Below, piece by piece: positions 1 through 64,000 of a stretch of DNA of 64,000 bases. The first letter of the stretch is position 1; every line of letters starts with the position of its first letter. Position numbers and translations under genes: made by a program. The notes beneath the pieces were generated by a model. The model was not told where the DNA came from, ran no database searches, and saw nothing but the letters and a program-made list of their open reading frames with translations. This DNA is from Prescottella agglutinans. GTDB lineage: Bacteria > Actinomycetota > Actinomycetes > Mycobacteriales > Mycobacteriaceae. The stretch spans positions 1 through 64,000 of the forward strand of contig NZ_RKLP01000008.1 of the NCBI RefSeq assembly GCF_004011865.1, given 5' to 3'.

Positions 1-136
1 TGTCGAGGGCGGCGTTGGCGCCGGCGACGTAGGCGGCGTGGTGCTTGTCGTGGTGGAGCTCCATGATCTTGCCGGAGATGTGGGGCTCGAGGGCGGCGTA
101 GTCGTAGGGCAGATCGGGCAGCGTGTATACGGTCAT
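1..136 (-). CDS. sodA: Superoxide dismutase (Fe/Mn), N-terminal part
   Basis: Converts superoxide to hydrogen peroxide and oxygen. Only the first 45 residues are in the window; the rest lies beyond the left edge. The protein begins [16 protein letters not shown] and continues with [13 protein letters not shown], the conserved block of Fe/Mn superoxide dismutases that carries the first metal-binding histidine. The start ATG is the complement of 134-136. A perfect 20-bp palindrome lies 16 bp upstream at 152-171 and may be an operator. The gene is divergent from the GtrA gene. Confidence 0.93.
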
Positions 137-151
137 GGTGTTGATCTTGCA

Positions 152-171
152 ACCTCGAGTGCACTCGAGGT
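152..171. promoter_or_regulatory. Perfect 20-bp palindrome upstream of sodA
   Basis: ACCTCGAGTG followed directly by CACTCGAGGT, with no mismatch and no spacer. It sits 16 bp from the sodA start and 61 bp from the divergent GtrA start, where a dimeric repressor or activator would bind. I do not recognise the cognate regulator. Confidence 0.5.
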
Positions 172-231
172 CCATGCGGTGTGCGGGATGTCACGGCCGT
201 GAAGCCGAATCCGGTCGCCTAGTCTCGTTGC

Positions 232-699
232 GTGTCCGGAACCCCCCACGCCCGCGAACCGCACGTCCCGCTGCCGGTCGAGATCCCCGTCACCGATTCC
301 ATCGCCGACGAGTCGCTGGACCTGAAGACGCAGATCGTGCGCTTCGTCGTGACGGGCGGACTGTCGGCGGTCGTCGACTACGGCCTGTACGTGCTGTTCA
401 TGGCGCTGGGCATCACCCGGGACGTGGCGAAGGGGCTGAGCTTCGTCGCCGGCACCACGACCGCCTACCTGATCAACCGGCGCTGGACGTTCAAGGCCGC
501 GCCCAGCCGCCTGCGCTTCGTCGCGGTCGTGATCCTCTACGCCGTGACGTTCGCGGTCCAGGTCGGCATCAACGGGGTGTTGTCCGACAACCTCGCCGAC
601 ACGTGGTGGCGGACGCCGCTGGCCTTCGTGATCGCGCAGGGCACCGCGACGGTCATCAACTTCGTCGTCCAGCGCGCGGTGATCTTCAAGATCCGATAA
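232..699 (+). CDS. GtrA-family membrane protein
   Basis: GtrA/DPMS-type small polytopic membrane protein, 155 residues, with about four transmembrane helices after a 35-residue polar N-terminus. The family pattern is clear: QIVRFVVTGGLSAVVDY in helix 1, AYLINRRWTF after helix 2, and a C-terminal NFVVQRAVIF. Family members help translocate or present polyprenyl-linked sugars; the mycobacterial relative Rv3789 is tied to arabinan synthesis. A role in lipid-linked sugar handling fits the rml and glf genes nearby, but this is inference. The GTG start lies 6 bp after a TAGTCT -10-like hexamer, suggesting a leaderless message. Confidence 0.85.
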   Translation: MSGTPHAREPHVPLPVEIPVTDSIADESLDLKTQIVRFVVTGGLSAVVDYGLYVLFMALGITRDVAKGLSFVAGTTTAYLINRRWTFKAAPSRLRFVAVVILYAVTFAVQVGINGVLSDNLADTWWRTPLAFVIAQGTATVINFVVQRAVIFKIR

Positions 700-787
700 C
701 CGTCTGGACACCTGTCTGTAGAGTCTTCCGATCGGGAGTGGAACGGGTTACATTTTCTGGCACCGACCAACCCGGAGGAGTCAGATC

Positions 788-1636
788 GTGCGCTACGGCA
801 TCAGCCTGTTCACCAGTGACCGAGGCATCACCCCCGCGGCCGCCGCGCGGGCGGTCGAGCAGTCCGGGTTCGACGCGTTCTACGTGCCCGAGCACACGCA
901 CATCCCGGTCAACCGGGAATCGAACCACCCCGGCACCGGCAACGAGACCCTTCCCGACGACCGCTACATGCGCACCCTCGACCCGTGGGTCGCGCTCGGC
1001 ACCGCCGCCTCGGTGACGTCGCGGATCCGGCTCGGCACCTCCGTGGCGCTGCCGCTCGAGCACGACCCCATCACCCTCGCCAAGACCATCGCGTCGCTCG
1101 ACCACCTCTCCGGTGGGCGGGTCACGTTCGGCGTCGGATTCGGCTGGAACGCCGAGGAACTCGCCGACCACGGCGTCGACCCGAAGAAGCGCCGCACCGC
1201 GCTGCGCGAGTACCTCGAGGCGATGCAGGCGCTGTGGACGCAGGAGGAGGCGTCGTACGACGGGCAGTTCGTGAAGTTCGGTCCGAGTTGGGCGTGGCCC
1301 AAGCCGATTCAGCAGCCGCGCCCGCCGGTCCTCGTCGGCGCGGGCGCGTCGGAGAAGACGTTCGCATGGATCGCGCGCTCGGCCGACGGCTGGATCACCA
1401 CCCCGATCGAGCGGGACATCGAGGACAACGTCACGCTGCTGCGCAAGATCTGGGCCGACGCGGGCCGCACCGGGCAGCCCGAGGTCGTCGTGCTGGCCGG
1501 GAAGCCGGACGCCGACAAGCTCGCCCGCTGGCAGGACCTCGGGGTCAGCGAGGCGCTGTTCGGCATGCCCGACAGTTCCGAGGACGAGGTGGTCGCCTAC
1601 CTGCAGCGGCTCGCGGGCAAGCTGGGCATCGGGTAG
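788..1636 (+). CDS. LLM-class F420-dependent oxidoreductase
   Basis: Luciferase-like (beta/alpha)8-barrel oxidoreductase of 282 residues, probably using cofactor F420 like most actinobacterial members; substrate unknown. Family signatures are AVEQSGFDAFYVPEHTH near the N-terminus, LGTSVALPLEHDPITLAK, and GRVTFGVGFGWNAEEL around residues 112-127. The GTG start is preceded by GGAGGAG six bases upstream. It stands alone on the plus strand and converges on the serine protease gene with a 4-bp gap. Confidence 0.85.
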   Translation: MRYGISLFTSDRGITPAAAARAVEQSGFDAFYVPEHTHIPVNRESNHPGTGNETLPDDRYMRTLDPWVALGTAASVTSRIRLGTSVALPLEHDPITLAKTIASLDHLSGGRVTFGVGFGWNAEELADHGVDPKKRRTALREYLEAMQALWTQEEASYDGQFVKFGPSWAWPKPIQQPRPPVLVGAGASEKTFAWIARSADGWITTPIERDIEDNVTLLRKIWADAGRTGQPEVVVLAGKPDADKLARWQDLGVSEALFGMPDSSEDEVVAYLQRLAGKLGIG

Positions 1637-1640
1637 CGCC

Positions 1641-2771
1641 TCAGCGGGGCGGGCCCTCGGTCAGCACCAGCGAACCCGACCGCTCCGCGCCGGTGGCGTC
1701 GATCCAGCGCAGGCGCACCGAGTCGCCGGGGTGCAGCGCGACCATCCGCAGGTTCAGGTCCGTGGACGAGAGGATCGGGACGCCGTCGAACTCGACGATC
1801 ACGTCCCCGCGTGCCAGCCCGACGCCCTCGGCGGGGCTGCGGTAGGCGACGACGGTCACCTCCGCGCCCGACCGGGACCCGGTCTGTTGGTCGCGGTGAT
1901 CGCGCACGCTCACCCCGAGCAGCGGCGTCGGCCCGATGTGCACGGTGTCGGAGGCGCGCCCCGACAGCACCTGCTCCACCAGGTCCATCGCGGCGTCGAT
2001 GGGGATCGCGTACGACGTGGGTTTGGGCGCGGGTTCGGGCCCGGCCCCCGGAGCGACGGCGTTCCCGGCGCTGTTGACCCCGACGACGTCACCGAACGCG
2101 TTCACGAGCGGGCCGCCGGAGTCGCCCGGCCGGACGTTGGCGTCCACCTCGATGAGCCCCGACAGTTCGTTGCGGGAACCGTCGACGGAGTTGCGGGTCA
2201 TGACCGTCACCCCGACCCGGGTGACCGCGCCCGGCGCCGACACCGGCACCCCGCCGCCCTCCGCGTTCCCGATGGCGGTGACGGGGTCGCCGATCCGCAC
2301 CGACTCGGACGACGCCAGCCGGGCCGGTGGCAGGTCCGCGGCGCCGGGCAGTCGCAGCACCGCGAGGTCGCGGGCGCTGTCGTAGCCCACGACCTCGACG
2401 GCGTACGCGGACCGGTCGCGCATGCTGGTCGCCGCGATCTCCAGGCCGCCGTCGACGACGTGGTGGTTGGTGAGCACGATCGCGTCCGATCCGCGCGGGT
2501 CGCGGGCACCGAGCACGATCCCGGTGCCCGCGGTGGTGCCCAGCCCGGAGCGCGCGGTGAGCGTCACGATCGTCGGGACGACGCGGTTGGAGAGTTCCTC
2601 CGGCGCCAGCGCTACGGCCGGCGGGGGCGGCGCAGCCGGTGCGACGGCGACGGTGGTGGGCGCCGGCGCGCCCAGAGTGCCGGTTTGGAGAGGAATCGAC
2701 AGGAACGCGAGGCCCGCGGCCGCCAGCGCTGCGATCGCAGCGCTCGCGCGGCGGATCCCCCTCGCGCTCAT
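1641..2771 (-). CDS. Secreted or anchored trypsin-like serine protease with PDZ domain
   Basis: HtrA/DegP-like S1C protease, 376 residues. An N-terminal hydrophobic stretch (about residues 8-28) acts as signal peptide or anchor, followed by a Pro/Ala-rich linker. The triad is visible: His in NHHVVDGG, Asp in DSARDLAVLRL and Ser in RPGDSGGPL. A C-terminal PDZ domain (about residues 275-370, with SPAEGVGLARGDVI) would bind exposed peptide tails. Its likely role is quality control or signalling proteolysis outside the membrane. The ATG lies 4 bp downstream of the rmlC stop, so it may be the last gene of the rmlA-rmlC transcript. Confidence 0.88.
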   Translation of the reverse strand: MSARGIRRASAAIAALAAAGLAFLSIPLQTGTLGAPAPTTVAVAPAAPPPPAVALAPEELSNRVVPTIVTLTARSGLGTTAGTGIVLGARDPRGSDAIVLTNHHVVDGGLEIAATSMRDRSAYAVEVVGYDSARDLAVLRLPGAADLPPARLASSESVRIGDPVTAIGNAEGGGVPVSAPGAVTRVGVTVMTRNSVDGSRNELSGLIEVDANVRPGDSGGPLVNAFGDVVGVNSAGNAVAPGAGPEPAPKPTSYAIPIDAAMDLVEQVLSGRASDTVHIGPTPLLGVSVRDHRDQQTGSRSGAEVTVVAYRSPAEGVGLARGDVIVEFDGVPILSSTDLNLRMVALHPGDSVRLRWIDATGAERSGSLVLTEGPPR

Positions 2772-2775
2772 CGGC

Positions 2776-3372
2776 TCAGTCGACTCCCTCCCGGTAGGCG
2801 GGCAGCAGGCCGGCGTCCAGCGCCTGCCGCAGGGTCGGTGCGGCCAGGTCCTTGTCGGACAGCGCCCACTGCAGCGGGGTGCCGTCGCGTCCGACGACGG
2901 GCCAGTCGATGCCGATCCCCGGATCCAGCGGGCTCACCTCGTGCTCGCGTTCGGGGTTGTAGCCGGTCGAGCACAGGTACATCACCGTCGAGCCGTCCTC
3001 GAGGGAGAGGAACGCGTGCCCCAGGCCCTCGGAGACGAAGATCGCGCGGCGGTCGACGTCGTCGAGCAGCACCGAGTCCCACTGGCCGAACGTCGGCGAC
3101 CCGGCCCGCATGTCGACGACGACGTCGAGCACCGCGCCCTTGGCGCAGGTCACGTACTTGGCCTGCCCGGGCGGGACGTCGGCGAAGTGGATCCCGCGCA
3201 GCACACCGGCCGCGGAGACCGAGCAGTTGGCCTGCTGCAGGTCGAGGGTGCGGCCGACGGCGTCGGAGAAGCCGGGCTCCTTGAACCACTCCAGGAACAC
3301 CCCGCGGTGATCGCCGAACTGGCGGGGCGTGATCTCCCACGCTCCCGGAACCTTCAACTCCCGATAGTCCAT
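2776..3372 (-). CDS. rmlC: dTDP-4-dehydrorhamnose 3,5-epimerase
   Basis: Third step of dTDP-L-rhamnose synthesis, the sugar linking peptidoglycan to arabinogalactan. 198 residues, normal for RmlC. The cupin signatures are present: LRGIHFAD with the catalytic His, and STGYNPEREHEVSPLDPGI with the conserved Tyr region. Two in-frame ATGs exist. I chose the one at 3372 (MDYREL), which has AGAGA about nine bases upstream; ATG 3381 would add three residues and overlap the rmlA stop by 7 bp. Directly downstream of rmlA, so co-transcribed. Confidence 0.9.
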   Translation of the reverse strand: MDYRELKVPGAWEITPRQFGDHRGVFLEWFKEPGFSDAVGRTLDLQQANCSVSAAGVLRGIHFADVPPGQAKYVTCAKGAVLDVVVDMRAGSPTFGQWDSVLLDDVDRRAIFVSEGLGHAFLSLEDGSTVMYLCSTGYNPEREHEVSPLDPGIGIDWPVVGRDGTPLQWALSDKDLAAPTLRQALDAGLLPAYREGVD

Positions 3373-3374
3373 GG

Positions 3375-4250
3375 TCACCATTCTCTGCCGCGCTCGAGCA
3401 GCCCCAGCAGGTACGTGCCGTAGCCGGACTTCACCAGCGGTTCGGCCCGTTCCCGGAGTTCGTCGTCGGTGATGAACCCGCGCCGCCAGGCGACCTCCTC
3501 GGGCACGCCGATCTTGAGGCCCTGCCGCTGCTCGATGGTGCGCACGTAGTTCGACGCGTCCAGCAGCGAGTCGAAGGTGCCGGTGTCCAGCCACGCGGTG
3601 CCGCGCGGCAGCACCTCCACCTGCAGCCGTCCGGCCTCCAGATACGTGCGGTTGACGTCGGTGATCTCGTACTCGCCGCGCGCCGACGGCGTCAGGTCCC
3701 GCGCGATGGAGACGACGTCGTTGTCGTAGAAGTACAGCCCCGGGACCGCGTAGTTCGACCGTGGCGCCGCCGGCTTCTCCTCGAGAGAGATAGCGGTGCC
3801 GGCGTCGTCGAACTCGATGACGCCGTACGCGCCCGGATCGGACACCCAGTACCCGAACACCGCGCCGCCCTTGACGTCGTGGAAGCGGGTGAGCGTGGTG
3901 CCCAGGCCGGGACCGTAGAAGATGTTGTCGCCCAACACCAGCGCCACCGAGTCCGAGCGGATGTGGTCGGCGCCCAGCACGAACGCCTGCGCGAGACCGT
4001 TCGGTTCGTGCTGCACCTGGTAGCTCAGCGAGATGCCGAACCGGGAGCCGTCGCCGAGCAGGTTCCGGAACTGGTCGGCGTCGCCCGGCGTCGTGATGAT
4101 CAGGATGTCGCGGATCCCGGCGAGCATCAGCGTCGAGAGCGGGTAGTAGATCATCGGCTTGTCGTAGACCGGTACCAACTGTTTGCTCACGCCCAGCGTG
4201 ATCGGGTGCAGCCGGCTGCCCGTCCCGCCGGCCAGAATGATTCCGCGCAT
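3375..4250 (-). CDS. rmlA: Glucose-1-phosphate thymidylyltransferase
   Basis: Makes dTDP-glucose from dTTP and glucose-1-phosphate, the first step to dTDP-rhamnose. 291 residues, the usual length. It starts [18 protein letters not shown], the nucleotide-binding signature, and has [26 protein letters not shown] with the metal-binding Asp, and [15 protein letters not shown]. Earlier in-frame starts up to 4559 give non-conserved sequence antisense to the transporter region and are rejected. First gene of the rmlA-rmlC pair; rmlB lies about 10 kb away at 13.9 kb. Confidence 0.95.
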
Positions 4251-4461
4251 GTAGAGCAGTGTTTCACGCGGGACGGCCGTATTTCGGGGGAGTGGCGAGG
4301 TCGGTCGACTACGACGCGATTGTGTCGGATTCGAGGTCCGTCGGATGGCGGCCGCGCAGCGTCCTCGTGCCAAGCGAGGTCGTCGATGTCCGGTTAGCGT
4401 CGAATCCGACCGATGACCGAAGACTGCTCTCGCAGCTCCCCCGTCTGAAGGGACCGGACGC

Positions 4462-5850
4462 ATGCAGGAATCGACGACGTACGGTCCCGGAGAACGGTCG
4501 GCGGCGCGATCTTCCGGCGCCGACCGGGACGTGGATCGTCGTACGTTGCGCAAGGCCATCGCCGGTTCGGCGATGGGAAACGCGACCGAGTGGTTCGACT
4601 ACGGCGTGTACGCCACGACGGCCACCTACCTGACCCAGAACTTCTTCCCCGGGCATCTCGGTTCGCTCGGCACGATGCTGGGCTTCGCGGTCTCGTTCGT
4701 GCTGCGCCCGCTGGGCGGCATGATCTGGGGTCCGCTGGGCGACCGGCTCGGCCGCAAGGCCGTCCTGGCGACCACGATCCTGCTGATGTCGGGCGCGACG
4801 GCCCTGATCGCCGCGATCCCGTCGTACGCGTCGATCGGGGTCGCCGCGCCCATCCTGCTCATCGCGCTGCGCGTGGTGCAGGGCTTCTCCACGGGCGGCG
4901 AGTACGGCGGCGCAGCCACTTTCATGGCCGAGTACGCGCCCGACGACAAGCGCGGCCGCTACGGCAGCTTCCTCGAGTTCGGCACGTTGGGCGGTTTCGC
5001 CGCCGGCACCGCGGTGGCGATGCTGTGCGAGCTGATGATCTCCGACGCGGACATGGCGGCCTGGGGCTGGCGGATCCCGTTCCTGATCGCCCTGCCGCTC
5101 GGCCTCGTCGGCTGGTTCCTGCGCAGCAGGCTCGACGAGTCGCCGGTGTTCGACGAGGTGGACGCGCAGGGCGACAGCCAGGACTCGATCCTGGGCGGGC
5201 TCGCCGACCTGCTGAAGAACTACTGGCGCCCGATCCTGATTCTCACCGGCATGGTCGTGGCACTGAACGTGGTCAACTACACGCTGCTCACCTACCAACC
5301 GACCTACCTGGAGTCGACGCTGGGCCTGAGCACGCAGTCGACGACGGTGATCATCCTGATCGGCGAGTTGGTCATGATGGCGTGCATCCCGTTCTTCGGC
5401 CGCTGGTCGGACACGCTCGGGCGCAAGCCGATGTGGTGGGGATCGCTGATCGGACTGCTGATCGCGGCGGTGCCGATGTACTGGCTGATGGCGCAGGGAT
5501 TCGTGTGGGCGCTGCTCGCGTTCGCGGTCCTCGGTCTGCTCTACCTTCCGCAGTTGGCGACCATTTCCGCGACGTTCCCGGCCATGTTCCCCACCCAGGT
5601 CCGCTACGCCGGCTTCGCGATCGGCTACAACGTCTCGACGGCCGTGTTCGGTGGCACCGCGCCGCTCGTCAACGACGCGGTCATCCACGCGACGGGCTGG
5701 AACCTGTTCCCCGCCGTCTACATGATGGGGGCCTGCATCATCGGGTTGGTGTCCGTGGCCTTCCTGCGTGAGACCGCCGGGGTGTCCCTGCGCGGCACCG
5801 CCATTCCGGGGGAGGAACCGGAACCGGTGGTCGCGCAGGCACGGATCTGA
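4462..5850 (+). CDS. MHS-family MFS transporter (ProP/KgtP-like)
   Basis: Proton-coupled uptake permease of the metabolite:H+ symporter branch, 462 residues with 12 predicted membrane helices. Family signatures: [13 protein letters not shown] in helix 1, [19 protein letters not shown] in the helix 2-3 loop, and [17 protein letters not shown] in helix 4. Family substrates include proline, betaine, 2-oxoglutarate and shikimate; the sequence does not tell which applies. The 35-residue N-terminus is polar and cytoplasmic. Monocistronic, divergent from rmlA. Confidence 0.85.
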
Positions 5851-6165
5851 GCCCGGCCGCCGACCCCGGGACCGGTGCCCGAAAGGGCGACCGGCAGTAG
5901 GTCCGGGAGGGGCTGGATCGCACCGCCTCGGGAGTGCCGGGTCGTGGCGACAGCATGCGCCGGCAGGCGACGGTCCGGATATCCCCCGAGCGAGGGATGG
6001 TTCCGGGTCCGGTCCCGGGCCCACACTGGCGGTAATCACACATCACGCCGACACGGGAGGCACGGCAATCGCGTTCAGGCCCCGAATCGCGCACGCCGAA
6101 CCCGGTGAGCGCTGGGGTGACGCGTGGCGTGTGACCCCCGACGTCAAATGCAAGAGGGCCGCATC
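5851..6165. other. Intergenic region, no gene seen
   Basis: 315 bp between the transporter and the exported protein gene. An imperfect hairpin (CCGGTGCCC, GAAA loop, GGGCGACCGG) near 5872-5895 could end the transporter transcript. The right part should hold the promoter of the 6.2-10.4 kb operon, but I see no confident -10/-35 pair. Open frames here lack conserved sequence. Confidence 0.4.
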
Positions 6166-6966
6166 ATGCGACATCATCGAGCGCTCCGCTCCGCGAGCCT
6201 GGTGCTCGCGGCCTGCGTGACCGTGACCGTGTGTAGCGCCGCCGCAGCCGGACACGAGGACAGTCGCACGTACTTCGGTGCCTCCGAGGTAGTCGGTGAC
6301 GGGGCGGCGCGGACGTACGTCACGGTGGACACGAACGGTGAACCGGCCGAGGTCGGTATCCGGCTGGCGGAGACTGGACTGGACGGGCTGCCGGAGAACG
6401 GCGAGACGTTCATGCTGGACCTGCCCGAGCAGGCGTCGGCGACGGTGTTCGATCACGTCATGCTCAATTGGAACCCGCACGGGCACGAACCGGAAATCCT
6501 GTTCGGCAAACCGCATTTCGACATGCACTTCTATATCAGCGACATGGCGGCGGTGGATGGGATCGATCCGGGTGCACCCGATTACGCGGACCGGGCCGCC
6601 CGTTTCCCGGACGCCAGGTACATCCCGCGGGACTACATCGCCCCGCCCGGGCCACTGGCGTCCGAGCTCGCGGTGCCCCACATGGGGGTGCACTGGTTGG
6701 ACGCGACCGCCGGCATGATCCCGGGCGTCTACGACTTCACCCAGACGTTCATCAACGGGTCCTGGGACGGGGACTACACCTTCATGGAACCGATGATGAC
6801 CCGGGCGTGGTTGCTGACGAAACCGTCGATTCGCGAACCCGTCAAGCAGCCGCAGGCCTACCAGCACACTGCCTGGTATCCCACCACCTACGGCGTCCGA
6901 TTCGACGACGCGACAGGCGAATACGACGTCACCCTCGGGGAGATGGTCCCGCGCCAGCAGTCGTGA
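6166..6966 (+). CDS. Exported TTHB210-like/DUF5602 protein
   Basis: 266 residues with a signal peptide (RHHRALRS, then a hydrophobic run ending near residue 27). The mature part has the pattern I associate with the TTHB210-like (DUF5602) family: NWNPHGHEPEILFGKPHFDMHFY (first part) and later GVHWLDATAG. The many His and Asp residues suggest metal binding; the biochemical function is unknown. ATG 6166 has AGAGGG just upstream and starts the signal peptide cleanly, so the longer GTG form from 6124 is rejected. It is followed 72 bp later by the ThDP enzyme on the same strand. Confidence 0.72.
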   Translation: MRHHRALRSASLVLAACVTVTVCSAAAAGHEDSRTYFGASEVVGDGAARTYVTVDTNGEPAEVGIRLAETGLDGLPENGETFMLDLPEQASATVFDHVMLNWNPHGHEPEILFGKPHFDMHFYISDMAAVDGIDPGAPDYADRAARFPDARYIPRDYIAPPGPLASELAVPHMGVHWLDATAGMIPGVYDFTQTFINGSWDGDYTFMEPMMTRAWLLTKPSIREPVKQPQAYQHTAWYPTTYGVRFDDATGEYDVTLGEMVPRQQS

Positions 6967-7038
6967 CACACGTATCTGCCATCGAGGCAGCAACATTCGA
7001 AGCACAGCAGACCCGACCCAACCAGTTCGGGAGGAACA

Positions 7039-8736
7039 GTGGACATCGGAGTTCAAACCCCGGGCGGGCACGACCGCCGGGTCGTCGACGTCGTGGTCGA
7101 CGCGATCGCGGACCTCGGGGTCCGTCACGTCTTCGGGGTCGACGGCGCCAACATCGAAGACCTCTACGACGCACTGTTCGCGACCGACCGGCGCGTGCAG
7201 GGGGTGGTGGCCAAGCACGAGTTCGCCGCGGCGACCATGGCCGACGGCTACGCCCGCACCACCGGCGGCCTCGGTGCGGTGGCCGCGACGTCCGGCGGCG
7301 GCGCGATGAACCTGGTGGCTGGGCTCGCCGAGTCCTACGCCTCCCGGGTGCCGGTGCTGGCCCTGATCGGGCAACCACCCACCACGCTCGAGGGCACCGG
7401 CGCATTCCAGGACTCGAGCGGCAAAGCCGGCACGATCAACGCGGTCCGGCTGTTCACCGAGATCTCCCGCTACTGCGCCCGGGTGGAGCGACCCGACGAC
7501 CTCACCGGCCACCTGGAGCGGGCGGTCGCTGCGGCGAGGTCCGGGGGACCTGCAGTGTTGCTGCTCCCCAAGGATATCCAGCAGTCGACCGTCGACGGGG
7601 CGGCCACCTTCCGCCCGCCGCCCCGCCGATCCGGCCACGACCCGGACGGCCTCGCTCGAATCGGGGATCTGCTGGCGGCGGCCCGCCGGACCGGGAAGAT
7701 CGTGCTCGTCGCCGGCGACCAGGTGGCGCGCGACGATGCCCGGCCACAGCTGCGGGCACTCGCCGCCGCGGTGGATGCAGCCGTCGGGGTCGCCCCGGAC
7801 GCCAAGGACGTCTACGCGGCCGACCAGCGCGGATTCTGCGGCGTCGCAGGGACGATGGGACACACCGAACTGATCGAGGCGGTGCGGCACAGCGCGCTGT
7901 GCCTGCTGATCGGCACCCGGCTGCCGGCCACCGCGCGCGCCGGCCTGGACACCGCCGCGGCCGCCGTCCCGGTCGCCAGCATCGGCGCCGAACCCCCGTA
8001 TGTGCCCGCCGTGCACGCGAACAGTCTCGACCTGCGTGAGACGTTGGCCGAACTCGCCGAGGCGCTTTCGGCGGGGTGCGCTCCCGATGCGACCACTCAC
8101 GGCGGGTCGACCCCGCTGCAGGTTCCGGTATCCGACGGCCCCGGCATGCGCTACCGGGAGGTCGTCGAGGCGATCGCGGCGATGATGCCCGCCGGATCCG
8201 ACATCTTCGCGGACGCCGGCAACACCGGTGCCTCGGTCGTGCACCACCTGCCGGTTCCTCGGGGCGGTCGGTTCGTCGTGGCACTCGGCATGGGCGGCAT
8301 GGGCTACAGCTTCGGTGCCGCGATCGGCGCCGGATTTGCCCGGCAGCGGCGGACTTTCGTCATCGCCGGCGACGGCGCCTTCTTCATGCACGGCCTGGAG
8401 ATCCACACCGCGATCGAGCATCACCTCCCGATCACCTTCGTGGTGTTCAACAACAACGCCCACGCCATGTGCGTCACCCGCGAGCAGCTGTTCTACGGGG
8501 ACCGCTACAGCTTCAACAGGTTCCGGCCGTCCCGGATCGCCGAGGGCATCGCGGCGATGTTTCCTTCGATGCCCTCGTACCCGGCCCGTACCTGCGATCA
8601 ACTCTTCGACGCCCTCGAAGCCGCGACCGCGACCACCGGTCCGGCCTTCATCTCCGTGGACTGTGATCCCGACGAAATCCCCCCGTTCCTGCCCTTCCTG
8701 GAACGTGCCCGCCGCATCCGAGGAGGAACACCATGA
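7039..8736 (+). CDS. ThDP-dependent enzyme, acetolactate-synthase-like
   Basis: Thiamine-diphosphate enzyme of the acetolactate synthase/2-oxoacid decarboxylase superfamily, 565 residues. N-terminal PYR domain has the activating glutamate in KHEFAAATMADGYAR. The central domain covers about 190-330. The C-terminal PP domain has GDGAFF and, about 27 residues on, NNNAHAMC, the Mg-ThDP motif. It probably decarboxylates a 2-oxoacid and may ligate it to an aldehyde or second oxoacid (acyloin formation); the substrate is unknown. GTG start with GGGAGGAA directly upstream. It overlaps the SRPBCC gene by ATGA. No regulatory ACT subunit is nearby, so housekeeping ilvB is unlikely. Confidence 0.85.
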   Translation: MDIGVQTPGGHDRRVVDVVVDAIADLGVRHVFGVDGANIEDLYDALFATDRRVQGVVAKHEFAAATMADGYARTTGGLGAVAATSGGGAMNLVAGLAESYASRVPVLALIGQPPTTLEGTGAFQDSSGKAGTINAVRLFTEISRYCARVERPDDLTGHLERAVAAARSGGPAVLLLPKDIQQSTVDGAATFRPPPRRSGHDPDGLARIGDLLAAARRTGKIVLVAGDQVARDDARPQLRALAAAVDAAVGVAPDAKDVYAADQRGFCGVAGTMGHTELIEAVRHSALCLLIGTRLPATARAGLDTAAAAVPVASIGAEPPYVPAVHANSLDLRETLAELAEALSAGCAPDATTHGGSTPLQVPVSDGPGMRYREVVEAIAAMMPAGSDIFADAGNTGASVVHHLPVPRGGRFVVALGMGGMGYSFGAAIGAGFARQRRTFVIAGDGAFFMHGLEIHTAIEHHLPITFVVFNNNAHAMCVTREQLFYGDRYSFNRFRPSRIAEGIAAMFPSMPSYPARTCDQLFDALEAATATTGPAFISVDCDPDEIPPFLPFLERARRIRGGTP

Positions 8737-9389
8737 CCGCCGCTCTGCCCGCCCTCAGTGACATTCCGGACGGCGTGATCCCCGGGGTGCTGCGGATCGA
8801 GACCTCCGACCGGGAGGCGACCACCCCGATCATTCTGGACATGCTCCGGTCGGTGTACCCCCACGACCAGGTCTTCGGCGACTACTGCACCGTGAACGGG
8901 TACATCGCCGCACCACCGCGCGACGTGTACCGGTACATGTCGGACACCCGCAGCCTCGAGGAATGGACCTACAGCCTGCGGGGGTTCGCCCCCACCGAAC
9001 AACCCGGCCTGTGGTCGGCCCACGACCGACTGGGCGGCAACACCACCATCTACGCCCGCACCGTGACGAATCCGGACGCGATGACCGTCGACTACCACTG
9101 CGCCTGGGACCAGGGTCGCCATCTGTGGATGATCTACCTGCTCCGGGTGGTCGATGCGCAAACGGTGTTCGACAAGCCCGGATCGGTGGTGCTGTGGACG
9201 AACTGCCACCACCCGTTCTACGACCGCAATCCTTACCCGGAGACCGCTCCACCGGACCGCAAACCCTGGGTCGGGGACTTCTGGGACATGTTCGCCGCCG
9301 GTCACCGACTCGAGCTGAACAATCTGACCGCACTGTGTGAATACCGGGCCCAGCGCGGCCTGCCGATCACACCCGAATGGATGGGGTGA
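8733..9389 (+). CDS. SRPBCC/START-like domain protein
   Basis: 218 residues. The segment from about 45 (NGYIAAPPRDVYRYMSD) with a following LEEWTY is the usual entry to a helix-grip hydrophobic-ligand fold, seen in polyketide cyclases and ligand carriers. The start overlaps the ThDP gene by four bases (ATGA), so the two are translationally coupled and probably act on the same product. It may cyclise, dehydrate or bind the ThDP product; no catalytic residue can be assigned. The next gene starts 7 bp downstream. Confidence 0.7.
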   Translation: MTAALPALSDIPDGVIPGVLRIETSDREATTPIILDMLRSVYPHDQVFGDYCTVNGYIAAPPRDVYRYMSDTRSLEEWTYSLRGFAPTEQPGLWSAHDRLGGNTTIYARTVTNPDAMTVDYHCAWDQGRHLWMIYLLRVVDAQTVFDKPGSVVLWTNCHHPFYDRNPYPETAPPDRKPWVGDFWDMFAAGHRLELNNLTALCEYRAQRGLPITPEWMG

Positions 9390-9396
9390 GCGTCGC

Positions 9397-10419
9397 ATGG
9401 AGACGGTGAGCCTGCTCGACGTCGCCGGCTACCTGCCCGGCGACCCGGTCGGCACGGACTACTTCACCCAGTACGCGCGCTCGGACCGGATGGCGCAGAA
9501 CATCATGTTCCGCGCGCCCACCCTCCGCCATCACGTGGCCGCCGACGAATCCGCCGTCGACATGGCCGAACGCGCCATCGGACCCCTGATCGACCGTCAC
9601 GGCTTCGCGACCATCGCCGACGTCGACGTGCTGATCACCCACACGCAACTGCCGGACCTGCCGGTGCTCGGCTGCGGCGCCGACCTGGCACGCCGCCTGG
9701 ACATCACCCCGCGGTGGATCCTCGACGTCCACAACGGAGGCTGCGCCGCCTTCATCCACATGCTCGAACTCGCCCGAACGATCCTGTCCACCAACACCGC
9801 ACACACGGCGTTGATCGTCACGACGCAGAACAGCGCCGGTCAGATCTTCACCCAGCCCGACGTCCGCGCACTGGCGCAGGCCACGGTTCCCGGTGACGGC
9901 TGCGGGGTCGCACTCGTGGGGGTCTCGGACCGCGCACCCATCCTCGGCATCGAGACCCGCCACCACCCCGAGTTCGCCGGGGACATGACCGCCGCGATCG
10001 ACCCGCCCCGCAAGTATTGGGCGCCGGGTACCGGGCAACTGCGAATCTCCTTCACCGACTCCAAGATCACCACCGTCTTCGCCCGCGGAAACCGCCTCGT
10101 CCCCGAGGTGGCACACGCGGTGTGCGATCGGATCGGCGTGACTACCGCCGACATCGACACTTTCGTCACCAACCAACCTAACCGGCTGTTCCTGCGGAAC
10201 TGGCGCGACGCACTGGAACTCACCCCCGAGCAGCATCCGGACACCTTCGACGATTGCGGAAACCTCTTCGGTGCCGCCATCCCGGTCACGCTCGACGTCG
10301 AGAACCGTGCCGGCCGGATCCCGAACGGATCTCTCGTGGTGCTCGCCGGATTCGCGCACGCCGGTGATTTCGCCGCCGCCGCCGCGATCCGGTGGGGCGC
10401 CCAACCCGACCGCGAATAG
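9397..10419 (+). CDS. Ketosynthase III (FabH)-like acyltransferase
   Basis: Thiolase-fold protein of the KASIII/FabH superfamily, 340 residues. The nucleophile is Cys in DVHNGGCAAFIHML. The segment matching the FabH catalytic His region reads TNQPNRLF, with Asn where FabH has His. The last triad residue is Asn in DCGNLFGAAIPV. Loss of the His suggests acyl transfer to O or N rather than decarboxylative chain extension, as in other KSIII-like acyltransferases. I chose ATG 9397; an upstream in-frame ATG at 9337 lies inside the SRPBCC gene and adds unconserved residues. Last gene of the plus-strand arm. Confidence 0.82.
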   Translation: METVSLLDVAGYLPGDPVGTDYFTQYARSDRMAQNIMFRAPTLRHHVAADESAVDMAERAIGPLIDRHGFATIADVDVLITHTQLPDLPVLGCGADLARRLDITPRWILDVHNGGCAAFIHMLELARTILSTNTAHTALIVTTQNSAGQIFTQPDVRALAQATVPGDGCGVALVGVSDRAPILGIETRHHPEFAGDMTAAIDPPRKYWAPGTGQLRISFTDSKITTVFARGNRLVPEVAHAVCDRIGVTTADIDTFVTNQPNRLFLRNWRDALELTPEQHPDTFDDCGNLFGAAIPVTLDVENRAGRIPNGSLVVLAGFAHAGDFAAAAAIRWGAQPDRE

Positions 10420-10439
10420 ACGATGAATCGGTCCGCATC

Positions 10440-11390
10440 TCAGGCGACATGCGCCAGGTGTGCGGCCTCGACCGAATCGCGTACCCGGCTGACGAGGCGG
10501 GTGATGGCATCGGCGACCGCCGACGGCTGCTCGAGGATCACCGAGTGCCCGGCGCCGTCGACGCAGACGAAATCGCAATCCTCGACCTGCGTGGCGATCG
10601 CGGCCGAATGGGGCGGCGGCGTCACCAGATCCGCCGAACCACACAGCACCAGGGTGGGAATCGCCGAGAGCACGGGCACCGTCCGGGACTCGTCGTAGGT
10701 CAGGAACGAGTTCAGGAAGCCGGTCATCGTCGCGATCGAGGTCTGGTCGTGCATCGCGATCGCCCGTGCGACGACTCGACGGCTCACGTGCCGGTCACCG
10801 AACTCGACCCCACCGACGACGGGTGCGAAAACCCTACAGCCGAGTCTCTTCACCTGCTCCATGGATGTCGGTGCGTGCCTCACCGCGGCCTGGAGCCAGG
10901 ACAGGACGGGGTTGCGTAGCAGTCGGCCGAGGCCCGCGTCGGCCAGACCGCGCGCGGCGGTCCCGATCAACCCGACGCCCACTATTCGGGAGCCGATCTC
11001 GTCCAAATGCTTTCTGGCATAGGTCAGCACCGTCATGCCACCCATCGAGTGGCCGACCAGGACCACGGGCCCGGTGGGAACGACGGCGCGGAGCACGACA
11101 TGGAGGTCGCCGGCCAACTGGTCGAGATTGTAGGTGCGGGCGGGCGCCTCGGCGGAAGCGCCGTGTCCACGGTGGTCGTAGCAGACGATCCGGGCGTCGG
11201 TGTACCGCTGCATCAGTTCGTCACGGATCGCGCACCAGGATTCGGCGCTCAGGCAATGGCCGTGCAGCAGGACGACGGTCACCTGGGCGTCGGTGGGCCG
11301 GTATTCGCGAACGGCGAGTGGGACACCGTCGTCGGCCACGACCGTGGTCCGCCGTTCCACCAGCCTGGGGCCGGCGATCGAAATCGACAT
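10440..11390 (-). CDS. Alpha/beta hydrolase
   Basis: 316-residue alpha/beta hydrolase-fold esterase or thioesterase-like enzyme. The oxyanion segment is VVLLHGHCLSAESW, the nucleophile elbow is GHSMGG, the acid is likely Asp in LCGSADLVTPP and the base His in GAGHSVILE. No signal peptide, so cytoplasmic. It converges on the KSIII-like gene (20 bp between stops) and lies downstream of the glycosyltransferase on the same strand, 167 bp away. It may act on the cluster product, but no substrate is evident. Confidence 0.82.
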   Translation of the reverse strand: MSISIAGPRLVERRTTVVADDGVPLAVREYRPTDAQVTVVLLHGHCLSAESWCAIRDELMQRYTDARIVCYDHRGHGASAEAPARTYNLDQLAGDLHVVLRAVVPTGPVVLVGHSMGGMTVLTYARKHLDEIGSRIVGVGLIGTAARGLADAGLGRLLRNPVLSWLQAAVRHAPTSMEQVKRLGCRVFAPVVGGVEFGDRHVSRRVVARAIAMHDQTSIATMTGFLNSFLTYDESRTVPVLSAIPTLVLCGSADLVTPPPHSAAIATQVEDCDFVCVDGAGHSVILEQPSAVADAITRLVSRVRDSVEAAHLAHVA

Positions 11391-11557
11391 GACGCCTCCG
11401 AGTCTGCCTGCGGTGCTTCAACACCAAGTGTGGGTCCGCGGCGGGGCGATCACCATCCCACATTCGGGGGACGAGGCGATGGTGACCAGCACCTGCTCGG
11501 TACAGGCCCTCGTGCCCCGATCCAGGACTGGCCGTGCACGACCGTTACCGGCGCAGA

Positions 11558-12667
11558 TCAGAATTCACGGTCGATGAGCGTCAGGAGTTGATCCGCTGCG
11601 GCCGCGGCACCGTCGGTGGCCCGGATCCGGGCGCCGAGCGCGGCGGCACCGGCCCGGTAGCTCTCCGCCCGGAGCAGTTCGTCGAGGGCGCTGCGAATCC
11701 GACGGGGGTGCGCCCGCTTCCGGAGCACTCTGCCGGCCCCCGCCGCGGCCACCGTCTTGCCGATCGTCGGTTGGTCGGTCAGCGGTGACATCGGCAGGAT
11801 CAGCATCGGCAGGCCGTGCGCGAGGGCGCGGAACGTGGTTCCGTGCCCCCCGTGCCCGATCACGGCGGAGCACGCCGGCATCAGTTCGTTGTGCGGAACG
11901 TACTGGTGGACGGTGGCATTCGCGGGTGCGTGCAGTCCCACCGGATCGACCGAGGGTCCGGTTGTCATCACCAGTTCGACGTCCAGCCCCGCGACGGCGT
12001 CGAGAATGTTCTGCAGGACCCGGCGCTGGCCCGGAAGGCCGCCCGTGCTGAGGCTCGCCAGCACAATAGGTGGAATACGTGTCACCGCCGGCTCTTTCGC
12101 ATCGTGCACCGCGCCGGTCCACACCAGATTGCCGTCGTGGGCCCGTCTGCCCGCGGGGTCGAGCATCCGATCCGAGCACACCAGTGCCAGATCGGCCTGC
12201 CGCCAGAGGCGGTGCGGCTCAAGTCCCTTGATCCGGGCGCCGATCCCGAAGGGGCTGCGTGGGAGCATCTCGTCCAGGCATCCGAAGAACGTGGGGAACA
12301 GGACGGCATGGCGCAGGCCCTTCCGGGCCGCCGCGTCGAGCGCATTGAACAGCATGCAGTCGATCACAACGAGGTCGGCCGGGTCCTCCCGCACCGCGTC
12401 GAGCAGGTCCTGCCCGATCCCGGGATTCGTCATCACGGCGAGCATCCTGGTGACGAGCTTCCACATGCCGTGGATCTCGTGCGGAGTCCACGCGGGCGAG
12501 TTCCGGTAGGCCCGGAATTCCAGTCCGGCGTTGTCGACCGTGATGCGCAGCGCCTCGTGAGCGAGGACGCGAACGCGGTGTCCGCGGCACCGGAGTTCGC
12601 GCCCTATTCTCAACGTGAGCGGCAGGTTTCCGCCGCCGTCGAGCGTGACGAACAGAATGTCGGGCAC
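11558..12667 (-). CDS. UGT/MGT-type glycosyltransferase (GT1-like)
   Basis: 369 residues, two Rossmann domains (GT-B). The N-terminus FVTLDGGGNLPLTL is the acceptor-domain start. The C-terminal donor-binding stretch GHGGHGTTFRALAHGLPMLILP with a following TDQ matches the nucleotide-sugar motif of natural-product glycosyltransferases. The acceptor is unknown; it could glycosylate the product of the neighbouring ThDP/KSIII genes, and the rml genes show that dTDP-rhamnose is available. GTG start with GAAGG about eight bases upstream. It begins 33 bp after the LuxR gene, suggesting co-transcription. Confidence 0.78.
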   Translation of the reverse strand: MPDILFVTLDGGGNLPLTLRIGRELRCRGHRVRVLAHEALRITVDNAGLEFRAYRNSPAWTPHEIHGMWKLVTRMLAVMTNPGIGQDLLDAVREDPADLVVIDCMLFNALDAAARKGLRHAVLFPTFFGCLDEMLPRSPFGIGARIKGLEPHRLWRQADLALVCSDRMLDPAGRRAHDGNLVWTGAVHDAKEPAVTRIPPIVLASLSTGGLPGQRRVLQNILDAVAGLDVELVMTTGPSVDPVGLHAPANATVHQYVPHNELMPACSAVIGHGGHGTTFRALAHGLPMLILPMSPLTDQPTIGKTVAAAGAGRVLRKRAHPRRIRSALDELLRAESYRAGAAALGARIRATDGAAAAADQLLTLIDREF

Positions 12668-12700
12668 GGCGCCACCTTCACGAGTCCGGACGATGCGGCA

Positions 12701-14905
<2,205 letters not shown>

Positions 14906-15020
14906 CCGCGGGCGGGCCGAAGCCGCCAATCCCGCCACGGCGGTCGTATCGGGACGGTAGCGTGACCTGCGTTCGTGTCGGGATCTGTCATTCGGTACTC
15001 GCACCGGAGGAGGCGCTCGT

Positions 15021-15653
15021 ATGGGGGCCGGACCGCAGAACAGCTCACAACGTCGTCACGGGGCCGCGCGCCGGACACTCGTCGTCGCGACCGCGTTCAC
15101 GGCGCTGACCGTCGCATTCGCCGGCAACGCCGGCGCCGACCCCGTCGCGGCTGCTCCGGCGTGCTCGCCGATCCGGGCGGAGGGGCTGCTGGCGAACCTC
15201 ACCGACGCGGTGGCACCGGGGCTCGAGCTGCCGGTGCCGTGCCAGGACGCGGTCGGAGTCGGCTACGTCGGCTCCGCCGACCTGACCGCCGGCGCGGTCG
15301 GTGCCGCCGTCGTGGCCGGGCTGGGGAGCCTCGCCCTGGCCACCGCCGACTGGAGCAGTATCGACTTCGACAACAACGGCCCGAACAACACCGGCTCCTA
15401 CAACACGGGCTCGGCGAACACCGGCTCCGACAACGTCGGGTGGGCCAACACGGGTTCGGCCAATGTGGGCTCGGCGAACACGGGTTCCGGCAACGTCGGC
15501 TCGGCGAACACCGGCTCCGGCAACGTCGGCTCGGCGAACACCGGTTCGGTCAACCTGGGGTCGATGAACACCGGATCGGCGACCTACGGCTCGATGAAGA
15601 CGGGCATCGGCTCGCTGGCCGCCGGCTCGTTGGGTATCGGCACGCTCAGCTGA
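15021..15653 (+). CDS. Secreted pentapeptide-repeat protein (NTGSx/NxGSA type)
   Basis: 210 residues. A signal peptide (RRTLVVATAF..., ending about residue 34 at NAGADP) precedes a 75-residue region with four Cys-free helices' worth of small residues and two early Cys. Residues about 114-195 are tandem 5-mers: NTGSY, NTGSA, NTGSD, NVGWA, NTGSA, NVGSA and so on. This resembles the NxGxx repeats of mycobacterial PPE-MPTR proteins but without a PPE domain. GGAGGAGG stands 6-7 bases before the ATG. Located 120 bp upstream of glfT2, so possibly an envelope protein; in M. tuberculosis the repetitive exported protein Erp also lies by the glf genes. Confidence 0.8.
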   Translation: MGAGPQNSSQRRHGAARRTLVVATAFTALTVAFAGNAGADPVAAAPACSPIRAEGLLANLTDAVAPGLELPVPCQDAVGVGYVGSADLTAGAVGAAVVAGLGSLALATADWSSIDFDNNGPNNTGSYNTGSANTGSDNVGWANTGSANVGSANTGSGNVGSANTGSGNVGSANTGSVNLGSMNTGSATYGSMKTGIGSLAAGSLGIGTLS

Positions 15654-15772
15654 GGTCGCGGTCACCCCGGCACTCATCTACGCGGGAGGGATCGGTGCTG
15701 GGTTGATACCCTTTCCGACGCGGGTGGGGCACTGCGTTCCGCCACAAATGTCGGGACAAATCTAGGAGCGGA

Positions 15773-17662
15773 ATGAGCGAGTCGGCGTCGGTTGCACCTG
15801 TGGACGGGAGCGCGGCGGCCGCTCGCAGCGCAGTCCTCGAGCAGGGGTCCGCGGGACGACTCGTGGTGCAGCGAGGTGTCTTCTCCGGTCCCACGCCGCG
15901 CGTCAAGGACGGCATGTACGCCCAGATCACGACCGGTTCCGGACACCGTGAGCGCTTCGCCCTCCACCTCGACAAGGGCGCCGTCGCGGACACCGACGCC
16001 TACTTCGGGCGCTTCGCGGCCGCCTACTACCAGCGCTGGACCACCGTCGACGAGGTCGAGGTCCGGTTCGGCCACTCCGCGACCGGTCGCGGCCGCGCCC
16101 TGCTGTGCGCGTCGGACTCCGGCGGCAACGTGCGCGTCCTCGAGACCGTCGACGTGGACGGAGACGGCACCGCGACGATGTCCGCGAAGCTCGACGCGTA
16201 CCTCGACGGCGGTTCGCTGTGGCTGCAGTTCGCCGCGATCGACGGCCGACTCGAGGTGCGCGATCTGGAGTGGACGGTCGCGGCCCCGTCGGTGATCCGG
16301 CCCGCCGCCATCGCGATCTGCACGTTCAACCGCGCCGACGACTGCGCGCAGACGGTCGCGGCCATCGCCGGCGATGCGGGCATGACCGCCGGTATCGACG
16401 CGGTCTACGTCGTCGACCAGGGCACCGACCACGTCTCCGACCGGCAGCTGTTCGCCGAGGTCGCGAAGACGCTGGGCGACAAGCTCGTCTACATCCGCCA
16501 GCCCAATCTCGGTGGCGCGGGCGGCTTCACCCGCGGCATCTACGAGGTGTCGGCGGTCAACGAGCACGCCAACGTGATCCTGATGGACGACGACATCCTG
16601 TGCGAGCCGGAGACGGTGCTGCGCATGAACGCGTTCGCGAACGTCACGATGGAACCGATGCTCGTCGGCGCGCAGATGCTGTACCTGATGAACCCGCAGA
16701 ACCTGCACGTCGGTGCGGAGGAAGCGGACCTGTCGAAGATCAAGGCCGGCGAGTGGGCGGCCAACTCGCTGCACGACGCCAACATGCTCAAGCGGCGCCA
16801 GAACAAGCGCGTCGACGCCGGCTACAACGCCTGGTGGTCGTGCCTGATCCCCGGCGAGGTGATCTCGCGGATCGGTCTTCCCCTTCCCGTCTTCTTCCAG
16901 TGGGACGACATCGAGTACGGAATCCGTGCTCGTGCAGCGGGATTCATCACGGTTACCCTGCCGAATGCCGGTGTGTGGCACGCGGACTTCCACTGGAAGG
17001 ACCGCGACGACTGGGCCAAGTACTTCAGCGTGCGGAACTCGCTGATCGCGTCCGCGCTGCACAGCGACTTCGACACGAAGGCGCTCAGCGTGACGATGGG
17101 CCGCGAGATCTCCCAGTTCCTGGTGTCGATGCAGTACGGCCTCGCGCACACGATGCTGCGCGGCATCGAGGACTTCCTCGCCGGCCCCGACGTGCTCGAG
17201 GACGGCGGCCAGGCGGTCCTGGGCGCGATCCGCCAGGAACGCTCACGCTTCCCCGAGACCGTCAAGCATCCGGCCGGCGCCATCCCCGGCATCCGGTCCG
17301 CCGACCTGGTCACGCGGATCGCCGGTCCCGAGCCGGACCAGGATCGCGAGGACCTGGTCCTGGCCAAGCGCGCCGCGATGCAGTGGCTCGGTCGCACGCA
17401 GCACGGAATCGCGAGCATCCCTGCGTCGGAAGCGCATTGGTGGCACGTTTCGCTGTTCGATCATGCCGTGGTGACCGACGCGTCGCAGTCCGGCGTGCGG
17501 GTGCGTCGCCGCGACAAGGACGCGGCGAAGGAGATCACCACCCGGATGGCGAAGGTGCTCAAGCAGTTCCGGGAGCAGGGTTCGGACGTCCAGCGCCGGT
17601 ACCGCGAGGCCGTGCCGCGGCTGACGAGTCGGGAGAACTGGGAGCGCCTCTACGAGAAGTGA
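15773..17662 (+). CDS. glfT2: Galactofuranosyltransferase GlfT2
   Basis: Polymerises the galactan chain of arabinogalactan from UDP-galactofuranose on the cytoplasmic face, alternating 1,5 and 1,6 links. 629 residues, the family length. An N-terminal jelly-roll (to about 170) precedes a GT2/GT-A domain with NLGGAGGFTRGIYE, the metal-binding ILMDDDILCEPE, WDDIEYGIRA with the catalytic acid, and WHADFHWKDRDD. GGAGCGGA precedes the ATG. It acts after GlfT1 (19.1-20.0 kb) and before export by the 20-21.7 kb ABC transporter. Confidence 0.96.
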   Translation: MSESASVAPVDGSAAAARSAVLEQGSAGRLVVQRGVFSGPTPRVKDGMYAQITTGSGHRERFALHLDKGAVADTDAYFGRFAAAYYQRWTTVDEVEVRFGHSATGRGRALLCASDSGGNVRVLETVDVDGDGTATMSAKLDAYLDGGSLWLQFAAIDGRLEVRDLEWTVAAPSVIRPAAIAICTFNRADDCAQTVAAIAGDAGMTAGIDAVYVVDQGTDHVSDRQLFAEVAKTLGDKLVYIRQPNLGGAGGFTRGIYEVSAVNEHANVILMDDDILCEPETVLRMNAFANVTMEPMLVGAQMLYLMNPQNLHVGAEEADLSKIKAGEWAANSLHDANMLKRRQNKRVDAGYNAWWSCLIPGEVISRIGLPLPVFFQWDDIEYGIRARAAGFITVTLPNAGVWHADFHWKDRDDWAKYFSVRNSLIASALHSDFDTKALSVTMGREISQFLVSMQYGLAHTMLRGIEDFLAGPDVLEDGGQAVLGAIRQERSRFPETVKHPAGAIPGIRSADLVTRIAGPEPDQDREDLVLAKRAAMQWLGRTQHGIASIPASEAHWWHVSLFDHAVVTDASQSGVRVRRRDKDAAKEITTRMAKVLKQFREQGSDVQRRYREAVPRLTSRENWERLYEK

Positions 17663-17674
17663 TCCGACGCAGGA

Positions 17675-18535
17675 TCATTCACGTAGCCGGACCACGACCT
17701 GTTCGTGGTTCGCGGTGTACGCGAGGTAGTCGAACTGGGTTCCGGTTCGGGTGACGAACTCGGTCCAGGCGCGGTGCTCGTGGTTCTGCCAGCCCGGGTA
17801 GTTGAAGTACTCGTCGAACACGAGCACCGAGCCGGGCACCAGGCGGTCGCCGATCAGGTCGAGCACCGTGCGGGTCGAGGAGTACAGGTCGGCGTCGAGG
17901 TGCGCGAAGGCCACCGGGCCGGGATGGTCGGCGAGGAAACCGGGCAGGGTGTCCTCGAACAGGCCCGACACCAGCTGCGCGCCCGGCACCGACGGCACCG
18001 ACTGCTGCGCGAACTCGCCCGCCGGGAAGCCGGTCCGCCACGCCTCCGGCAGGCCCGACCAGACGTCGAATCCCCACACCTCGTGGCCGGTGGGACGCAG
18101 TGATTCGGTGATGATCCGCAGTGTCGTGCCGGTCGCGACGCCGAACTCGAGCGCCAGGCCGTCGACCTTCACCTGCTCGAGCCCGTACCGCAGCGTCTCG
18201 TGCGGGTGCCAGAACACGGGGGACTTCGGCATGTGATCGAGCACGAACTGCGCGCTGTCGCCGGCGGCCCGGATGTCGAGTGCGTGCGAGATGTCGCGGC
18301 GGGTGCGCTGCTCGAGCTCGTTCAGGCGATCGCTGACCGCGGCCACCTGCCCGCGCGCCTGCGTCAGTTCGTCGAGCAGCCGTTTCATCTCGCCGTTGTT
18401 CGCGGCGAGCTCCGCCAGCAGCTGGTCGTGGCGGTTCTCGTGCTCGATCCGCGACTGGCGGTCGGAGTCGCGGACCACCTCCGCGACCGCCCGCTGCACC
18501 TTGAGCCGCGCTGACTTCCGGAATCGATCGAACAT
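17675..18535 (-). CDS. TylF/MycF-type SAM methyltransferase with N-terminal coiled coil
   Basis: 286 residues. The first ~100 are charged heptad-like helix (RLNELEQRTRR and similar), probably a coiled coil. The remainder is a class I methyltransferase of the macrocin-O-methyltransferase type: LEFGVATGTTLRI is the SAM loop, and FAHLDADLYSST plus VFDEYFNYPGW carry the metal-binding Asp residues. It probably O-methylates a sugar hydroxyl. Beside glfT2 (convergent) and the galactan operon, a cell-wall or glycolipid sugar is a reasonable target, as inference. Start taken at MFDRF (18535), with GAGAGGGG about 12 bases upstream. Confidence 0.8.
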   Translation of the reverse strand: MFDRFRKSARLKVQRAVAEVVRDSDRQSRIEHENRHDQLLAELAANNGEMKRLLDELTQARGQVAAVSDRLNELEQRTRRDISHALDIRAAGDSAQFVLDHMPKSPVFWHPHETLRYGLEQVKVDGLALEFGVATGTTLRIITESLRPTGHEVWGFDVWSGLPEAWRTGFPAGEFAQQSVPSVPGAQLVSGLFEDTLPGFLADHPGPVAFAHLDADLYSSTRTVLDLIGDRLVPGSVLVFDEYFNYPGWQNHEHRAWTEFVTRTGTQFDYLAYTANHEQVVVRLRE

Positions 18536-18856
18536 GCGTGTGGCACCCCTCTCGCCTGTGAGCGTCGAGTTCGGCTCCCATGCTGCCAGGGTTCCGCCGA
18601 CGGCGCCGGGGCAACAGCGGGTGAGTTGTGGGCGCGGACGGCGTGCTCCCCGCCCGGCCGGTTTGCCGGAATTGCCTTGTGACCGGTTTGTTCGGGCGAT
18701 ACGCTTGGGGCGTTCGCCGCGGGGCCGGCAATCTTGTGTAGGCGCCCACATCCAGATCTCGCGACCATCCCGCTGTGGCAGGCGCACAGGTGTCGATGCC
18801 GACTCCTGGTGGGGTGTGCGTCTTTCTCGAAGAGCTTCCGAGAGAAGTGTTCTGCC
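18536..18856. other. Divergent intergenic region
   Basis: 321 bp between the methyltransferase (leftward) and the small exported peptide (rightward); it must hold both promoters. I see short inverted arms around CCGGTTTGCCGG and AT-poor sequence, but no reliable -10/-35 pair. Open frames through it have no recognisable product. Confidence 0.35.
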
Positions 18857-19009
18857 ATGTACGTCAAGAGGATCGTGTGCGCCGTATTCGCGGCGGGTCT
18901 CGTCGCTCTGCCGGTCGTCGGGGCCGTCGGCGAAGCGACGGCGGCCGTGCCCAACCACGCCGACTGTGTCTGGTGCGACTCCGACGGAAACTGCGCCGAC
19001 TACTGCTGA
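18857..19009 (+). CDS. Small exported Cys-rich peptide
   Basis: 50 residues, below common gene-calling size. MYVKRIVCAVFAAGLVALPV is a textbook signal peptide, with likely cleavage after ATA or TAA near residue 29. The predicted mature peptide is about 21 residues, acidic, with four Cys in the pattern CxxCxxxxxCxxxC at its end. GAGAGAAG lies about ten bases before the ATG. Two disulfides or a metal site are possible. No homologue is recognised. It stands alone between the methyltransferase and glfT1. Confidence 0.62.
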   Translation: MYVKRIVCAVFAAGLVALPVVGAVGEATAAVPNHADCVWCDSDGNCADYC

Positions 19010-19103
19010 CGTTCGAAGGCGTCAGAGGTCGATCGAAAGGAACTCCGCGACAACAACGTTCGCGAGATGCTCCCCGGCCGAGCGGCGGTGACGGGGCAGG
19101 GGG

Positions 19104-19991
19104 TCACGGCCGCTGGAACCGCTCCCGACGGCCCAAGCCGCGCAATCGCATCCACTCGACGAAACCCTTGGGGTCGCGCTGGTCGACGAGAAAGTACCAG
19201 CCGAAGCGCGCGTACTCCTGCGGCAGCAGCTTGCGCATCCCCGGCTGCGACATCAGGTAGCCGCGGTTCCGGTAGGTGAAGTAGCGCTTCGTCTCGTTGT
19301 CCGGGTACTGCGTGTGCATCCGGCCGCCGAGGATCGGCTTGAACTCGTCGGCGCCGTCGGGGTGCAGGTACGCGGTCTGCAGGCACGTGCCGAACGGCAG
19401 CCCGGAGCGGACCAGGCGGCGGTGCACCTCGACCTCGTCGCCGCGGACGAACAGGCGCAGGTCCGGGACGCCGACGGAATCGATCGCGGCCGCCGAGAAC
19501 AGTGCGCCGTTGAACAGCGACGCGATACCGGGCAGCAGGTCCTCGTCACCCAACTCCGAACGCCACCGCTTCCATTCGACGCCGCGGCGCAGCGGGAACG
19601 CGAGCCGCTCCGGCTGGTCGATGTCGCACACGACGGGGGAGACCTCGGCGAGATTGTGTCGCTTCGCGCAGGCCAGCAGGGTCGCGAGCACCTCCGGGCC
19701 CTCGGGGCGGCCGTCGTCGTCGGCGCACCACACCCAGTCGGCGCCCAGCGACAGCGCGTACAGGATGCCGAGCGCGAAACCGCCGGCACCGCCGAGGTTG
19801 TGCTTGGAGCCCAGGTACGTGACGGGGACATCGGCACCCTCGACCAGTTCGCGGACCTCGGGCTCGTCGGCGTTGTCGACGACGACGAGATGGTCGAGCG
19901 GCCGGCTCTGCCCGGCGAGCACCTTCAGCGACTGGGCGAGCAGTTCGCGGCGCTTGTGGGTGACGACGACGCCGACGATCCGTTCGGTCAC
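19104..19991 (-). CDS. glfT1: Galactofuranosyltransferase GlfT1
   Basis: Adds the first galactofuranose residues to the rhamnosyl linker lipid, priming the galactan for GlfT2. 295 residues. GT2 signatures: RIVGVVVTHKRRELL at the start, NLGGAGGFALGILY, the metal site WCADDDGRPEG, and RGDEVEVHRRL with the catalytic acid. The GTG start at 19991 overlaps the ABC ATPase stop by GTGA, so it is the last gene of a permease-ATPase-glfT1 operon. A very long open frame running on to 22640 is rejected as antisense-like read-through of the high-GC neighbours. Confidence 0.94.
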   Translation of the reverse strand: MTERIVGVVVTHKRRELLAQSLKVLAGQSRPLDHLVVVDNADEPEVRELVEGADVPVTYLGSKHNLGGAGGFALGILYALSLGADWVWCADDDGRPEGPEVLATLLACAKRHNLAEVSPVVCDIDQPERLAFPLRRGVEWKRWRSELGDEDLLPGIASLFNGALFSAAAIDSVGVPDLRLFVRGDEVEVHRRLVRSGLPFGTCLQTAYLHPDGADEFKPILGGRMHTQYPDNETKRYFTYRNRGYLMSQPGMRKLLPQEYARFGWYFLVDQRDPKGFVEWMRLRGLGRRERFQRP

Positions 19992-20815
19992 GAAGCCTTC
20001 TCCTGCTTGGATTCCTGCGCCTCTTTCTCCATGTCCGCGATGACCTGGCGGACGTGGTCGGCGGCGTCGTCGCCCTCGTAGGCGCGCACGACGTCCTCGA
20101 TCTCGCCGTGCATCCGCACCTGGCCGTGGTCGATCCACATCGCGCTGTCGCACAGCTGGGCCAGGAACTCGTTGGAGTGGCTGGCGAACACGAGGATGCC
20201 GGAGCGCTCCACCAACTTCTGCAGGCGGATCCGGGCCTTCTTCATGAACTCGGCGTCGACCGCGCCGATGCCCTCGTCGAGCAGCAGGATCTCGGGGTCG
20301 ATGCTGGTGACCACGCCCATCGCGACACGCACGCGCATGCCCGTCGAGTAGGTGCGCAGCGGCATGTTCAGGTACTCGCCGAGTTCGGTGAAGTCGGCGA
20401 TCTCGTCCATCTTCGCCAGCATCTGCTTGCGGGTCTGTCCCAGGAACAGGCCGCGGATGATGATGTTCTCGTACCCGGAGATCTCCGGGTCCATGCCGAC
20501 ACCGAGATCGAAGACCGGTGCGACGCGGCCGCGGACCCGGGCGCTGCCGCGGGTCGGTTCGTAGATCCCGGACAGCAGTCGCAGCAGCGTGGACTTGCCG
20601 GCGCCGTTGTGACCGACCAGCCCGACGCGGTCGCCCTCCTTGAGCGACATGGTGATGTCGCGCAGCGCCTCGACCACGATTACGTCCGAGTCGGTGCGGC
20701 CGATCGAGCCGCCGGCCTTGCCGAGGAACGCCTTCTTCAGCGACCGCGACTTGGCGTCGAAGATGGGAAAGTCGACGCACGCGCCCCGCGTCTCGATGCT
20801 CACATTGCTGGTCAT
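19988..20815 (-). CDS. Galactan ABC exporter, ATP-binding subunit (Wzt-like)
   Basis: 275 residues, orthologue of the mycobacterial rfbE/wzt (Rv3781) type by context and sequence. Walker A is GHNGAGKST, the signature region is YSTGMRVRVAMG, Walker B is EILLLDEGIGAVD, and the H-loop is FASHS. It powers flipping of lipid-linked galactan across the plasma membrane together with the permease 12 bp upstream. It lacks the long C-terminal carbohydrate-binding domain of O-antigen Wzt proteins. Confidence 0.92.
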   Translation of the reverse strand: MTSNVSIETRGACVDFPIFDAKSRSLKKAFLGKAGGSIGRTDSDVIVVEALRDITMSLKEGDRVGLVGHNGAGKSTLLRLLSGIYEPTRGSARVRGRVAPVFDLGVGMDPEISGYENIIIRGLFLGQTRKQMLAKMDEIADFTELGEYLNMPLRTYSTGMRVRVAMGVVTSIDPEILLLDEGIGAVDAEFMKKARIRLQKLVERSGILVFASHSNEFLAQLCDSAMWIDHGQVRMHGEIEDVVRAYEGDDAADHVRQVIADMEKEAQESKQEKAS

Positions 20816-20827
20816 ATCGGTGGCCCC

Positions 20828-21709
20828 TTACACCCAGTAGGCCACGCGGGCCCGGTACTTGCGCAGCGCGAGGATCGCGATCGCCCAGCCGATGACGGTG
20901 ATGCCCAGCACGATGTACCAGTGGTAGGCCTGCTGGTCCTTGCCGAGCATCGGCGCGCGAACGATTTCGAGGAAGTGGAACAGCGGGTTCAGTTCGGCGA
21001 TCTTCGCGCGCTCGGCGACCTGCCCGCCCTGTGCCTTGAGGGCCTCGGTGGACCAGAAGATCGGGGTGAGCACGAACAGCAGCAGCGTGAGACTGCCGAG
21101 GATCGGCGCGATGTCGCGGTAGCGGGTGGCGAAGATGCCGAACACGATCGACACCCACAGCGCATTGAGCACCAGCAGGCCCAGCGCCGGGATCGCGGCG
21201 AGGTCGGGCCAGGTCAGATTCCGCCACACACCGAACGCGACCAGCATGATCACGTAGATCACCATGTTGTGCGCGAAGAACAGAATCTGTCGCCACACCA
21301 GGCGGTAGACGTGCACGCTCAGCGCCGACGGCAACTGCTTGATCAGACCCTCGTTGGCGATGAACACCTCGGAGCCCTCGAGGATCGACGCGCTGATCAT
21401 GCTCCACACGATCAGTCCGACGGTGACGTACGGCAGGAACTCCTTGATGGACATCCCCAGCAGCGCCGAGTACAGGATGCCCATCGCGGTGGCCTGCACG
21501 CCGGTGGCGATGGTGATCCAGAACGGGCCGATCACCGACCGGCGGTACCGCTGCTTGATGTCCTGCCAGCCCAGGTTGAGCCACAGCTCGCGCTGCGCGA
21601 ACCCGTCGCGCATGTCCTGGAACGCGCGACGGAACGTCTGCGAATCGGACACGACGACGTCGGTGTCGGCGTCTGACGCCGGCTGGTGATCCAAGGCTGC
21701 TGCTGACAC
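20828..21709 (-). CDS. Galactan ABC exporter, permease subunit (Wzm-like)
   Basis: 293 residues, six predicted membrane helices, ABC-2 type permease as in polysaccharide exporters (mycobacterial rfbD/wzm, Rv3783). Before helix 1 it has RELWLNLGWQDIKQRYRRS-like sequence, typical of Wzm, and helix segments such as VTVGLIVWSMISASI and LRKYRARVAYWV at the C-terminus. First gene of the operon with the ATPase and glfT1. The ATG start 21709 is followed by a 30-residue polar N-terminus. Confidence 0.9.
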   Translation of the reverse strand: MSAAALDHQPASDADTDVVVSDSQTFRRAFQDMRDGFAQRELWLNLGWQDIKQRYRRSVIGPFWITIATGVQATAMGILYSALLGMSIKEFLPYVTVGLIVWSMISASILEGSEVFIANEGLIKQLPSALSVHVYRLVWRQILFFAHNMVIYVIMLVAFGVWRNLTWPDLAAIPALGLLVLNALWVSIVFGIFATRYRDIAPILGSLTLLLFVLTPIFWSTEALKAQGGQVAERAKIAELNPLFHFLEIVRAPMLGKDQQAYHWYIVLGITVIGWAIAILALRKYRARVAYWV

Positions 21710-21763
21710 GAGTTCCGAGCCTACCGCTCGCGGTGTGATTGCCCGCGAGACCGTGGTGCGCGG

Positions 21764-22345
21764 CTACAGGTACTGGCCGGTTCCCGGCGACGGCGAGTTG
21801 TCGTCGGACGCCTGCACGTGGTGCTGCGGCCCCATGCTCATCCCGGGCGGGAGCGCGCCCTGGCGCATCTGCTCGAGCTGGGCGCGCGCCGCCATCTGCT
21901 GCGCGAACAGCGCCGTCTGGATGCCGTGGAACAGGCCCTCGAGCCAACCGACCAGCTGTGCCTGAGCGATCCGCAGCTCGGCGTCGGTGGGCACCGAGTC
22001 GTCGTTGAACGGGAGCGTGAGCCGCTCGAGCTCCTCCCGCAGCTCGGGCGCCAGGCCCTGCTCGAGCTCGCGCACCGACGACTTGTGAATCTCCTTCAGT
22101 CGCGTGCGGCTCGCGTCGTCGAGCGGTGCGGCCCGCACCTCCTCGAGCAGCTGCTTGATCATCGTGCCGATGCGCATGACCTTCGCCGGCTGCTCCACCA
22201 TGTCGGTGAGCGCGTCCTGACCGTCCTGCTCGGATTCGGTACCGGGTGCGGCCTGGCCGCCGTCGGTGCGATCTCCACCGCCGATGGGCACGGGGTGGCC
22301 GTCGGGGCCGATCACGAGCACGCGTTCGTTCTCCGGTTGCGTCAT
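21764..22345 (-). CDS. bpa: Bacterial proteasome activator (Bpa/PafE)
   Basis: ATP-independent ring-shaped activator that opens the 20S proteasome gate and feeds it unfolded proteins. 193 residues, orthologous to Rv3780. The central helical bundle is about residues 45-150. The extreme C-terminus is GTGQYL; the GQYL tail is the gate-opening motif known for the M. tuberculosis protein. Start at MTQPEN (22345); the longer frame to 22399 has no conserved sequence. Its position next to the galactan operon matches mycobacterial synteny. Confidence 0.93.
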   Translation of the reverse strand: MTQPENERVLVIGPDGHPVPIGGGDRTDGGQAAPGTESEQDGQDALTDMVEQPAKVMRIGTMIKQLLEEVRAAPLDDASRTRLKEIHKSSVRELEQGLAPELREELERLTLPFNDDSVPTDAELRIAQAQLVGWLEGLFHGIQTALFAQQMAARAQLEQMRQGALPPGMSMGPQHHVQASDDNSPSPGTGQYL

Positions 22346-22481
22346 GGCTCCATCTTGTACGTTTCGACGCCGGTTCGCCGAGGGTGGGCAACCTGGCACG
22401 AAAGAAACGTGTGCTAGAGCACGTTCCGAAAAGTCGGATCTGAATCACACGGTGTTGACAGTGGGACCTAGAGTGTCCGTC

Positions 22482-23684
22482 ATGGCTTACGACGTTGCCC
22501 GGGTACGGGGACAGATCCCGTCGTTGGGCGATGGATGGGTGCACCTCGACCCGCAAGCCGGAATGCAGATCCCCGACGCTGTGTCCCGCTCCGTCTCCAC
22601 GGCTTTCCGCGGCTCCGCGTCGTCTTCGACGGGCCCGCACGCGTCATCTCGCCGCAGCGCGGCGATCGTCGACGCCGCACGTGAGGCGGTCGCCGACCTC
22701 GTCGGCGGCGATCCGGCAGGCGTCGTGCTGGGCGCAGGCCGGGCGGTGCTGCTGGCGTGGCTGGCGGAGTCGCTCAGCTCCCGGCTCGGTCTCGGCACCG
22801 GGATGGTGCTCTCCCGGCTCGACGAGGAGGCCAACGTCGCGCCGTGGCTGCGGGTCGCGAGCCGGTACGGCGCGCAGGTCCGCTGGGCCGAGGTGGAGAT
22901 CGAGACGTGTGAGCTTCCCAGTTGGCAGTTCGCCGAACTGGTGCAGCCCACCACCCGCCTGATGGCGCTAACCGCGGCGTCCCCGGTCGTCGGGTCCGCA
23001 CCGGCGGTGCGCGTCGCAGCCGACCGCATCCACGAGGTCGGCGGTCTGATCGTGGTCGACGCCGTGGGCGCCGCCCCGTACGCACATCTCGACATCCACG
23101 ATCTCGGCGCCGACGTCATCGCGGTGAGCGCGCCGGCGTGGGGCGGCCCGCAGGTCGGCGCGCTCGTGTTCCGCGATCCGTCGCTGCTCGACCGGATCCC
23201 GGCGGTGTCGCTCAACCCGTTCGCGCGGGGCGTCGAACGCATGGAGGTCGGCGGCCACCAGTTCGCGCTGCTGGCCGGCCTGACCTCGTCGATCGACTAC
23301 CTGGCCGGGCTCGAGGAGACCGCGAGCGGCAGCCGCCGCGAGCGCCTCGAGACGTCCATCAGTTCGCTGCAGGCCTACCAGGACCAGCTCTTCGAGTACC
23401 TGATGCGCTCGCTCGACTCGCTGCCGCAGGTGACCGTCATCGGCCGGTCCCCGATCCGGGTGCCCACGCTGAGCTTCACCGTCACCGGGGTACCGGCCGA
23501 CAAGGTGGCCGCGCACCTCGCCGACAACCGCATCGCCACCGTCAGCGGCACCCAGTCCGGGCACCGCCTGCTCGACGCGCTCGGGGTCAACGACGAGGGC
23601 GGCGCGATCACCATCGGTCTCGCGCCCTACACCACCCGCTACGAGATCAACCAGCTCGTTCGGCACCTGTCGGCGCTGGGCTGA
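22482..23684 (+). CDS. Cysteine-desulfurase-like protein lacking the PLP lysine
   Basis: 400 residues, fold type I aminotransferase class V (NifS/SufS/Csd-like), closely similar to what I recall of Rv3778c. It has VVDAVGAAPYAHLDIH, where the PLP-contacting Asp and the usual His position fall, and C-terminal TVSGTQSGHRLLDALGVND. The segment that should read S-x-H-K before GPxG reads SAPAWGGPQVG, so the Schiff-base lysine is absent and the active-site Cys loop is not seen. It may be a non-catalytic or differently acting relative. Diverges from bpa; start at MAYDVARVRG. Confidence 0.8.
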   Translation: MAYDVARVRGQIPSLGDGWVHLDPQAGMQIPDAVSRSVSTAFRGSASSSTGPHASSRRSAAIVDAAREAVADLVGGDPAGVVLGAGRAVLLAWLAESLSSRLGLGTGMVLSRLDEEANVAPWLRVASRYGAQVRWAEVEIETCELPSWQFAELVQPTTRLMALTAASPVVGSAPAVRVAADRIHEVGGLIVVDAVGAAPYAHLDIHDLGADVIAVSAPAWGGPQVGALVFRDPSLLDRIPAVSLNPFARGVERMEVGGHQFALLAGLTSSIDYLAGLEETASGSRRERLETSISSLQAYQDQLFEYLMRSLDSLPQVTVIGRSPIRVPTLSFTVTGVPADKVAAHLADNRIATVSGTQSGHRLLDALGVNDEGGAITIGLAPYTTRYEINQLVRHLSALG

Positions 23685-23702
23685 ATCGATCTCCGGTCCC
23701 GT

Positions 23703-24698
23703 TCAGTCCTCGCGGACGCTCAGGACCACCTTCCCGACGGTGTCGGGGGAGTCGAGCATCTCGTGCGCGGTGGGCGCCTCCGCGATCGGCAGTTCCGCGT
23801 GCACGATCGGCTGGACGATGCCGTCGCGGACGAGCGGCCACAGCTTGTCCCGCACCGCCGCGATCACCGCCGCCTTGCTGGACGGCCCGGTCTCGGGGCG
23901 TCCGCGCAGCCCGGTCGCGAGCACCCGGCCGCGCTTGCCGAGCAGCTTGCCGATGTCCAGTTCGCCCTTGCGCCCGCCCTGCATGCCGATGATGACGAGC
24001 TGCCCGTCGGGGGCGAGGACATCGACGTTGCGGTCCAGGTACGACCCGCCCATGTTGTCGAGGACGACGTCGGCGCCGTGGCTGCGGGTGGCCTCGCGCA
24101 GCACCTGCACGAAGTCGTCGTCGCGGTAGTTGATCAGGATCTCGGCGCCCAGTTCGGCGCACCGCTCGAGCTTGTCCGCGGACCCGGCGGTGACCGCGAC
24201 GCGGGCGCCGAGGGCCTTGCCGACCTGGATGGCGTGGGTGCCGATGCCCCCGCCGCCGCCGTGGACCAGCAGCACCTGGCCGGCGTGCAGTCCGCACTCC
24301 ATCACCAGGTTCGACCACACCGTGCACGCGACCTCCGGCAGCGACGCCGCCGCCCGCAGGTCCAGCTCGTCCGGCACCGGCAGCAGTTGCGTGGCCGGTA
24401 CCGCGACCTTCTCGGCGTAGCCACCGCCCGCCAGCAGCGCGGCCACCCGGTCGCCCACCTTCCAGCCGTGCACGTCGGGGCCGACCTCGGCGATCACGCC
24501 GGAGCACTCGAGGCCGAGGATGTCGCTCGCCCCGGGCGGCGGCGGATACAGCCCGCGGCGCTGCAGCAGATCCGCGCGGTTGACGGCGGTGGCGGCGACG
24601 TCGAGCAGGACCTCGTCGCGCCGGGGTGTCGGATCGGGAACCTCGGTCCAGGACATCACTTCGGGTCCACCGGGCTCGGAAATCGTGATCGCGTACAT
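23703..24698 (-). CDS. NAD(P)H-quinone oxidoreductase, zeta-crystallin type
   Basis: 331-residue MDR-superfamily reductase without the zinc ligands. It has AVNRADLLQRRGLYPPP (QOR signature), GLECSGVIAEVG, and the nucleotide-binding VHGGGGGIGTHAIQ. It probably reduces quinones or enones with NADPH in the cytoplasm; Rv3777 is the likely mycobacterial counterpart from order. Convergent with the desulfurase-like gene, divergent from the hydroxyacid oxidase. Confidence 0.88.
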   Translation of the reverse strand: MYAITISEPGGPEVMSWTEVPDPTPRRDEVLLDVAATAVNRADLLQRRGLYPPPPGASDILGLECSGVIAEVGPDVHGWKVGDRVAALLAGGGYAEKVAVPATQLLPVPDELDLRAAASLPEVACTVWSNLVMECGLHAGQVLLVHGGGGGIGTHAIQVGKALGARVAVTAGSADKLERCAELGAEILINYRDDDFVQVLREATRSHGADVVLDNMGGSYLDRNVDVLAPDGQLVIIGMQGGRKGELDIGKLLGKRGRVLATGLRGRPETGPSSKAAVIAAVRDKLWPLVRDGIVQPIVHAELPIAEAPTAHEMLDSPDTVGKVVLSVRED

Positions 24699-24734
24699 GC
24701 CTCGACGCTAGTCCGATCGCGCTAGCGTCACCGC

Positions 24735-25916
24735 GTGACCTTCTTCGGCAACATGCAGAACGAGATCTACCTGACCGGCCTCTCCGGGGCGCGCCCCGAT
24801 CTGCCGATGACCGCCGCCGGCCTCGAGGCGCGGGCGCGGGCGGAGCTGAGCGCGGAGGCGTACGCGTACATCGCGGGCAGCGCGTCCACCGAACGCACCG
24901 CGGCCGCGAACCTCGACGCGTTCACCCGGCACGCGGTGGTGCCGCGGATGCTGCGCGGCACCAGCGCCCCGGACGCGCGCGACCTGAGCGTCGACATCCT
25001 CGGCACCCGGCTGGCCGCGCCGGTGCTGACCGCCCCGATCGGGGTGCTCGGTCTGGTTCGCGAGCACGGGGAGACGATCGTCGGCGAGGTGGCGGCCGAA
25101 CTCGGTGTCGGGTCGGTGCTTTCGACCGCGGCGTCGTCCACGATCGAGGACGTGGGAGCCGTGTCGGGCGACAACTGGTGGTACCAGCTGTACTGGCCCG
25201 CCGACGACGAACTGGCGCAGTCGCTGGTGCAGCGGGCCGCGAAGGCCGGCGCGAAGGCGATCGTCGTCACCGTCGATACTCCGGGGATGGGCTGGCGGCC
25301 AAGGGATCTCGAGCTCGGGCACCTGCCCTTCCTGCGTGCGCAGGGGATCGCGAACTACCTGTCGGACCCGGTGTTCCGGGCGCGGCTGGCGGCCCCGCCG
25401 GAGGAGAGCGCCGAGGCGATGCAGATCGCGGTACTCACCTGGGTCTCGCTGTTCGGCAACCACGCGCTGCGCGCCGCGGATGTCGCGAAGATAACCGAGT
25501 GGACCGGTCTCCCCGTTTTGGTGAAAGGCATTGTCCACGAGGACGATGCGCGCGCCGTCGTCGACGCGGGCGCGGACGGTGTGATCGTGAGCAACCACGG
25601 CGGCCGACAGGTGGACGGCGCGATCGCCGCCCTCGACGCCCTCGGCCCCGTCGCGGCCGCGGTGGGGGACCGCGCGACGGTCCTAATGGACTCCGGGATT
25701 CGTTGCGGTGCAGACGTGTTGATCGCACTCGCGCTCGGTGCCGATGCGGTGCTCTACGGGCGTCCCTGGGTCTACGGACTGGGTCTCGCCGGCGCCGACG
25801 GGGTGCGGCACGCGCTGCGAATCCTGTTGGCGGATTTGGACGTCACAATGGGGTTGACCGGTTTGTCGAGCGTGGCGGAGATCGATTCGAGCATCCTTCG
25901 CGCTGTCGGACGATAG
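24735..25916 (+). CDS. FMN-dependent alpha-hydroxyacid oxidase (lactate 2-monooxygenase-like)
   Basis: 393-residue FMN-dependent (beta/alpha)8-barrel enzyme oxidising L-2-hydroxyacids. Signatures: AYAYIAGSASTERT with the substrate-binding Tyr, APIGVLGLV, WYQLYWPAD, LVKGIVHEDDA with the FMN Lys, and the catalytic His in SNHGGRQVDGAI, then DSGIRCGADV. The NWWYQLYWP segment and overall style favour the lactate monooxygenase or oxidase branch over respiratory lldD; this is a judgement. GTG start. The MarR gene follows 19 bp later, probably regulating it. Confidence 0.88.
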   Translation: MTFFGNMQNEIYLTGLSGARPDLPMTAAGLEARARAELSAEAYAYIAGSASTERTAAANLDAFTRHAVVPRMLRGTSAPDARDLSVDILGTRLAAPVLTAPIGVLGLVREHGETIVGEVAAELGVGSVLSTAASSTIEDVGAVSGDNWWYQLYWPADDELAQSLVQRAAKAGAKAIVVTVDTPGMGWRPRDLELGHLPFLRAQGIANYLSDPVFRARLAAPPEESAEAMQIAVLTWVSLFGNHALRAADVAKITEWTGLPVLVKGIVHEDDARAVVDAGADGVIVSNHGGRQVDGAIAALDALGPVAAAVGDRATVLMDSGIRCGADVLIALALGADAVLYGRPWVYGLGLAGADGVRHALRILLADLDVTMGLTGLSSVAEIDSSILRAVGR

Positions 25917-25935
25917 ATAGCACTACTATGCATTT

Positions 25936-26430
25936 GTGACAGCAGATGCTCGAGTAACCACGGGTGCCGGGGTGGCGTGGCTCGGTGCCGAGGAGATGCG
26001 CGCGTGGCGCGGTTTCATCGATGGCAGTCAGCGGCTCATGGCGGTGCTCAACCGGGAGTTGCAGTCCGCGCACGACATGTCCCTGGCCGAGTACCGCATC
26101 CTCGTGATGCTCTCGGAGTCGCCGGACGGTTCGGTGCGGATGAGTGACCTGGCGGACGGCGTGCTGTCGTCGCGCAGTCGGCTCACCCACCAGATCCGGC
26201 GGATGGAGACCCAGGGCATGGTGGAGCGCAGCCAGTGCGTCGAGGACGGTCGAGGCGTCCTCGCCGTCATCACCGACGAGGGCCGACGGCGCCTCGCCGA
26301 GGCCGCGCCCACGCACCTGTCCGGCGTCCGCAAATACCTCATCGACCTGCTCAGCAAGCCGGAGATGACGGCCGTCGCCGACGTGTTCGAGAAGGTCGAC
26401 ACCGCTATCGGTGACCGCGCCGTCGGGTGA
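25936..26430 (+). CDS. MarR-family transcriptional regulator
   Basis: 164 residues. The winged helix lies at about 50-115: LAEYRILVMLSESP, MSDLADGVLSSRSRLTHQIRRME and the wing VEDGRGVLAVITDEGRRRL. As a dimer it would repress a nearby promoter until a small phenolic or acid ligand binds. The GTG start follows a short AT-rich stretch (GATAGATAGCACTACTATG) that may be its -10 region and/or an operator. Downstream of the hydroxyacid oxidase on the same strand. Confidence 0.88.
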   Translation: MTADARVTTGAGVAWLGAEEMRAWRGFIDGSQRLMAVLNRELQSAHDMSLAEYRILVMLSESPDGSVRMSDLADGVLSSRSRLTHQIRRMETQGMVERSQCVEDGRGVLAVITDEGRRRLAEAAPTHLSGVRKYLIDLLSKPEMTAVADVFEKVDTAIGDRAVG

Positions 26431-26472
26431 GTGGTTTCGCCCGACCCGACCGATGCGGCTAGGATTCGCCAC

Positions 26473-26562
26473 GGAAGCGTGGCAGAGCGGCCGAATGCAC
26501 TCGCCTTGAAAGCGAGCGTGGCGTTAAACCCACCGGGGGTTCAAATCCCTCCGCTTCCGCCA
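26473..26562 (+). tRNA. tRNA-Ser (anticodon UGA)
   Basis: A 90-nt class II tRNA with encoded CCA. Acceptor GGAAGCG pairs with CGCTTCC. The anticodon arm is CTCGC-CTTGAAA-GCGAG, giving anticodon TGA. A long variable arm follows, then the T arm with GTTCAAATC. It reads UCA and other UCN serine codons. Confidence 0.97.
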
Positions 26563-26564
26563 GG

Positions 26565-26600
26565 GCCCCTCACCTGTTAGCGCAGGTGAGGGGCTTTCTC
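26565..26600 (+). terminator. Intrinsic terminator after tRNA-Ser
   Basis: GCCCCTCACCTG, loop TTAGCG, CAGGTGAGGGGC: a perfect 12-bp stem (26565-26594) followed by TTTCTCG. It begins two bases after the tRNA CCA end. It may also serve cycA, which ends at 26622 from the other side. Confidence 0.88.
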
Positions 26601-26621
26601 GTTCGATAGCCGGAGTGGCGA

Positions 26622-28085
26622 TCACTGCAGTCCCGACTCGCCCCGGAAGGCCGCGGCCCGTGCCATCTGCGTCGGCCGGCGGCGCACGACCGCCCACACG
26701 ACGCCGAGCACGATGAACCAGGCGGGGGTGACGAGCAATGCTTGGAGCGTGTCGTGCCGCTGGGTGAACGCCCAGATCAGGAAAGCGAAGAACGCGAACA
26801 CCACGTAACACATGGCGACGCCACCGGGCATCTTGAAGGTCGACGCCGCGTGCAGATGCGGACGCTTCCTTCGGTAGACGATGTAGCTGAGCAGGATGAT
26901 CGACCAGACGAAGATGAAGCACAGTGACGAGATCGTCGTCACGACGGTGAACGCCTCGATGATCGAGCCGCCGACGGCCACCATGACCACACCGGTCAGC
27001 AGGAACACGCCAGACAGATACAGGGCGTTCGCTGGTACCCGGCGCCGGGTGAGCCTGCCGAACACGGCGGGTGCGTCACCTTGCTGCGCAAGCCCGTACA
27101 CCATGCGCGAGGTCGAGTAGATTCCCGAGTTCGCCGAGGAAGTCGCCGAGGTGAGGACGACGAAGTTGATCAACGATGCCGCGATGCCCAGGCCTGCGAG
27201 GGAGAACATCGCCACGAACGGACTGCGCTCCGCGCTGATCGACTGCCACGGGGTGACCGAGATGATCACCGTGAGGGCGACGACGTAGAACAGCATGACC
27301 CGGACCGGGATCGAATTGATCGCCTTGGGCATGTTCTTCTCGGGATCCTTCGCCTCGGCGGCGGTGGTGCCGACCAGTTCGATGCCCACGAAGGCGAAGG
27401 TAGCGATCTGGAAGCCGGCGACGAAGCCCATGATCCCGGTCGGGAAGAGGCCGCCGTCGTTCCAGATGTTCGCGAACGACGCCTGCGCGCCACTGGGTGC
27501 GGTGAAGTGTGTGAACACCATCGCCAGACCGACGACGATGAGGCTCACGATGGCGACGATTTTGATCAGCGCGAACCAGAACTCGGTCTCCCCGAACGCC
27601 TTGACACTGGGCAGGTTGAGTCCGACGAGCACTGCCACCGACGCCAGCGCCGGAATCCACAACGGGATCGAGCCCCACCAGTACGACACGTAGCCCGCAA
27701 TCGCGATCACGTCCGCGATCCCGGTGACGATCCAGCAGAACCAGTACGTCCATCCGGTGAAGAAGCCCGCCCACGGGCCGAGCAGATCCGAGGCGAAGTC
27801 CGCGAACGACTTGTAGTCGGTGTTGGAGAGCAGCAGCTCGCCCATAGCTCGCATGACGAAGAACAGCATCGTGCCGATGATCATGTATACGAAGATCACC
27901 GACGGGCCGGCGAGGGAGATCGTCTTCCCGGAGCCCATGAAGAGACCTGTGCCGATCGCGCCTCCGATGGCGATCAGCTGGATGTGCCGGTTGGACAGCT
28001 GCCGGGACAGCCCCGGCTGGTGTGATTCGTCGGCGTCGGCGGAGGCCGACGCCGACGCGACGCGGGGCTCGGTGTACTCGGGCAT
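26622..28085 (-). CDS. cycA: D-serine/D-alanine/glycine permease
   Basis: Proton-coupled uptake of D-alanine, D-serine and glycine; 487 residues, 12 helices, amino acid-polyamine-organocation superfamily. It is strikingly like E. coli CycA from residue 25 on: NRHIQLIAIGGAIGTGLFMG, SGKTISLAGPS, ELVGTTAAEAKDPEKN and LTSATSSANSGIYSTSRM. Similar permeases (serine, GABA) are possible, but the divergent D-amino acid dehydrogenase supports CycA. AAGGAG lies about five bases before the ATG. Confidence 0.88.
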   Translation of the reverse strand: MPEYTEPRVASASASADADESHQPGLSRQLSNRHIQLIAIGGAIGTGLFMGSGKTISLAGPSVIFVYMIIGTMLFFVMRAMGELLLSNTDYKSFADFASDLLGPWAGFFTGWTYWFCWIVTGIADVIAIAGYVSYWWGSIPLWIPALASVAVLVGLNLPSVKAFGETEFWFALIKIVAIVSLIVVGLAMVFTHFTAPSGAQASFANIWNDGGLFPTGIMGFVAGFQIATFAFVGIELVGTTAAEAKDPEKNMPKAINSIPVRVMLFYVVALTVIISVTPWQSISAERSPFVAMFSLAGLGIAASLINFVVLTSATSSANSGIYSTSRMVYGLAQQGDAPAVFGRLTRRRVPANALYLSGVFLLTGVVMVAVGGSIIEAFTVVTTISSLCFIFVWSIILLSYIVYRRKRPHLHAASTFKMPGGVAMCYVVFAFFAFLIWAFTQRHDTLQALLVTPAWFIVLGVVWAVVRRRPTQMARAAAFRGESGLQ

Positions 28086-28780
28086 AGGTACTCCTTGCTA
28101 GGAAACGGGATGCTGCACAACGAATCACGCCGGCGTCCCGGGGGAGTGGAGGCGCCGTCGCGGCGAAGCCTGGACGCCGCGATCGAGACCGAGGTCACGT
28201 CAGCATCCGCTGCGGTCATCGTCCGAGAGGAAGCGGCGTGCGGTGTCCACTGGTCGTATCCAGCTCGAACGACCGTGAGGTCTGTTGTCGCTGCAGTCTG
28301 TCTGATCGATCGTGTGGACCGCGTTGCGACTGAGCCGATGTCCGGGAGCAGTATCTCAGCCTTGGCGCTGTGCCGCGCATCACACTGTAGGGGTGGTCGG
28401 ATCTCGGTGCAACAGCCGATCGGCGTCGCGGCCTTCGGATCCTGTGGATGTGGCCCGGCGGTCGGCGGAAATGTGTTGCAGCACAGTCGTTCGATCGACG
28501 GATCGCCGGTTCGCGTCCCGTGTCGGAGCTGCGTCCGCCCGCCGTCGCGCTCGGCGGCGTCTCGCCGCCTCCCGGCTCGGTGGCGGGTGGAAGTCGACAG
28601 TTGATGGGCTCCAAAAATGCTGTAGAGCAATCATTTTCATTCCCTATGGCCCCGCGATGCGGGCGATTGTGCTGTGCGCACTGATCGCACGTGAATGATT
28701 GGAGGGAGCGCACGGTGACACGGCATGCATATCGGTTCGATGATCGAGTGACGGCAAACACATTCGATGAGAGGTACGCC
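28086..28780. other. Long divergent intergenic region, cycA/dadA
   Basis: 695 bp without a convincing gene. It must contain both promoters and probably PucR-type operators. There are several GATCGAT-type short palindromes (about 28303-28312, 28492-28504) and an AT-rich patch at 28612-28645 that is the likeliest promoter position for dadA. Open frames in it show no conserved sequence or codon bias typical of neighbours. Confidence 0.45.
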
Positions 28781-30037
28781 ATGAGGCTCTGCCCCAATGC
28801 CCCGCAGCGAGTCGGCATCGTCGGCGCTGGAATGGTCGGACTGTCGACCGCTTGGTTTCTTCAGGAACGCGGAGTCGAGGTCACGGTCTTCGATCGGGCC
28901 GGCGTCGCTGCCGGCGCCTCCTGGGGCAACGCGGGATGGGTGACACCGGGTATCAGTACCCCGCTCCCCGAGCCCGCGGTGCTGAAGTACGGCATCCGGG
29001 CCGTGCTCAGTCCGTCCTCGCCCGTCTACGTCCCGCCGACAGTGAACCTTCGGCTGATCCGGTTCCTCGCATCGTTCGCGCGACACAGCACTGCGACACG
29101 ATGGAGGGAGGCGATGGCGTCGTTGGTCGCGATCAACCGAGGTTCGTTGTCCGCGTTCGACGCGCTCGCGGAGGGTGGCGTGGCCGAACCGGTGCACGAG
29201 GCGAAGTCCTTTCTGGCCGCGTACCGGACACCGCTGGAGCGCAGCGTCCTGCTCGACGAGATCGAGCACATCCGTGCGGCCGGTCAGGAGATCGAGTTCG
29301 ACGTCCTGTCGGGCGACGACGCTCGTGGCGTCGAACCGTCGCTGTCCGACGAGATCGGGGCCGCGATCAGACTGCACGGCCAGCGGTTCATCAATCCCGG
29401 CGACTACGTGAACAGCCTCGCCGAGTCGGTCCGTGCACGCGGGGGGACGATCCACGAGGGCATGGCGATCAGCGGGATTGCCGATGACGGCAGCGTCGTC
29501 CGCGTTGCGAGTCCAACCGGTGATGCAGGTCGGTTCGACGCCGTTGTGCTCGCGACGGGAACGTGGCTCGGTGAGATCGCTCGCGACTTCGGTGTCCGTG
29601 TACCTGTCCAGGCGGGCCGCGGGTACAGCTTCAGCGTCGCTGTCGAGCATGTCCCCTCGGGCCCGGTCTACTTCCCGGCGCAGCGGGTGGCGTGCACGCC
29701 GCTCGGGGACCGGCTGAGGGTGGCCGGGATGATGGAGTTCCGGGCACCACACGCCGCGCTGGACGGACGGCGTATCGCCGCGATCGTCCAGGCCGCGCGA
29801 CCGCTGCTACGCGGTGCCGACCTCGATTCCCGGCGCAGCGAATGGGTCGGATCTCGCCCCTGCACACCGGACGGCCTTCCGGTCATCGGTGGCACTCGAT
29901 CGCCTCGAGTGTTCGCCGCGGGCGGTCACGGCATGTGGGGGATCACGCTGGGGCCGGCGACGGGACGCCTTCTCGCCGACACCATCGTCACCGGGCGCAC
30001 GGCAACCGAACTCGGGCCGTTCGACCCGATGCGATGA
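28781..30037 (+). CDS. dadA: FAD-dependent D-amino acid dehydrogenase
   Basis: 418 residues, DAO-fold flavoprotein oxidatively deaminating D-amino acids to 2-oxoacids and passing electrons to the respiratory chain. The FAD site RVGIVGAGMVGLSTAWFLQERG is near the start, followed by the DadA-like AGASWGNAGWVTPG; the C-terminal GGHGMWGITLGPATGR closes the flavin site. Two starts have good ribosome sites: ATG 28781 (GAGAGG, 6-base spacing) and GTG 28715 (GGAGGGAG, 6-base spacing). The extra 22 residues are AT-rich at third positions, so I prefer 28781. Confidence 0.85.
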   Translation: MRLCPNAPQRVGIVGAGMVGLSTAWFLQERGVEVTVFDRAGVAAGASWGNAGWVTPGISTPLPEPAVLKYGIRAVLSPSSPVYVPPTVNLRLIRFLASFARHSTATRWREAMASLVAINRGSLSAFDALAEGGVAEPVHEAKSFLAAYRTPLERSVLLDEIEHIRAAGQEIEFDVLSGDDARGVEPSLSDEIGAAIRLHGQRFINPGDYVNSLAESVRARGGTIHEGMAISGIADDGSVVRVASPTGDAGRFDAVVLATGTWLGEIARDFGVRVPVQAGRGYSFSVAVEHVPSGPVYFPAQRVACTPLGDRLRVAGMMEFRAPHAALDGRRIAAIVQAARPLLRGADLDSRRSEWVGSRPCTPDGLPVIGGTRSPRVFAAGGHGMWGITLGPATGRLLADTIVTGRTATELGPFDPMR

Positions 30038-30159
30038 GTCGATCACCGTTCCATGGGACCGTGGAGGCACGTGCCATGACTGGTCGGCACGTTGAGCGCT
30101 GACCAGCACCGAGTAGACACCGACACGGCAGGACGCCCTTGCCGGTGCCGAGGAGAGCA

Positions 30160-31836
30160 ATGATCCGCGTCAGCGCCCTGATCGAAGCGATGGGCGGAGC
30201 CGTCCTTCGCCCCGTCGTTTCCGGTAGCCGCGACCACATCACGGACGTCACCCTCGTCGGCGGCGACGACACGGACCCCGGACATCCCGGGAACCTCGTC
30301 CTGGGTCTCGGTATCCGTACCGGCGCCGCCGCTGCCGAGCTCCTGCGCCGGTCCGCTCGGAGCGGGGCGAGCGCGGTGGTCCTCGAGGCGCCTGTAGCCG
30401 CCGACAAGGACGTCGTCGACGTCGCCACCGAGTTGGGCGTCGGGCTGATCGAGCTGCATCCACAGGTCACCTGGACACACCTGGTCTGGTTGACCCGGAG
30501 CATCCTCGACCATTCCACCGCGCTTGCCGGATCGGACGTGCGGCACGAGCCCAACGACTACGGCGAACTCTTCGCCTTTGCCGATGCCGCCGCCGCCATC
30601 GTTTCCGCTCCCGTCACTATCGAGGACGCGCACTCCCGTGTGCTCGCCTACTCCGAGCGCCAGGACACGGCCGACGCTGCCCGGATCTCCACGATCATCG
30701 GACGCCGCGTTCCAGAAGCGATCGTGCGGCACTTCCGGTCCCGCGGGGTCTTTCGACATCTGCAGGAGTCCGACGAGCCGATCCGCGTCGATGCCGGACC
30801 GGGCGGAGTTCTCCCGCGCCTGGTCATTCCGGTACGAGCCGGTCGGGAGCTCCTCGGTTCGATCTGGGCTGTGGACCCGGGACCCGTTCCGGAGGAACAG
30901 ATTCACGAACTGACCCGAACCGCGTCGGTGGTGGCATTGCACCTACTCCGGCTGCGTGCACAGGCCGGTGCCGCGCGGAGGATGACGGTCGACCGACTGC
31001 GGGCGGCACTGCTCACTCCGGACCACACAATCGAACTCACGTTGCCACCCGGCCCGTGGCGCGTCGCTGCTCTGGCGGCGACCGCGGGCGAGGAGCAGGC
31101 CGACTACCCGATCGAACTGTGGGACTCGATCCTGCGCCGTCACGGGTGGCCACAACCCATGCTCACGTCGATCGAGGACCTACCGATGGTGGTGGTCACC
31201 GCGGGCGGAGCTGCGAACACCGCCGGTAGCTGGAACTGGCTGCAGGCCGTGTTCTCCGAGTTGAATTCGGGTCACCGAGGTGCGGCGGCCCTCGCTGGTG
31301 CGCCCGCGCAGGAACCGGCAGAGCTCCCCCGATCACGCTCGGAAGCAGCCGAACTCGTTGTTCTGGCACGACGGGGACGGCTCGATGCACCGTCGGCGAG
31401 TTTCGAGGAGGCGTGGCACGAAGTCGTACTCGCACGGGCCTCCGCCGCAATGGTCACCGGACCTCCGTTGAGCGGTGGGCCTGTGCAGGCGCTGATCGTG
31501 CACGACCGTGAACGAGGGACGGAATTCGTCACCACCCTTGCTGCATTCCTCGTCAACTACGGCGAACCCAAGCGTGCCGCCGAGACGCTCCACGTACATC
31601 CGAACACCCTGCGCTACAGGATGAAACAGATAACCGACCTCACCGGATACGACCTGACGGATCCTCGACGCCGGCTCGCGGTGGCGCTCGCCCTCACCTC
31701 CGTCTCGGATCCCCGCAACCAGCCCGCGTGGCACCGCGGCACCACGGAAGCTTCGACCGGCACGCGGGCTGGCGACAGTTCCGAACCCAGTACTACTCAA
31801 CCCGACTCGCGCACACCTGAAAGGTCAGGACAATGA
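30160..31836 (+). CDS. PucR-family transcriptional regulator
   Basis: 558 residues. An N-terminal PucR-type sensory region is followed by a GAF-like segment (about 155-290). The C-terminal PucR helix-turn-helix reads FLVNYGEPKRAAETLHVHPNT, then LRYRMKQITDLTGYDL. Such proteins activate catabolic operons for purines, proline or other amino compounds; here the neighbours point to D-amino acids. ATG 30160 sits just after AGGAGAG; TTG 30139 is an alternative. It overlaps ridA by ATGA, giving a dadA-pucR-ridA unit. Confidence 0.85.
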   Translation: MIRVSALIEAMGGAVLRPVVSGSRDHITDVTLVGGDDTDPGHPGNLVLGLGIRTGAAAAELLRRSARSGASAVVLEAPVAADKDVVDVATELGVGLIELHPQVTWTHLVWLTRSILDHSTALAGSDVRHEPNDYGELFAFADAAAAIVSAPVTIEDAHSRVLAYSERQDTADAARISTIIGRRVPEAIVRHFRSRGVFRHLQESDEPIRVDAGPGGVLPRLVIPVRAGRELLGSIWAVDPGPVPEEQIHELTRTASVVALHLLRLRAQAGAARRMTVDRLRAALLTPDHTIELTLPPGPWRVAALAATAGEEQADYPIELWDSILRRHGWPQPMLTSIEDLPMVVVTAGGAANTAGSWNWLQAVFSELNSGHRGAAALAGAPAQEPAELPRSRSEAAELVVLARRGRLDAPSASFEEAWHEVVLARASAAMVTGPPLSGGPVQALIVHDRERGTEFVTTLAAFLVNYGEPKRAAETLHVHPNTLRYRMKQITDLTGYDLTDPRRRLAVALALTSVSDPRNQPAWHRGTTEASTGTRAGDSSEPSTTQPDSRTPERSGQ

Positions 31837-32315
31837 CGGTATCCCGCTCGTCCCACGCAGATCTCGGTCTTCGGAATCGCCTTCAGGAAATGGGCTGTCG
31901 ACTGCCGGATCTCCCGCCTGTGGCGGGCAGCTACCTTCCCGCGGTTCGCAGCGGATCGATTGTCTACACATCAGGCCAGCTTCCCGTTGCGTCGGGATCG
32001 CTACTGGCGGTGGGCAAGGTCGGCAGCGAGATCACGGAGGTGGAGGCGGCAGAGCTGGTCCGGACTTGCGTCCTCAACGCCCTGGCGGCGGTTGCGACCG
32101 TAGCGGAACTCGATTCGATCGTCCGGATTCTCAAGGTGACGGTCTTCGTTGCATCGGCACCCGGATTCAACCGACAAGCGCAGGTCGCCAATTCGGCCAG
32201 CGAGTTGCTGGAAACGATCGTCGGCAGTGGTCATGCCCGTAGCGCGGTCGGTGTCGCCGAGCTCCCCCTGAACGCACCGGTCGAGATCGAACTGGTCGCC
32301 GAAGTCCGCGGCTGA
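31833..32315 (+). CDS. RidA-family imine deaminase
   Basis: 160-residue YjgF/YER057c/UK114 protein that hydrolyses reactive enamine/imine intermediates. The core is about residues 28-158: GSIVYTSGQLPV, LDSIVRILKVTVFVAS, and RSAVGVAELPLNAPVEIELVA, in which the Arg is the substrate-carboxylate ligand. It starts within the pucR stop (ATGA). D-amino acid dehydrogenase releases imino acids, so a RidA enzyme downstream makes sense. The N-terminus is about 25 residues longer than classic RidA. Confidence 0.9.
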   Translation: MTVSRSSHADLGLRNRLQEMGCRLPDLPPVAGSYLPAVRSGSIVYTSGQLPVASGSLLAVGKVGSEITEVEAAELVRTCVLNALAAVATVAELDSIVRILKVTVFVASAPGFNRQAQVANSASELLETIVGSGHARSAVGVAELPLNAPVEIELVAEVRG

Positions 32316-32420
32316 TCAGCGGGGCCCCTATGAGATCGGTCCGGACAGCTGCCCGTCATGCTGGTTACACTCCCGATCAACGGGGGTAGGGGAACCCTCG
32401 ACAACGGGGAGGAAATGGGC

Positions 32421-32603
32421 ATGGGGGCAGCATCTTTCGTCAGGGACAAGGAATCGGTGCGGAAGTTCCTCACCGTCGCGGCTACGATCGTCGTCCCATA
32501 TGCACTCTGGCCATTGGTCATGGTCTGGGCTCTTCTGCACTTCGGTGCGCTCGGGGTGAAGCGTCTTGTGGCGAGCGATGAACCCCGGAGGGGCGGAATC
32601 TGA
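32421..32603 (+). CDS. Small single-helix membrane protein
   Basis: 60 residues: a polar start, one hydrophobic helix of about 25 residues (TIVVPYALWPLVMVWALLHF region), then a basic tail (KRLVASDEPRRGG). ATG 32421 is eight bases from GGGGAGG; ATG 32415 is too close to it. Function unknown. It ends one base before an upstream in-frame start of the next gene and may be co-transcribed with it. Confidence 0.6.
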   Translation: MGAASFVRDKESVRKFLTVAATIVVPYALWPLVMVWALLHFGALGVKRLVASDEPRRGGI

Positions 32604-32690
32604 TTGGTGCGGCGGTCGTCGAGCGCGGAACCGGGGTGGCACCCGCATGGCAGCATGGTCTTGATCAAGCACCATTGCAGGAAGGCTCTC

Positions 32691-33749
32691 ATGCGTCACA
32701 CAGCCGCGCGCACGCTCGGCATCGGCCTCACGGCCGCTGCGCTCGTCCTCTCTCCGGCCGTCGTGGTGCCGCTGGCCGCCGCCGCGCCGGACACGGGCCC
32801 GCTGGGCCTGGCGCCGATGGGCGTGGTTCCCGCGTCCGAGTCCGCCATCCAGCAGCAGTTCGGTGCTCCCGGACCGCACGCCGTCAGCCAGACCCGCACC
32901 ACGCAGGACTGCGTGGGCCTGACCGACCTGTACGTCCGCGTCTTGCGCCTCGGTTTCGACGTGCAGGACGAGGTGGAGTGCTTCGGCACCTTCCCCGACG
33001 CCGGCCTGCGCAGCCCCGTCGGCGCGGAGTTCTACTACCCCGAGGACATCGCGGAACTGGGCGCGCTGCCACTCGTGCTGTGGACGCCCGGCATCCTGGT
33101 CGAACCCGGAATCTACGACTCCACCGCCCGGTACCTCGCGAGCCACGGCTACGTCGTCGCGGTCAACTACTCGCTCGTCAACTGGTTCGGCCTCACCCAC
33201 GAGATGGGTGCGCAGGCCGCGGCGGCGGCGAACGTCGACGCGACCAGTCCGCTGCACGGCCACATCGATCTCGCGCGGACGGTCGTCGCGGGACATTCCG
33301 CCGGTGGCGGCTCGGCGCTGGTCTCCGGCGGTCGCCTGCAGGGGGTCGGGCAGCAGTTCGCCCCGGAGTTCCGCGTCGTCGGCGCCCTCGCGATCGAACC
33401 CGGACCCGCGACCCTCGGCGTCGGCGTGCCACCGTCGGCGGTGCCGACCCTGATCGTCACCGGCAGTTCGGATTTCATCGTGCACCCCTCGGGCTGGCCC
33501 GCGCTCGTCCAGTATCCGCAGGTGCAGGCCCCCGCGTGGCTCACGACGGTCCGTGGTGCGAGCCACGGAAAACCCATGGACGGCCCCGGCAACTCGGTGT
33601 TCCCGGCCCTCGAGGTCGCGTTCCTCGACTACGTGACGAAGGATTCGGCCGACGCGGCGCAGGTTTTCGTCGGCCCCGACTACGCCCTCGCCACCGACGG
33701 CGCCCTCGTGAACACCCACCGCAACGCCCAGGCCGACGCACTGGGCTAG
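32691..33749 (+). CDS. Secreted alpha/beta hydrolase (lipase/cutinase-like)
   Basis: 352 residues with a signal peptide (MRHTAARTLGIGLTAAALVL, cleavage near AAAAP). The nucleophile elbow is GHSAGGGSAL, the acid is probably Asp in TGSSDFIVHP and the base His in RGASHGKPM. The layout is that of PET-hydrolase/cutinase-like or Streptomyces-type lipases, but with an unusual 60-residue segment before the core. ATG 32691 is preceded by CAGGAAGG; the longer frame from 32604 would bury the signal peptide. Confidence 0.8.
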   Translation: MRHTAARTLGIGLTAAALVLSPAVVVPLAAAAPDTGPLGLAPMGVVPASESAIQQQFGAPGPHAVSQTRTTQDCVGLTDLYVRVLRLGFDVQDEVECFGTFPDAGLRSPVGAEFYYPEDIAELGALPLVLWTPGILVEPGIYDSTARYLASHGYVVAVNYSLVNWFGLTHEMGAQAAAAANVDATSPLHGHIDLARTVVAGHSAGGGSALVSGGRLQGVGQQFAPEFRVVGALAIEPGPATLGVGVPPSAVPTLIVTGSSDFIVHPSGWPALVQYPQVQAPAWLTTVRGASHGKPMDGPGNSVFPALEVAFLDYVTKDSADAAQVFVGPDYALATDGALVNTHRNAQADALG

Positions 33750-33792
33750 GGCCTGCCCGACGAGCACGGCGAGAAGGTGCAGTATCTCGGGC

Positions 33793-34293
33793 ATGGGATT
33801 CTCGCTGATCTTCGTACGCGTCCAGGGAGACGAGCAGCGCGACGCGGATCGCGATGCCGTCGCCGCCTTCCTCGGGGCGCGCGGCCTGCGCGCGGCGGAA
33901 AGCGACGGCCGGGGTTCGCTTCTCGTCGACGCGGACGGGCGGGCGCTGTCGTTCGACGGGTACTGGACCGACCTGCACCTCGACCCGCTCGATCAGGAGG
34001 AGCCGCTGAGCGGTGGGATCGATCACGCCTCCCTGTCCGACGAGGAAACGACGTTCATCTACGAGCTGTGCGTCGCGGCGGGGTTCCTCATCGCCAATCC
34101 GCAGGGCAACCCGACCTATCTCGTCCCCGGCGCCAACCATGCGCCGGAAGACGTGCCGGATCCGGAGGACGTGGACTGGGTGAACAGCGCCGCCGAGCTG
34201 CGGCGGGCGCTCGCCGGAGGGTTCGACGACTTCCGCGAGTGGCGTGACCGCGTGGTCGCGCAGTACGCGGATGGGCCGGCCGACGGCGAGTAG
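33793..34293 (+). CDS. Conserved hypothetical protein
   Basis: 166 residues, acidic, no signal peptide or membrane helix. Starts MGFSLIFVRVQGDEQRDAD. A middle region rich in Leu/Asp (DGYWTDLHLDPLDQEEP) and a C-terminus with DVDWVNSAAELRRALAGGF are its landmarks. I do not recognise the family. It lies between the secreted hydrolase and another unknown of similar size on the same strand. Confidence 0.65.
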   Translation: MGFSLIFVRVQGDEQRDADRDAVAAFLGARGLRAAESDGRGSLLVDADGRALSFDGYWTDLHLDPLDQEEPLSGGIDHASLSDEETTFIYELCVAAGFLIANPQGNPTYLVPGANHAPEDVPDPEDVDWVNSAAELRRALAGGFDDFREWRDRVVAQYADGPADGE

Positions 34294-34356
34294 CGGGCGG
34301 CGCACGGCGGCTACTCGACCCGGGGAACCGCTGCCCCCGGTCGCTAGGCTGTCGCA

Positions 34357-34815
34357 ATGTCGATGAACTTCATGCTGGGCTTCGTGCCGAAGACCGACCT
34401 CGCGGCCTTCGGAGTCGAGGCCGAATCGACCATCGATTTCGATGGTGCGAGCCGCAGCACGGCGGCCGGGCCGTCGGCTGCACAGGTCGGCGCGCATGTG
34501 CTGCTCGTGGATCCCGGTCTCGATCTCCAGCAGCTTCTGCAGCGCTCCTCGCCGCCCGCGGGAACGGTGCTCGTCACTCTCGGTGGCACGAGCGACGTCT
34601 ACGTGATCCAATCGTTCGGCGATGATCCCCGCCTCCGCGTGCTCGCCGAGCGCGAGGTCGCCGAGGACCTCGGCGCCCCGATCGCTGCCGAGGCGGTGTT
34701 CGAGACCGAGGACGACCCGGAGGACGCCCACCTGGAGTTCGTCTGTCGCCTCGCCGGGATCACGGTCGAGGAGCTGTGGAATCTCGAGTGGGCGCCGCTC
34801 GCGTTCGGTCGCTGA
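34357..34815 (+). CDS. Conserved hypothetical protein
   Basis: 152 residues, acidic and cytoplasmic by composition. Begins MSMNFMLGFVPKTDLAAFG and ends with GITVEELWNLEWAPLAFGR. The central TVLVTLGGTSDVYVIQSF looks like beta strands. The acidic, compact form and closeness in size to its neighbour recall immunity or adaptor proteins, but no toxin or partner is seen. Function unknown. Confidence 0.65.
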   Translation: MSMNFMLGFVPKTDLAAFGVEAESTIDFDGASRSTAAGPSAAQVGAHVLLVDPGLDLQQLLQRSSPPAGTVLVTLGGTSDVYVIQSFGDDPRLRVLAEREVAEDLGAPIAAEAVFETEDDPEDAHLEFVCRLAGITVEELWNLEWAPLAFGR

Positions 34816-34849
34816 GGCTCAGTTCCGCCCGCGCCGAGTCACCCGGCCA

Positions 34850-35821
34850 TCAGGTCGGTGTCAGCCCCCACCGCGCGGCGGTCGCCGCCGCGGCGGTCCG
34901 GTTGGGCGCGTCGATCTTGCGCAGGATGCGCTCCAGATGGGTCGCGACGGTGGCGGGGCCGATCCGTAGGTGCGCGGCGATCGCGCTGTTGGAGGCGCCG
35001 GTCGGCAGCAGCGCGAGCACCTCCGCCTCGCGGGCGGTCAACCCCATCGGCGGATCGTCAGGGCGGCACACCACCAGGGTGCCGCCGGACCGGACCGGAT
35101 CCATCCGCACCCGCAGCACCGGGCCCGCACCGACGAAGACGAAGTCCCCGGACCGATCCGACGCCGTGACCTGGTGGGCAGCCCGGCCACCCGGCGTCCC
35201 CGCACGGAACAACTCGGTCGGCGCGCCGGCGGTCATCGCGCGGACCGCACCGTCGGCGGCGACGACCAGAACCGAGTCGGCGGGGCCCATGCGCGGCGGC
35301 GCGGGTGCCCGTCGCGCCAGCGGGTCCAGTGCCGCGGCCAGCACGTCGCTGAGCAGGGTGACTGTCGCGACCGAGAGTTCGTCGAACCGGTGCCCGCCCG
35401 TGGTGCTCATGTTGAGCATGCCGATGTAGCGCCCGTCCCGCGCGTGGAGGCACTGGCTGAGCCCGTCGCTGAACTTGTTGACGAAGATCGACTCGAAGAC
35501 CGGCCCGGTCCGCATCCGCGCGGGAACGTCGAAGAGCCGCATCGGAAGTCCGCGTTCCCGCAGTTGCGCGAACAGCGGATGCAGGGGCATGCACCTGTTC
35601 ACCACGTCGATGGAGTCCGAGGGGTAGCCCAGGCTCGCGCTGGTGCGGTGCGCGCCTGCGACGGGATCCCACCACGACAGTGCCGCGTACTGGTACGGCA
35701 CCGCCTCGGCGAGTTCGAACAGGGCTCGGGCGACGGAGATCTCGGCCGATTCGTTGGACACCGATTCGAGGGCGTTCCGCAGCCGCCGGGCCGCCTGCAA
35801 CCGGTCTGCCAGGACATCCAT
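34850..35821 (-). CDS. LuxR-family transcriptional regulator
   Basis: 323 residues. The C-terminal LuxR DNA-binding domain reads GLTAREAEVLALLPTGASNS, IAAHLRIGPATVATHLERIL (about residues 258-305). The N-terminal part, about 20-180, looks GAF/autoinducer-like with PHxxSALSWW-type aromatic residues, and could bind a small ligand. Start ATG 35821; the frame continues open for another 1.3 kb opposite the amidase, which is antisense. Divergent from the amidase with 177 bp between, so it probably regulates that gene. Confidence 0.82.
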   Translation of the reverse strand: MDVLADRLQAARRLRNALESVSNESAEISVARALFELAEAVPYQYAALSWWDPVAGAHRTSASLGYPSDSIDVVNRCMPLHPLFAQLRERGLPMRLFDVPARMRTGPVFESIFVNKFSDGLSQCLHARDGRYIGMLNMSTTGGHRFDELSVATVTLLSDVLAAALDPLARRAPAPPRMGPADSVLVVAADGAVRAMTAGAPTELFRAGTPGGRAAHQVTASDRSGDFVFVGAGPVLRVRMDPVRSGGTLVVCRPDDPPMGLTAREAEVLALLPTGASNSAIAAHLRIGPATVATHLERILRKIDAPNRTAAAATAARWGLTPT

Positions 35822-35998
35822 GACGCGAGTATGCCCCACGTCACATCTCGGCCCGGAGCGGTGGCCCGCAGTGGTCCGCGGGGCGCGCGGATTGTCGCGG
35901 TGGGTCGTGCTGTCCGCATCCGTCGATCGACGGATCCGGCGACGTTCCGGGGCACCTACGTTCACAGCTCCAGCGATGAACGAACCACGGAGGTTGCC

Positions 35999-37435
35999 AT
36001 GGAAATCGTCGATTACGCCTCGCGGGACGCGACCGAACTCGCGGAGCTGATCGCCACCGGCGAGGTCAGCGCCGCGGAGGTACAGGCTGCGGCCGCCGCC
36101 GCGATCGACCAGGTGGAGCCGGAGTTGGGTGCGGTCGCCGGAGAGCGGTTCGCGCAGCCGCTCGACCACGACGCGTCCGGGCCCTTCCGCGGTGTGCCGT
36201 TCGCCATCAAGGACCTGATCACCCACGCTGCCGGGGTGCCGCAGCGCAACGGCAGCCGCCTGTTCGGTCCCGGAATCGAGCACTCGTACGACAACGCGCT
36301 GATGACGCGATTCCGCCGAGCCGGCCTGGCAACGATGGCGGTCACGACCTCTCCCGAACTCGGGTTCAACGCGACGACCGAGGCCCTCGCCTACGGCCGT
36401 CCCACGCGGAATCCGTGGGATCCGACGCGGAGCCCGGGCGGTTCGAGTGGCGGGTCCGCCGCGCTGGTCGCGGCCGGCGCCCTGCCGTTCGCCCACGCGA
36501 ACGACGGCGGCGGCTCGATCCGCATCCCGGCGGGCGCATGCGGCCTCGTCGGGTTGAAGCCGAGCCGCGGCCGTGTCACCGCCGGCCCCGACTACGGCGA
36601 CCCGCTCCTGGGGCTGGGCATCGAATTCGCCGTCACCCGCACGGTGCGGGACTGCGCGGCGCTGTTCGACGCGGTGCACGGATCGGAACCGGGGGACAAG
36701 TACCTGTTCCCCGCGGAGGACGCGTCGTTCGGCGAACTGATCACCCGGGGCTCGCGCCCGCTGCGGATCGCCTTCAGCACGGTCCCGTACGACTCGAGTC
36801 GCCCAGTTGATCCGGAATGCGTTCGGGCGGTGACCGATACGGCCGCCAAGCTCGCCGAGCTGGGCCATCACGTCGAGGAGGCGTCGCCGCGCATCGATGC
36901 GGCCGCATTCGACAAGGCCAGCCTCGACGCGTGGTGCAGCTTCCTCGGCGACACCGTGGCCACGACCGCCGAGCTGGGGGGATTCACCCCCGGCCGCGAG
37001 CACCTCGAGGCGACGACCCTCGCGTGCGCCGAGTACGGCTCGACCCTCAGCGCCCGCGACATCTTCGCCGCCGAACACCAGTTCAACATCGCCCGGCGCG
37101 AGGTCGCCCGCTTCCTCACCGGATACGACGTGTTCCTGACGCCCACCTCCGCGCGGCCGAATCTGCCCCTCGGGCACCTGAACGCCGACGACGACTCCCT
37201 CGATGCCGCCGGTTGGTACAACCGGATCTTCGAGTACGCGCCCTTCACCGGCCTGTTCAATGCGACTGGCAATCCCGGGATCTCGCTACCCCTCGCCGAA
37301 TCGAGCCAGGGCTGGCCGATCGGCCTGCAGTTCGTCGGCCGATACGGCGACGAGGCCACCCTGCTCGCGCTCGCCGCGGATCTGGAGCGGGCGATGCCGT
37401 GGTCGGCCCGGCGCCCGGGGATCTACGCGCACTGA
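35999..37435 (+). CDS. Amidase (amidase-signature family)
   Basis: 478-residue amidase-signature hydrolase. The Ser-cisSer-Lys triad is visible: Lys in [15 protein letters not shown], the Gly/Ser-rich [15 protein letters not shown] with the cis-Ser and nucleophilic Ser, and [18 protein letters not shown]. It cleaves amide bonds; it lacks the GatB/GatC partners and the length of GatA, so it is probably a catabolic amidase (substrate unknown). ACGGAGG stands 5 bases before ATG 35999. Divergent LuxR regulator upstream. Confidence 0.88.
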
Positions 37436-37445
37436 GCCGGTCGGT

Positions 37446-38039
37446 TCAGTCGGCGGCCGGGCGGTAGGTGCACACGAGCACACCGGTGCCCGTGGTGACC
37501 GACGAGACCAGCTCGAGCCGCCGCTGGACGCCGTCGTCGAAGAAGATACGCTTGCCGCCGCCGAGGAGCACCGGCTCGATCATCAGCAGCAGCTCGTCGA
37601 CCAGGCCCTCGCGCAGCAGGGTGTGCACGAGCGTGGTGCTGCCCATCACCGACAGGTCGCCGCCCTCGGTGTCCCGCAGCTTCCGGATCTCGGCGACGGC
37701 GTCGCTGCCGGGGATGCGGGTGGTGTTGGACCACGTCAGCTGGTCCTCGGTGAGGGTGTCGGTCACGACGTACTTGCGGATGTTGTTCATGTGGTCGGCG
37801 AACGGGTCACCGGCCCGCTCCGGCCACGCCGCCGCCATCGTCTGCCACGTCCGCCGACCGAACAGCAGCGCCTCGGTCTTCTCGGCGGCGGCGCCGATCG
37901 CCCCGCCCATCACCTCGACGTCGAAGTACGGGTGGGACCAGCCGCCGTGCGCGAATCCGCCGTCGGTGTCCTCCTCGGGTCCACCGGGTGCCTGCACGAC
38001 GCCGTCCAGGCTCATGAACTCACTGACCACGACCCTCAC
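37446..38039 (-). CDS. Dihydrofolate-reductase-like (RibD C-terminal) protein
   Basis: 197 residues, RibD_C/DHFR-like reductase fold. Signatures: VVVSEFMSLDGVVQAPGG at the N-terminus, ALLFGRRTWQTMAAAWP, GGDLSVMGSTTLVHTLL and EPVLLGGGKRIF. Many such proteins in actinomycetes are stand-alone and of unknown substrate, probably NADPH reductases. The GTG start 38039 has GGAGAAG about five bases upstream; the longer frame to 38426 runs across the neighbouring peptide gene and is rejected. Confidence 0.85.
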   Translation of the reverse strand: MRVVVSEFMSLDGVVQAPGGPEEDTDGGFAHGGWSHPYFDVEVMGGAIGAAAEKTEALLFGRRTWQTMAAAWPERAGDPFADHMNNIRKYVVTDTLTEDQLTWSNTTRIPGSDAVAEIRKLRDTEGGDLSVMGSTTLVHTLLREGLVDELLLMIEPVLLGGGKRIFFDDGVQRRLELVSSVTTGTGVLVCTYRPAAD

Positions 38040-38234
38040 GGGCTTCTCCTTCGTCTCGACGTTCTCTCGGTGATGCAGACCGGCGAACCTCCCGAAACTC
38101 ATCGACAACGCGTCGATGTCGACGAGGACGCCCGGCGTTCGCCCCAGTCTCCCTTCCGAAGCGCGTGTCGTTCGGCACGACGCGCTGCAGGTGTTCGACC
38201 ACGCCGGCGGGCTGAGGCTGAGCGCCTGAACCGA

Positions 38235-38271
38235 CCTGTGGGGCTGCACACCGCGTGTGCAGCCCCACAGG
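38235..38271 (-). terminator. Strong hairpin after the micro-peptide gene
   Basis: A perfect 17-bp stem, CCTGTGGGGCTGCACAC / GTGTGCAGCCCCACAGG, with a CGC loop. It starts 14 bp after the stop of the 30-residue peptide gene (minus strand). No T-tract follows, as is common for actinobacterial terminators. Confidence 0.75.
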
Positions 38272-38284
38272 CGACTTCGGGCGC

Positions 38285-38377
38285 TTACGAGACGCCGAGT
38301 GAGCCGCTGAAGAAGTCGAGAGCGCCGAACAGATCGGAGAATGCGCCGAAGAACTCGGACAGGTAGCTCAGGTCCAC
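38285..38377 (-). CDS. 30-residue amphipathic peptide, PorA/PorH-like candidate
   Basis: GTG start at 38377, TAA stop at 38285. GAAAGG lies ten bases before the start and a 17-bp hairpin follows the stop, so the gene has complete signals despite its size. The product begins MDLSYLSEFFGAFSDLF and continues with Phe/Leu/Gly-rich residues to a Ser-containing end, with no basic residue: an acidic amphipathic helix without a signal peptide. Corynebacterial pore-forming PorH/PorA peptides share these traits (PorH, as I recall, also begins MDLS). The pore-former assignment is inference. Confidence 0.62.
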   Translation of the reverse strand: MDLSYLSEFFGAFSDLFGALDFFSGSLGVS

Positions 38378-38404
38378 GGTTGTACGCCTTTCGGTCGAAT
38401 AATG

Positions 38405-38428
38405 TTGCGCGGTTGCGCATTTGCATGG
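38405..38428. repeat. Triple tandem 8-bp repeat
   Basis: TTGCGCGG, TTGCGCAT, TTGCATGG in perfect register, 28 bp upstream of the micro-peptide start. It falls at the -35/operator distance for that gene, which suggests a regulator-binding array. Confidence 0.5.
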
Positions 38429-38461
38429 TTCACCGCGAACCTGAGCGTCCGGTTGGGTGCA

Positions 38462-38479
38462 TCTGGCAGGTTTCTGGCA
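38462..38479 (+). promoter_or_regulatory. Direct repeat TCTGGCA-N4-TCTGGCA
   Basis: Two identical heptamers, 11 bp apart start to start (one helical turn), the geometry of OmpR-family response-regulator sites. It lies between the micro-peptide gene (85 bp) and the VTC operon (150 bp). A near-identical copy lies upstream of the 5'-nucleotidase at 43781-43798. Confidence 0.55.
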
Positions 38480-38547
38480 ATGCGCGCGGCAACCGCCGGC
38501 CCGGGAAGGGGTCGGCTTTACTCATTCATTCCCAGCTGATTGCCAGA

Positions 38548-38575
38548 CTTCTGGGAAGTTCTCGGAAGGTTCACC
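38548..38575 (+). promoter_or_regulatory. Tandem PHO-box-like repeats before the VTC operon
   Basis: CTTCTGG, GTTCTCG and GTTCACC units begin at 38548, 38558 and 38569, spaced by 10 and 11 bp. GTTCACC is the unit of actinobacterial PhoP/PHO boxes. It lies 55-82 bp upstream of the polyphosphate-polymerase-domain gene. Regulator assignment is inference. Confidence 0.4.
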
Positions 38576-38629
38576 GGCTGTAGTGGTGGCGTTCATCTGC
38601 CCTTACGACCGCCAGGAGACCGCCATCCG

Positions 38630-39544
38630 ATGAGCTTCCTCGACCGATTCCGGGATCCGCCCGCCCCGCGGCACGGCCGAACGGCCGAGGACGTGCCCAC
38701 CGCGCCGGTGGGCTACCAGCAGACCGCCAGCAAGTTGCACGCGTTCAACCGCTACGAGATCAAGTACTTCGTCGACGAGCTGCGGGTACCCGAACTGCGC
38801 AGTGAGCTGACGGCCCGCATGGACACCGACCCGTACTCCCCGCACGGGGGATACCCGGTGACATCGCTCTACTACGACACCCCCGATCTGCGCTTCTACT
38901 GGGAGAAGATCGAGGGGCTGAAGTTCCGGCGCAAGCTCCGCATGCGACTCTACGGTGCGCCGGCCCAGTGCACGGACGAGACCGTCGTGCAGGTGGAGAT
39001 CAAGCAGCGGGTGAACCGCGTCACGCAGAAGCGTCGCATCGCGCTGCCCTACGGTGTTGCGCGGCGGCTGCTCGACGGCCGAGAAGACATCTTGTGTGAC
39101 CCCGTGCAGCGGCCGTTCGTGAACGAGGTGGCCACACTCATCGGCAACCTCGACCTGCGGCCCACCGTCACGACGGGCTACCTGCGGGAGGCGTTCGTCG
39201 GCCGGGACGCCGACCTGGGCCTGCGGGTGACGATCGATCACAAGGTGCACGGCCGCGACCGCGACTTCCACTTCGCGTCGGACGCCACCAACCGCTTCAT
39301 CATCCCGCCGAAATTGGCCATCGTCGAACTCAAGGCCAACGAACGGGTTCCGTACTGGGCCACGGATCTGACGGCCCGGCTGAACATGTCCGTGATCCGG
39401 GTGTCCAAGTACTGCCAGTCGGTCGAGGCGTTCGCGAGGGCTCCCCGTTCGCGCTCGGGTGCACCGGAATTGGTGCTGCCGCCCGGTGCGGACGATCTCG
39501 TCCCGGCCGACGTGCTGGACGCGCCCGTCCCGGCCGTCGACTGA
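38630..39544 (+). CDS. VTC-domain (polyphosphate polymerase-like) protein
   Basis: 304 residues. The VTC domain is a tunnel-fold triphosphate-binding barrel that in yeast Vtc4 makes polyphosphate from ATP. Landmarks: FNRYEIKYFVDE with the Lys of strand 1, PVTSLYYDTPDLRFY, KFRRKLRMRLYG with the basic Lys/Arg row, VQVEIKQRVNRV, and KLAIVELKANERVPYW near the end with the metal-binding Glu. The basic and acidic tunnel residues appear retained, so activity is plausible. ATG 38630 with AGGAGA upstream. First gene of the VTC-DUF4956-CotH operon (33-bp gap to the next). Confidence 0.87.
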   Translation: MSFLDRFRDPPAPRHGRTAEDVPTAPVGYQQTASKLHAFNRYEIKYFVDELRVPELRSELTARMDTDPYSPHGGYPVTSLYYDTPDLRFYWEKIEGLKFRRKLRMRLYGAPAQCTDETVVQVEIKQRVNRVTQKRRIALPYGVARRLLDGREDILCDPVQRPFVNEVATLIGNLDLRPTVTTGYLREAFVGRDADLGLRVTIDHKVHGRDRDFHFASDATNRFIIPPKLAIVELKANERVPYWATDLTARLNMSVIRVSKYCQSVEAFARAPRSRSGAPELVLPPGADDLVPADVLDAPVPAVD

Positions 39545-39577
39545 AGCCTCCTCCCGAAACAACCGAACAGGACCACC

Positions 39578-40255
39578 ATGAACTTCGATCTCCAAGATCT
39601 CAGTGGCACTTTCACGACGTTCGACATCATCGCCTCGTTGGCGCTGTCGTTCGTCCTCGCCGCCATCGTCGGCTGGGTGTACCGCTACACCCACAAGAAC
39701 GTCTCCTACAGCCAGTCCTACGTGCAGACGCTGGTGATGGTGGGCATGATCGTCTCGCTCATCATGCTCGTCGTCGGATCGAACATCGCCCGGGCGTTCG
39801 CCCTGGTCGGCGCGCTGTCGGTGATCCGATTCCGCAATGCCATCAAGGAAACCCGCGATGTCGGCTTCATCTTCCTGGTGATGGCGATCGGTATGACCAC
39901 CGGCACCCGGTTCTACCTGCTGGCGATCGCGGCGACCGCGGCGATCTGCCTGGTGATGCTGATCATGAGCAAGTTCAACTGGTTCAAGCTCGACGTCCAG
40001 CGCCAGGTCGTGAAGGTGCAGGTGCCGCCGGAGCAGGAGTACACCGCGCTGGTCGAGGACGTGCTGATCCAGCAGTGCGCGGAGTTCGAGCTGGTGTCGA
40101 CCGAGGCCGTCCGATCGGGTGCGCTGCACGAGTTGTACTACACGGCGCAGCTGAAGAAGGGGCGTAAGCCGGCCGAACTGATCGCCGCACTCAGCGCGAT
40201 CAATGCGGGCCAGCGGGTGACCGTCCTGACCGGGTACGACCAGACGGACATCTGA
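39578..40255 (+). CDS. DUF4956 membrane protein
   Basis: 225 residues. Four or five membrane helices within residues 13-135 (IIASLALSFVLAAIVGWVYR, MVGMIVSLIMLVVG and others) with the conserved loop ALVGALSVIRFRNAIKETRD, then a C-terminal cytoplasmic domain of about 90 residues. DUF4956 proteins recur next to VTC and CotH genes but have no assigned function; a channel or exporter for the product of the VTC protein is a fair guess. The stop overlaps the CotH start (TGATG). Confidence 0.85.
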   Translation: MNFDLQDLSGTFTTFDIIASLALSFVLAAIVGWVYRYTHKNVSYSQSYVQTLVMVGMIVSLIMLVVGSNIARAFALVGALSVIRFRNAIKETRDVGFIFLVMAIGMTTGTRFYLLAIAATAAICLVMLIMSKFNWFKLDVQRQVVKVQVPPEQEYTALVEDVLIQQCAEFELVSTEAVRSGALHELYYTAQLKKGRKPAELIAALSAINAGQRVTVLTGYDQTDI

Positions 40256-41979
40256 TGTCGACGACGAACACCGCCGGCCCGCCGACACCCAGACGCAGAC
40301 TCCGGCATCGGATTCCGACATCGCTGCGCCAGCACTGGAAGCTGCTGACGGTGTTCGTCGCCTTCGTGACGATCATGGCGACGGTCTTCGGGGCCGCCCG
40401 CATCCGCCCGTACATCACCGGTGACGCGTCGGTGATCGCCTCGCCGATCACCGAGAACATCGCCGGCGCCGTGGACCTGTTCGACCTCACGGTGAATCAC
40501 GATCTGTCCTTGGACATTCCGGCCGCCGAGTTGAGCGACATGCTGTCCACCTACGAGAAGTCCGGCGACAAGAAGTGGGTGAACGCCACCGCCACCATCG
40601 ACGGCACCGTCGTCACCGACGTGGCCGTGCGACTCAAGGGCAACTCGACGCTCATGGCGCTGCGCGGCGACGGCGCCGGCTTCCCGGGCGGTGGAATACA
40701 GCCCCCGGAGGGGTTCGAGCCACCCGAGGGCTTCCAGCTGCCGGACGGGGTCACGATGCCCGGCGGTGACGGGATGCCTCAGATGCCAGAGGGATTCGCG
40801 CCGCCCGGCGGAATGGCCGGCGGGATGGCGTCCGTGTCCGCCGACGACCCGACCTCGCTGCCGCTGCTGCTGAGCTTCGACGAGTACGTCGAGGGCCGCG
40901 CGTACCAGGGGCTCACGGAACTCTCGGTGCGTCCCGGCACCCCGGTCCTGAACGAGGCGATGGCGCTGTCGCTGACCGAGGCGACCGACCAGCCGACGCA
41001 ACGCTTCTCGTACTCCGTCTACTCGATCAACGACAGTGCGACGACGACTCGGCTGCTTCTCGAGCACCCCGACGACGGGTACGCCAACTCTCTGTTCGAG
41101 TCGGACGGCTACCTCTACAAGGCCGACGCGAACTCGCGGTTCGCCTACGTCGACGACGACCAGTCGTCGTACTCCGACCAGTTCAAGCAGATCAACGCCG
41201 TCGGATCGGGCAATCTGCAACCGATCATCAGCTTCCTGAAGTGGCTGGACTTGGCCGACGACACCCAGTTCGCGCAGGAACTGGACCAGTGGGTGGACGT
41301 GGAATCCTTCGCCCGCTACGTCGCCACGCAGAACCTGCTCGTCAACAGCGACGACATGGCCGGTCCCGGACAGAACTACTACCTCTGGTACGACCTCGAC
41401 ACGAAGAAGATCTCGGTGGTGTCCTGGGATCTCAACCTGGCCATGACCGGTTCCACCGACGCGGGCCCGCAGGACACCGTGTCGATGGGCCCGGGAGGCG
41501 CCCCCGGCAACGCGGTGGCGGGGACCGAGGGGACGGCTCCGGGCGGGCGGGGCGTGCCGCCCGGTGGCGCCGGAGCGCCTGGTGGCGCGGGCAGGCCCGG
41601 TGGCTTCGGTGTGCCGGGCGGCGGAATGCCCGGTGGGACAGGGGTACCCGATGGCGCACCCGCACCGGCCGGGACCGCGGGCGCCGAGGGGGCCGGACCG
41701 GTGGGCGACGGCCAGGGCGGTGGCATGCGCGGCGGCAACACCCTGAAGACGCGGTTCCTCGAGTCCGACGCCTTCGCCGACGTCTACGAGCAGGCCTACT
41801 GGGATCTCTACGAGCAGATGTACGCCGGCGGTCGCGCGACCGAGATCCTGGACGCGCTCGCGGGCACCGTGCCGACCAGTGACGGGCTCACCGCCGAGAC
41901 GCTGCAGAGCAGCGTCGACCAGATGCGCACGTGGATCGAGCAGCGGACCTCCGCTCTCGCCGCGAAGCGCGGACAGTGA
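40255..41979 (+). CDS. CotH-family kinase-like protein, membrane-anchored
   Basis: 574 residues. One N-terminal membrane helix (about 30-48) is followed by an outside-facing domain. CotH proteins are atypical kinases that phosphorylate secreted proteins in spore formers; related landmarks here are DVAVRLKGNSTL (nucleotide Lys region), QNLLVNSDDMAGPGQNYYLWYD and ISVVSWDLNLAM (metal-binding Asp). The domain is interrupted by two low-complexity inserts: PPEGF-type repeats near residues 143-190 and a Gly/Pro/Ala-rich stretch near 405-495. It starts inside the DUF4956 stop codon, so translation is coupled. Confidence 0.86.
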   Translation: MSTTNTAGPPTPRRRLRHRIPTSLRQHWKLLTVFVAFVTIMATVFGAARIRPYITGDASVIASPITENIAGAVDLFDLTVNHDLSLDIPAAELSDMLSTYEKSGDKKWVNATATIDGTVVTDVAVRLKGNSTLMALRGDGAGFPGGGIQPPEGFEPPEGFQLPDGVTMPGGDGMPQMPEGFAPPGGMAGGMASVSADDPTSLPLLLSFDEYVEGRAYQGLTELSVRPGTPVLNEAMALSLTEATDQPTQRFSYSVYSINDSATTTRLLLEHPDDGYANSLFESDGYLYKADANSRFAYVDDDQSSYSDQFKQINAVGSGNLQPIISFLKWLDLADDTQFAQELDQWVDVESFARYVATQNLLVNSDDMAGPGQNYYLWYDLDTKKISVVSWDLNLAMTGSTDAGPQDTVSMGPGGAPGNAVAGTEGTAPGGRGVPPGGAGAPGGAGRPGGFGVPGGGMPGGTGVPDGAPAPAGTAGAEGAGPVGDGQGGGMRGGNTLKTRFLESDAFADVYEQAYWDLYEQMYAGGRATEILDALAGTVPTSDGLTAETLQSSVDQMRTWIEQRTSALAAKRGQ

Positions 41980-42040
41980 GCCGAGCGGGCGTCCGGCCAT
42001 GCGGCTGACGTGGTCGGCGTGTTCGCTGTGCCCTACATCG

Positions 42041-43771
42041 TCAGTTCGGCGCCCCGAGCGAGATGCGGCCGGGCGCGGGCGGTGCGACGGGGGAGCGGTT
42101 CTGGAGGTACGACGTGAGCGCGTCGAGATCGTTTCCGGCGGAAGCGGGTTCGGTGCCGTCGCGCAGGACCGTGAAGCCGTCGCCGCCGTCGGCGAGGAAC
42201 TTGTTGACCGCGACCCGGTAGCGCTCGTCCGGTGCGACGGGCCGGCCGTCGACGTGGATGTCGGCGATGCGGGCCCCGACCGGGGCGCGGCGGTCGATGC
42301 GGTAGGTCAGCGACGCCGACGGCGCCAGGATCAGTTCCGCGGTGGACCCGTCGTCTCTGGCCTGGAACTGCTGTTCCAGAACATCTTTCAGTTGTGCCCC
42401 GGTGAGCGTGCGGACCTCGAGCGAGTTGAGGAACGGCTGCACCTGGTAGGCGTTGCCGTAGGTGATCGTGCCGTCGGCGTCGTGGAGCAGATCGGCGCGG
42501 ATGCCGCCGGGGTTGGTGAGCGCGATCTGCGCGCCGCGGCCGCGGGCCGCCTCGAGCTGCGAGTCGGCGATCAGGTCGCCGAGGGGGCTCTCGCCGCTCG
42601 GGGTCGGCTCGCGGGTGATGTCGTCGGTGACGGCGCCCACCGGCCGCTGGGCCACCTCGTCGGACTTCTTGCCGGCTCGGGCGACCAGGTCGGCGACCAT
42701 CGGGTCCGGGGAGATGTCGTGCGTGACGATCTGGTTGAACGCCCGGGTGCGTTCGCGATTCACCTCGCCGGTCCCGCGGTCGAGGACCATGTCCACGACC
42801 GAGACGATCCGCCCGTGCGAGGCGGCCTGCATCACCGGTCGCGGGTTCCCGGCGGGATCGTCGACCGTGCAGTTGAACTGCGCGTGGGTGTCGGCGGTGA
42901 AGATCGCGTCCACCTTGGGGGTCGCGCGGGTCGCGATCGTGAGCGCGGGGCCGTCGCCGAGATCGCACGAGTTGGGACCGCCGCCGGTGGCCTGGGTGTC
43001 GCCGCGGTGGAGCAGGACCACGATCGCGCGCACCCCGAGGAAGTCGAGTGTGTCCGCCGTGCGGTCGATCGCCTCGAGTTCGTCGCCGAACTGCAGTCCG
43101 GTGACCGCGTCGACGGCGATCTTGTCCGGCGCCTCGGACGACATCACGCCGATCACCCCGACGGGGACCCCGTCCACGTAGTCCACCGCGTACGGCAGCG
43201 CGGCCGGAACGCCGTCGGGGAAGGTCATGTTGGCGGCGAGCAGCGGGAACTGGGCGCCCTCGAACGACGGCTCGAACTGGCAGCCGTCCACCGGGTGGCA
43301 GCCGCCGGTCTGCATGCGGCGCAGCTCGCCGAATCCCTTGTCGAGTTCGTGGGTGCCGACCGAGGCGGCGTCGACGCCCATCAGATTGAGCAGGTCCACG
43401 GTCGGTTCGTCGTGAAACAACGCCGACTCGATCGACGAGGAGCCCCAGGCGTCGCCCGCCGAGTACAGCAGCGAGTTCGGGGCTTGCGCACGCAGTTGCT
43501 GCACGTACGCGGCCAGGTATGCGGCACCGCCCGCGTCGGTCGCCGGCCCGTCCGGCCGCGAGATCTGCGCGCGGGCGCCCCGGGGCGGCTTGAGGCTGCC
43601 GTGCAGATCGTTGATCGTCAGCAGCCGCACGGGGACGGTCTCGGGATCGTCGGCCGGCCGCGCCTCGGCGGCGTGGGCGCCGACGGTCAGCGAGGCCCCG
43701 AGCGCCGATGCGAGAGCCGCCGCCCTGAGTCGCCATCGGCGTCCGGACAAATGGTTCGCGGGTCGGCACAC
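42041..43771 (-). CDS. Secreted 5'-nucleotidase/metallophosphatase
   Basis: 576 residues with a signal peptide (RWRLRAAALASALGASLTV, cleavage near AHA/AEA). The N-terminal metallophosphatase has LLTINDLHG, SAGDAWGSSS and LLHRGD, and the C-terminal 5'-nucleotidase domain has NPGGIRADL and NKFLADGGDGF. It would release phosphate from extracellular nucleotides. Odd: the motif usually GNHEFD reads GTHELD, replacing the conserved Asn, and the usual GHxH reads TADTHAQF. The enzyme may be altered. It converges on the CotH gene. A TCTGCCA/TCTGGCA repeat lies just upstream. Confidence 0.86.
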   Translation of the reverse strand: MCRPANHLSGRRWRLRAAALASALGASLTVGAHAAEARPADDPETVPVRLLTINDLHGSLKPPRGARAQISRPDGPATDAGGAAYLAAYVQQLRAQAPNSLLYSAGDAWGSSSIESALFHDEPTVDLLNLMGVDAASVGTHELDKGFGELRRMQTGGCHPVDGCQFEPSFEGAQFPLLAANMTFPDGVPAALPYAVDYVDGVPVGVIGVMSSEAPDKIAVDAVTGLQFGDELEAIDRTADTLDFLGVRAIVVLLHRGDTQATGGGPNSCDLGDGPALTIATRATPKVDAIFTADTHAQFNCTVDDPAGNPRPVMQAASHGRIVSVVDMVLDRGTGEVNRERTRAFNQIVTHDISPDPMVADLVARAGKKSDEVAQRPVGAVTDDITREPTPSGESPLGDLIADSQLEAARGRGAQIALTNPGGIRADLLHDADGTITYGNAYQVQPFLNSLEVRTLTGAQLKDVLEQQFQARDDGSTAELILAPSASLTYRIDRRAPVGARIADIHVDGRPVAPDERYRVAVNKFLADGGDGFTVLRDGTEPASAGNDLDALTSYLQNRSPVAPPAPGRISLGAPN

Positions 43772-43780
43772 CGCTGAGAG

Positions 43781-43798
43781 TCTGCCAACGATCTGGCA
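43781..43798 (-). promoter_or_regulatory. Direct repeat TCTGCCA-N4-TCTGGCA
   Basis: It begins 10 bp upstream of the 5'-nucleotidase start. Both heptamers and the 11-bp period match the site at 38462-38479 except for one base. Confidence 0.5.
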
Positions 43799-43829
43799 AA
43801 GATGTGCCCGTCGACAGGTAACGGTTCAA

Positions 43830-44915
43830 TTACGGGGTGGGGTATCCGGCGGGGACCCCGGCCAGCTCGAGAGCCGCGGCGGACGTCGCGAACGCGAGGT
43901 ACGCGTCGTTCTCGTGCGGGTCGCCGATCGTGATGCGAACGCCGTCGGTGCCGTAGGGGCGGATGAGCACACCGGCCTCCGCGCTGGCCTCGCCGTACGC
44001 GGCGGAGCGCTCGCCCAGCGGCAGCCACACGAAGTTGGCCTCGGTGACCGGCACGTCGTAGCCGGCGGCGAGCAGCGCGTCACGGACTCGGTCGCGCTCG
44101 GCGACGACGGCGTGCGTGCGGTGCAGCAGCTCGTCCCGGGCCTCCAGGCACGCGATCGCGGCGGCCTGCGCCACCGCGTTCACGCTGAACGTGATGTGCA
44201 CCTTCGCCAGCGCGGTGACGATCGCCGGATCGGCGACCGCGTAGCCGACGCGGACACCCGCCAGCCCGTACGCCTTCGAGAACGTGCGCAGCACCACGGC
44301 GTTGCGGCGGGTCCGGGCCAGCTCGATCCCGTCCACGCCGGAGCGGTTGTACTCGAAGTACGCCTCGTCGAGCGCGACGACGATGTTCGCCGGGACCGCG
44401 TCGAGGAACCGTTCGAGCTCGGCGCGACCCAGCGCGGAACCGGTGGGGTTGTTGGGGTTGCACACGAAGATCAGCCGGGTGCGATCGGTGATCGCGGCCA
44501 GCATCGCGTCCAGGTCGTGGCCGTGCTCCGGGGTGAGCGGCACCGGGACCGGCACCGCGCCGGCCACCTTCGTCACCACCGGGTACGCCTCGAACGAGCG
44601 CCACGCGTAGATGACCTCGTCGCCCTCGTTGCACGTGGCCTGCACCAGTTCCTGGCACAGCGACACCGACCCGCAGCCGGTCGCGATGTTCTCGGTCGGC
44701 ACACCGAGCGACTCGGACAGCGCACGGACCAGTGCCGCGGCCGTGTTGTCGGGGTAGCGGTTCGCGGTCGCGGCGGCGTCGGCGATGGCCTGCGCGACCC
44801 CCGGCAGCGGACCCTGCGTCGTCTCGTTGCTCGCCAGCTTGATCGCCCCGGGATAACTGCGGCCCGGCACGTAAGTGGGGATGGAAGCGAGGTCTGCGCG
44901 GGTCACGGGGGTCAC
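43830..44915 (-). CDS. pat: Aromatic/histidinol-phosphate aminotransferase Pat
   Basis: 361-residue class I/II PLP aminotransferase, closely like what I recall of mycobacterial Pat (Rv3772). It has GAIKLASNET, RYPDNTAAALV, GCGSVSLCQELVQAT, CNPNNPTGSALG, DEAYFEYNRSG and the PLP lysine in RTFSKAYGLAGVRVGYA. It transaminates phenylpyruvate or histidinol phosphate. The GTG start at 44915 is six to seven bases after a CATAAT -10 hexamer, so the mRNA is probably leaderless; GTG 44906 is an alternative. Confidence 0.9.
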   Translation of the reverse strand: MTPVTRADLASIPTYVPGRSYPGAIKLASNETTQGPLPGVAQAIADAAATANRYPDNTAAALVRALSESLGVPTENIATGCGSVSLCQELVQATCNEGDEVIYAWRSFEAYPVVTKVAGAVPVPVPLTPEHGHDLDAMLAAITDRTRLIFVCNPNNPTGSALGRAELERFLDAVPANIVVALDEAYFEYNRSGVDGIELARTRRNAVVLRTFSKAYGLAGVRVGYAVADPAIVTALAKVHITFSVNAVAQAAAIACLEARDELLHRTHAVVAERDRVRDALLAAGYDVPVTEANFVWLPLGERSAAYGEASAEAGVLIRPYGTDGVRITIGDPHENDAYLAFATSAAALELAGVPAGYPTP

Positions 44916-44976
44916 GATGCGATTATGCGCCCTGTGATCACGTGCACTGGCGACGTGGTCGTGCCAAGGTTGATTT

Positions 44977-45705
44977 ATGCCGGGAATCCTCCGGGACAGC
45001 GCGCCCCTGCGCGCTGACGACGACTCCGACTCGCAGGTGCGGGGGCAGGTGCCGCTCACCGCCGTCGAGCCCGAGCGGCACGCGCGCGGTGGCATCGTCG
45101 TGCTCCACGAGTCCCGCGATTTCACCGACGCGCTCATCGAGATGATGCGCTCGCTCGCCGCGGAGGGGTGGCTGGTGGTGGCGCCGCACCTGTTCCACCG
45201 CGAACCCGCCCACAGCGACACCGAGGTGTTCGGCGAGAGCCTCTTCGACGACTTCGACGCCACCTTCGACTGGCTGGTCTCCCGCGGCATCTATGCCGAC
45301 TGCGTCGGCGTCATCGGATTCGACGACGCCGGCACCGCCGCGATGCTCGTCGCCACCAGTCGCCCGGTCGGCGCCGCCGTGAGCGTGTCCGCGCACGGCA
45401 TCGTCGACCCGCTCGCCCCCGAGACCCCCACCCTCGTCGAGGCGGGCCCGTCGCTGAAGGCCCCGTGGCTCGGCCTCTACGGCGCCGACGACCCGCGGAC
45501 CCCGCCCGAGCACGTCGAAATGCTCCGGGACGCCGTCGCGCGCGCCGACGTCGCCACCAACATCGTCAGCTACGACGGGCTCGCGCACCGCGCCGACGAA
45601 CCGCCCGTCGCGGAGCCGAGCGCCGACGACGACGACCCGCTCGTCGTCGCGATCCTCGACGCCCAGCGTCGGATCTTCGACTGGTTCGATGCCAACCTCC
45701 GGTAG
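44977..45705 (+). CDS. Dienelactone-hydrolase-like protein with Asp in place of Cys
   Basis: 242-residue alpha/beta hydrolase of the DLH family. The strand before the elbow is CVGVIGFDDAG, where the family motif is GxCxGG; the nucleophile position is therefore Asp. The acid (YGADDPRTPPEHV) and base His (DGLAHRADE) are present. An Asp nucleophile occurs in haloalkane dehalogenases and epoxide hydrolases, so changed chemistry or loss of activity are both possible. ATG start; divergent from pat. Confidence 0.8.
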   Translation: MPGILRDSAPLRADDDSDSQVRGQVPLTAVEPERHARGGIVVLHESRDFTDALIEMMRSLAAEGWLVVAPHLFHREPAHSDTEVFGESLFDDFDATFDWLVSRGIYADCVGVIGFDDAGTAAMLVATSRPVGAAVSVSAHGIVDPLAPETPTLVEAGPSLKAPWLGLYGADDPRTPPEHVEMLRDAVARADVATNIVSYDGLAHRADEPPVAEPSADDDDPLVVAILDAQRRIFDWFDANLR

Positions 45706-45791
45706 GTTCAGGCGTCTGACCAGCCGTTTTGCGTTTCCTGGCGATCCCTGTGTAATGTTTCGCCCGGCGGTTCGAAAGGGCCGGCCCCCAA

Positions 45792-45883
45792 GGAGGCGTG
45801 CCAGAGCGGCCGAATGGGACTCACTGCTAATGAGTTGTCCCCCTTAAAGGGGACCGGAGGTTCAAATCCTCTCGCCTCCGCCA
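45792..45883 (+). tRNA. tRNA-Ser (anticodon GCU)
   Basis: A 92-nt class II tRNA with encoded CCA. Acceptor GGAGGCG pairs with CGCCTCC, anticodon arm ACTCA-CTGCTAA-TGAGT, long variable arm with a CCCC/GGGG pairing, T arm GTTCAAATC. It reads AGC/AGU. Confidence 0.97.
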
Positions 45884-45927
45884 CACTGGTCCTTCGTTGG
45901 GCCAGTAACAACTGAAGATTGTTCCAT

Positions 45928-46000
45928 GCGCCCGTAGCTCAACGGATAGAGCATCTGACTACGGATCAGAAGGTTAGGGGTTCGAATCCCTTCGGGCGCA
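45928..46000 (+). tRNA. tRNA-Arg (anticodon ACG)
   Basis: 73 nt. Acceptor GCGCCCG pairs with CGGGCGC, anticodon loop within CTGACTACGGATCAG gives ACG (inosine-modified at the first position in bacteria), T arm GGTTCGAATCC. The CCA is not encoded. Lies 44 bp after tRNA-Ser, probably co-transcribed. Confidence 0.97.
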
Positions 46001-46006
46001 CATCAG

Positions 46007-46048
46007 AAAGCCCCCCACCAGCAGCGATGCAGGTGGGGGGCTTTCTCG
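46007..46048 (+). terminator. Intrinsic terminator after the tRNA pair
   Basis: AAAGCCCCCCACC / GGTGGGGGGCTTT, 13-bp perfect stem with a 12-base loop, followed by CTCGTTT. It starts six bases after tRNA-Arg. Confidence 0.88.
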
Positions 46049-46141
46049 TTTCGGGTCAGCTGGTCACGACGCACGCTTCCCCCGTTCCGGCGGTCGATCA
46101 TTCAACGGCCTGCAGAGGGGACCCTGTCCGGGGTTTCGCGG

Positions 46142-46678
46142 TCAGTTCTGGTCGGGTGTCTGCACGAGATCGCCCAGGCGGTGACGCAGCCGCGCTGTCC
46201 GCGGGCGGTCGGCGTCGGTGTTCACCCGTAGATCGGAATTGAAGTCCGTGCTGTTCAGCATTCGGCCGAGGCGTTCCTCGACGCATCCCAGGCATGCCAG
46301 CCCGTCACGGAATCCTGCATCGGACCAGATGTGGTCGTGCACCATGTAGTACTCGTTGATGGTGTCGACGCCACAGGCCAGGCACCGGAAATCGATCGGC
46401 GCATGCTCCCACTCGAACCTGAGCGGAGACCCGACCGACAGCTCGTATGTGCGCCATCCGTGCGAACCGGCGACGCGAGTGATCTCGGCTCCACGCTCCT
46501 CGGCCTCGTCCTCGACCCACGCCTCGATCGCCTGCTCGACATCGCTGAGCCGGTCGTAGCCCTCCCACGTCGGTTCGTCGTCGACCGACATGACCCACGA
46601 GCTGTACACGCCGTCGACCGGCGCGTATTCGAACGACTGCGGAACGCACTGCGTGCCTTCGTCCGTGGTCGCGCTCAC
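46142..46678 (-). CDS. Hypothetical protein with paired CxxC motifs
   Basis: 178 residues. Acidic N-terminal half, then FRCLACGVDT and LACLGCVEERLGRML about 35 residues apart, a likely zinc ribbon or treble-clef with His between (VHDHIW). Function unknown. GTG 46678 has GAAGGGG eight bases upstream; the frame is open to 46846 but without support. The next gene upstream on the strand is another Cys-rich unknown, 67 bp away. Confidence 0.62.
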   Translation of the reverse strand: MSATTDEGTQCVPQSFEYAPVDGVYSSWVMSVDDEPTWEGYDRLSDVEQAIEAWVEDEAEERGAEITRVAGSHGWRTYELSVGSPLRFEWEHAPIDFRCLACGVDTINEYYMVHDHIWSDAGFRDGLACLGCVEERLGRMLNSTDFNSDLRVNTDADRPRTARLRHRLGDLVQTPDQN

Positions 46679-46745
46679 CCGTACCCCTTCGCTCGTTGGC
46701 TCTTGCCCGAGCGCAGCGTACAGATCCAGGCGGACAGTGGAATCG

Positions 46746-47042
46746 TCAGCGGTCGACGCAGTCGCTGCACCGTCGCGACACCGGACGGTTGACGACCCCG
46801 CTGTTGGTTTCGAGTTTCTCCCCGTTGCCGAGGCGTACCCACGCATTGGGAATACCGCGGATCTCCCCCCATCCGGCGAGCTTCGTCTCGTCGTTGTGGC
46901 TGCAGCCGGGCAGGTGCGCCATCCGACTCGGGCTCACCAGGACCAGGCCCTGCTCGCCGGTGAGCGTCGGGCGCGGTGCAACTCGCGTGTGCGCGCACTG
47001 GCCGACGATGAGTTTGCATTTCGGGCATCGTTCAGACGTCAC
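46746..47042 (-). CDS. Small Cys-rich hypothetical protein
   Basis: 98 residues. Starts (GTG) TSERCPKCKLIVGQCAH and ends RCSDCVDR, with a third Cys/His cluster LPGCSH in the middle: probably two zinc knuckles. A TATAGT-like CATAGT hexamer lies six bases before the GTG, so it may be leaderless. The frame stays open to 47132 but the added residues look random. Same strand as the preceding CxxC protein. Confidence 0.58.
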   Translation of the reverse strand: MTSERCPKCKLIVGQCAHTRVAPRPTLTGEQGLVLVSPSRMAHLPGCSHNDETKLAGWGEIRGIPNAWVRLGNGEKLETNSGVVNRPVSRRCSDCVDR

Positions 47043-47430
47043 ACCAACTATGTCGGTCCGGGACGCCGGCGTGTTTCCCACCGCCCGACATGTGCGGTCG
47101 CTGACACCTGTCAAAAGTGAGAGCCGAAGCACACTTGCCCCGAAACGAGGCGCTGGTGACTATGGTCAGCTGCGCGGTGCCCGAGCCTAACCCCCGACGG
47201 GGCTCGGGCACCGCTTCGCAGAAGGTCATCCCACCCCCGACGAGCGGGACACCTCGCAGAGACCGTCCCACGGCCACCGTTGCATCACCGTTGCATCGCT
47301 CGTCATCGGCGGCGAGCATCCTCGTCGTCCTATCCGACGTTCGGCGGCGAGCGGCGATACGCCGACCTCGCGGAGTTCATCGAGTCGTCGGCCTCGGTCG
47401 GCTCCTGAGCGTCCCGGTAACGTCGGGCGC
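47043..47430. other. Divergent region with hairpin and a coding-like remnant
   Basis: 388 bp between the Cys-rich protein and the next plus-strand gene. It holds a TGACACCTGTCA palindrome at 47102-47113, a 14-bp hairpin at 47174-47214, and a short plus-strand frame ending with TGA at 47408 (YPTFGGERRYADLAEFIESS near its end) that reads like the tail of a lost gene. Confidence 0.4.
47174..47214. terminator. Hairpin with 14-bp perfect stem
   Basis: GCGGTGCCCGAGCC / GGCTCGGGCACCGC around a 13-base loop. No T-tract. It stands between divergent genes, where no known transcript should end, so it may mark a lost or unseen gene. Confidence 0.45.
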
Positions 47431-47949
47431 GTGGATCTCGCTGTCACGTCGGACACCGGCGCCGTCGGGGACGTGGACACGCTCGCGGACGAATTACGGC
47501 AGGCGCGCGAAGCCTTCCTGGCCGCTACGCCGAGCACCGCGGGGACGCTGCTGGTGTGTCTGCGGTGCCTGCCCGCCGACCTCGGGCGCGGCTCGTTCAC
47601 CCGCTTCGAGCGCAGTGAGCCGACGCTCGTGGTCGATCTGTGCGTGACCGAAGAGGAGATGCGCGGCCTCACCACGGCACAGCAACGCGAGATGCTCGGC
47701 GCCCTGCTGCAGCAGTGGCTCGGCAAGGCTGTGGGGTCGCGGTCGGCGTCGTGGACCCGACAGCAGCGAGCCGAATTGCAGCACGCCGCCGCGCGAACGC
47801 TCACCTCGCTCGGGTGGCTCGCCGGGCCCCGGGCCCGTGCGGCCCAGATGCTGAGGGGCGGACGCTCGCTCGATGCCGTCGCCGCGGCGACCGGACTGGA
47901 CCTCGACGAGGTCGAGAACCTGTATGTGGAGCTGATGGCGTCGGGCTGA
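47431..47949 (+). CDS. Conserved hypothetical protein
   Basis: 172 residues, helical and cytoplasmic. Landmarks are LLVCLRCLPADLGRGSF, EEEMRGLTTAQQREMLGALLQQW and a C-terminal helix pair with RAAQMLRGGRSLDAVAAATGLDLDEV resembling a helix-turn-helix. A DNA-binding role is possible but not shown. GTG start. Followed 71 bp later by the 2-hydroxyacid dehydrogenase on the same strand. Confidence 0.65.
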   Translation: MDLAVTSDTGAVGDVDTLADELRQAREAFLAATPSTAGTLLVCLRCLPADLGRGSFTRFERSEPTLVVDLCVTEEEMRGLTTAQQREMLGALLQQWLGKAVGSRSASWTRQQRAELQHAAARTLTSLGWLAGPRARAAQMLRGGRSLDAVAAATGLDLDEVENLYVELMASG

Positions 47950-48020
47950 ACCCCCGCGGGCCCTTCCTGGGACACTCGTCACCGACGTGAGTCCCCATGG
48001 TGCACAGAGGAGAGCATGAG

Positions 48021-48947
48021 ATGCCCGTGACCGCCGTCGCGCTCGGCCCGAAACCGGATCCGTTGCTGGCCGACGCCATCGCCCGCGGTGGCGCCGCGTC
48101 GGCGCCCCTGGAAGAGGCGCAGGGTCTCGTGTGGGCGGGGGACGACCCCGCGCACTTTCCCGCCGTGCTGCCCGACTCGATCCGTTGGGTGCAGTTGCCG
48201 TCCGCCGGGGTCGAGCACTGGTTCGCCGCCCGGGTCGTCCAGCGGCACCCGGACGTCGTGTGGACGTCCGCCGCCGGCGCGTTCGCCGCGACCGTCGCCG
48301 AGCACGCGTTCGCGTTGCTGCTGGCCGGTGTGCGCGCGCTGCCCGGACATCTGGCCGCCACCACGTGGCGGCAGCGGGAGTTCTTTGACAGGGTGGGGAC
48401 CCTGCGCGGCTCCCGCGTCGCGATCATCGGTGCCGGCGGCATCGGGCGGGCGCTCATCCCGATGCTCGCGTCGGTCGGCGCCACCGTGATCGCCGTGAAC
48501 CGGTCGGGTCGGCCCGTGGCGGGCGCCGCGGAGACGCTGTCAGCCGATCGGGTCGACGAGGTCTTCTCGCGGGTCGATCACGTGGTGGTCGCCGCACCGG
48601 CGACCAGCGAGACCCGGCATCTGATCGGCCGCGCGCAACTGGCGCAGCTCGGTTCGCGGTCGTGGGTGATCAACGTCGCACGCGGGCCCCTCGTCGACAC
48701 CGAGGCCCTCGTCGACGCTTTGCGCGACAACGCCATCGGTGGCGCGGGGCTCGACGTCACCGACCCCGAGCCGCTGCCGGACGGCCACCCGCTGTGGACG
48801 CTGCCGAACGCGATCATCACACCTCACGACTCGAATCCGCCGTCGGTGCGCACGGCCGCGTTCGCCGAACACGTCGCGGAGAACGTCCGCCGATTCGTCG
48901 CGGGCGAGGCGCTCACGGCACGGATCGATCCGCTTGCGGGGTACTGA
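48021..48947 (+). CDS. D-isomer-specific 2-hydroxyacid dehydrogenase
   Basis: 308-residue NAD(P)-dependent dehydrogenase interconverting 2-oxoacids and D-2-hydroxyacids. NAD site RVAIIGAGGIGRALIPML at about 140, catalytic Arg in NVARGPLVDTEAL, Glu in DVTDPEPLPDGHPLW and His in ITPHDSNPP. The N-terminal domain is shorter than in typical D-lactate or phosphoglycerate dehydrogenases. ATG 48021 is eight bases after GAGGAGAG; an earlier GTG/ATG at 47997 is less well placed. Confidence 0.87.
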   Translation: MPVTAVALGPKPDPLLADAIARGGAASAPLEEAQGLVWAGDDPAHFPAVLPDSIRWVQLPSAGVEHWFAARVVQRHPDVVWTSAAGAFAATVAEHAFALLLAGVRALPGHLAATTWRQREFFDRVGTLRGSRVAIIGAGGIGRALIPMLASVGATVIAVNRSGRPVAGAAETLSADRVDEVFSRVDHVVVAAPATSETRHLIGRAQLAQLGSRSWVINVARGPLVDTEALVDALRDNAIGGAGLDVTDPEPLPDGHPLWTLPNAIITPHDSNPPSVRTAAFAEHVAENVRRFVAGEALTARIDPLAGY

Positions 48948-49071
48948 ATCCGACCCCCGAAAACGCTCGCTGAGGGTGAGTTTCGAGGCGAACATTCGAT
49001 CAGGGGTTTACGTGGAATGCCGGAATGCTTACCCTTGCGGGCGAACTACCAAATTCGACAGAGGATTTCCG

Positions 49072-49248
49072 GTGCAACACCTTGGACCGCACACAGACGG
49101 AATCACCACGGGCACGAGCGATGCGGCCCGCATCCGTCGTCTTGCTGAGCGCATCGCCGACACGAGCGAGAAGGCTGCCAACATAGCGGCGGCCGGCGAG
49201 ATCATTCGCCTCGCCGCAACACTCGAGAAGGAACTCGAGCGAGTCTAG
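49072..49248 (+). CDS. Small helical hypothetical protein
   Basis: 58 residues from a GTG with AGAGGA seven bases before it. The second half, AARIRRLAERIADTSEKAAN and then AGEIIRLAATLEKELERV, is a strongly amphipathic helix that could form a coiled coil or bind a partner. A longer frame from 48739 overlaps the dehydrogenase and is rejected. Not recognised. Confidence 0.48.
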   Translation: MQHLGPHTDGITTGTSDAARIRRLAERIADTSEKAANIAAAGEIIRLAATLEKELERV

Positions 49249-49258
49249 AACAAGCGTT

Positions 49259-49372
49259 TTGCCGACCACCGAAACCGACGTGGTCGAGCCAGAACTCTGG
49301 TGGCCGACGGTCGCCGACGACTTCGATGTCGCGGCCGTCGGCCACCTGTCGTCGCTGGACGAATCGCAGTAG
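49259..49372 (+). CDS. Possible 37-residue acidic protein
   Basis: TTG start ten bases after the previous stop; ends at TAG 49370-49372. High G+C at third positions and an acidic product (TETDVVEPELWWPTVADDF in its first half). There is no ribosome site. It may be a small gene or the tail of a lost one. Confidence 0.3.
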   Translation: MPTTETDVVEPELWWPTVADDFDVAAVGHLSSLDESQ

Positions 49373-49410
49373 TGGGGTGGGTGACGCACGCCCGCGCCGC
49401 GGGCCCCACG

Positions 49411-49453
49411 AACGAATCCGGCCGGCACGAAGATCGTGCCGGCCGGATTCGTT
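49411..49453 (-). terminator. Terminator of the acyl-CoA synthetase gene
   Basis: AACGAATCCGGCCGGCACGA and its exact complement around an AGA loop: a 20-bp perfect stem starting 9 bp after the synthetase stop on the minus strand. Confidence 0.85.
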
Positions 49454-49462
49454 ACCGATCGT

Positions 49463-51070
49463 CTATGCGGAGGCCGTCTCCGTGGCCCAGCGGTAGTCGG
49501 CCTTGCCGGCGGGGGTGCGTTTGACCTCGTCGACGAGCACGATCGCGCGGGGGATCTTGTAGCCGGCCAACGTCTTGCGGCAGTGCTCCTGGACCTCGTC
49601 GAGCGTCAGTTCGGGTGCGTCGGGGTAGGTCGCGATCACCGCGGCCACCTGCTGGCCCATCCGCTCGTCGGGCTTGGGCACGACGAGGGCGTCGGAGATC
49701 GACGGGTGCGCGTGCAGCGCGGCCTCGACCTCCTCGGCGAACACCTTCTCACCACCGGTGTTGATGCACTGCGAGCCGCGGCCGAGGAACACGATCGTGC
49801 CGTCGGCCTCGGTCCGACCCATGTCGCCGAGGACCGAGATGCGGGTACCGTCGGCGCGGACCGGGAAGGTGCGGGCGGTCTTCTCCTCGTCCTTGTAGTA
49901 GCCGAGCGGGACGTTGCCGATGCGGGCGATGTACCCGATCTCGTCGGTGCCCGGCGCGATCTCCTCGAGTCGCTCGTCGACGAGGATCATGTTCGGCGAC
50001 GGCGGCATGCGGAGGTTGCCGTCCTCGTCGACGGTGAAGGCACCGTCGTTCCCGGACTCGGAGGCACCGAAGTTGTCCCGCAACAACAGTTCCGGCTTGA
50101 CCGCGAGCATCCGCTCGCGCACACCGACCGACCAGATCGCACCGCCCGAGGTGATCGAGAAGAGCGAACTCAGGTCGACCTCGCCCTGGCGCCGCTCCAT
50201 CTCGTCGACCAGTGGCAGACCCATGCCGTCACCGACGATCAGGATCACCTGCAGTCGTTCCTTCTCGATGGCCTCGACGACCTTCTTCGGGTCGAAGTCG
50301 CGCATGAGCACTACGCGGGCGCCGAGCGTGAAGAAGGTGAACAGCGAGTACAGCGCGGCACCGTGCATCAGCGGCGCGGCGATGAGGAACGCCAGGTCGG
50401 GGAATTCCTTTGCCGCAGCGGCGACCTCCGCGAGATCCTGCCGTGCGTCCTCGCCGTAGGGGTTGCCGCCGGAGAGCGGCTTGCGGAAGAAGTCGTCGTG
50501 GCGCCACATCACGCCCTTCGGGTACCCGGTGGTGCCGCCGGTGTACAGCACGTACACGTCGTCGCCCGAGCGGGGCGCGAACTCCGCGGTGGTCGGCAGG
50601 TCGCCGGCGTCCGCGAACGGGACCACCGTGATCGAGCGCGCCGCGGCCGCCGCGACCAACTCCTCGACCGGATCACCGATCACGAGCACCGTCCGGACCA
50701 GCGGGCAGCGGCCCAGCAGATCCGCCAGGGTGCGCTGGTGCTCGGGCAGTTCGACCACCACCGCGGCCGAGTCCGAGTTGGTGAAGATGTACTCGAGTTC
50801 GGACGGGGTGTACCGGTAGTTGACGTTGATCGGCACCGCGCGGATCTTGATCAGCCCCAGCACGGACGTCACGTGCTCGACGCTGTTCTTCAGGAACAGG
50901 GCCACGTGGTCGCCCTGCCGGACACCGGCCTTCGTCATCAGGTTGGCGGTCCGGTTCGCCTCGGCGTCCAGGGCCGCATAGGTCAGATGCTCGCCCTCGT
51001 AGGTCAGAGCGACGCGGTCGGGGACCGCCGCGGCGACCGATTCGAAGACATCGGCGAGGTTGAACTGCAT
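49463..51070 (-). CDS. Acyl-CoA synthetase (AMP-binding, FadD-type)
   Basis: 535-residue ANL-superfamily ligase activating a carboxylic acid through an acyl-AMP to the CoA thioester. The P-loop is YVLYTGGTTGYPKGVMWRHDD, the A5 region is DNFGASESG, and the hinge region is LGDMGRTEADGTIVFLGRGS, with the catalytic Lys in RTPAGKADYRW near the end. Its style is like FadD enzymes of sterol or fatty-acid catabolism. ATG 51070 has GGAAGGA six bases upstream. Downstream of the IclR gene and ended by a 20-bp hairpin terminator. Confidence 0.9.
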   Translation of the reverse strand: MQFNLADVFESVAAAVPDRVALTYEGEHLTYAALDAEANRTANLMTKAGVRQGDHVALFLKNSVEHVTSVLGLIKIRAVPINVNYRYTPSELEYIFTNSDSAAVVVELPEHQRTLADLLGRCPLVRTVLVIGDPVEELVAAAAARSITVVPFADAGDLPTTAEFAPRSGDDVYVLYTGGTTGYPKGVMWRHDDFFRKPLSGGNPYGEDARQDLAEVAAAAKEFPDLAFLIAAPLMHGAALYSLFTFFTLGARVVLMRDFDPKKVVEAIEKERLQVILIVGDGMGLPLVDEMERRQGEVDLSSLFSITSGGAIWSVGVRERMLAVKPELLLRDNFGASESGNDGAFTVDEDGNLRMPPSPNMILVDERLEEIAPGTDEIGYIARIGNVPLGYYKDEEKTARTFPVRADGTRISVLGDMGRTEADGTIVFLGRGSQCINTGGEKVFAEEVEAALHAHPSISDALVVPKPDERMGQQVAAVIATYPDAPELTLDEVQEHCRKTLAGYKIPRAIVLVDEVKRTPAGKADYRWATETASA

Positions 51071-51191
51071 CGTCGTTCCTTCCGGAAGAGCGCCGCCCGC
51101 GGCGCACACCACCCGCATGTGTGGATGGAGGGTAGCGCGAGAAATGCCACTTACGTGGCGAATTCGGACACCATGCTGATGTCCGGCCGGA

Positions 51192-52019
51192 TCACGCCGC
51201 GCGGAGCGAAGCGTCGAGAGTCCGGGTGGCGGCGGCGACGAGCGGCGCCACGCGTTCGAGCCTGACGGTGCGTACGTCGCCCGACAGCGAGATCGCGGCG
51301 AGCGGGAGGTCCGGGCCGTGCACGGCCACACCGACGCAGGCGACGCCCCGTGCGTACTCGCCGCGTTCGAAGGCCACCCCGCAGCGGTCCCGGATGGAAG
51401 CGAGTTCGCGGTGCAGTGCCGTGATGTCGGTGATCGTCCGGTCGGTGCAGCGGCCGAGATGCGCCGCGTACAGGCGGTCGACGCGGTCCCGAGCCAGCCA
51501 CGCGAGCAACGCCTTCCCGCCCGCGGTCGCGTGGGCGGGGGTGCGGCCACCGACCCGGGTGGGTACGGACGCGGCCAGGCGCCCGCCGAGTTTGTCGAGA
51601 CAGACGATGTGTCTCCGGTCCAGCACCGACAGGTGGACGACGAGGCCGGTCTGCAGGTGCAGTTCGTGCAGGACGGGCGCGGCCGCTGCGCGCAGTTCGG
51701 CGTGCCCGTCCTGGTGTGCAGAGAGCGCGAGCGCGCGACGGCCGAACCGGTAACCGGAGGACAGGTGTTCGAGCCATTCCACCTGCACCAGCTTGTCGAG
51801 GATCCGGTGCACGGTCGAGCGCGGGAGTCCGGTCCGCCGCGTCACCTCTTCGAGGGTCAGGCGCTCGGTCCGCGAGTCGAACGACTCGAGGATGAGTGTC
51901 GTGCGCGCGATCATCGAGACGGGTGGCTCGGTGAGCGGGACTCGGTCATCGCCCACGATCGCCACACCTCCACCATCACCGTTGGTCAGCCGTTTGTTCG
52001 AAACGGTCGTGGACATCAT
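51192..52019 (-). CDS. IclR-family transcriptional regulator
   Basis: 275 residues. N-terminal winged helix (about 38-100): RTTLILESFDSRTERLTLEE, TGLPRSTVHRILDKLVQVEWLE. The C-terminal IclR ligand-binding domain carries the HATAGGKALLAWLARD and ERGEYARGVACVGVAV signatures. Probably controls the acyl-CoA synthetase 121 bp downstream on the same strand. Start at tandem ATGs 52019/52016, without a clear ribosome site. Confidence 0.88.
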   Translation of the reverse strand: MMSTTVSNKRLTNGDGGGVAIVGDDRVPLTEPPVSMIARTTLILESFDSRTERLTLEEVTRRTGLPRSTVHRILDKLVQVEWLEHLSSGYRFGRRALALSAHQDGHAELRAAAAPVLHELHLQTGLVVHLSVLDRRHIVCLDKLGGRLAASVPTRVGGRTPAHATAGGKALLAWLARDRVDRLYAAHLGRCTDRTITDITALHRELASIRDRCGVAFERGEYARGVACVGVAVHGPDLPLAAISLSGDVRTVRLERVAPLVAAATRTLDASLRAA

Positions 52020-52079
52020 GGCTGACGGCGCGGCCGAACGCACATGCCGCCCGGCGGGCCCGATGTCGGCCGCGGGTGG

Positions 52080-52511
52080 TCAGGGGACGGCGACGGGCAG
52101 GACGGTGCCCTGCGCGACGGCGCACAACCGGGTGCCACCGTCGTCGGCGATCATCTCCAGATCGCACCGGCACACCGCGCGGCGCCGTCCGGAGTGGACG
52201 ACCCGCGCGGTGGCGCGCAGGGTGCGTCCCTGCGCCGGGCGCACGTACTCGATGGTCATCCCGCCGGTCAGCACCCCCGGCCCGAATACAGTGCCGGCCG
52301 CGTAGGTGAGGCAGTTGTCGGCGGCGTAGGCCAGCACGCCACCGTGGAGGAAACCGTTCTGCTGCAGCAGGTCTGGCCGGGCGTCGACCTCGAGGACGGC
52401 ACCCTCCGCGTCGAACGAGACCAGACGCGCCCCGAGTAGGACGCTGAACGGCTGGGACGTCAGGTGCGCGCGGGCGTCGTCGGCCGTGAGCGGAATACCG
52501 GTGTTGCTCAA
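52080..52511 (-). CDS. PaaI-type (hotdog) thioesterase
   Basis: 143-residue hotdog-fold acyl-CoA thioesterase. NGFLHGGVLAYAADN contains the HGG turn and the catalytic Asp position, followed by GGMTIEYVRPAQGRTLRATARV. The TTG start at 52511 lies within the MTHFR stop (TTGA) with GAGGAG six bases upstream, so translation is coupled. Last gene of the methyltransferase-methyltransferase-MTHFR-thioesterase operon. Acyl substrate unknown. Confidence 0.84.
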   Translation of the reverse strand: MSNTGIPLTADDARAHLTSQPFSVLLGARLVSFDAEGAVLEVDARPDLLQQNGFLHGGVLAYAADNCLTYAAGTVFGPGVLTGGMTIEYVRPAQGRTLRATARVVHSGRRRAVCRCDLEMIADDGGTRLCAVAQGTVLPVAVP

Positions 52512-53416
52512 GGCGACTCCTCGGTGGATTCGGGCGACCAGTGGTCGAGCATTGCAGCGAAGGTCTCGCAGGCGGCACCCGACACGCCGTAGGGAGCCTC
52601 GAAGTGCACGCTCAACGGGAACCCGAGATCGTGGACACCGTCGAGAATGCGCCGGTACAGGTCGACGAGGTCGTCGCGGCGCTGCCGCAGCGAGCCGGAC
52701 GCGGCCCGTGCCACGAACTCCTGCTCCTGTCGGACGACGTCGTTGCCCCGATCGTGGATGAGCCAATCGATCAGGTGCACATGCTGTTCCATGCGGGGAA
52801 CGAACCCGAACGACAGCAGGATCTCCGGGCGGTGTTCGGAGCGGTCGGCGAACTCCCGGAGGAAACCCACGATCCGGTCGGAGTACAGCAGTTGCGTCAG
52901 CGCGAAGTTCGCGCCGTGTCCGCACTTGGCGTCGAATCGGTCGAGTTCGCCGCGGCGCGTGGGGATCAGCACCACACCGCGGTGGGGGAGCACCCCCCGA
53001 AAACGCGCCACCGCCTCCTGCGGCGTGAGGCCCGGGGCGTCGTGGACGGGCACGCCGTGCGGCTTGCCGACGAACGTGATGCCGTCCATGCCGGCCTCGC
53101 GCAACCGGCGCACCCGGTCGGACAACTGCTGCTCGCCGTGGAACACGGTCACCTGCGCGCACAGGCCCGAGATCGTGCCGATCGACGGGCGGATGGCTTC
53201 CCAGAAGTCCAGCACGTCCATGCGCGGTGGCAGCGCCACGGGCCGATCCGAGTCCTCGGCGATGATGCCGGGGATCATCACGTGGCGCACGTGCTCGGCC
53301 AGTCCGTGACGGTGACACAGTTCGACGGCGGCGCAGCCTTCCGCGGCGGCCCCGCCGGCGCCCCCGTCCAGTTCCGGCGGCACCAATTCGAGCGCCACCG
53401 TGCGCAGGGCGGTCAA
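52508..53416 (-). CDS. Methylenetetrahydrofolate reductase, Rv2172c-like
   Basis: 302 residues, TIM-barrel enzyme reducing methylene-THF to methyl-THF, the methyl donor for methionine synthesis. It is not a classical MetF but matches the non-canonical mycobacterial type as I recall it: VALELVPPELDGG at the start, HVMIPGIIAEDSDRP, PRMDVLDFWEAIRP, FALTQLLYSDRIVGFLREF and RPEILLSFGFVPRM. The TTG start at 53416 overlaps the methyltransferase stop as TTGA; GTG 53398 is an alternative. Confidence 0.83.
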   Translation of the reverse strand: MTALRTVALELVPPELDGGAGGAAAEGCAAVELCHRHGLAEHVRHVMIPGIIAEDSDRPVALPPRMDVLDFWEAIRPSIGTISGLCAQVTVFHGEQQLSDRVRRLREAGMDGITFVGKPHGVPVHDAPGLTPQEAVARFRGVLPHRGVVLIPTRRGELDRFDAKCGHGANFALTQLLYSDRIVGFLREFADRSEHRPEILLSFGFVPRMEQHVHLIDWLIHDRGNDVVRQEQEFVARAASGSLRQRRDDLVDLYRRILDGVHDLGFPLSVHFEAPYGVSGAACETFAAMLDHWSPESTEESP

Positions 53417-54186
53417 GGGCGTTCGGCGGTCGCGAGCCAGGCCGGCGCGAGCAGTCGGTCGCGGGCGTCGAACCCGAGTCGGGCGGCGACCGCGGCCAGC
53501 GGCGAGTCGTCCTGCCGCGCGATGTCGCTGCGGGTGACCGCGGTGGTGTAGGTGGTGCGTTCCAGTAGGCGGATCGCCCAGCCCGCCCCGGTGAGCGTTT
53601 CGCGCAGATTGTCCTCGCTGATGCGGTAGGGGCCGGGGAACTCCTCCGGCACCTGGTCCGAGAAACACACCAGATGCAGCCGGGCGTGGGAGACGCAGGC
53701 CCGGTACACCGCGGCGGCATAGCGTCGGCGCTCGTCCTCGGGGAAGCAGTGATAGAGGGCGCTGTCTATGACGGTCGTGAACCGGTCGGCGTAGTCGGTC
53801 AGTGCGGTCGCATCGGCCACGGCGAAGTCGACGGTCCCTTCCAGCCCGCGACTGCGGGCCCGGTCACGGGCGATGTCGATCGCCGCGGGCGCGGCATCGA
53901 GTCCGCACACCCGATATCCGCGTTCTGCGAGGAACAGCGCGTTTTCGCCCGGCCCGCAGCCGATGTCGAGCACCTCACCGGTGATCTGGCCGTCGGCCTC
54001 GAGGGCGCGCACCACCGGCTGGGCTTCACCGATGTCCCACGGCACCTTCTCGATCTGGAAGCCCGGGTGTTGCACGGTCTCGGTCGGCTGGGGGTTCTGG
54101 TTGAGGGCGTCGAAGTCACCGCGATACAACGCATCGAAGTCGGCGGGACGCGGTGGGGTGGGAGGCTGGGGGACGTCCGCGTTCAT
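53413..54186 (-). CDS. Class I SAM-dependent methyltransferase
   Basis: 257 residues. The SAM loop is VLDIGCGPGENALFLAERG at about 72-90, followed by GLDAAPAAIDIA, DFAVADATAL and DSALYHCFPEDERRRYA. The thiopurine S-methyltransferase or Tam-like style suggests a small-molecule acceptor. It overlaps the neighbouring methyltransferase by ATGA and MTHFR by TTGA. Its last third (ERTTYTTAVTRSD) has no assigned role. Confidence 0.82.
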   Translation of the reverse strand: MNADVPQPPTPPRPADFDALYRGDFDALNQNPQPTETVQHPGFQIEKVPWDIGEAQPVVRALEADGQITGEVLDIGCGPGENALFLAERGYRVCGLDAAPAAIDIARDRARSRGLEGTVDFAVADATALTDYADRFTTVIDSALYHCFPEDERRRYAAAVYRACVSHARLHLVCFSDQVPEEFPGPYRISEDNLRETLTGAGWAIRLLERTTYTTAVTRSDIARQDDSPLAAVAARLGFDARDRLLAPAWLATAERP

Positions 54187-54992
54187 GTGGTGCTCCTTCC
54201 CGACGGTGCGGATTTCGTCTCACGTCTCGAAGCCGGGGTGCGAGCCCGCACGGTGAGCATGTTGCACTGCCGGCGGCTGTGGATGCGTTCACAGCCGAGT
54301 TGCTCGAGCAGGATCGCCGGTGCGTCCGGGGCGAACATGCGTGCCCCGCCGAAACGTTCGGCGAGGTTCGTCAGCGGGCCGGTGAGCACCGCGGCGGGTC
54401 CGTCGGGGCGGCACGGGACCATCACCAGCAGCCAGCCGCCCGGCGCCACGATCCGGATCATTTCCGTCAGGGCATCGACCGGTTCGGGGACGAGCATGAT
54501 CACCAGAGTGGCGCAGGCCGCGTCGGCGCAGTGGTCCCGCAGCGGGAGGCGTGTCGCGTTGCCACGGAGAAGCCCCATGTTCGGCCGGGCCCGGTGACCC
54601 GCGCGCGCCAGCATGGGCGCCGAGATGTCGATCCCGACAGCGAGGCCGTGCGGCCCGACCGCGTCGGCGAGACCCGTGGTGACGTTGCCGGGGCCGCATC
54701 CCACGTCGACGACCGTCTGCCCCGGTCGCAACTGCAGTTGGTCGGCGACGGTGGAGAAACCGGGAGCCATCACAGCGGCGGTCACCCGTTGCATCCGCTG
54801 GTACATCGCTGCGCCGAGCGATGTCTGCCACGCGGCTTGTGCGCGACCCGGCGGGGCAACGGACTCACCGGGCAGAGTGTCCAGATAGCCGTCGGGCGAC
54901 GGCGTCCACTTCACGTCCGGCCGCAACAACCTCTCGAGCCGCGGAACTGTCGCGACCGTCGAGATGTGTTCCGGCTGCGACGATCGATCCAC
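54183..54992 (-). CDS. Class I SAM-dependent methyltransferase, UbiE-like
   Basis: 269 residues. VVDVGCGPGNVTTGLADAVG is the SAM loop at about 98, then GIDISAPMLARAG, GNATRLPLRDHCADAACATLV and a following RIVAPGGWLLVMVP. This layout is typical of ubiquinone/menaquinone or phospholipid methyltransferases. GTG 54992 is nine bases after AGGGAG; ATG 55001 would be too close. First gene of the operon; a palindromic operator candidate lies 77 bp upstream. Confidence 0.8.
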   Translation of the reverse strand: MDRSSQPEHISTVATVPRLERLLRPDVKWTPSPDGYLDTLPGESVAPPGRAQAAWQTSLGAAMYQRMQRVTAAVMAPGFSTVADQLQLRPGQTVVDVGCGPGNVTTGLADAVGPHGLAVGIDISAPMLARAGHRARPNMGLLRGNATRLPLRDHCADAACATLVIMLVPEPVDALTEMIRIVAPGGWLLVMVPCRPDGPAAVLTGPLTNLAERFGGARMFAPDAPAILLEQLGCERIHSRRQCNMLTVRARTPASRRETKSAPSGRSTT

Positions 54993-55068
54993 GGTGACCA
55001 TCTCCCTGGACGACAACGTCGGCACTCGCCGACACCTGCGTCTACCGGTTCGTGCGGTGCACAAGTAC

Positions 55069-55081
55069 CTACCAATGGTAG
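55069..55081. promoter_or_regulatory. 13-bp palindrome upstream of the methyltransferase operon
   Basis: CTACCA-A-TGGTAG, perfect arms around one base, 77 bp before the first methyltransferase start. A typical repressor half-site arrangement; no regulator gene is adjacent. Confidence 0.42.
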
Positions 55082-55144
55082 CCAGAAAGGCGCCCCGGTC
55101 GAGGAGTTCGAGGCCCGGTGCCTCCGCCGGACCGGGTGCGGTGG

Positions 55145-55582
55145 CTACTTGATGGCGGCGAGCCCGGCCACGGTTGCCGAGCAGGCATTCGCGACCTCGA
55201 TGCCCTTCTTGTCGAAGTGCGCGGTGAAGAAGGTGTTGTGATCGTCGTGCTCGTGGAAGTGGTGAGGCGTGAGCACCGCGGAGAACACCGGGACGTCGGT
55301 GTCGAGCTGGACCCGCATCAGGCCGTCGATGACGGCGGACGCGACGAAGTCGTGCCGGTAGATGCCGCCGTCGACCACCAGTCCGGCCGCGACGATGGCG
55401 TCGAAGCGTCCGGTGCGGGCCAGGCGCTGGGCGTGCAGCGGGATCTCGAACGCGCCGGGCGTCTCGAAGAACTCGATCTCGGCCGGGTCGTGTCCCAATT
55501 CGCCCCACTGCGCGGCGAACGCGTCCCGCGCGCGATCGACGATGGATCGGTGCCAGGTGGACTGGACGAATGCAATGCTCAT
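55145..55582 (-). CDS. ribH: 6,7-dimethyl-8-ribityllumazine synthase (RibH2-like)
   Basis: Penultimate step of riboflavin synthesis, joining 5-amino-6-ribitylaminouracil and 3,4-dihydroxybutanone phosphate. 145 residues. Like type II (Brucella RibH2, decameric) enzymes it has [40 protein letters not shown] and [13 protein letters not shown]. No other riboflavin gene is nearby; a second, operon-borne ribH elsewhere is likely. Stand-alone, ATG start. Confidence 0.9.
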
Positions 55583-55636
55583 GGGCCGATGTTAGAGCGC
55601 CGAAACCGGCCTGGACATCGGGGGCTCGACACGGCC

Positions 55637-55672
55637 GGCGAGACCCGCCGGGACGTTCCGGCGGGTCTCGCC
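55637..55672 (-). terminator. Terminator after the glycerophosphodiesterase gene
   Basis: GGCGAGACCCGCCGG / CCGGCGGGTCTCGCC around GACGTT: a 15-bp perfect stem starting 10 bp after the stop (minus strand). Confidence 0.82.
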
Positions 55673-55682
55673 GCTCGTGGGG

Positions 55683-56783
55683 TTACCTCTTCGGGGCGGG
55701 CACGGGCAGTTCCATGCCGCGCTCGGTGAGGACGGTGCGCAGGCGGTCGGGGCGGTCGGTGATGATCCCGTCGACGCCGAGGTCCATCAACGCGTGCATG
55801 GTCTCCGGATCGTTGACGGTCCAGGGGATCACCTTGATGTCGCGGGCGTGCGCCGAGTCGACCATCTCCCTGGTCACGTACAGCGTGAAGTTCGGGTCCG
55901 ACACCTTGCCGCCCTGCGGGGTGCCCTGCACCGGCGAGAAGGCCGAGGCGCCGAACGTGGAGATTGCCGCGATCGCGTCGCCGCCGAAGTCGTCGATGTC
56001 GAGGCCACCGAGCCACGGCGACGCGCCGTCCTTGCCGACCTGCAGGAAGTCGCCGTTGGTGAGCGCGACGGTGGGCACCGACGGCTCGAGTTCGCGGGTG
56101 AGCATCAGGGCGCCCCAGTCGAAGCTCTGGATCGTGACGCGGTCGAGCATGCCGGCGTCGCGGATGGTGCCGAGGACGACGCGGACGAACTGGTCCCGCG
56201 GTGCGGTCTCGGACGGCGCACCGGCCTCCACCTTCGTCTCGATGTTCATCTTCACGTTCGGGGCGTCGTACGACTTCACGAGGTCGAACACCTCGGTCAG
56301 TGTCTGCATCTTCGCGCCCGGAACGGTCTGCTGCTCGGGATGATCCGCGAGCCGCAGCGAACCGCAGTCCATCGTCTTCACCTGTTCGAGCGTCAGGTCC
56401 TTGATGTACTTGCCGACGTACGGGAACTCCGGGTCGCCCGGGGTTGCCGGGGCGGTGTCCTGACACTTCTTGTCGGAGATCTTGCGGTCGTGCGTGACGA
56501 CGGCGATCCCGTCCTCGGTGATCTGGGTGTCGAGTTCGAGCGTGGTGACCCCCATTTCGAGGGCGTTGGCGAACGCCGCGAGGCTGCTCTCGATGTAGAG
56601 GCCCAGCCCGCCGCGGTGCGCCTGGACGTCGAAGGTGGGTTCGGTCAGCGACCCGGTGTCACCCAGCGAACCGGGCCAGTCGAGGCTTCCGGTCGCGGAG
56701 GCGGTGGCCGGGGTGAGGCCTGCGATCGGCACAGCGGCGAAGGAGGCAACGGCAAGAGCGGAAACGGCCCGACGGAAATTCAT
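55683..56783 (-). CDS. Secreted glycerophosphodiester phosphodiesterase
   Basis: 366 residues with a signal peptide (FRRAVSALAVASFAAVPIAG). GDPD TIM-barrel: VQAHRGGLGLYIESSLAAF has the catalytic His-Arg and Glu, LELDTQITEDGIAVVTHD the second His and metal ligands, and VIPWTVNDPETMHALMDLGVDGIITDRP closes the barrel. It releases sn-glycerol-3-phosphate and alcohol from extracellular glycerophosphodiesters. MNFRR 56783 is chosen over ATG 56822, which adds a proline-rich tail before the signal peptide. Confidence 0.9.
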   Translation of the reverse strand: MNFRRAVSALAVASFAAVPIAGLTPATASATGSLDWPGSLGDTGSLTEPTFDVQAHRGGLGLYIESSLAAFANALEMGVTTLELDTQITEDGIAVVTHDRKISDKKCQDTAPATPGDPEFPYVGKYIKDLTLEQVKTMDCGSLRLADHPEQQTVPGAKMQTLTEVFDLVKSYDAPNVKMNIETKVEAGAPSETAPRDQFVRVVLGTIRDAGMLDRVTIQSFDWGALMLTRELEPSVPTVALTNGDFLQVGKDGASPWLGGLDIDDFGGDAIAAISTFGASAFSPVQGTPQGGKVSDPNFTLYVTREMVDSAHARDIKVIPWTVNDPETMHALMDLGVDGIITDRPDRLRTVLTERGMELPVPAPKR

Positions 56784-56890
56784 GTCCGGGACGGTAGGAG
56801 GCGGCGGTGGCCGGGCAGCCATCAGTAGGTAAATGAAAAGTAATGACTGAGACTATTCTCCGGGTGCTGCCGCCCCGGCATCATGGGTTC

Positions 56891-57346
56891 ATGATCATCG
56901 AGAGGGCTTCCGTGGTCGACGGCCCGGCAGATCGGGTCTGGGCGCGGGTGGTGACTCCGGAGGGCATCAACGACGAGATGCGGCCGTGGATGACGATGAG
57001 CATCCCGCGCGGGCTGGGCGCGGTGAACATCGATACCGTCCCGGTCGCGGTGCCGCTCGGTCGGGCCTGGTTGCGTCTTCTCGGCGTCGTGCCGTTCGAC
57101 TACGACGCCCTGACGATCGCCGAACTCGAACCGGGACAACGCTTCCACGAGAAGTCGACGATGATGAGCATGCGACGCTGGGAGCATGAACGCACCCTCA
57201 CGCCCGTCGGCGCCGACCGCACCACCGTCCACGACCGGATCACGTTCGAGCCGCGACTCGCCGCCCTGACACCCGTGATGACGGTGATCGTTCGGTCCTT
57301 CTTCGCGCACCGGCACCGACGGCTGGCGCGCCACTTCGCGTCCTGA
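56891..57346 (+). CDS. SRPBCC/polyketide-cyclase-like protein
   Basis: 151 residues. The helix-grip entry is IIERASVVDGPADRVWARVV, followed by beta strands and a C-terminal amphipathic helix (VRSFFAHRHRRLARHF). A hydrophobic-ligand-binding or aromatase-like role is the usual reading. ATG 56843 would add 16 residues; I prefer 56891 since the fold starts there. It is 21 bp before the aldose-epimerase-like gene. Confidence 0.72.
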   Translation: MIIERASVVDGPADRVWARVVTPEGINDEMRPWMTMSIPRGLGAVNIDTVPVAVPLGRAWLRLLGVVPFDYDALTIAELEPGQRFHEKSTMMSMRRWEHERTLTPVGADRTTVHDRITFEPRLAALTPVMTVIVRSFFAHRHRRLARHFAS

Positions 57347-57367
57347 AATATCGAGGCTGAAATCGAG

Positions 57368-58171
57368 ATGAACGAAAACGGCAACCTCACTCTGGAAGCC
57401 GGCGATGTCCGCGTCGGGATCTCGCCACGGCAGGGTGGCACGATCACGAGCCTCGTCGTCGGCGAGACCGAGGTACTCAGGCAAGGCGACCGATACGGGT
57501 GTTTCCCCATGGCGCCGTGGTGTGGGCGAATGGGCAATGGGCAGTTGTCCGTCGACTCGGTGACACATCACTTCCCGATCGATGCGGCTCCCCACGCCAT
57601 CCACGGCACGGTACGTGACGGTGCTTGGGAAGTGGCCGACGTATCCGGCACACACGCGACGTTGTTGCAGGCGTTGGCCCCGCCTTGGCCGTTCGCGGGT
57701 CGGGTGGTCCAGAAGTTCAGCCTGACCGAGGACTTCCTCGATCTGTCCATGGAGGTGACGTCCGAAGCGGATCACTTTCCCGCCCAGGTCGGGTGGCACC
57801 CGTGGTTCACACGCCTCCTGCGTGGCGACACCGAGCCCGTACGGATCGATTTCGCACCTGACTGGCAAGAGCTGCGCGGGTCGGACTACCTTCCGTCGGG
57901 CACACGGATCCCCCCTCGAACGGGACCGTGGGACGACTGCTTCGGGATGGTCGACGGCGTGCGTGTGGTGCTGACGTGGCCGAGCGTGCTCCGGTTGGAA
58001 GTTCGGAGCCCCGAGCGGTGGGTGGTGGTCTACGACATGGAGGCCGACGCCGTCTGCGTCGAGCCGCAAACGGGGCCACCCAACGGGGTCAACACGATGC
58101 CGCGACTCGTGACGCCGGAATCCCCCCTCGTCGCCAACTGCCGGTGGACGTGGGAGCGTCTCCAGCGGTAG
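57368..58171 (+). CDS. Aldose 1-epimerase-family protein
   Basis: 267 residues, galactose-mutarotase-like beta-sandwich. It has GGTITSLVVGETEVLR, MAPWCGRMGNGQLS, HAIHGTVRDGAWEV with the catalytic His, HFPAQVGWHPWFTRLL with the second His, and EPQTGPPNG with the catalytic Glu. It interconverts sugar anomers. ATG start; the SRPBCC gene precedes it by 21 bp. Confidence 0.87.
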   Translation: MNENGNLTLEAGDVRVGISPRQGGTITSLVVGETEVLRQGDRYGCFPMAPWCGRMGNGQLSVDSVTHHFPIDAAPHAIHGTVRDGAWEVADVSGTHATLLQALAPPWPFAGRVVQKFSLTEDFLDLSMEVTSEADHFPAQVGWHPWFTRLLRGDTEPVRIDFAPDWQELRGSDYLPSGTRIPPRTGPWDDCFGMVDGVRVVLTWPSVLRLEVRSPERWVVVYDMEADAVCVEPQTGPPNGVNTMPRLVTPESPLVANCRWTWERLQR

Positions 58172-58291
58172 CCGTCGAGCATCGGCGCCGGCGATTGCGG
58201 CGGCACTTCGCGTCGGAGGTAGCGTGCACGCCACCCCGAGACGGTCGCGCGGGCTACTGCCCTTCCCGACGCGGTGCCGTGGAGTGGAGGC

Positions 58292-59164
58292 ATGACAACT
58301 GCACCGTCCGTTCCGTCGCCGGCCGCCGTCCGCGACGATTCCGTGCGCAGGCGCGGAATCGGCTGGTTCCTCGTCCTCGCGTTCGGGGCGTCCTGGATTC
58401 CGTGGGTGATCGTCTGGGCCGCCGGATACTCGCTCGACGATCCCGTCGTCCAACTCCTCACCGCGGCGTTCGTGCCCGCCCTTGCCGCGATCGTGACGCG
58501 ACGGTGGATCACCCGCGAGGGGTTCGCCGATGCGGGGCTGCGGCCCCGGCTGTCGACGGCGTGGTCGTCGTACCTGATCGCCGCGCTGCTGCCCGTCGGC
58601 GTCCTCGCTATCGCGTTGGCGGCGGCGGCGATGACGGGGATGTGGGACGTCGCCGCATGGCAATTCGGGCGGGACGACCTCGTGTTCGTGGCGATCGCGC
58701 TGGTGATCCCCGTGGTGGCCGCGCCCGTGTTCTGGGGCGAGGAGTTCGGCTGGACCGCCTATCTGCGGGATCGCCTCGTGCCGGGCCGGCCGGTCGCAAC
58801 GACGTTCGCGACCGGCCTGATCTGGGGTGTGTGGCACTGGCCGCTGCCGTGGGTGGGCTACTTCGGTGCCGGTGGCACCGCCACCGACGCGGTCGTGGCG
58901 ATGCTGATGTGGCTGCCGCTGTCGGTGCTGCTGGAATTCGTGATCGGCTGGCTGTGGACTCGCGGTGGTTCGGTGTGGCCGCCGGCGATCCTGCACGGCG
59001 GCAGCAACCTGGTGGTGGCCGTGGGTCTCGGGCGTTTCGTGGAACCGGGCGCCCACAGCAGTGCCGTTACCCTCCTCATGTGCGCTGCCTACCTTCCCGT
59101 CGTCGCCTGCATCGTGGCGGCGTCGACGGTGGCCGGGCGCAGGCAGACGGGGGCGCAGCGGTGA
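58292..59164 (+). CDS. CPBP-family intramembrane metalloprotease
   Basis: 290 residues with about eight helices. The Abi/CPBP motifs are present: motif 1 WGEEFGWTAYLRDRL (Glu-Glu and Arg), motif 2 IWGVWHWPL (His) and motif 3 with HGGSN (His/Asn). Relatives process prenylated or signal peptides and some give bacteriocin self-protection. ATG 58292 is close to GTGGAGG. It overlaps the histidine kinase by GTGA, so it is part of a protease-kinase-regulator operon. Confidence 0.88.
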   Translation: MTTAPSVPSPAAVRDDSVRRRGIGWFLVLAFGASWIPWVIVWAAGYSLDDPVVQLLTAAFVPALAAIVTRRWITREGFADAGLRPRLSTAWSSYLIAALLPVGVLAIALAAAAMTGMWDVAAWQFGRDDLVFVAIALVIPVVAAPVFWGEEFGWTAYLRDRLVPGRPVATTFATGLIWGVWHWPLPWVGYFGAGGTATDAVVAMLMWLPLSVLLEFVIGWLWTRGGSVWPPAILHGGSNLVVAVGLGRFVEPGAHSSAVTLLMCAAYLPVVACIVAASTVAGRRQTGAQR

Positions 59165-60372
59165 CGGCGAGCGTGTCGGCGGCAATGCGGTCGGGCCCGC
59201 GATACCTCGGCACTCTGTGGCCCTGGCGGGCGCTCGCGTGCCTCGTCGTCGCGGGCATCCTCTCGTGCGCCACGGTGATCGGCATCGTCCCGATCCTGAT
59301 GTTGGGGCTGACGCGCCGACTGCGGACGGCGCTGTGGGAGCCGATGCTGCGAGCGCACTGCGCACGGCTGAGCCTGATCGATCCGGCGGTCGCGGCAGCC
59401 GCGGACGCCGAGGTGCGGGCAGCCGCGGACGAGGAGCGCCTGCCCACCGTGCGGCACGTCGCGTACGTTCTGGGCGCGGCGATCTCCGGCGGCGTCGCCT
59501 CGCTCCTGGCGGTCTTCGGGGTCACCGTCGTCGGCATGCTTCTCGCCGCGCCCCTGGTCATCCGCGACGACTACTTCGACCTCGGCGCGTGGACCATCGA
59601 AACCAGTTCGGGTGCTTGGGGTCTGGCGCTGGCCGGCTTGGTGTTCGCGGTGCTGCTGCTGACGGTCGTCGGCGGTTGGGCGACGTGCGAGTCGTCGATG
59701 GCCCGACGCCTCCTCGGGTTCGGCGCCGACCCGTGGCGTCTCGAAGCGGCCCGTCTCGAGACGTCCCGGTCCGGGCTGCTCGACGCCGAGGGATCCGAGC
59801 GGGCGCTGCTCGAATCGGAACTGCACGACCGGGTCCAGCACCGGCTGGTAGCCCTGTCGATGACCCTCGGGTTGGCGGAAGCCTCCGACGCGGACGGTCC
59901 GACGGGCCGGTTGGCCGCCGACGCGCACCGTCAGGTGGACGAGACGCTCGCGGAACTGCGAGCCGTGCTGCGCGGGTACTCCCCGCGGGCGCTGATCGAA
60001 CGCGGACTCGCGCCGGCCCTCGCGGATCTGGTCGCGGACGTCCCGCTCGACGTCGATGTCGCGCTCGACGGGGTGGCCGGACAAGAGGACCGACTGCCCG
60101 CGCCCGTCGAGCACATGTCGTACGTGCTCGTCTCGGAGGCGCTGACGAACGCCGTTCGGCACGCGCAGGCGCGGCACGTCACCGTGCGCGGCGATCGCGT
60201 CGGGGACATGTGGCTGCTGAGCGTCACCGACGACGGCGTGGGCGGCGCGCACCCGTCCGCCGGTGGCGGCCTCGACCGACTGCGCAGTCGCCTCGGCGCC
60301 CTGGATGGAACCCTCACTGTGACAAGCCCCGTCGGGGGCCCGACGACGATCGGAATGGAGTGCCCGGTGTGA
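59161..60372 (+). CDS. Two-component sensor histidine kinase (NarL-type partner)
   Basis: 403 residues. About four membrane helices in residues 1-190 form the sensor. The dimerisation/phosphoacceptor HisKA_3 motif is LESELHDRVQHRLVALSM, with the His about residue 223. The ATPase domain has VSEALTNAVRHAQA (N box) and DDGVGGAHPSAGGGL (G box). No extracellular domain is visible, so the membrane part may sense the signal. GTG start inside the protease stop; overlaps the regulator by GTGA. Confidence 0.88.
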   Translation: MTASVSAAMRSGPRYLGTLWPWRALACLVVAGILSCATVIGIVPILMLGLTRRLRTALWEPMLRAHCARLSLIDPAVAAAADAEVRAAADEERLPTVRHVAYVLGAAISGGVASLLAVFGVTVVGMLLAAPLVIRDDYFDLGAWTIETSSGAWGLALAGLVFAVLLLTVVGGWATCESSMARRLLGFGADPWRLEAARLETSRSGLLDAEGSERALLESELHDRVQHRLVALSMTLGLAEASDADGPTGRLAADAHRQVDETLAELRAVLRGYSPRALIERGLAPALADLVADVPLDVDVALDGVAGQEDRLPAPVEHMSYVLVSEALTNAVRHAQARHVTVRGDRVGDMWLLSVTDDGVGGAHPSAGGGLDRLRSRLGALDGTLTVTSPVGGPTTIGMECPV

Positions 60373-61034
60373 CGTCGACCGATCGGCCGCTCCGGATCGT
60401 GCTCGCGGAGGACAGCCCTCTGCTGCGCGTCGGCGTGGAGAGCGTGCTCGCCTCCGCCGGGCACGACGTGTGCGCCGCGGTCGGGGATGCCCCGACACTC
60501 CTGGACGCCTGGGATGCCTACCGGCCGGACCTGGTGGTCACCGACGTCAGGATGCCGCCGACCAACACGGACGACGGGCTGCGGGCCGCGGCCACCCTCC
60601 GGCAACGGGAGCCGACGCTGCCCATCGTCGTTCTGTCGCAGTACGTCTCGGTGGCGTATCTGGACGAGCTGTTGGGCGACGACACTGCGGGCGGGGTGGG
60701 ATATCTGTTGAAGGAACGGGTCGGGCACGTCCGCCAGTTCCTCGAGGCAGTGGGCCGGGTGGCGCGGGGCGAGACGATCATCGACCCGGACGTCGTGCGG
60801 GCACTCGTCGCCGCGACGAGGAGTCGTGGACCGCTCGCGGCGCTCACGCCCCGCGAGCGGGAAGTTCTCGCGCTGGTCGCCGAGGGGTGCACCAACTCCG
60901 GTATCGCGCAGCGGCTGACGGTGTCCGAGGCCGCCGTGCGCAAGCACATCGGGTCCATCTTCTCGAAGCTGCCGCTGGAGGACGGCGATCGGCGCGTGCA
61001 GGCGACGCTCGTCTACCTGCGCTCACTCGGGTGA
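60369..61034 (+). CDS. NarL/LuxR-type response regulator
   Basis: 221 residues. Receiver: VLAEDSPLLRVG (acidic pair), VVTDVRMPP (phospho-Asp), SQY and GYLLKERV (conserved Lys). Output: LTPREREVLALVAEGCTNSG and EAAVRKHIGSIFSKL, a LuxR helix-turn-helix. GTG start overlapping the kinase stop by GTGA. Probably controls its own operon and others. Confidence 0.92.
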   Translation: MTSTDRPLRIVLAEDSPLLRVGVESVLASAGHDVCAAVGDAPTLLDAWDAYRPDLVVTDVRMPPTNTDDGLRAAATLRQREPTLPIVVLSQYVSVAYLDELLGDDTAGGVGYLLKERVGHVRQFLEAVGRVARGETIIDPDVVRALVAATRSRGPLAALTPREREVLALVAEGCTNSGIAQRLTVSEAAVRKHIGSIFSKLPLEDGDRRVQATLVYLRSLG

Positions 61035-61056
61035 CGGCCCGGCGTCCACCCGCTCG

Positions 61057-61887
61057 TCAGTCCGACATCCCCGTCCGCCACGACGGATGCTTCGGTACCC
61101 AACCGAGCTTGCGGGCCTTGGCATTCGACGCCCCGCGTCCGTGCCCGGGGCCGAGGCCGGTCGGCTCCTGCGCACCCACCCAGCGGCAGAACGTCGGCAG
61201 CCACTCGGCCGGTCCGGCCGGTTCGTCGTCGACGACGTTGACGATCCCGGCGGGCCAGTCGAGCGCGGCGGCGGTGGGCGCGACGGTGTCCGCGATGTGC
61301 AGGAAGCTCTCGATGCCGTTCCCGGCGAACACCCCGTCGCGGGCGGCGCGCCCGAACTCGCCGTCGGGCGAGTACCACGTGCCGGGGCCGTACAGCTTGC
61401 CGTAGCGCAGGATCACGTGATTCGGGATCTCCGTCGACGTGTGCTCCATCGCGACCACCCCCTCGACGGTGCGCGCGCCCGGTCCGGTGGCCTCGCGCAG
61501 CGGCACCGTCTCGTCGGCGAGACCCTCGCCGTCGGCGTACAGCCACGCGATGCTCTGGGTGACGATCCGCTCCACGCCGTACCGGTGCATCGCGTCGACG
61601 AGGTTGCGGGTGCCGACGATTCGCAGCTCCGCGTTGGCCTCGAGATCGACCCCGGCCAGGTCGGTGAGCTGGTGGATCACCGCGTCGGGCCGCGCCTCGG
61701 CCACCGCGTGCTCCACCGACGCGAGGTCGAACGCGTCCATCCGGACCACGGTGGCCCCGGCGTCGCGCAGTTCGGGACGCGAATCCGGGTTGCGTGAGGT
61801 GCCGACCACCTGGTGCCCCTGGGCGATCAGTTCGCGGGTGAGCGGCAGTCCGACGACGCCCCCGGCGCCGGCGACGAGGATCCTCAT
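61057..61887 (-). CDS. NAD-dependent epimerase/dehydratase (extended SDR)
   Basis: 276 residues. MRILVAGAGGVVGLPLTREL is the nucleotide-binding start and RYGKLYGPG a typical extended-SDR element. The usual YxxxK reads differently (QSIAWLYADGEG then GVVAMEHTS), so the catalytic Tyr-Lys pair is not obvious and the enzyme may be atypical. Start ATG 61887. Convergent with the response regulator. Confidence 0.78.
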   Translation of the reverse strand: MRILVAGAGGVVGLPLTRELIAQGHQVVGTSRNPDSRPELRDAGATVVRMDAFDLASVEHAVAEARPDAVIHQLTDLAGVDLEANAELRIVGTRNLVDAMHRYGVERIVTQSIAWLYADGEGLADETVPLREATGPGARTVEGVVAMEHTSTEIPNHVILRYGKLYGPGTWYSPDGEFGRAARDGVFAGNGIESFLHIADTVAPTAAALDWPAGIVNVVDDEPAGPAEWLPTFCRWVGAQEPTGLGPGHGRGASNAKARKLGWVPKHPSWRTGMSD

Positions 61888-62009
61888 GCCCGGGAGCGTA
61901 TCTGTAGCGGATCGCGGAATTGCCGATTCTTCTCGCAGCGATGTGATAACAATTGCGGCCGTACAGGTCTCTGTATTCCGAGAGTTTTTCACGCTGAGGA
62001 GTTCTCATT

Positions 62010-63047
62010 CTGAATCGTCGAGTCGGCGTAGCCATCAAGGGCTTCGCAACAGCCGCTTTGCTCATCGCCGGCGTGATCGCCGCTCCGGCGACCGCGTCCG
62101 CCCAGGAATCATCTCCGGCCGAGCCGGCAAGGAAGGTGAATGATTGGACGTGCAGTCTCACTCCGGAACACCCCCGCCCGGTTGTCCTCGCGCACGGCAC
62201 GGGAATGAGCTGGACGGACGCCTTTGGCGAACCGGGTAGCGCGACTAACGACGCCGGACTTGCAAAGGAATTGTTGGCAGCCGGCTACTGCGTCTACGCC
62301 GAGAATTACGGCGGCACCAGCTATGCCGGTTTGCCCGGGATCACCGGGATCACATGGGGGAACGACAACATCGGCCGCTCGGCCAAGCAAGCGGCGACGT
62401 TCGTCGACACCGTCCTCGCCCGCACCAACAGCTCCCAGGTCGACATCGTGGCGCACTCGCAGGGCGGCACGATGGCCCGGCAGTACCTCCGCTTCGAAGG
62501 CGGAGCCAATCCGAACAATCCTGCGCTCAACAAGGTGCACACGCTGGTCATGGTCGCGCCCTCCACTCACGGCTCGACCCTCGAGGACTTTGAAGTCGTG
62601 GATCAGAATGGTCTTTTGGTAACGCTCGATGTACAGCAGGCGTTCGACACCCGGTATCCCACGTGGTTGGGGGAGACGGTCCGATACGCCGCCGCAGTGG
62701 CCGACCCGACGGTCGGCCCGGCCGTGTACCAGCAGTTCGTGGGCTCGAAGTTCCTCGCGACCCTCAACGCCGGCAGCGAGACGCTTCCGGGTGTCCATTA
62801 CACCGTCATCGCATCCAATCTCTGGAAGGGCAAGCAAAACGATGGGATTATCACGCCGAAGTGGGACCAGTCGTTCCTGAAGGTCGCTGCCGGTGACCCG
62901 TTCGTAGAGAACATCACGGTCCAGGACGCGTGCCCTGGCCTCCCTCTCAGTCACACCAGTGGGCTGCTCAACCACCCGGCCCCGCAGTTCCTCGTCAAGA
63001 AGGCACTCGATCCGACCCTCGGAGGCACGCCGCCCTGCGCGGGCTGA
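62010..63047 (+). CDS. Secreted lipase/esterase with a non-standard start codon
   Basis: 345 residues, class-2-type lipase: VVLAHGTGMSW, DIVAHSQGGTMARQYLRFE with the nucleophile Ser, and VIASNLWKGKQNDGI near the acid. A complete signal peptide requires translation from upstream of any ATG/GTG: residues NRRVGVAIKGFATAALLIAG lie directly after CTG 62010. GAGGAG is eight bases before that CTG (five before an ATT codon at 62007). TTG 62058 would leave a signal peptide without its basic N-region. CTG is the best start, or the ATG has mutated. Confidence 0.75.
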   Translation: MNRRVGVAIKGFATAALLIAGVIAAPATASAQESSPAEPARKVNDWTCSLTPEHPRPVVLAHGTGMSWTDAFGEPGSATNDAGLAKELLAAGYCVYAENYGGTSYAGLPGITGITWGNDNIGRSAKQAATFVDTVLARTNSSQVDIVAHSQGGTMARQYLRFEGGANPNNPALNKVHTLVMVAPSTHGSTLEDFEVVDQNGLLVTLDVQQAFDTRYPTWLGETVRYAAAVADPTVGPAVYQQFVGSKFLATLNAGSETLPGVHYTVIASNLWKGKQNDGIITPKWDQSFLKVAAGDPFVENITVQDACPGLPLSHTSGLLNHPAPQFLVKKALDPTLGGTPPCAG

Positions 63048-63109
63048 CGCCACTACGGACGCCGCCGCGACTGAGCGCGCGCTCCAACCGATTCGAGACC
63101 GCTGGGGTT

Positions 63110-63157
63110 CAAGGGCACTGCGACACATCCTCGACCGAGAGTGTTGCAGTGCCCTTG
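63110..63157. repeat. Inverted repeat after the lipase gene
   Basis: CAAGGGCACTGCGACAC and GTGTTGCAGTGCCCTTG, 16 of 17 bases matched, 14-base loop. It may end the lipase transcript or be an end of the IS30-like remnant that follows, since that reading frame starts inside the right arm. Confidence 0.55.
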
Positions 63158-63612
63158 CCCGCGTTGCATTCGGTGTCATGTGCGTTCTGGAAGCTGGTCG
63201 CCGAGGGCACACCGCCCTCGGCGGCCGGACTCATTGTCGGTGTTTCGGACTCGACGGGGCCGCAGTGGTTCAGTGACGCCGGCGAGCTGCACGTGAGCGG
63301 GCCGCGTCGGCGATCCGCCGCGAGACAGCCGCTCAGGAATGGCGCAACACCCCGCATCGCGATGGACACCGGCCTCGAGGTCTACTTCTGCGACCCGCAC
63401 TCGCGATGACAGCGAGGCTTCAACGAGACACCAACGGCATGATATGCCAAGGTTTTTCGAAAGGCACCGACCTATCGGTGTTCCCTTCCGGATGCTTCGA
63501 CCACGTCGCCCTCGAACTGAACGCCCTCCTACACGCGCGCCACGGATTCATGCCACCCGCCCGAGTCCTCGACGAGCTCCTGTCACACTCGTCCGCTTTG
63601 CAGCGACTGGTT
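63143..63612 (+). pseudogene. IS30-family transposase remnant
   Basis: Two pieces of an IS30-type transposase. Frame 1 (63143-63409): CAFWKLVAEGTPPSAAGLIV with GVSDSTGPQWFSDAGE, the N-terminal HTH, then after a large internal deletion AMDTGLEVYFCDPHS, which meets a stop. Frame 2 (from about 63436): GFSKGTDLSVFPSG, CFDHVALELNALLHARHGF and PARVLDELLSHSS, the C-terminal end of IS30 proteins. The frame shift, stops and missing catalytic core show it is dead. No intact ends are seen apart from the nearby inverted repeat. Confidence 0.8.
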
Positions 63613-63626
63613 GAATCCGCCCTGCA

Positions 63627-64000
63627 TCAGCCCCCGACCAGCGCCGCCTGCACCCGATCCGCCGCTTCCGTCGGATCTTCGTGCTCCCAGATCCGCACCA
63701 CGCGCCAGCCGGCCGCCGCGAGCCGGGCGTCGGTGTCCCGGTCGCGAACGACGTTGGCGGCCAACTTGTCCGCCCACCACTGCGCGTTGTTCTTGGGGGA
63801 CGTCGCGTGCTGCGGGCAGCTGTGCCAGAAGCAGCCGTCGACGTACACCGCGACCTTCTTGCGGGGGAACACCAGATCGGCCCGGCGGCGCAGGCCCCGC
63901 AGCGGCGCCCGGTCGACGAAGAACCGCGCCCCGCGGCGGTGCAGTTCGCGGCGCAGCGCCACCTCCGGCGCGGTGTCGCGCCGGCGCTGCGCCCGCATCC
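63627..64000 (-). CDS. Vsr-type DNA mismatch endonuclease (cut by the window edge)
   Basis: Very-short-patch repair endonuclease family; Vsr nicks the strand carrying T in T:G mismatches made by 5-methylcytosine deamination. Visible: RRRDTAPEVALRRELHRRG, RRADLVFPRKKVAVYVDGCF with the catalytic Asp, FWHSCPQHATSP, and VVRIWEHE. An ATG at 63998 is possible, but the family usually has about ten more residues, so the start is probably outside. A cytosine methyltransferase gene beyond the edge would be the usual partner. Confidence 0.85.
   Translation of the reverse strand, partial: MRAQRRRDTAPEVALRRELHRRGARFFVDRAPLRGLRRRADLVFPRKKVAVYVDGCFWHSCPQHATSPKNNAQWWADKLAANVVRDRDTDARLAAAGWRVVRIWEHEDPTEAADRVQAALVGG

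Follow-up and report, generated by a model that had tools for sequence, protein, structure and literature searches.

What might a polyphosphate-polymerase-like protein of the VTC type, a DUF4956 membrane protein and a CotH-type kinase do together when a single operon encodes all three? We addressed this question for a locus within a window of 64,000 nucleotides from Prescottella agglutinans (contig NZ_RKLP01000008.1, positions 1 to 64,000). The reading that we favour, at a probability of roughly 0.4, is a phosphate-responsive envelope module that is built around a tightly paired VTC–DUF4956 core, carries CotH at the surface and is switched through Pho boxes. To our knowledge, little work has been done on bacterial VTC proteins compared with PPK1 and PPK2; PPK1 is also encoded in this genome.

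The genes for VTC (38630–39544, 304 amino acids), DUF4956 (39578–40255, 225 amino acids) and CotH (40255–41979, 574 amino acids) follow one another on the forward strand as a tight operon, and AGGAG (38614–38618, +), a likely ribosome-binding site, lies 11 bp before the ATG of the VTC gene. Re-reading of the sequence confirmed the linked trio described in the initial annotation: the coordinates and the 33-bp gap between VTC and DUF4956 are exact, the DUF4956 stop overlaps the CotH start in TGATG (40253–40257, +), and each protein scores above its Pfam cut-off (VTC, PF09359, 158.5 bits against 23; DUF4956, PF16316, 102.4 against 30.6; CotH, PF08757, 98.8 against 23.8). A search of NCBIfam with the three proteins gave no match. 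The TGATG overlap probably couples translation of DUF4956 and CotH. All 80 named loci retrieved by DUF4956 alone contain the full trio; they are the best 80 among 309 candidates that were confirmed, a set biased toward close relatives. The 1-nt overlap recurs in 45 of 79 measured loci, with the window counted among them; the linkage is therefore far from chance. Neighbourhood genes were taken from a simple in-house caller, which missed DUF4956 in two loci (L075 and L106; tblastn shows both) and shortened CotH in L057. The convergent gene next door, proposed as a secreted 5′-nucleotidase, is indeed present (42041–43771, −; PF02872, 132.5 bits), with a signal peptide assigned by visual inspection. 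It is not shared by relatives, however: no homologue was found at E≤1e-3 among our own gene calls in the neighbourhoods of the best 80 of 309 candidates, some of them cut by contig ends, and we reject it as a fourth component.

The expectation that the families co-occur across genomes was borne out beyond these loci. Of 200 genomes sampled from the order, the 33 that encode VTC are exactly the 33 that encode DUF4956 (Fisher p 1.7e-38), all 32 VTC genomes in a phylum sample of 296 also hold DUF4956, and among 14 control genomes the two are found in the same three. VTC and DUF4956 thus form a near-strict pair in actinobacteria, which leads to the direct hypothesis that DUF4956 is a partner of the VTC polymerase. 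Exceptions to the pairing were seen at two of 41 VTC loci of the order sample, where a DUF4956 match is absent within 5 kb, and among six plasmid loci fetched via DUF4956, where those of Hymenobacter and Sinorhizobium lack VTC nearby. CotH is not obligate: the trio is complete in all ten order-sample loci that have the window's subtype, and for the other subtype CotH is present in seven of 30 loci.

By both its profile score and its catalytic residue set, the first protein belongs with the VTC-type polyphosphate polymerases. No other Pfam domain, SPX included, was found in it at E≤0.1; a catalytic chain that at this threshold lacks both SPX and a Vtc1-type transmembrane domain falls outside the eukaryotic VTC complex. 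A profile of 20 VTC relatives matches the Vtc4 structure 3g3q (E 1.1e-11), and the matched positions include Vtc4 R196, K200, K281, K294, R361, R373, K428 and K458, which we take to have functional roles. In the alignment, R104, R106 and E233 correspond to Vtc4 R264, R266 and E426 and are invariant in 20 of 20 and 31 of 31 sequences of two alignments. According to the available text of PMC9911596, these three Vtc4 residues are the set that was mutated to inactivate the yeast enzyme. Non-functional tunnel residues, named at the outset as grounds for abandoning the idea, were not found, the mapped Vtc4 residues being intact. The protein is hence a candidate polyphosphate polymerase that may work from ATP.

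Upstream of the operon lies a Pho-box-like array (38558–38601, +) that reads GTTCTCGGAAG / GTTCACCGGCT / (GTAGTGGTGGC) / GTTCATCTGCC in an 11-nt register and conforms to the PhoP/PolR-type definition of upstream GTTCA direct repeats with an 11-nt period. Exact boxes are found in 14 of 76 trio promoters versus none of 632 control promoters, and with at most one mismatch the counts are 39 of 76 versus 16 of 632; the controls had been purged of 35 divergent neighbours sharing the trio promoter region, whereby five earlier exact control matches vanished. Repeat periods of 9, 10, 12 and 13 nt showed no enrichment, so that the signal is specific for 11 nt, and a held-out test gave p 2.6e-11. The window's site has one mismatch and scores 12.6 with a matrix trained on other families, above the 5% (10.5) and below the 1% (16.0) false-positive threshold; given the density of sites with at most one mismatch in its own genome, 0.007 would be expected per 250 bp. 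Six exact sites occur in this genome, two of which precede likely phosphate genes (L135, pstS-type; L134, phosphoesterase-like), while three (L136, L138 and L139) fall within called genes and the last, L137, stands before a gene without evident phosphate link. Near the window the boxes are patchy (at most one mismatch in three of 15 Rhodococcus and none of four Gordonia loci, the genera being labelled by hand after the record titles). As a trait of all VTC–DUF4956 loci they are unsupported, with two of 26 loci of the other subtype carrying a box with at most one mismatch and none an exact one, in 300-bp stretches set from the domain match instead of the start codon. Among the best 80 of 309 loci, a DUF47-Pit phosphate transporter pair adjoins the trio in four Rhodococcus loci and a two-component system lies within three genes of it in 32 (both raw counts). 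The initial annotation had proposed a machine making a phosphate polymer, and it is the phosphate link of that proposal which gains from the boxes and the DUF47-Pit neighbours. The promoter suggests that the operon is switched with the cell's phosphate-starvation response; a PhoP/RegX3-type regulator would be the one to bind there. Among the open-licence papers listed by our literature searches, we found none with a title or abstract treating the VTC–DUF4956–CotH set as phosphate-regulated or free-standing; PMC11677781, on C. perfringens, mentions both the CotH and the VTC family in its text.

The AlphaFold2 model of DUF4956 shows five helices and a C-terminal ACT/ferredoxin-like domain (mean pLDDT 75, from a shallow alignment with a mean column identity of 81%). 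The positive-inside pattern favours an N-out/C-in topology with a basic cytosolic loop, in which R84 and R86 are kept in 19 of 19 sequences from both subtypes, and K90 and R93 in all 49 sequences of the window's subtype. This loop is reminiscent of the basic route that leads to the channel of yeast VTC, as the accessible part of PMC9911596 describes it. By sequence, no relative of DUF4956 was found in the PDB, Vtc1 included, and fold searches with the model matched essentially the C-terminal domain, the membrane part giving no informative match.

CotH models as a kinase fold and is a predicted surface kinase: its model superimposes on Bacillus cereus CotH (5jda; Z 30.9, rmsd 3.1, 333 aligned), and behind a basic N-terminus and a single likely membrane anchor at about residues 30–48 the kinase domain is predicted outside. 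The model also contains two Pro/Gly/Met-rich low-confidence stretches (about 144–190 and 413–491). D366 and D392 are invariant in 33 of 33 sequences and align with two aspartates of 5jd9 that are spaced 23 residues apart; by the equal 23-residue spacing we assign them as probable counterparts of D228 and D251, given as the catalytic aspartates of B. subtilis CotH in the available text of PMC7821199. Profile, fold and both catalytic aspartates thus place the protein among the CotH kinases.

In the phosphate-responsive envelope module that we propose, a PhoP/RegX3-type regulator would switch the operon through the Pho boxes, and VTC would be a cytosolic, ATP-using polymerase docked on membrane-embedded DUF4956. 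The pair might then be a split counterpart of the VTC complex of yeast; it would make polyphosphate at the membrane and either push the polymer outward or be gated by the ACT-like domain of DUF4956. Anchored CotH, with its kinase domain outside, could phosphorylate proteins or glycopolymers of the surface; the donor would be ATP or, as the boldest step, exported polyphosphate. This reading builds on the gene linkage, the VTC–DUF4956 pairing in actinobacteria, the catalytic residues, the modelled kinase fold, the Pho-box enrichment and the independence from Pel described below. The stronger version, a bacterial split VTC that threads polyphosphate outward via an MgtC-like DUF4956 for use by CotH as donor on the cell surface, we consider improbable. 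If true, it would answer how a kinase works outside the cell, where ATP is scarce or absent, and make polyphosphate-fed surface phosphorylation a function of the Pho regulon. Against the envelope-module reading stand the PPK1 in the cell, the pairing exceptions, the dispensability of CotH, the patchy Pho boxes, the few buried charges predicted for the DUF4956 membrane part and the unlike effects of the three Streptococcus intermedius deletions described below. The Pho boxes also supply a condition for testing the VTC–DUF4956 partnership.

The trio is already known as a set of Pel accessory genes (2020, 2025). The accessible text of PMC7112168 places it at the Pel locus in streptococci, clostridia and bifidobacteria, and that of PMC7112168 and PMC12345266 lists cotH, PPP and DUF4956 as accessory genes of Gram-positive pelDEADAFG (SIR_1592–1594 in Streptococcus intermedius). 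In that species, the available part of PMC12345266 reports that DUF4956 deletion raised and CotH deletion lowered Pel, both affecting aggregation, and gives no aggregation defect for deletion of the VTC homologue; since the three deletions differ in effect, the trio is hard to read as a single linear pathway. These observations, together with a Pseudobutyrivibrio plasmid on which the trio sits inside a polysaccharide cluster (GT2, GT4, acyltransferase, pyruvyltransferases), a carbohydrate-binding Cthe_2159 protein that replaces CotH in four of 11 subtype-B loci inspected, and a pair of GT2-GtrA and PMT_2/YkcB-type glycosyltransferases close to a few loci of mycobacterial and Nonomuraea type (cluster c7 near four and c9 near five of the best 80 of 309, their Pfam identity resting on one pair), would fit a portable accessory of surface-polysaccharide production, which in actinobacteria would serve a non-Pel polymer and whose CotH would modify or regulate the synthesis machinery. 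We regard this as unlikely, because no polysaccharide synthase is among the identified recurrent neighbour clusters, PelG is missing and the Pho boxes are left unexplained. PelG, the sole pel gene searched, had no match in the window's own genome and none above cut-off in 200 order genomes (one below), so that a Pel locus behind the operon is rejected and, judged by PelG, contiguity with pelDEADAFG was not found. By this PelG measure the actinobacterial trio is independent of Pel, a free-standing operon, and this corrects the view, stated in 2025 in a source available in part, that the trio is not found outside Pel loci.

A regulatory role, in which DUF4956 would control phosphate or ATP homeostasis in the manner of MgtC, VTC would supply or measure a cytosolic polyphosphate or ATP signal without export, and a co-regulated CotH would remodel the matrix with another donor, is possible, if doubtful. 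MgtC (PF02308) is matched at E≤0.01 by 48 of 49 aligned DUF4956 proteins (best E 8.7e-7), and the C-terminal domain model aligns with Mycobacterium tuberculosis MgtC (2lqj; Z 8.8, rmsd 3.1, 87 aligned), a score that ties with many other ACT/ferredoxin folds. According to the accessible text of PMC12345266, ATP synthase and PhoR are targets of MgtC in Salmonella, and the Pho boxes and neighbouring two-component systems would suit signalling. However, the window's DUF4956 scores 24.5 bits, under the MgtC gathering score of 31.4 and hence outside that family, and an action on general phosphate signalling leaves the regular pairing with VTC unexplained. Tunnel enzymes vary in activity, and VTC might instead be a tunnel-type triphosphatase or polyphosphate hydrolase in an operon that scavenges phosphate at the envelope, which would be compatible with Pho-box control. 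This is very unlikely given the family score of 158.5 bits and the retention of Vtc4 residues, R196 and K200 among them, in place of ExExK, the motif of hydrolytic relatives.

Compared with known systems, the phosphate-responsive envelope module that we favour shares with the pelDEADAFG accessory genes the same three families, and differs in its Pho boxes, its lack of a PelG match and its free-standing VTC–DUF4956–CotH arrangement across actinobacteria. Like the Bacillus spore-coat kinase, its CotH has the kinase fold and both catalytic aspartates, whereas here it is probably membrane-anchored, carries Pro/Gly/Met-rich inserts and is encoded with phosphate-type partners. DUF4956 resembles regulator-type proteins of the MgtC family more than it does the yeast VTC channel: it shares with MgtC a helical membrane part, an ACT-like domain and a weak sequence match, yet it stays below the family cut-off and, in the actinobacterial genomes sampled, comes as a pair with VTC, and its few buried charges contrast with the basic pore of yeast VTC in the available text of PMC9911596. 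With the yeast complex (Vtc1/Vtc3/Vtc4) the operon has in common a catalytic tunnel domain in which the mapped residues agree and, probably, a membrane partner; it differs in having no SPX match and in dividing polymerase and membrane part between two proteins.

The VTC, DUF4956 and CotH genes form a real, conserved and phosphate-linked operon. As described in the initial annotation, they lie on the forward strand at 38630-39544 (VTC), 39578-40255 (DUF4956) and 40255-41979 (CotH), and their positions, the 33-bp gap and the TGATG overlap all proved exact in the sequence; each product scores above its Pfam cut-off. The genome (5.43 Mb in 22 contigs) carries a single VTC and a single CotH gene. 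A genome scan with a DUF4956 alignment alone yielded 309 candidates, and at all 80 named loci, the best 80 of the 309, VTC and CotH adjoin DUF4956, in the order VTC-DUF4956-CotH at 77 and DUF4956-CotH-VTC at three. At two loci (L075, L106), where gene calling had overlooked DUF4956, its tblastn position gave the order. The 1-base overlap between DUF4956 and CotH recurs in 45 of the 79 loci measured, the window included. The nearest named DUF4956 relatives among these 80 are mostly from Rhodococcus, at up to 89% identity. A MAG labelled Gammaproteobacteria (L111) carries an actinobacterial trio, with a DUF4956 protein 68% identical to that of the window, and is probably mislabelled or contaminated.

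Elsewhere in the window, a cell-wall sugar region (2776-4250 and 13910-22345) encodes an epimerase/dehydratase, a GlfT2 galactofuranosyltransferase and an ABC exporter by Pfam, along with RmlA/RmlC-like genes judged by eye; the GlfT2-type enzyme fits a mycolate actinobacterium. A secreted-looking hydrolase at 32655-33749 scores 38.7 bits (cut-off 28) against a PETase-like Pfam family, and a phosphate-related glycerophosphodiester phosphodiesterase (PF03009, 145.9 bits) is found at 55683-56732, about 14 kb from the trio.

The co-occurrence expected from the initial annotation was borne out by the trio at 80 of the best 80 of 309 loci and, for VTC and DUF4956, by whole genomes. Among 200 genomes of the order Mycobacteriales, DUF4956 occurs in 33 and VTC in the identical 33 (Fisher p 1.7e-38), neither ever being found singly. 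In a sample of 296 genomes of the phylum Actinomycetota, all 32 VTC genomes fall inside the 33 with DUF4956, the extra one being a match under the cut-off, and the same three of 14 named control genomes are positive for both. Within the order sample, DUF4956 lies within 5 kb of VTC at 39 of 41 VTC loci and VTC within 5 kb of DUF4956 at 39 of 40 DUF4956 loci, the sole exception beginning at base 1 of its contig. Of the 33 genomes with the pair, 17 also have CotH, vs 4 of the 167 others (p 2.7e-12). By DUF4956 score we separated two subtypes, which we label A and B. Subtype A, to which the window belongs, has the order VTC-DUF4956-CotH, with VTC and CotH within 5 kb in 10/10 loci; subtype B has the higher score and DUF4956 as first gene in the loci inspected, with VTC within 5 kb in 29/30 and CotH in 7/30. 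The third gene encodes a Cthe_2159-type carbohydrate-binding protein in 4 of 11 subtype-B loci inspected (3 of the 4 Pfam-checked) and likewise at a Paenibacillus locus, beside the pair and without CotH (L049:11427-13211, L050:10790-12532, L051:11189-12682, L053:10915-12750 by clustering only, and L167:7646-9583). The module is thus a VTC-DUF4956 core with a changeable, secreted-looking partner. Beyond the actinobacteria, of six plasmid loci fetched via DUF4956, four have VTC adjoining (Paenibacillus, Planococcus, Pseudobutyrivibrio and Acetoanaerobium), and no VTC was seen beside DUF4956 in those of Hymenobacter and Sinorhizobium. The Sinorhizobium meliloti plasmid is a pairing exception, in which a DUF4956-like gene adjoins a caspase-like protease (PF00656; L170:4281-5906 and 5965-6660). 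On the Hymenobacter plasmid (L166:4844-6669) DUF4956 adjoins a 359-aa protein without a Pfam or VTC match, which is either another exception or a diverged partner.

Upstream of the trio are direct repeats of the form GTTCA-N6-GTTCA with a period of 11 nt, which correspond to the PHO box of Streptomyces PhoP, built of GTTCACC units in the accessible text of PMC4415409, and to the PolR site of Microlunatus, GTTCACnnnnnGTTCaC, described in the accessible part of PMC6754071 at the ppk, ppgk, pstS and two pit promoters. The comparison covered the promoters of the window and of 75 named loci; the other five of the 80 were excluded because DUF4956 was uncalled, the upstream sequence was too short or the gap was below 60 bp, and 35 divergent neighbours sharing the promoter region were removed from the controls. 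An exact box occurs in 14 of 76 trio promoters vs 0 of 632 other promoters of the same loci (p 9e-15), and a box with at most one mismatch in 39/76 vs 16/632, spanning 20 of 30 genus-level groups; other repeat periods showed no excess upstream of the trio. A matrix built on 45 sites, taken from 25 of the 38 loci that do not belong to the window's relatives, separated 38 held-out promoters, the window included, from 339 controls (p 2.6e-11), with 21 of the 38 above the 5% threshold and nine above the 1% threshold. The window's own array (38558-38601, forward strand, first repeat 72 bp before the start codon) lies between these two thresholds. Against Pho control near the window, sites with at most one mismatch occur in only 3/15 Rhodococcus and 0/4 Gordonia loci. 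Subtype B promoters show no clear excess (2/26). The window's genome holds 145 sites with at most one mismatch, six of them exact, whereas the reversed pattern gives 43. A PstS-type binding protein gene (PF12849) has one of the exact sites upstream, and a phosphoesterase-like gene that falls just short of the Metallophos cut-off has another (L134) at its start; for the remaining four no link to a phosphate gene was seen. One of these four (L139) falls within an ABC-transporter-like gene, and the gene next to it resembles a phosphoesterase by eye. In four Rhodococcus loci (L064 and L077 by Pfam, L070 and L079 by clustering) DUF47 and Pit phosphate transporter genes follow the trio, in two of them with VTC 23-25 bp ahead of DUF47. 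L077 and L079 have a rearranged operon with the order DUF4956-CotH-unknown protein-VTC-DUF47-Pit; for the inserted protein (L077:12597-13433, L079:12654-13517), which is 278 aa long in L077, the L077 sequence gave no Pfam match at E<=0.001. A two-component system lies within three genes in 32 of the best 80 of 309 loci, a raw count.

A profile of 20 VTC relatives matches structures of yeast Vtc4 (3g3q, E 1.1e-11), and R41, K45, K125, K134, R186, R199, K235 and K260 of the window's protein align with Vtc4 R196, K200, K281, K294, R361, R373, K428 and K458. As to the tunnel residues raised in the initial annotation, R104, R106 and E233 pair in the alignment with Vtc4 R264, R266 and E426, the set mutated for inactivation in the accessible text of PMC9911596. 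R100 and K102, invariant in the bacterial set, are alanines in Vtc4, so that bacterial and yeast tunnels are not identical. The predicted CotH model (mean pLDDT 77) superimposes on B. cereus CotH (Z 30.9, rmsd 3.1, 333 residues aligned), and D366 and D392 are invariant in 33/33 aligned proteins. Seven basic and no acidic residues precede its one hydrophobic stretch, and by the positive-inside rule the kinase domain should face outside. By eye, Pro/Gly/Met-rich stretches (PGG, GGM) occur in CotH, Cthe_2159, a PMT_2/YkcB-type glycosyltransferase and an HlyD-type membrane-fusion protein (window 40255-41979, residues about 144-190 and 413-491; L049:11427-13211; L056:6804-8798; L092:13382-14692). 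In the predicted DUF4956 model (mean pLDDT 75, pTM 0.54), five helices are joined to a C-terminal ACT/ferredoxin-like domain; with segment limits set by hand, the protein's charge pattern favours N-out, C-in and a cytosolic basic loop 84-94, in which R84 and R86 are invariant in 19/19 sequences of both subtypes.

We think that the VTC-DUF4956 core may be a membrane-bound polyphosphate synthase, because a complex would best account for a VTC that never occurs without DUF4956 in these genomes. Yeast has such a complex, in which polyphosphate is translocated as it is made (PMC9911596, accessible text). Since PPK1 is also present in the window's genome, bulk polyphosphate is not likely to be its purpose. 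DUF4956 could act as a conduit or as an MgtC-like controller; a match to MgtC recurs at E<=0.01 in 48 of 49 aligned DUF4956 proteins, and as it is weak and under the cut-off (24.5 bits, cut-off 31.4), DUF4956 was not assigned to that family. Outside the cell, CotH would phosphorylate surface material, and in the boldest step of the polyphosphate synthase reading the exported polymer might be its phosphate donor. Phosphate starvation is an odd moment for polymerising phosphate, but the accessible part of PMC6754071 reports that a regulator binds a box of this kind at ppk, so Pho control is no argument against polyphosphate synthesis.

The trio has been described as accessory genes of Gram-positive loci for the exopolysaccharide Pel (PMC7112168, accessible part). 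In S. intermedius, according to the accessible text of PMC12345266, Pel rose when the DUF4956 gene was deleted and fell when cotH was, aggregation was reduced in both mutants, no comparable effect is reported there for the VTC gene, and the authors' own analyses failed to detect the arrangement outside the Pel locus. PelG, the sole pel gene searched, was above the cut-off in none of the 200 order genomes, 33 of which have the pair. On the Planococcus plasmid the trio adjoins a HEAT-repeat gene and a glycosyltransferase, a neighbourhood resembling the NELoc-2 list of C. perfringens (PMC2879425, accessible part), and on the Pseudobutyrivibrio plasmid it lies inside another polysaccharide cluster. 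Pel is therefore one setting among several. Literature searches did not recover a free-standing, Pho-box-bearing form of the trio. The gene set itself is already known from Pel loci.
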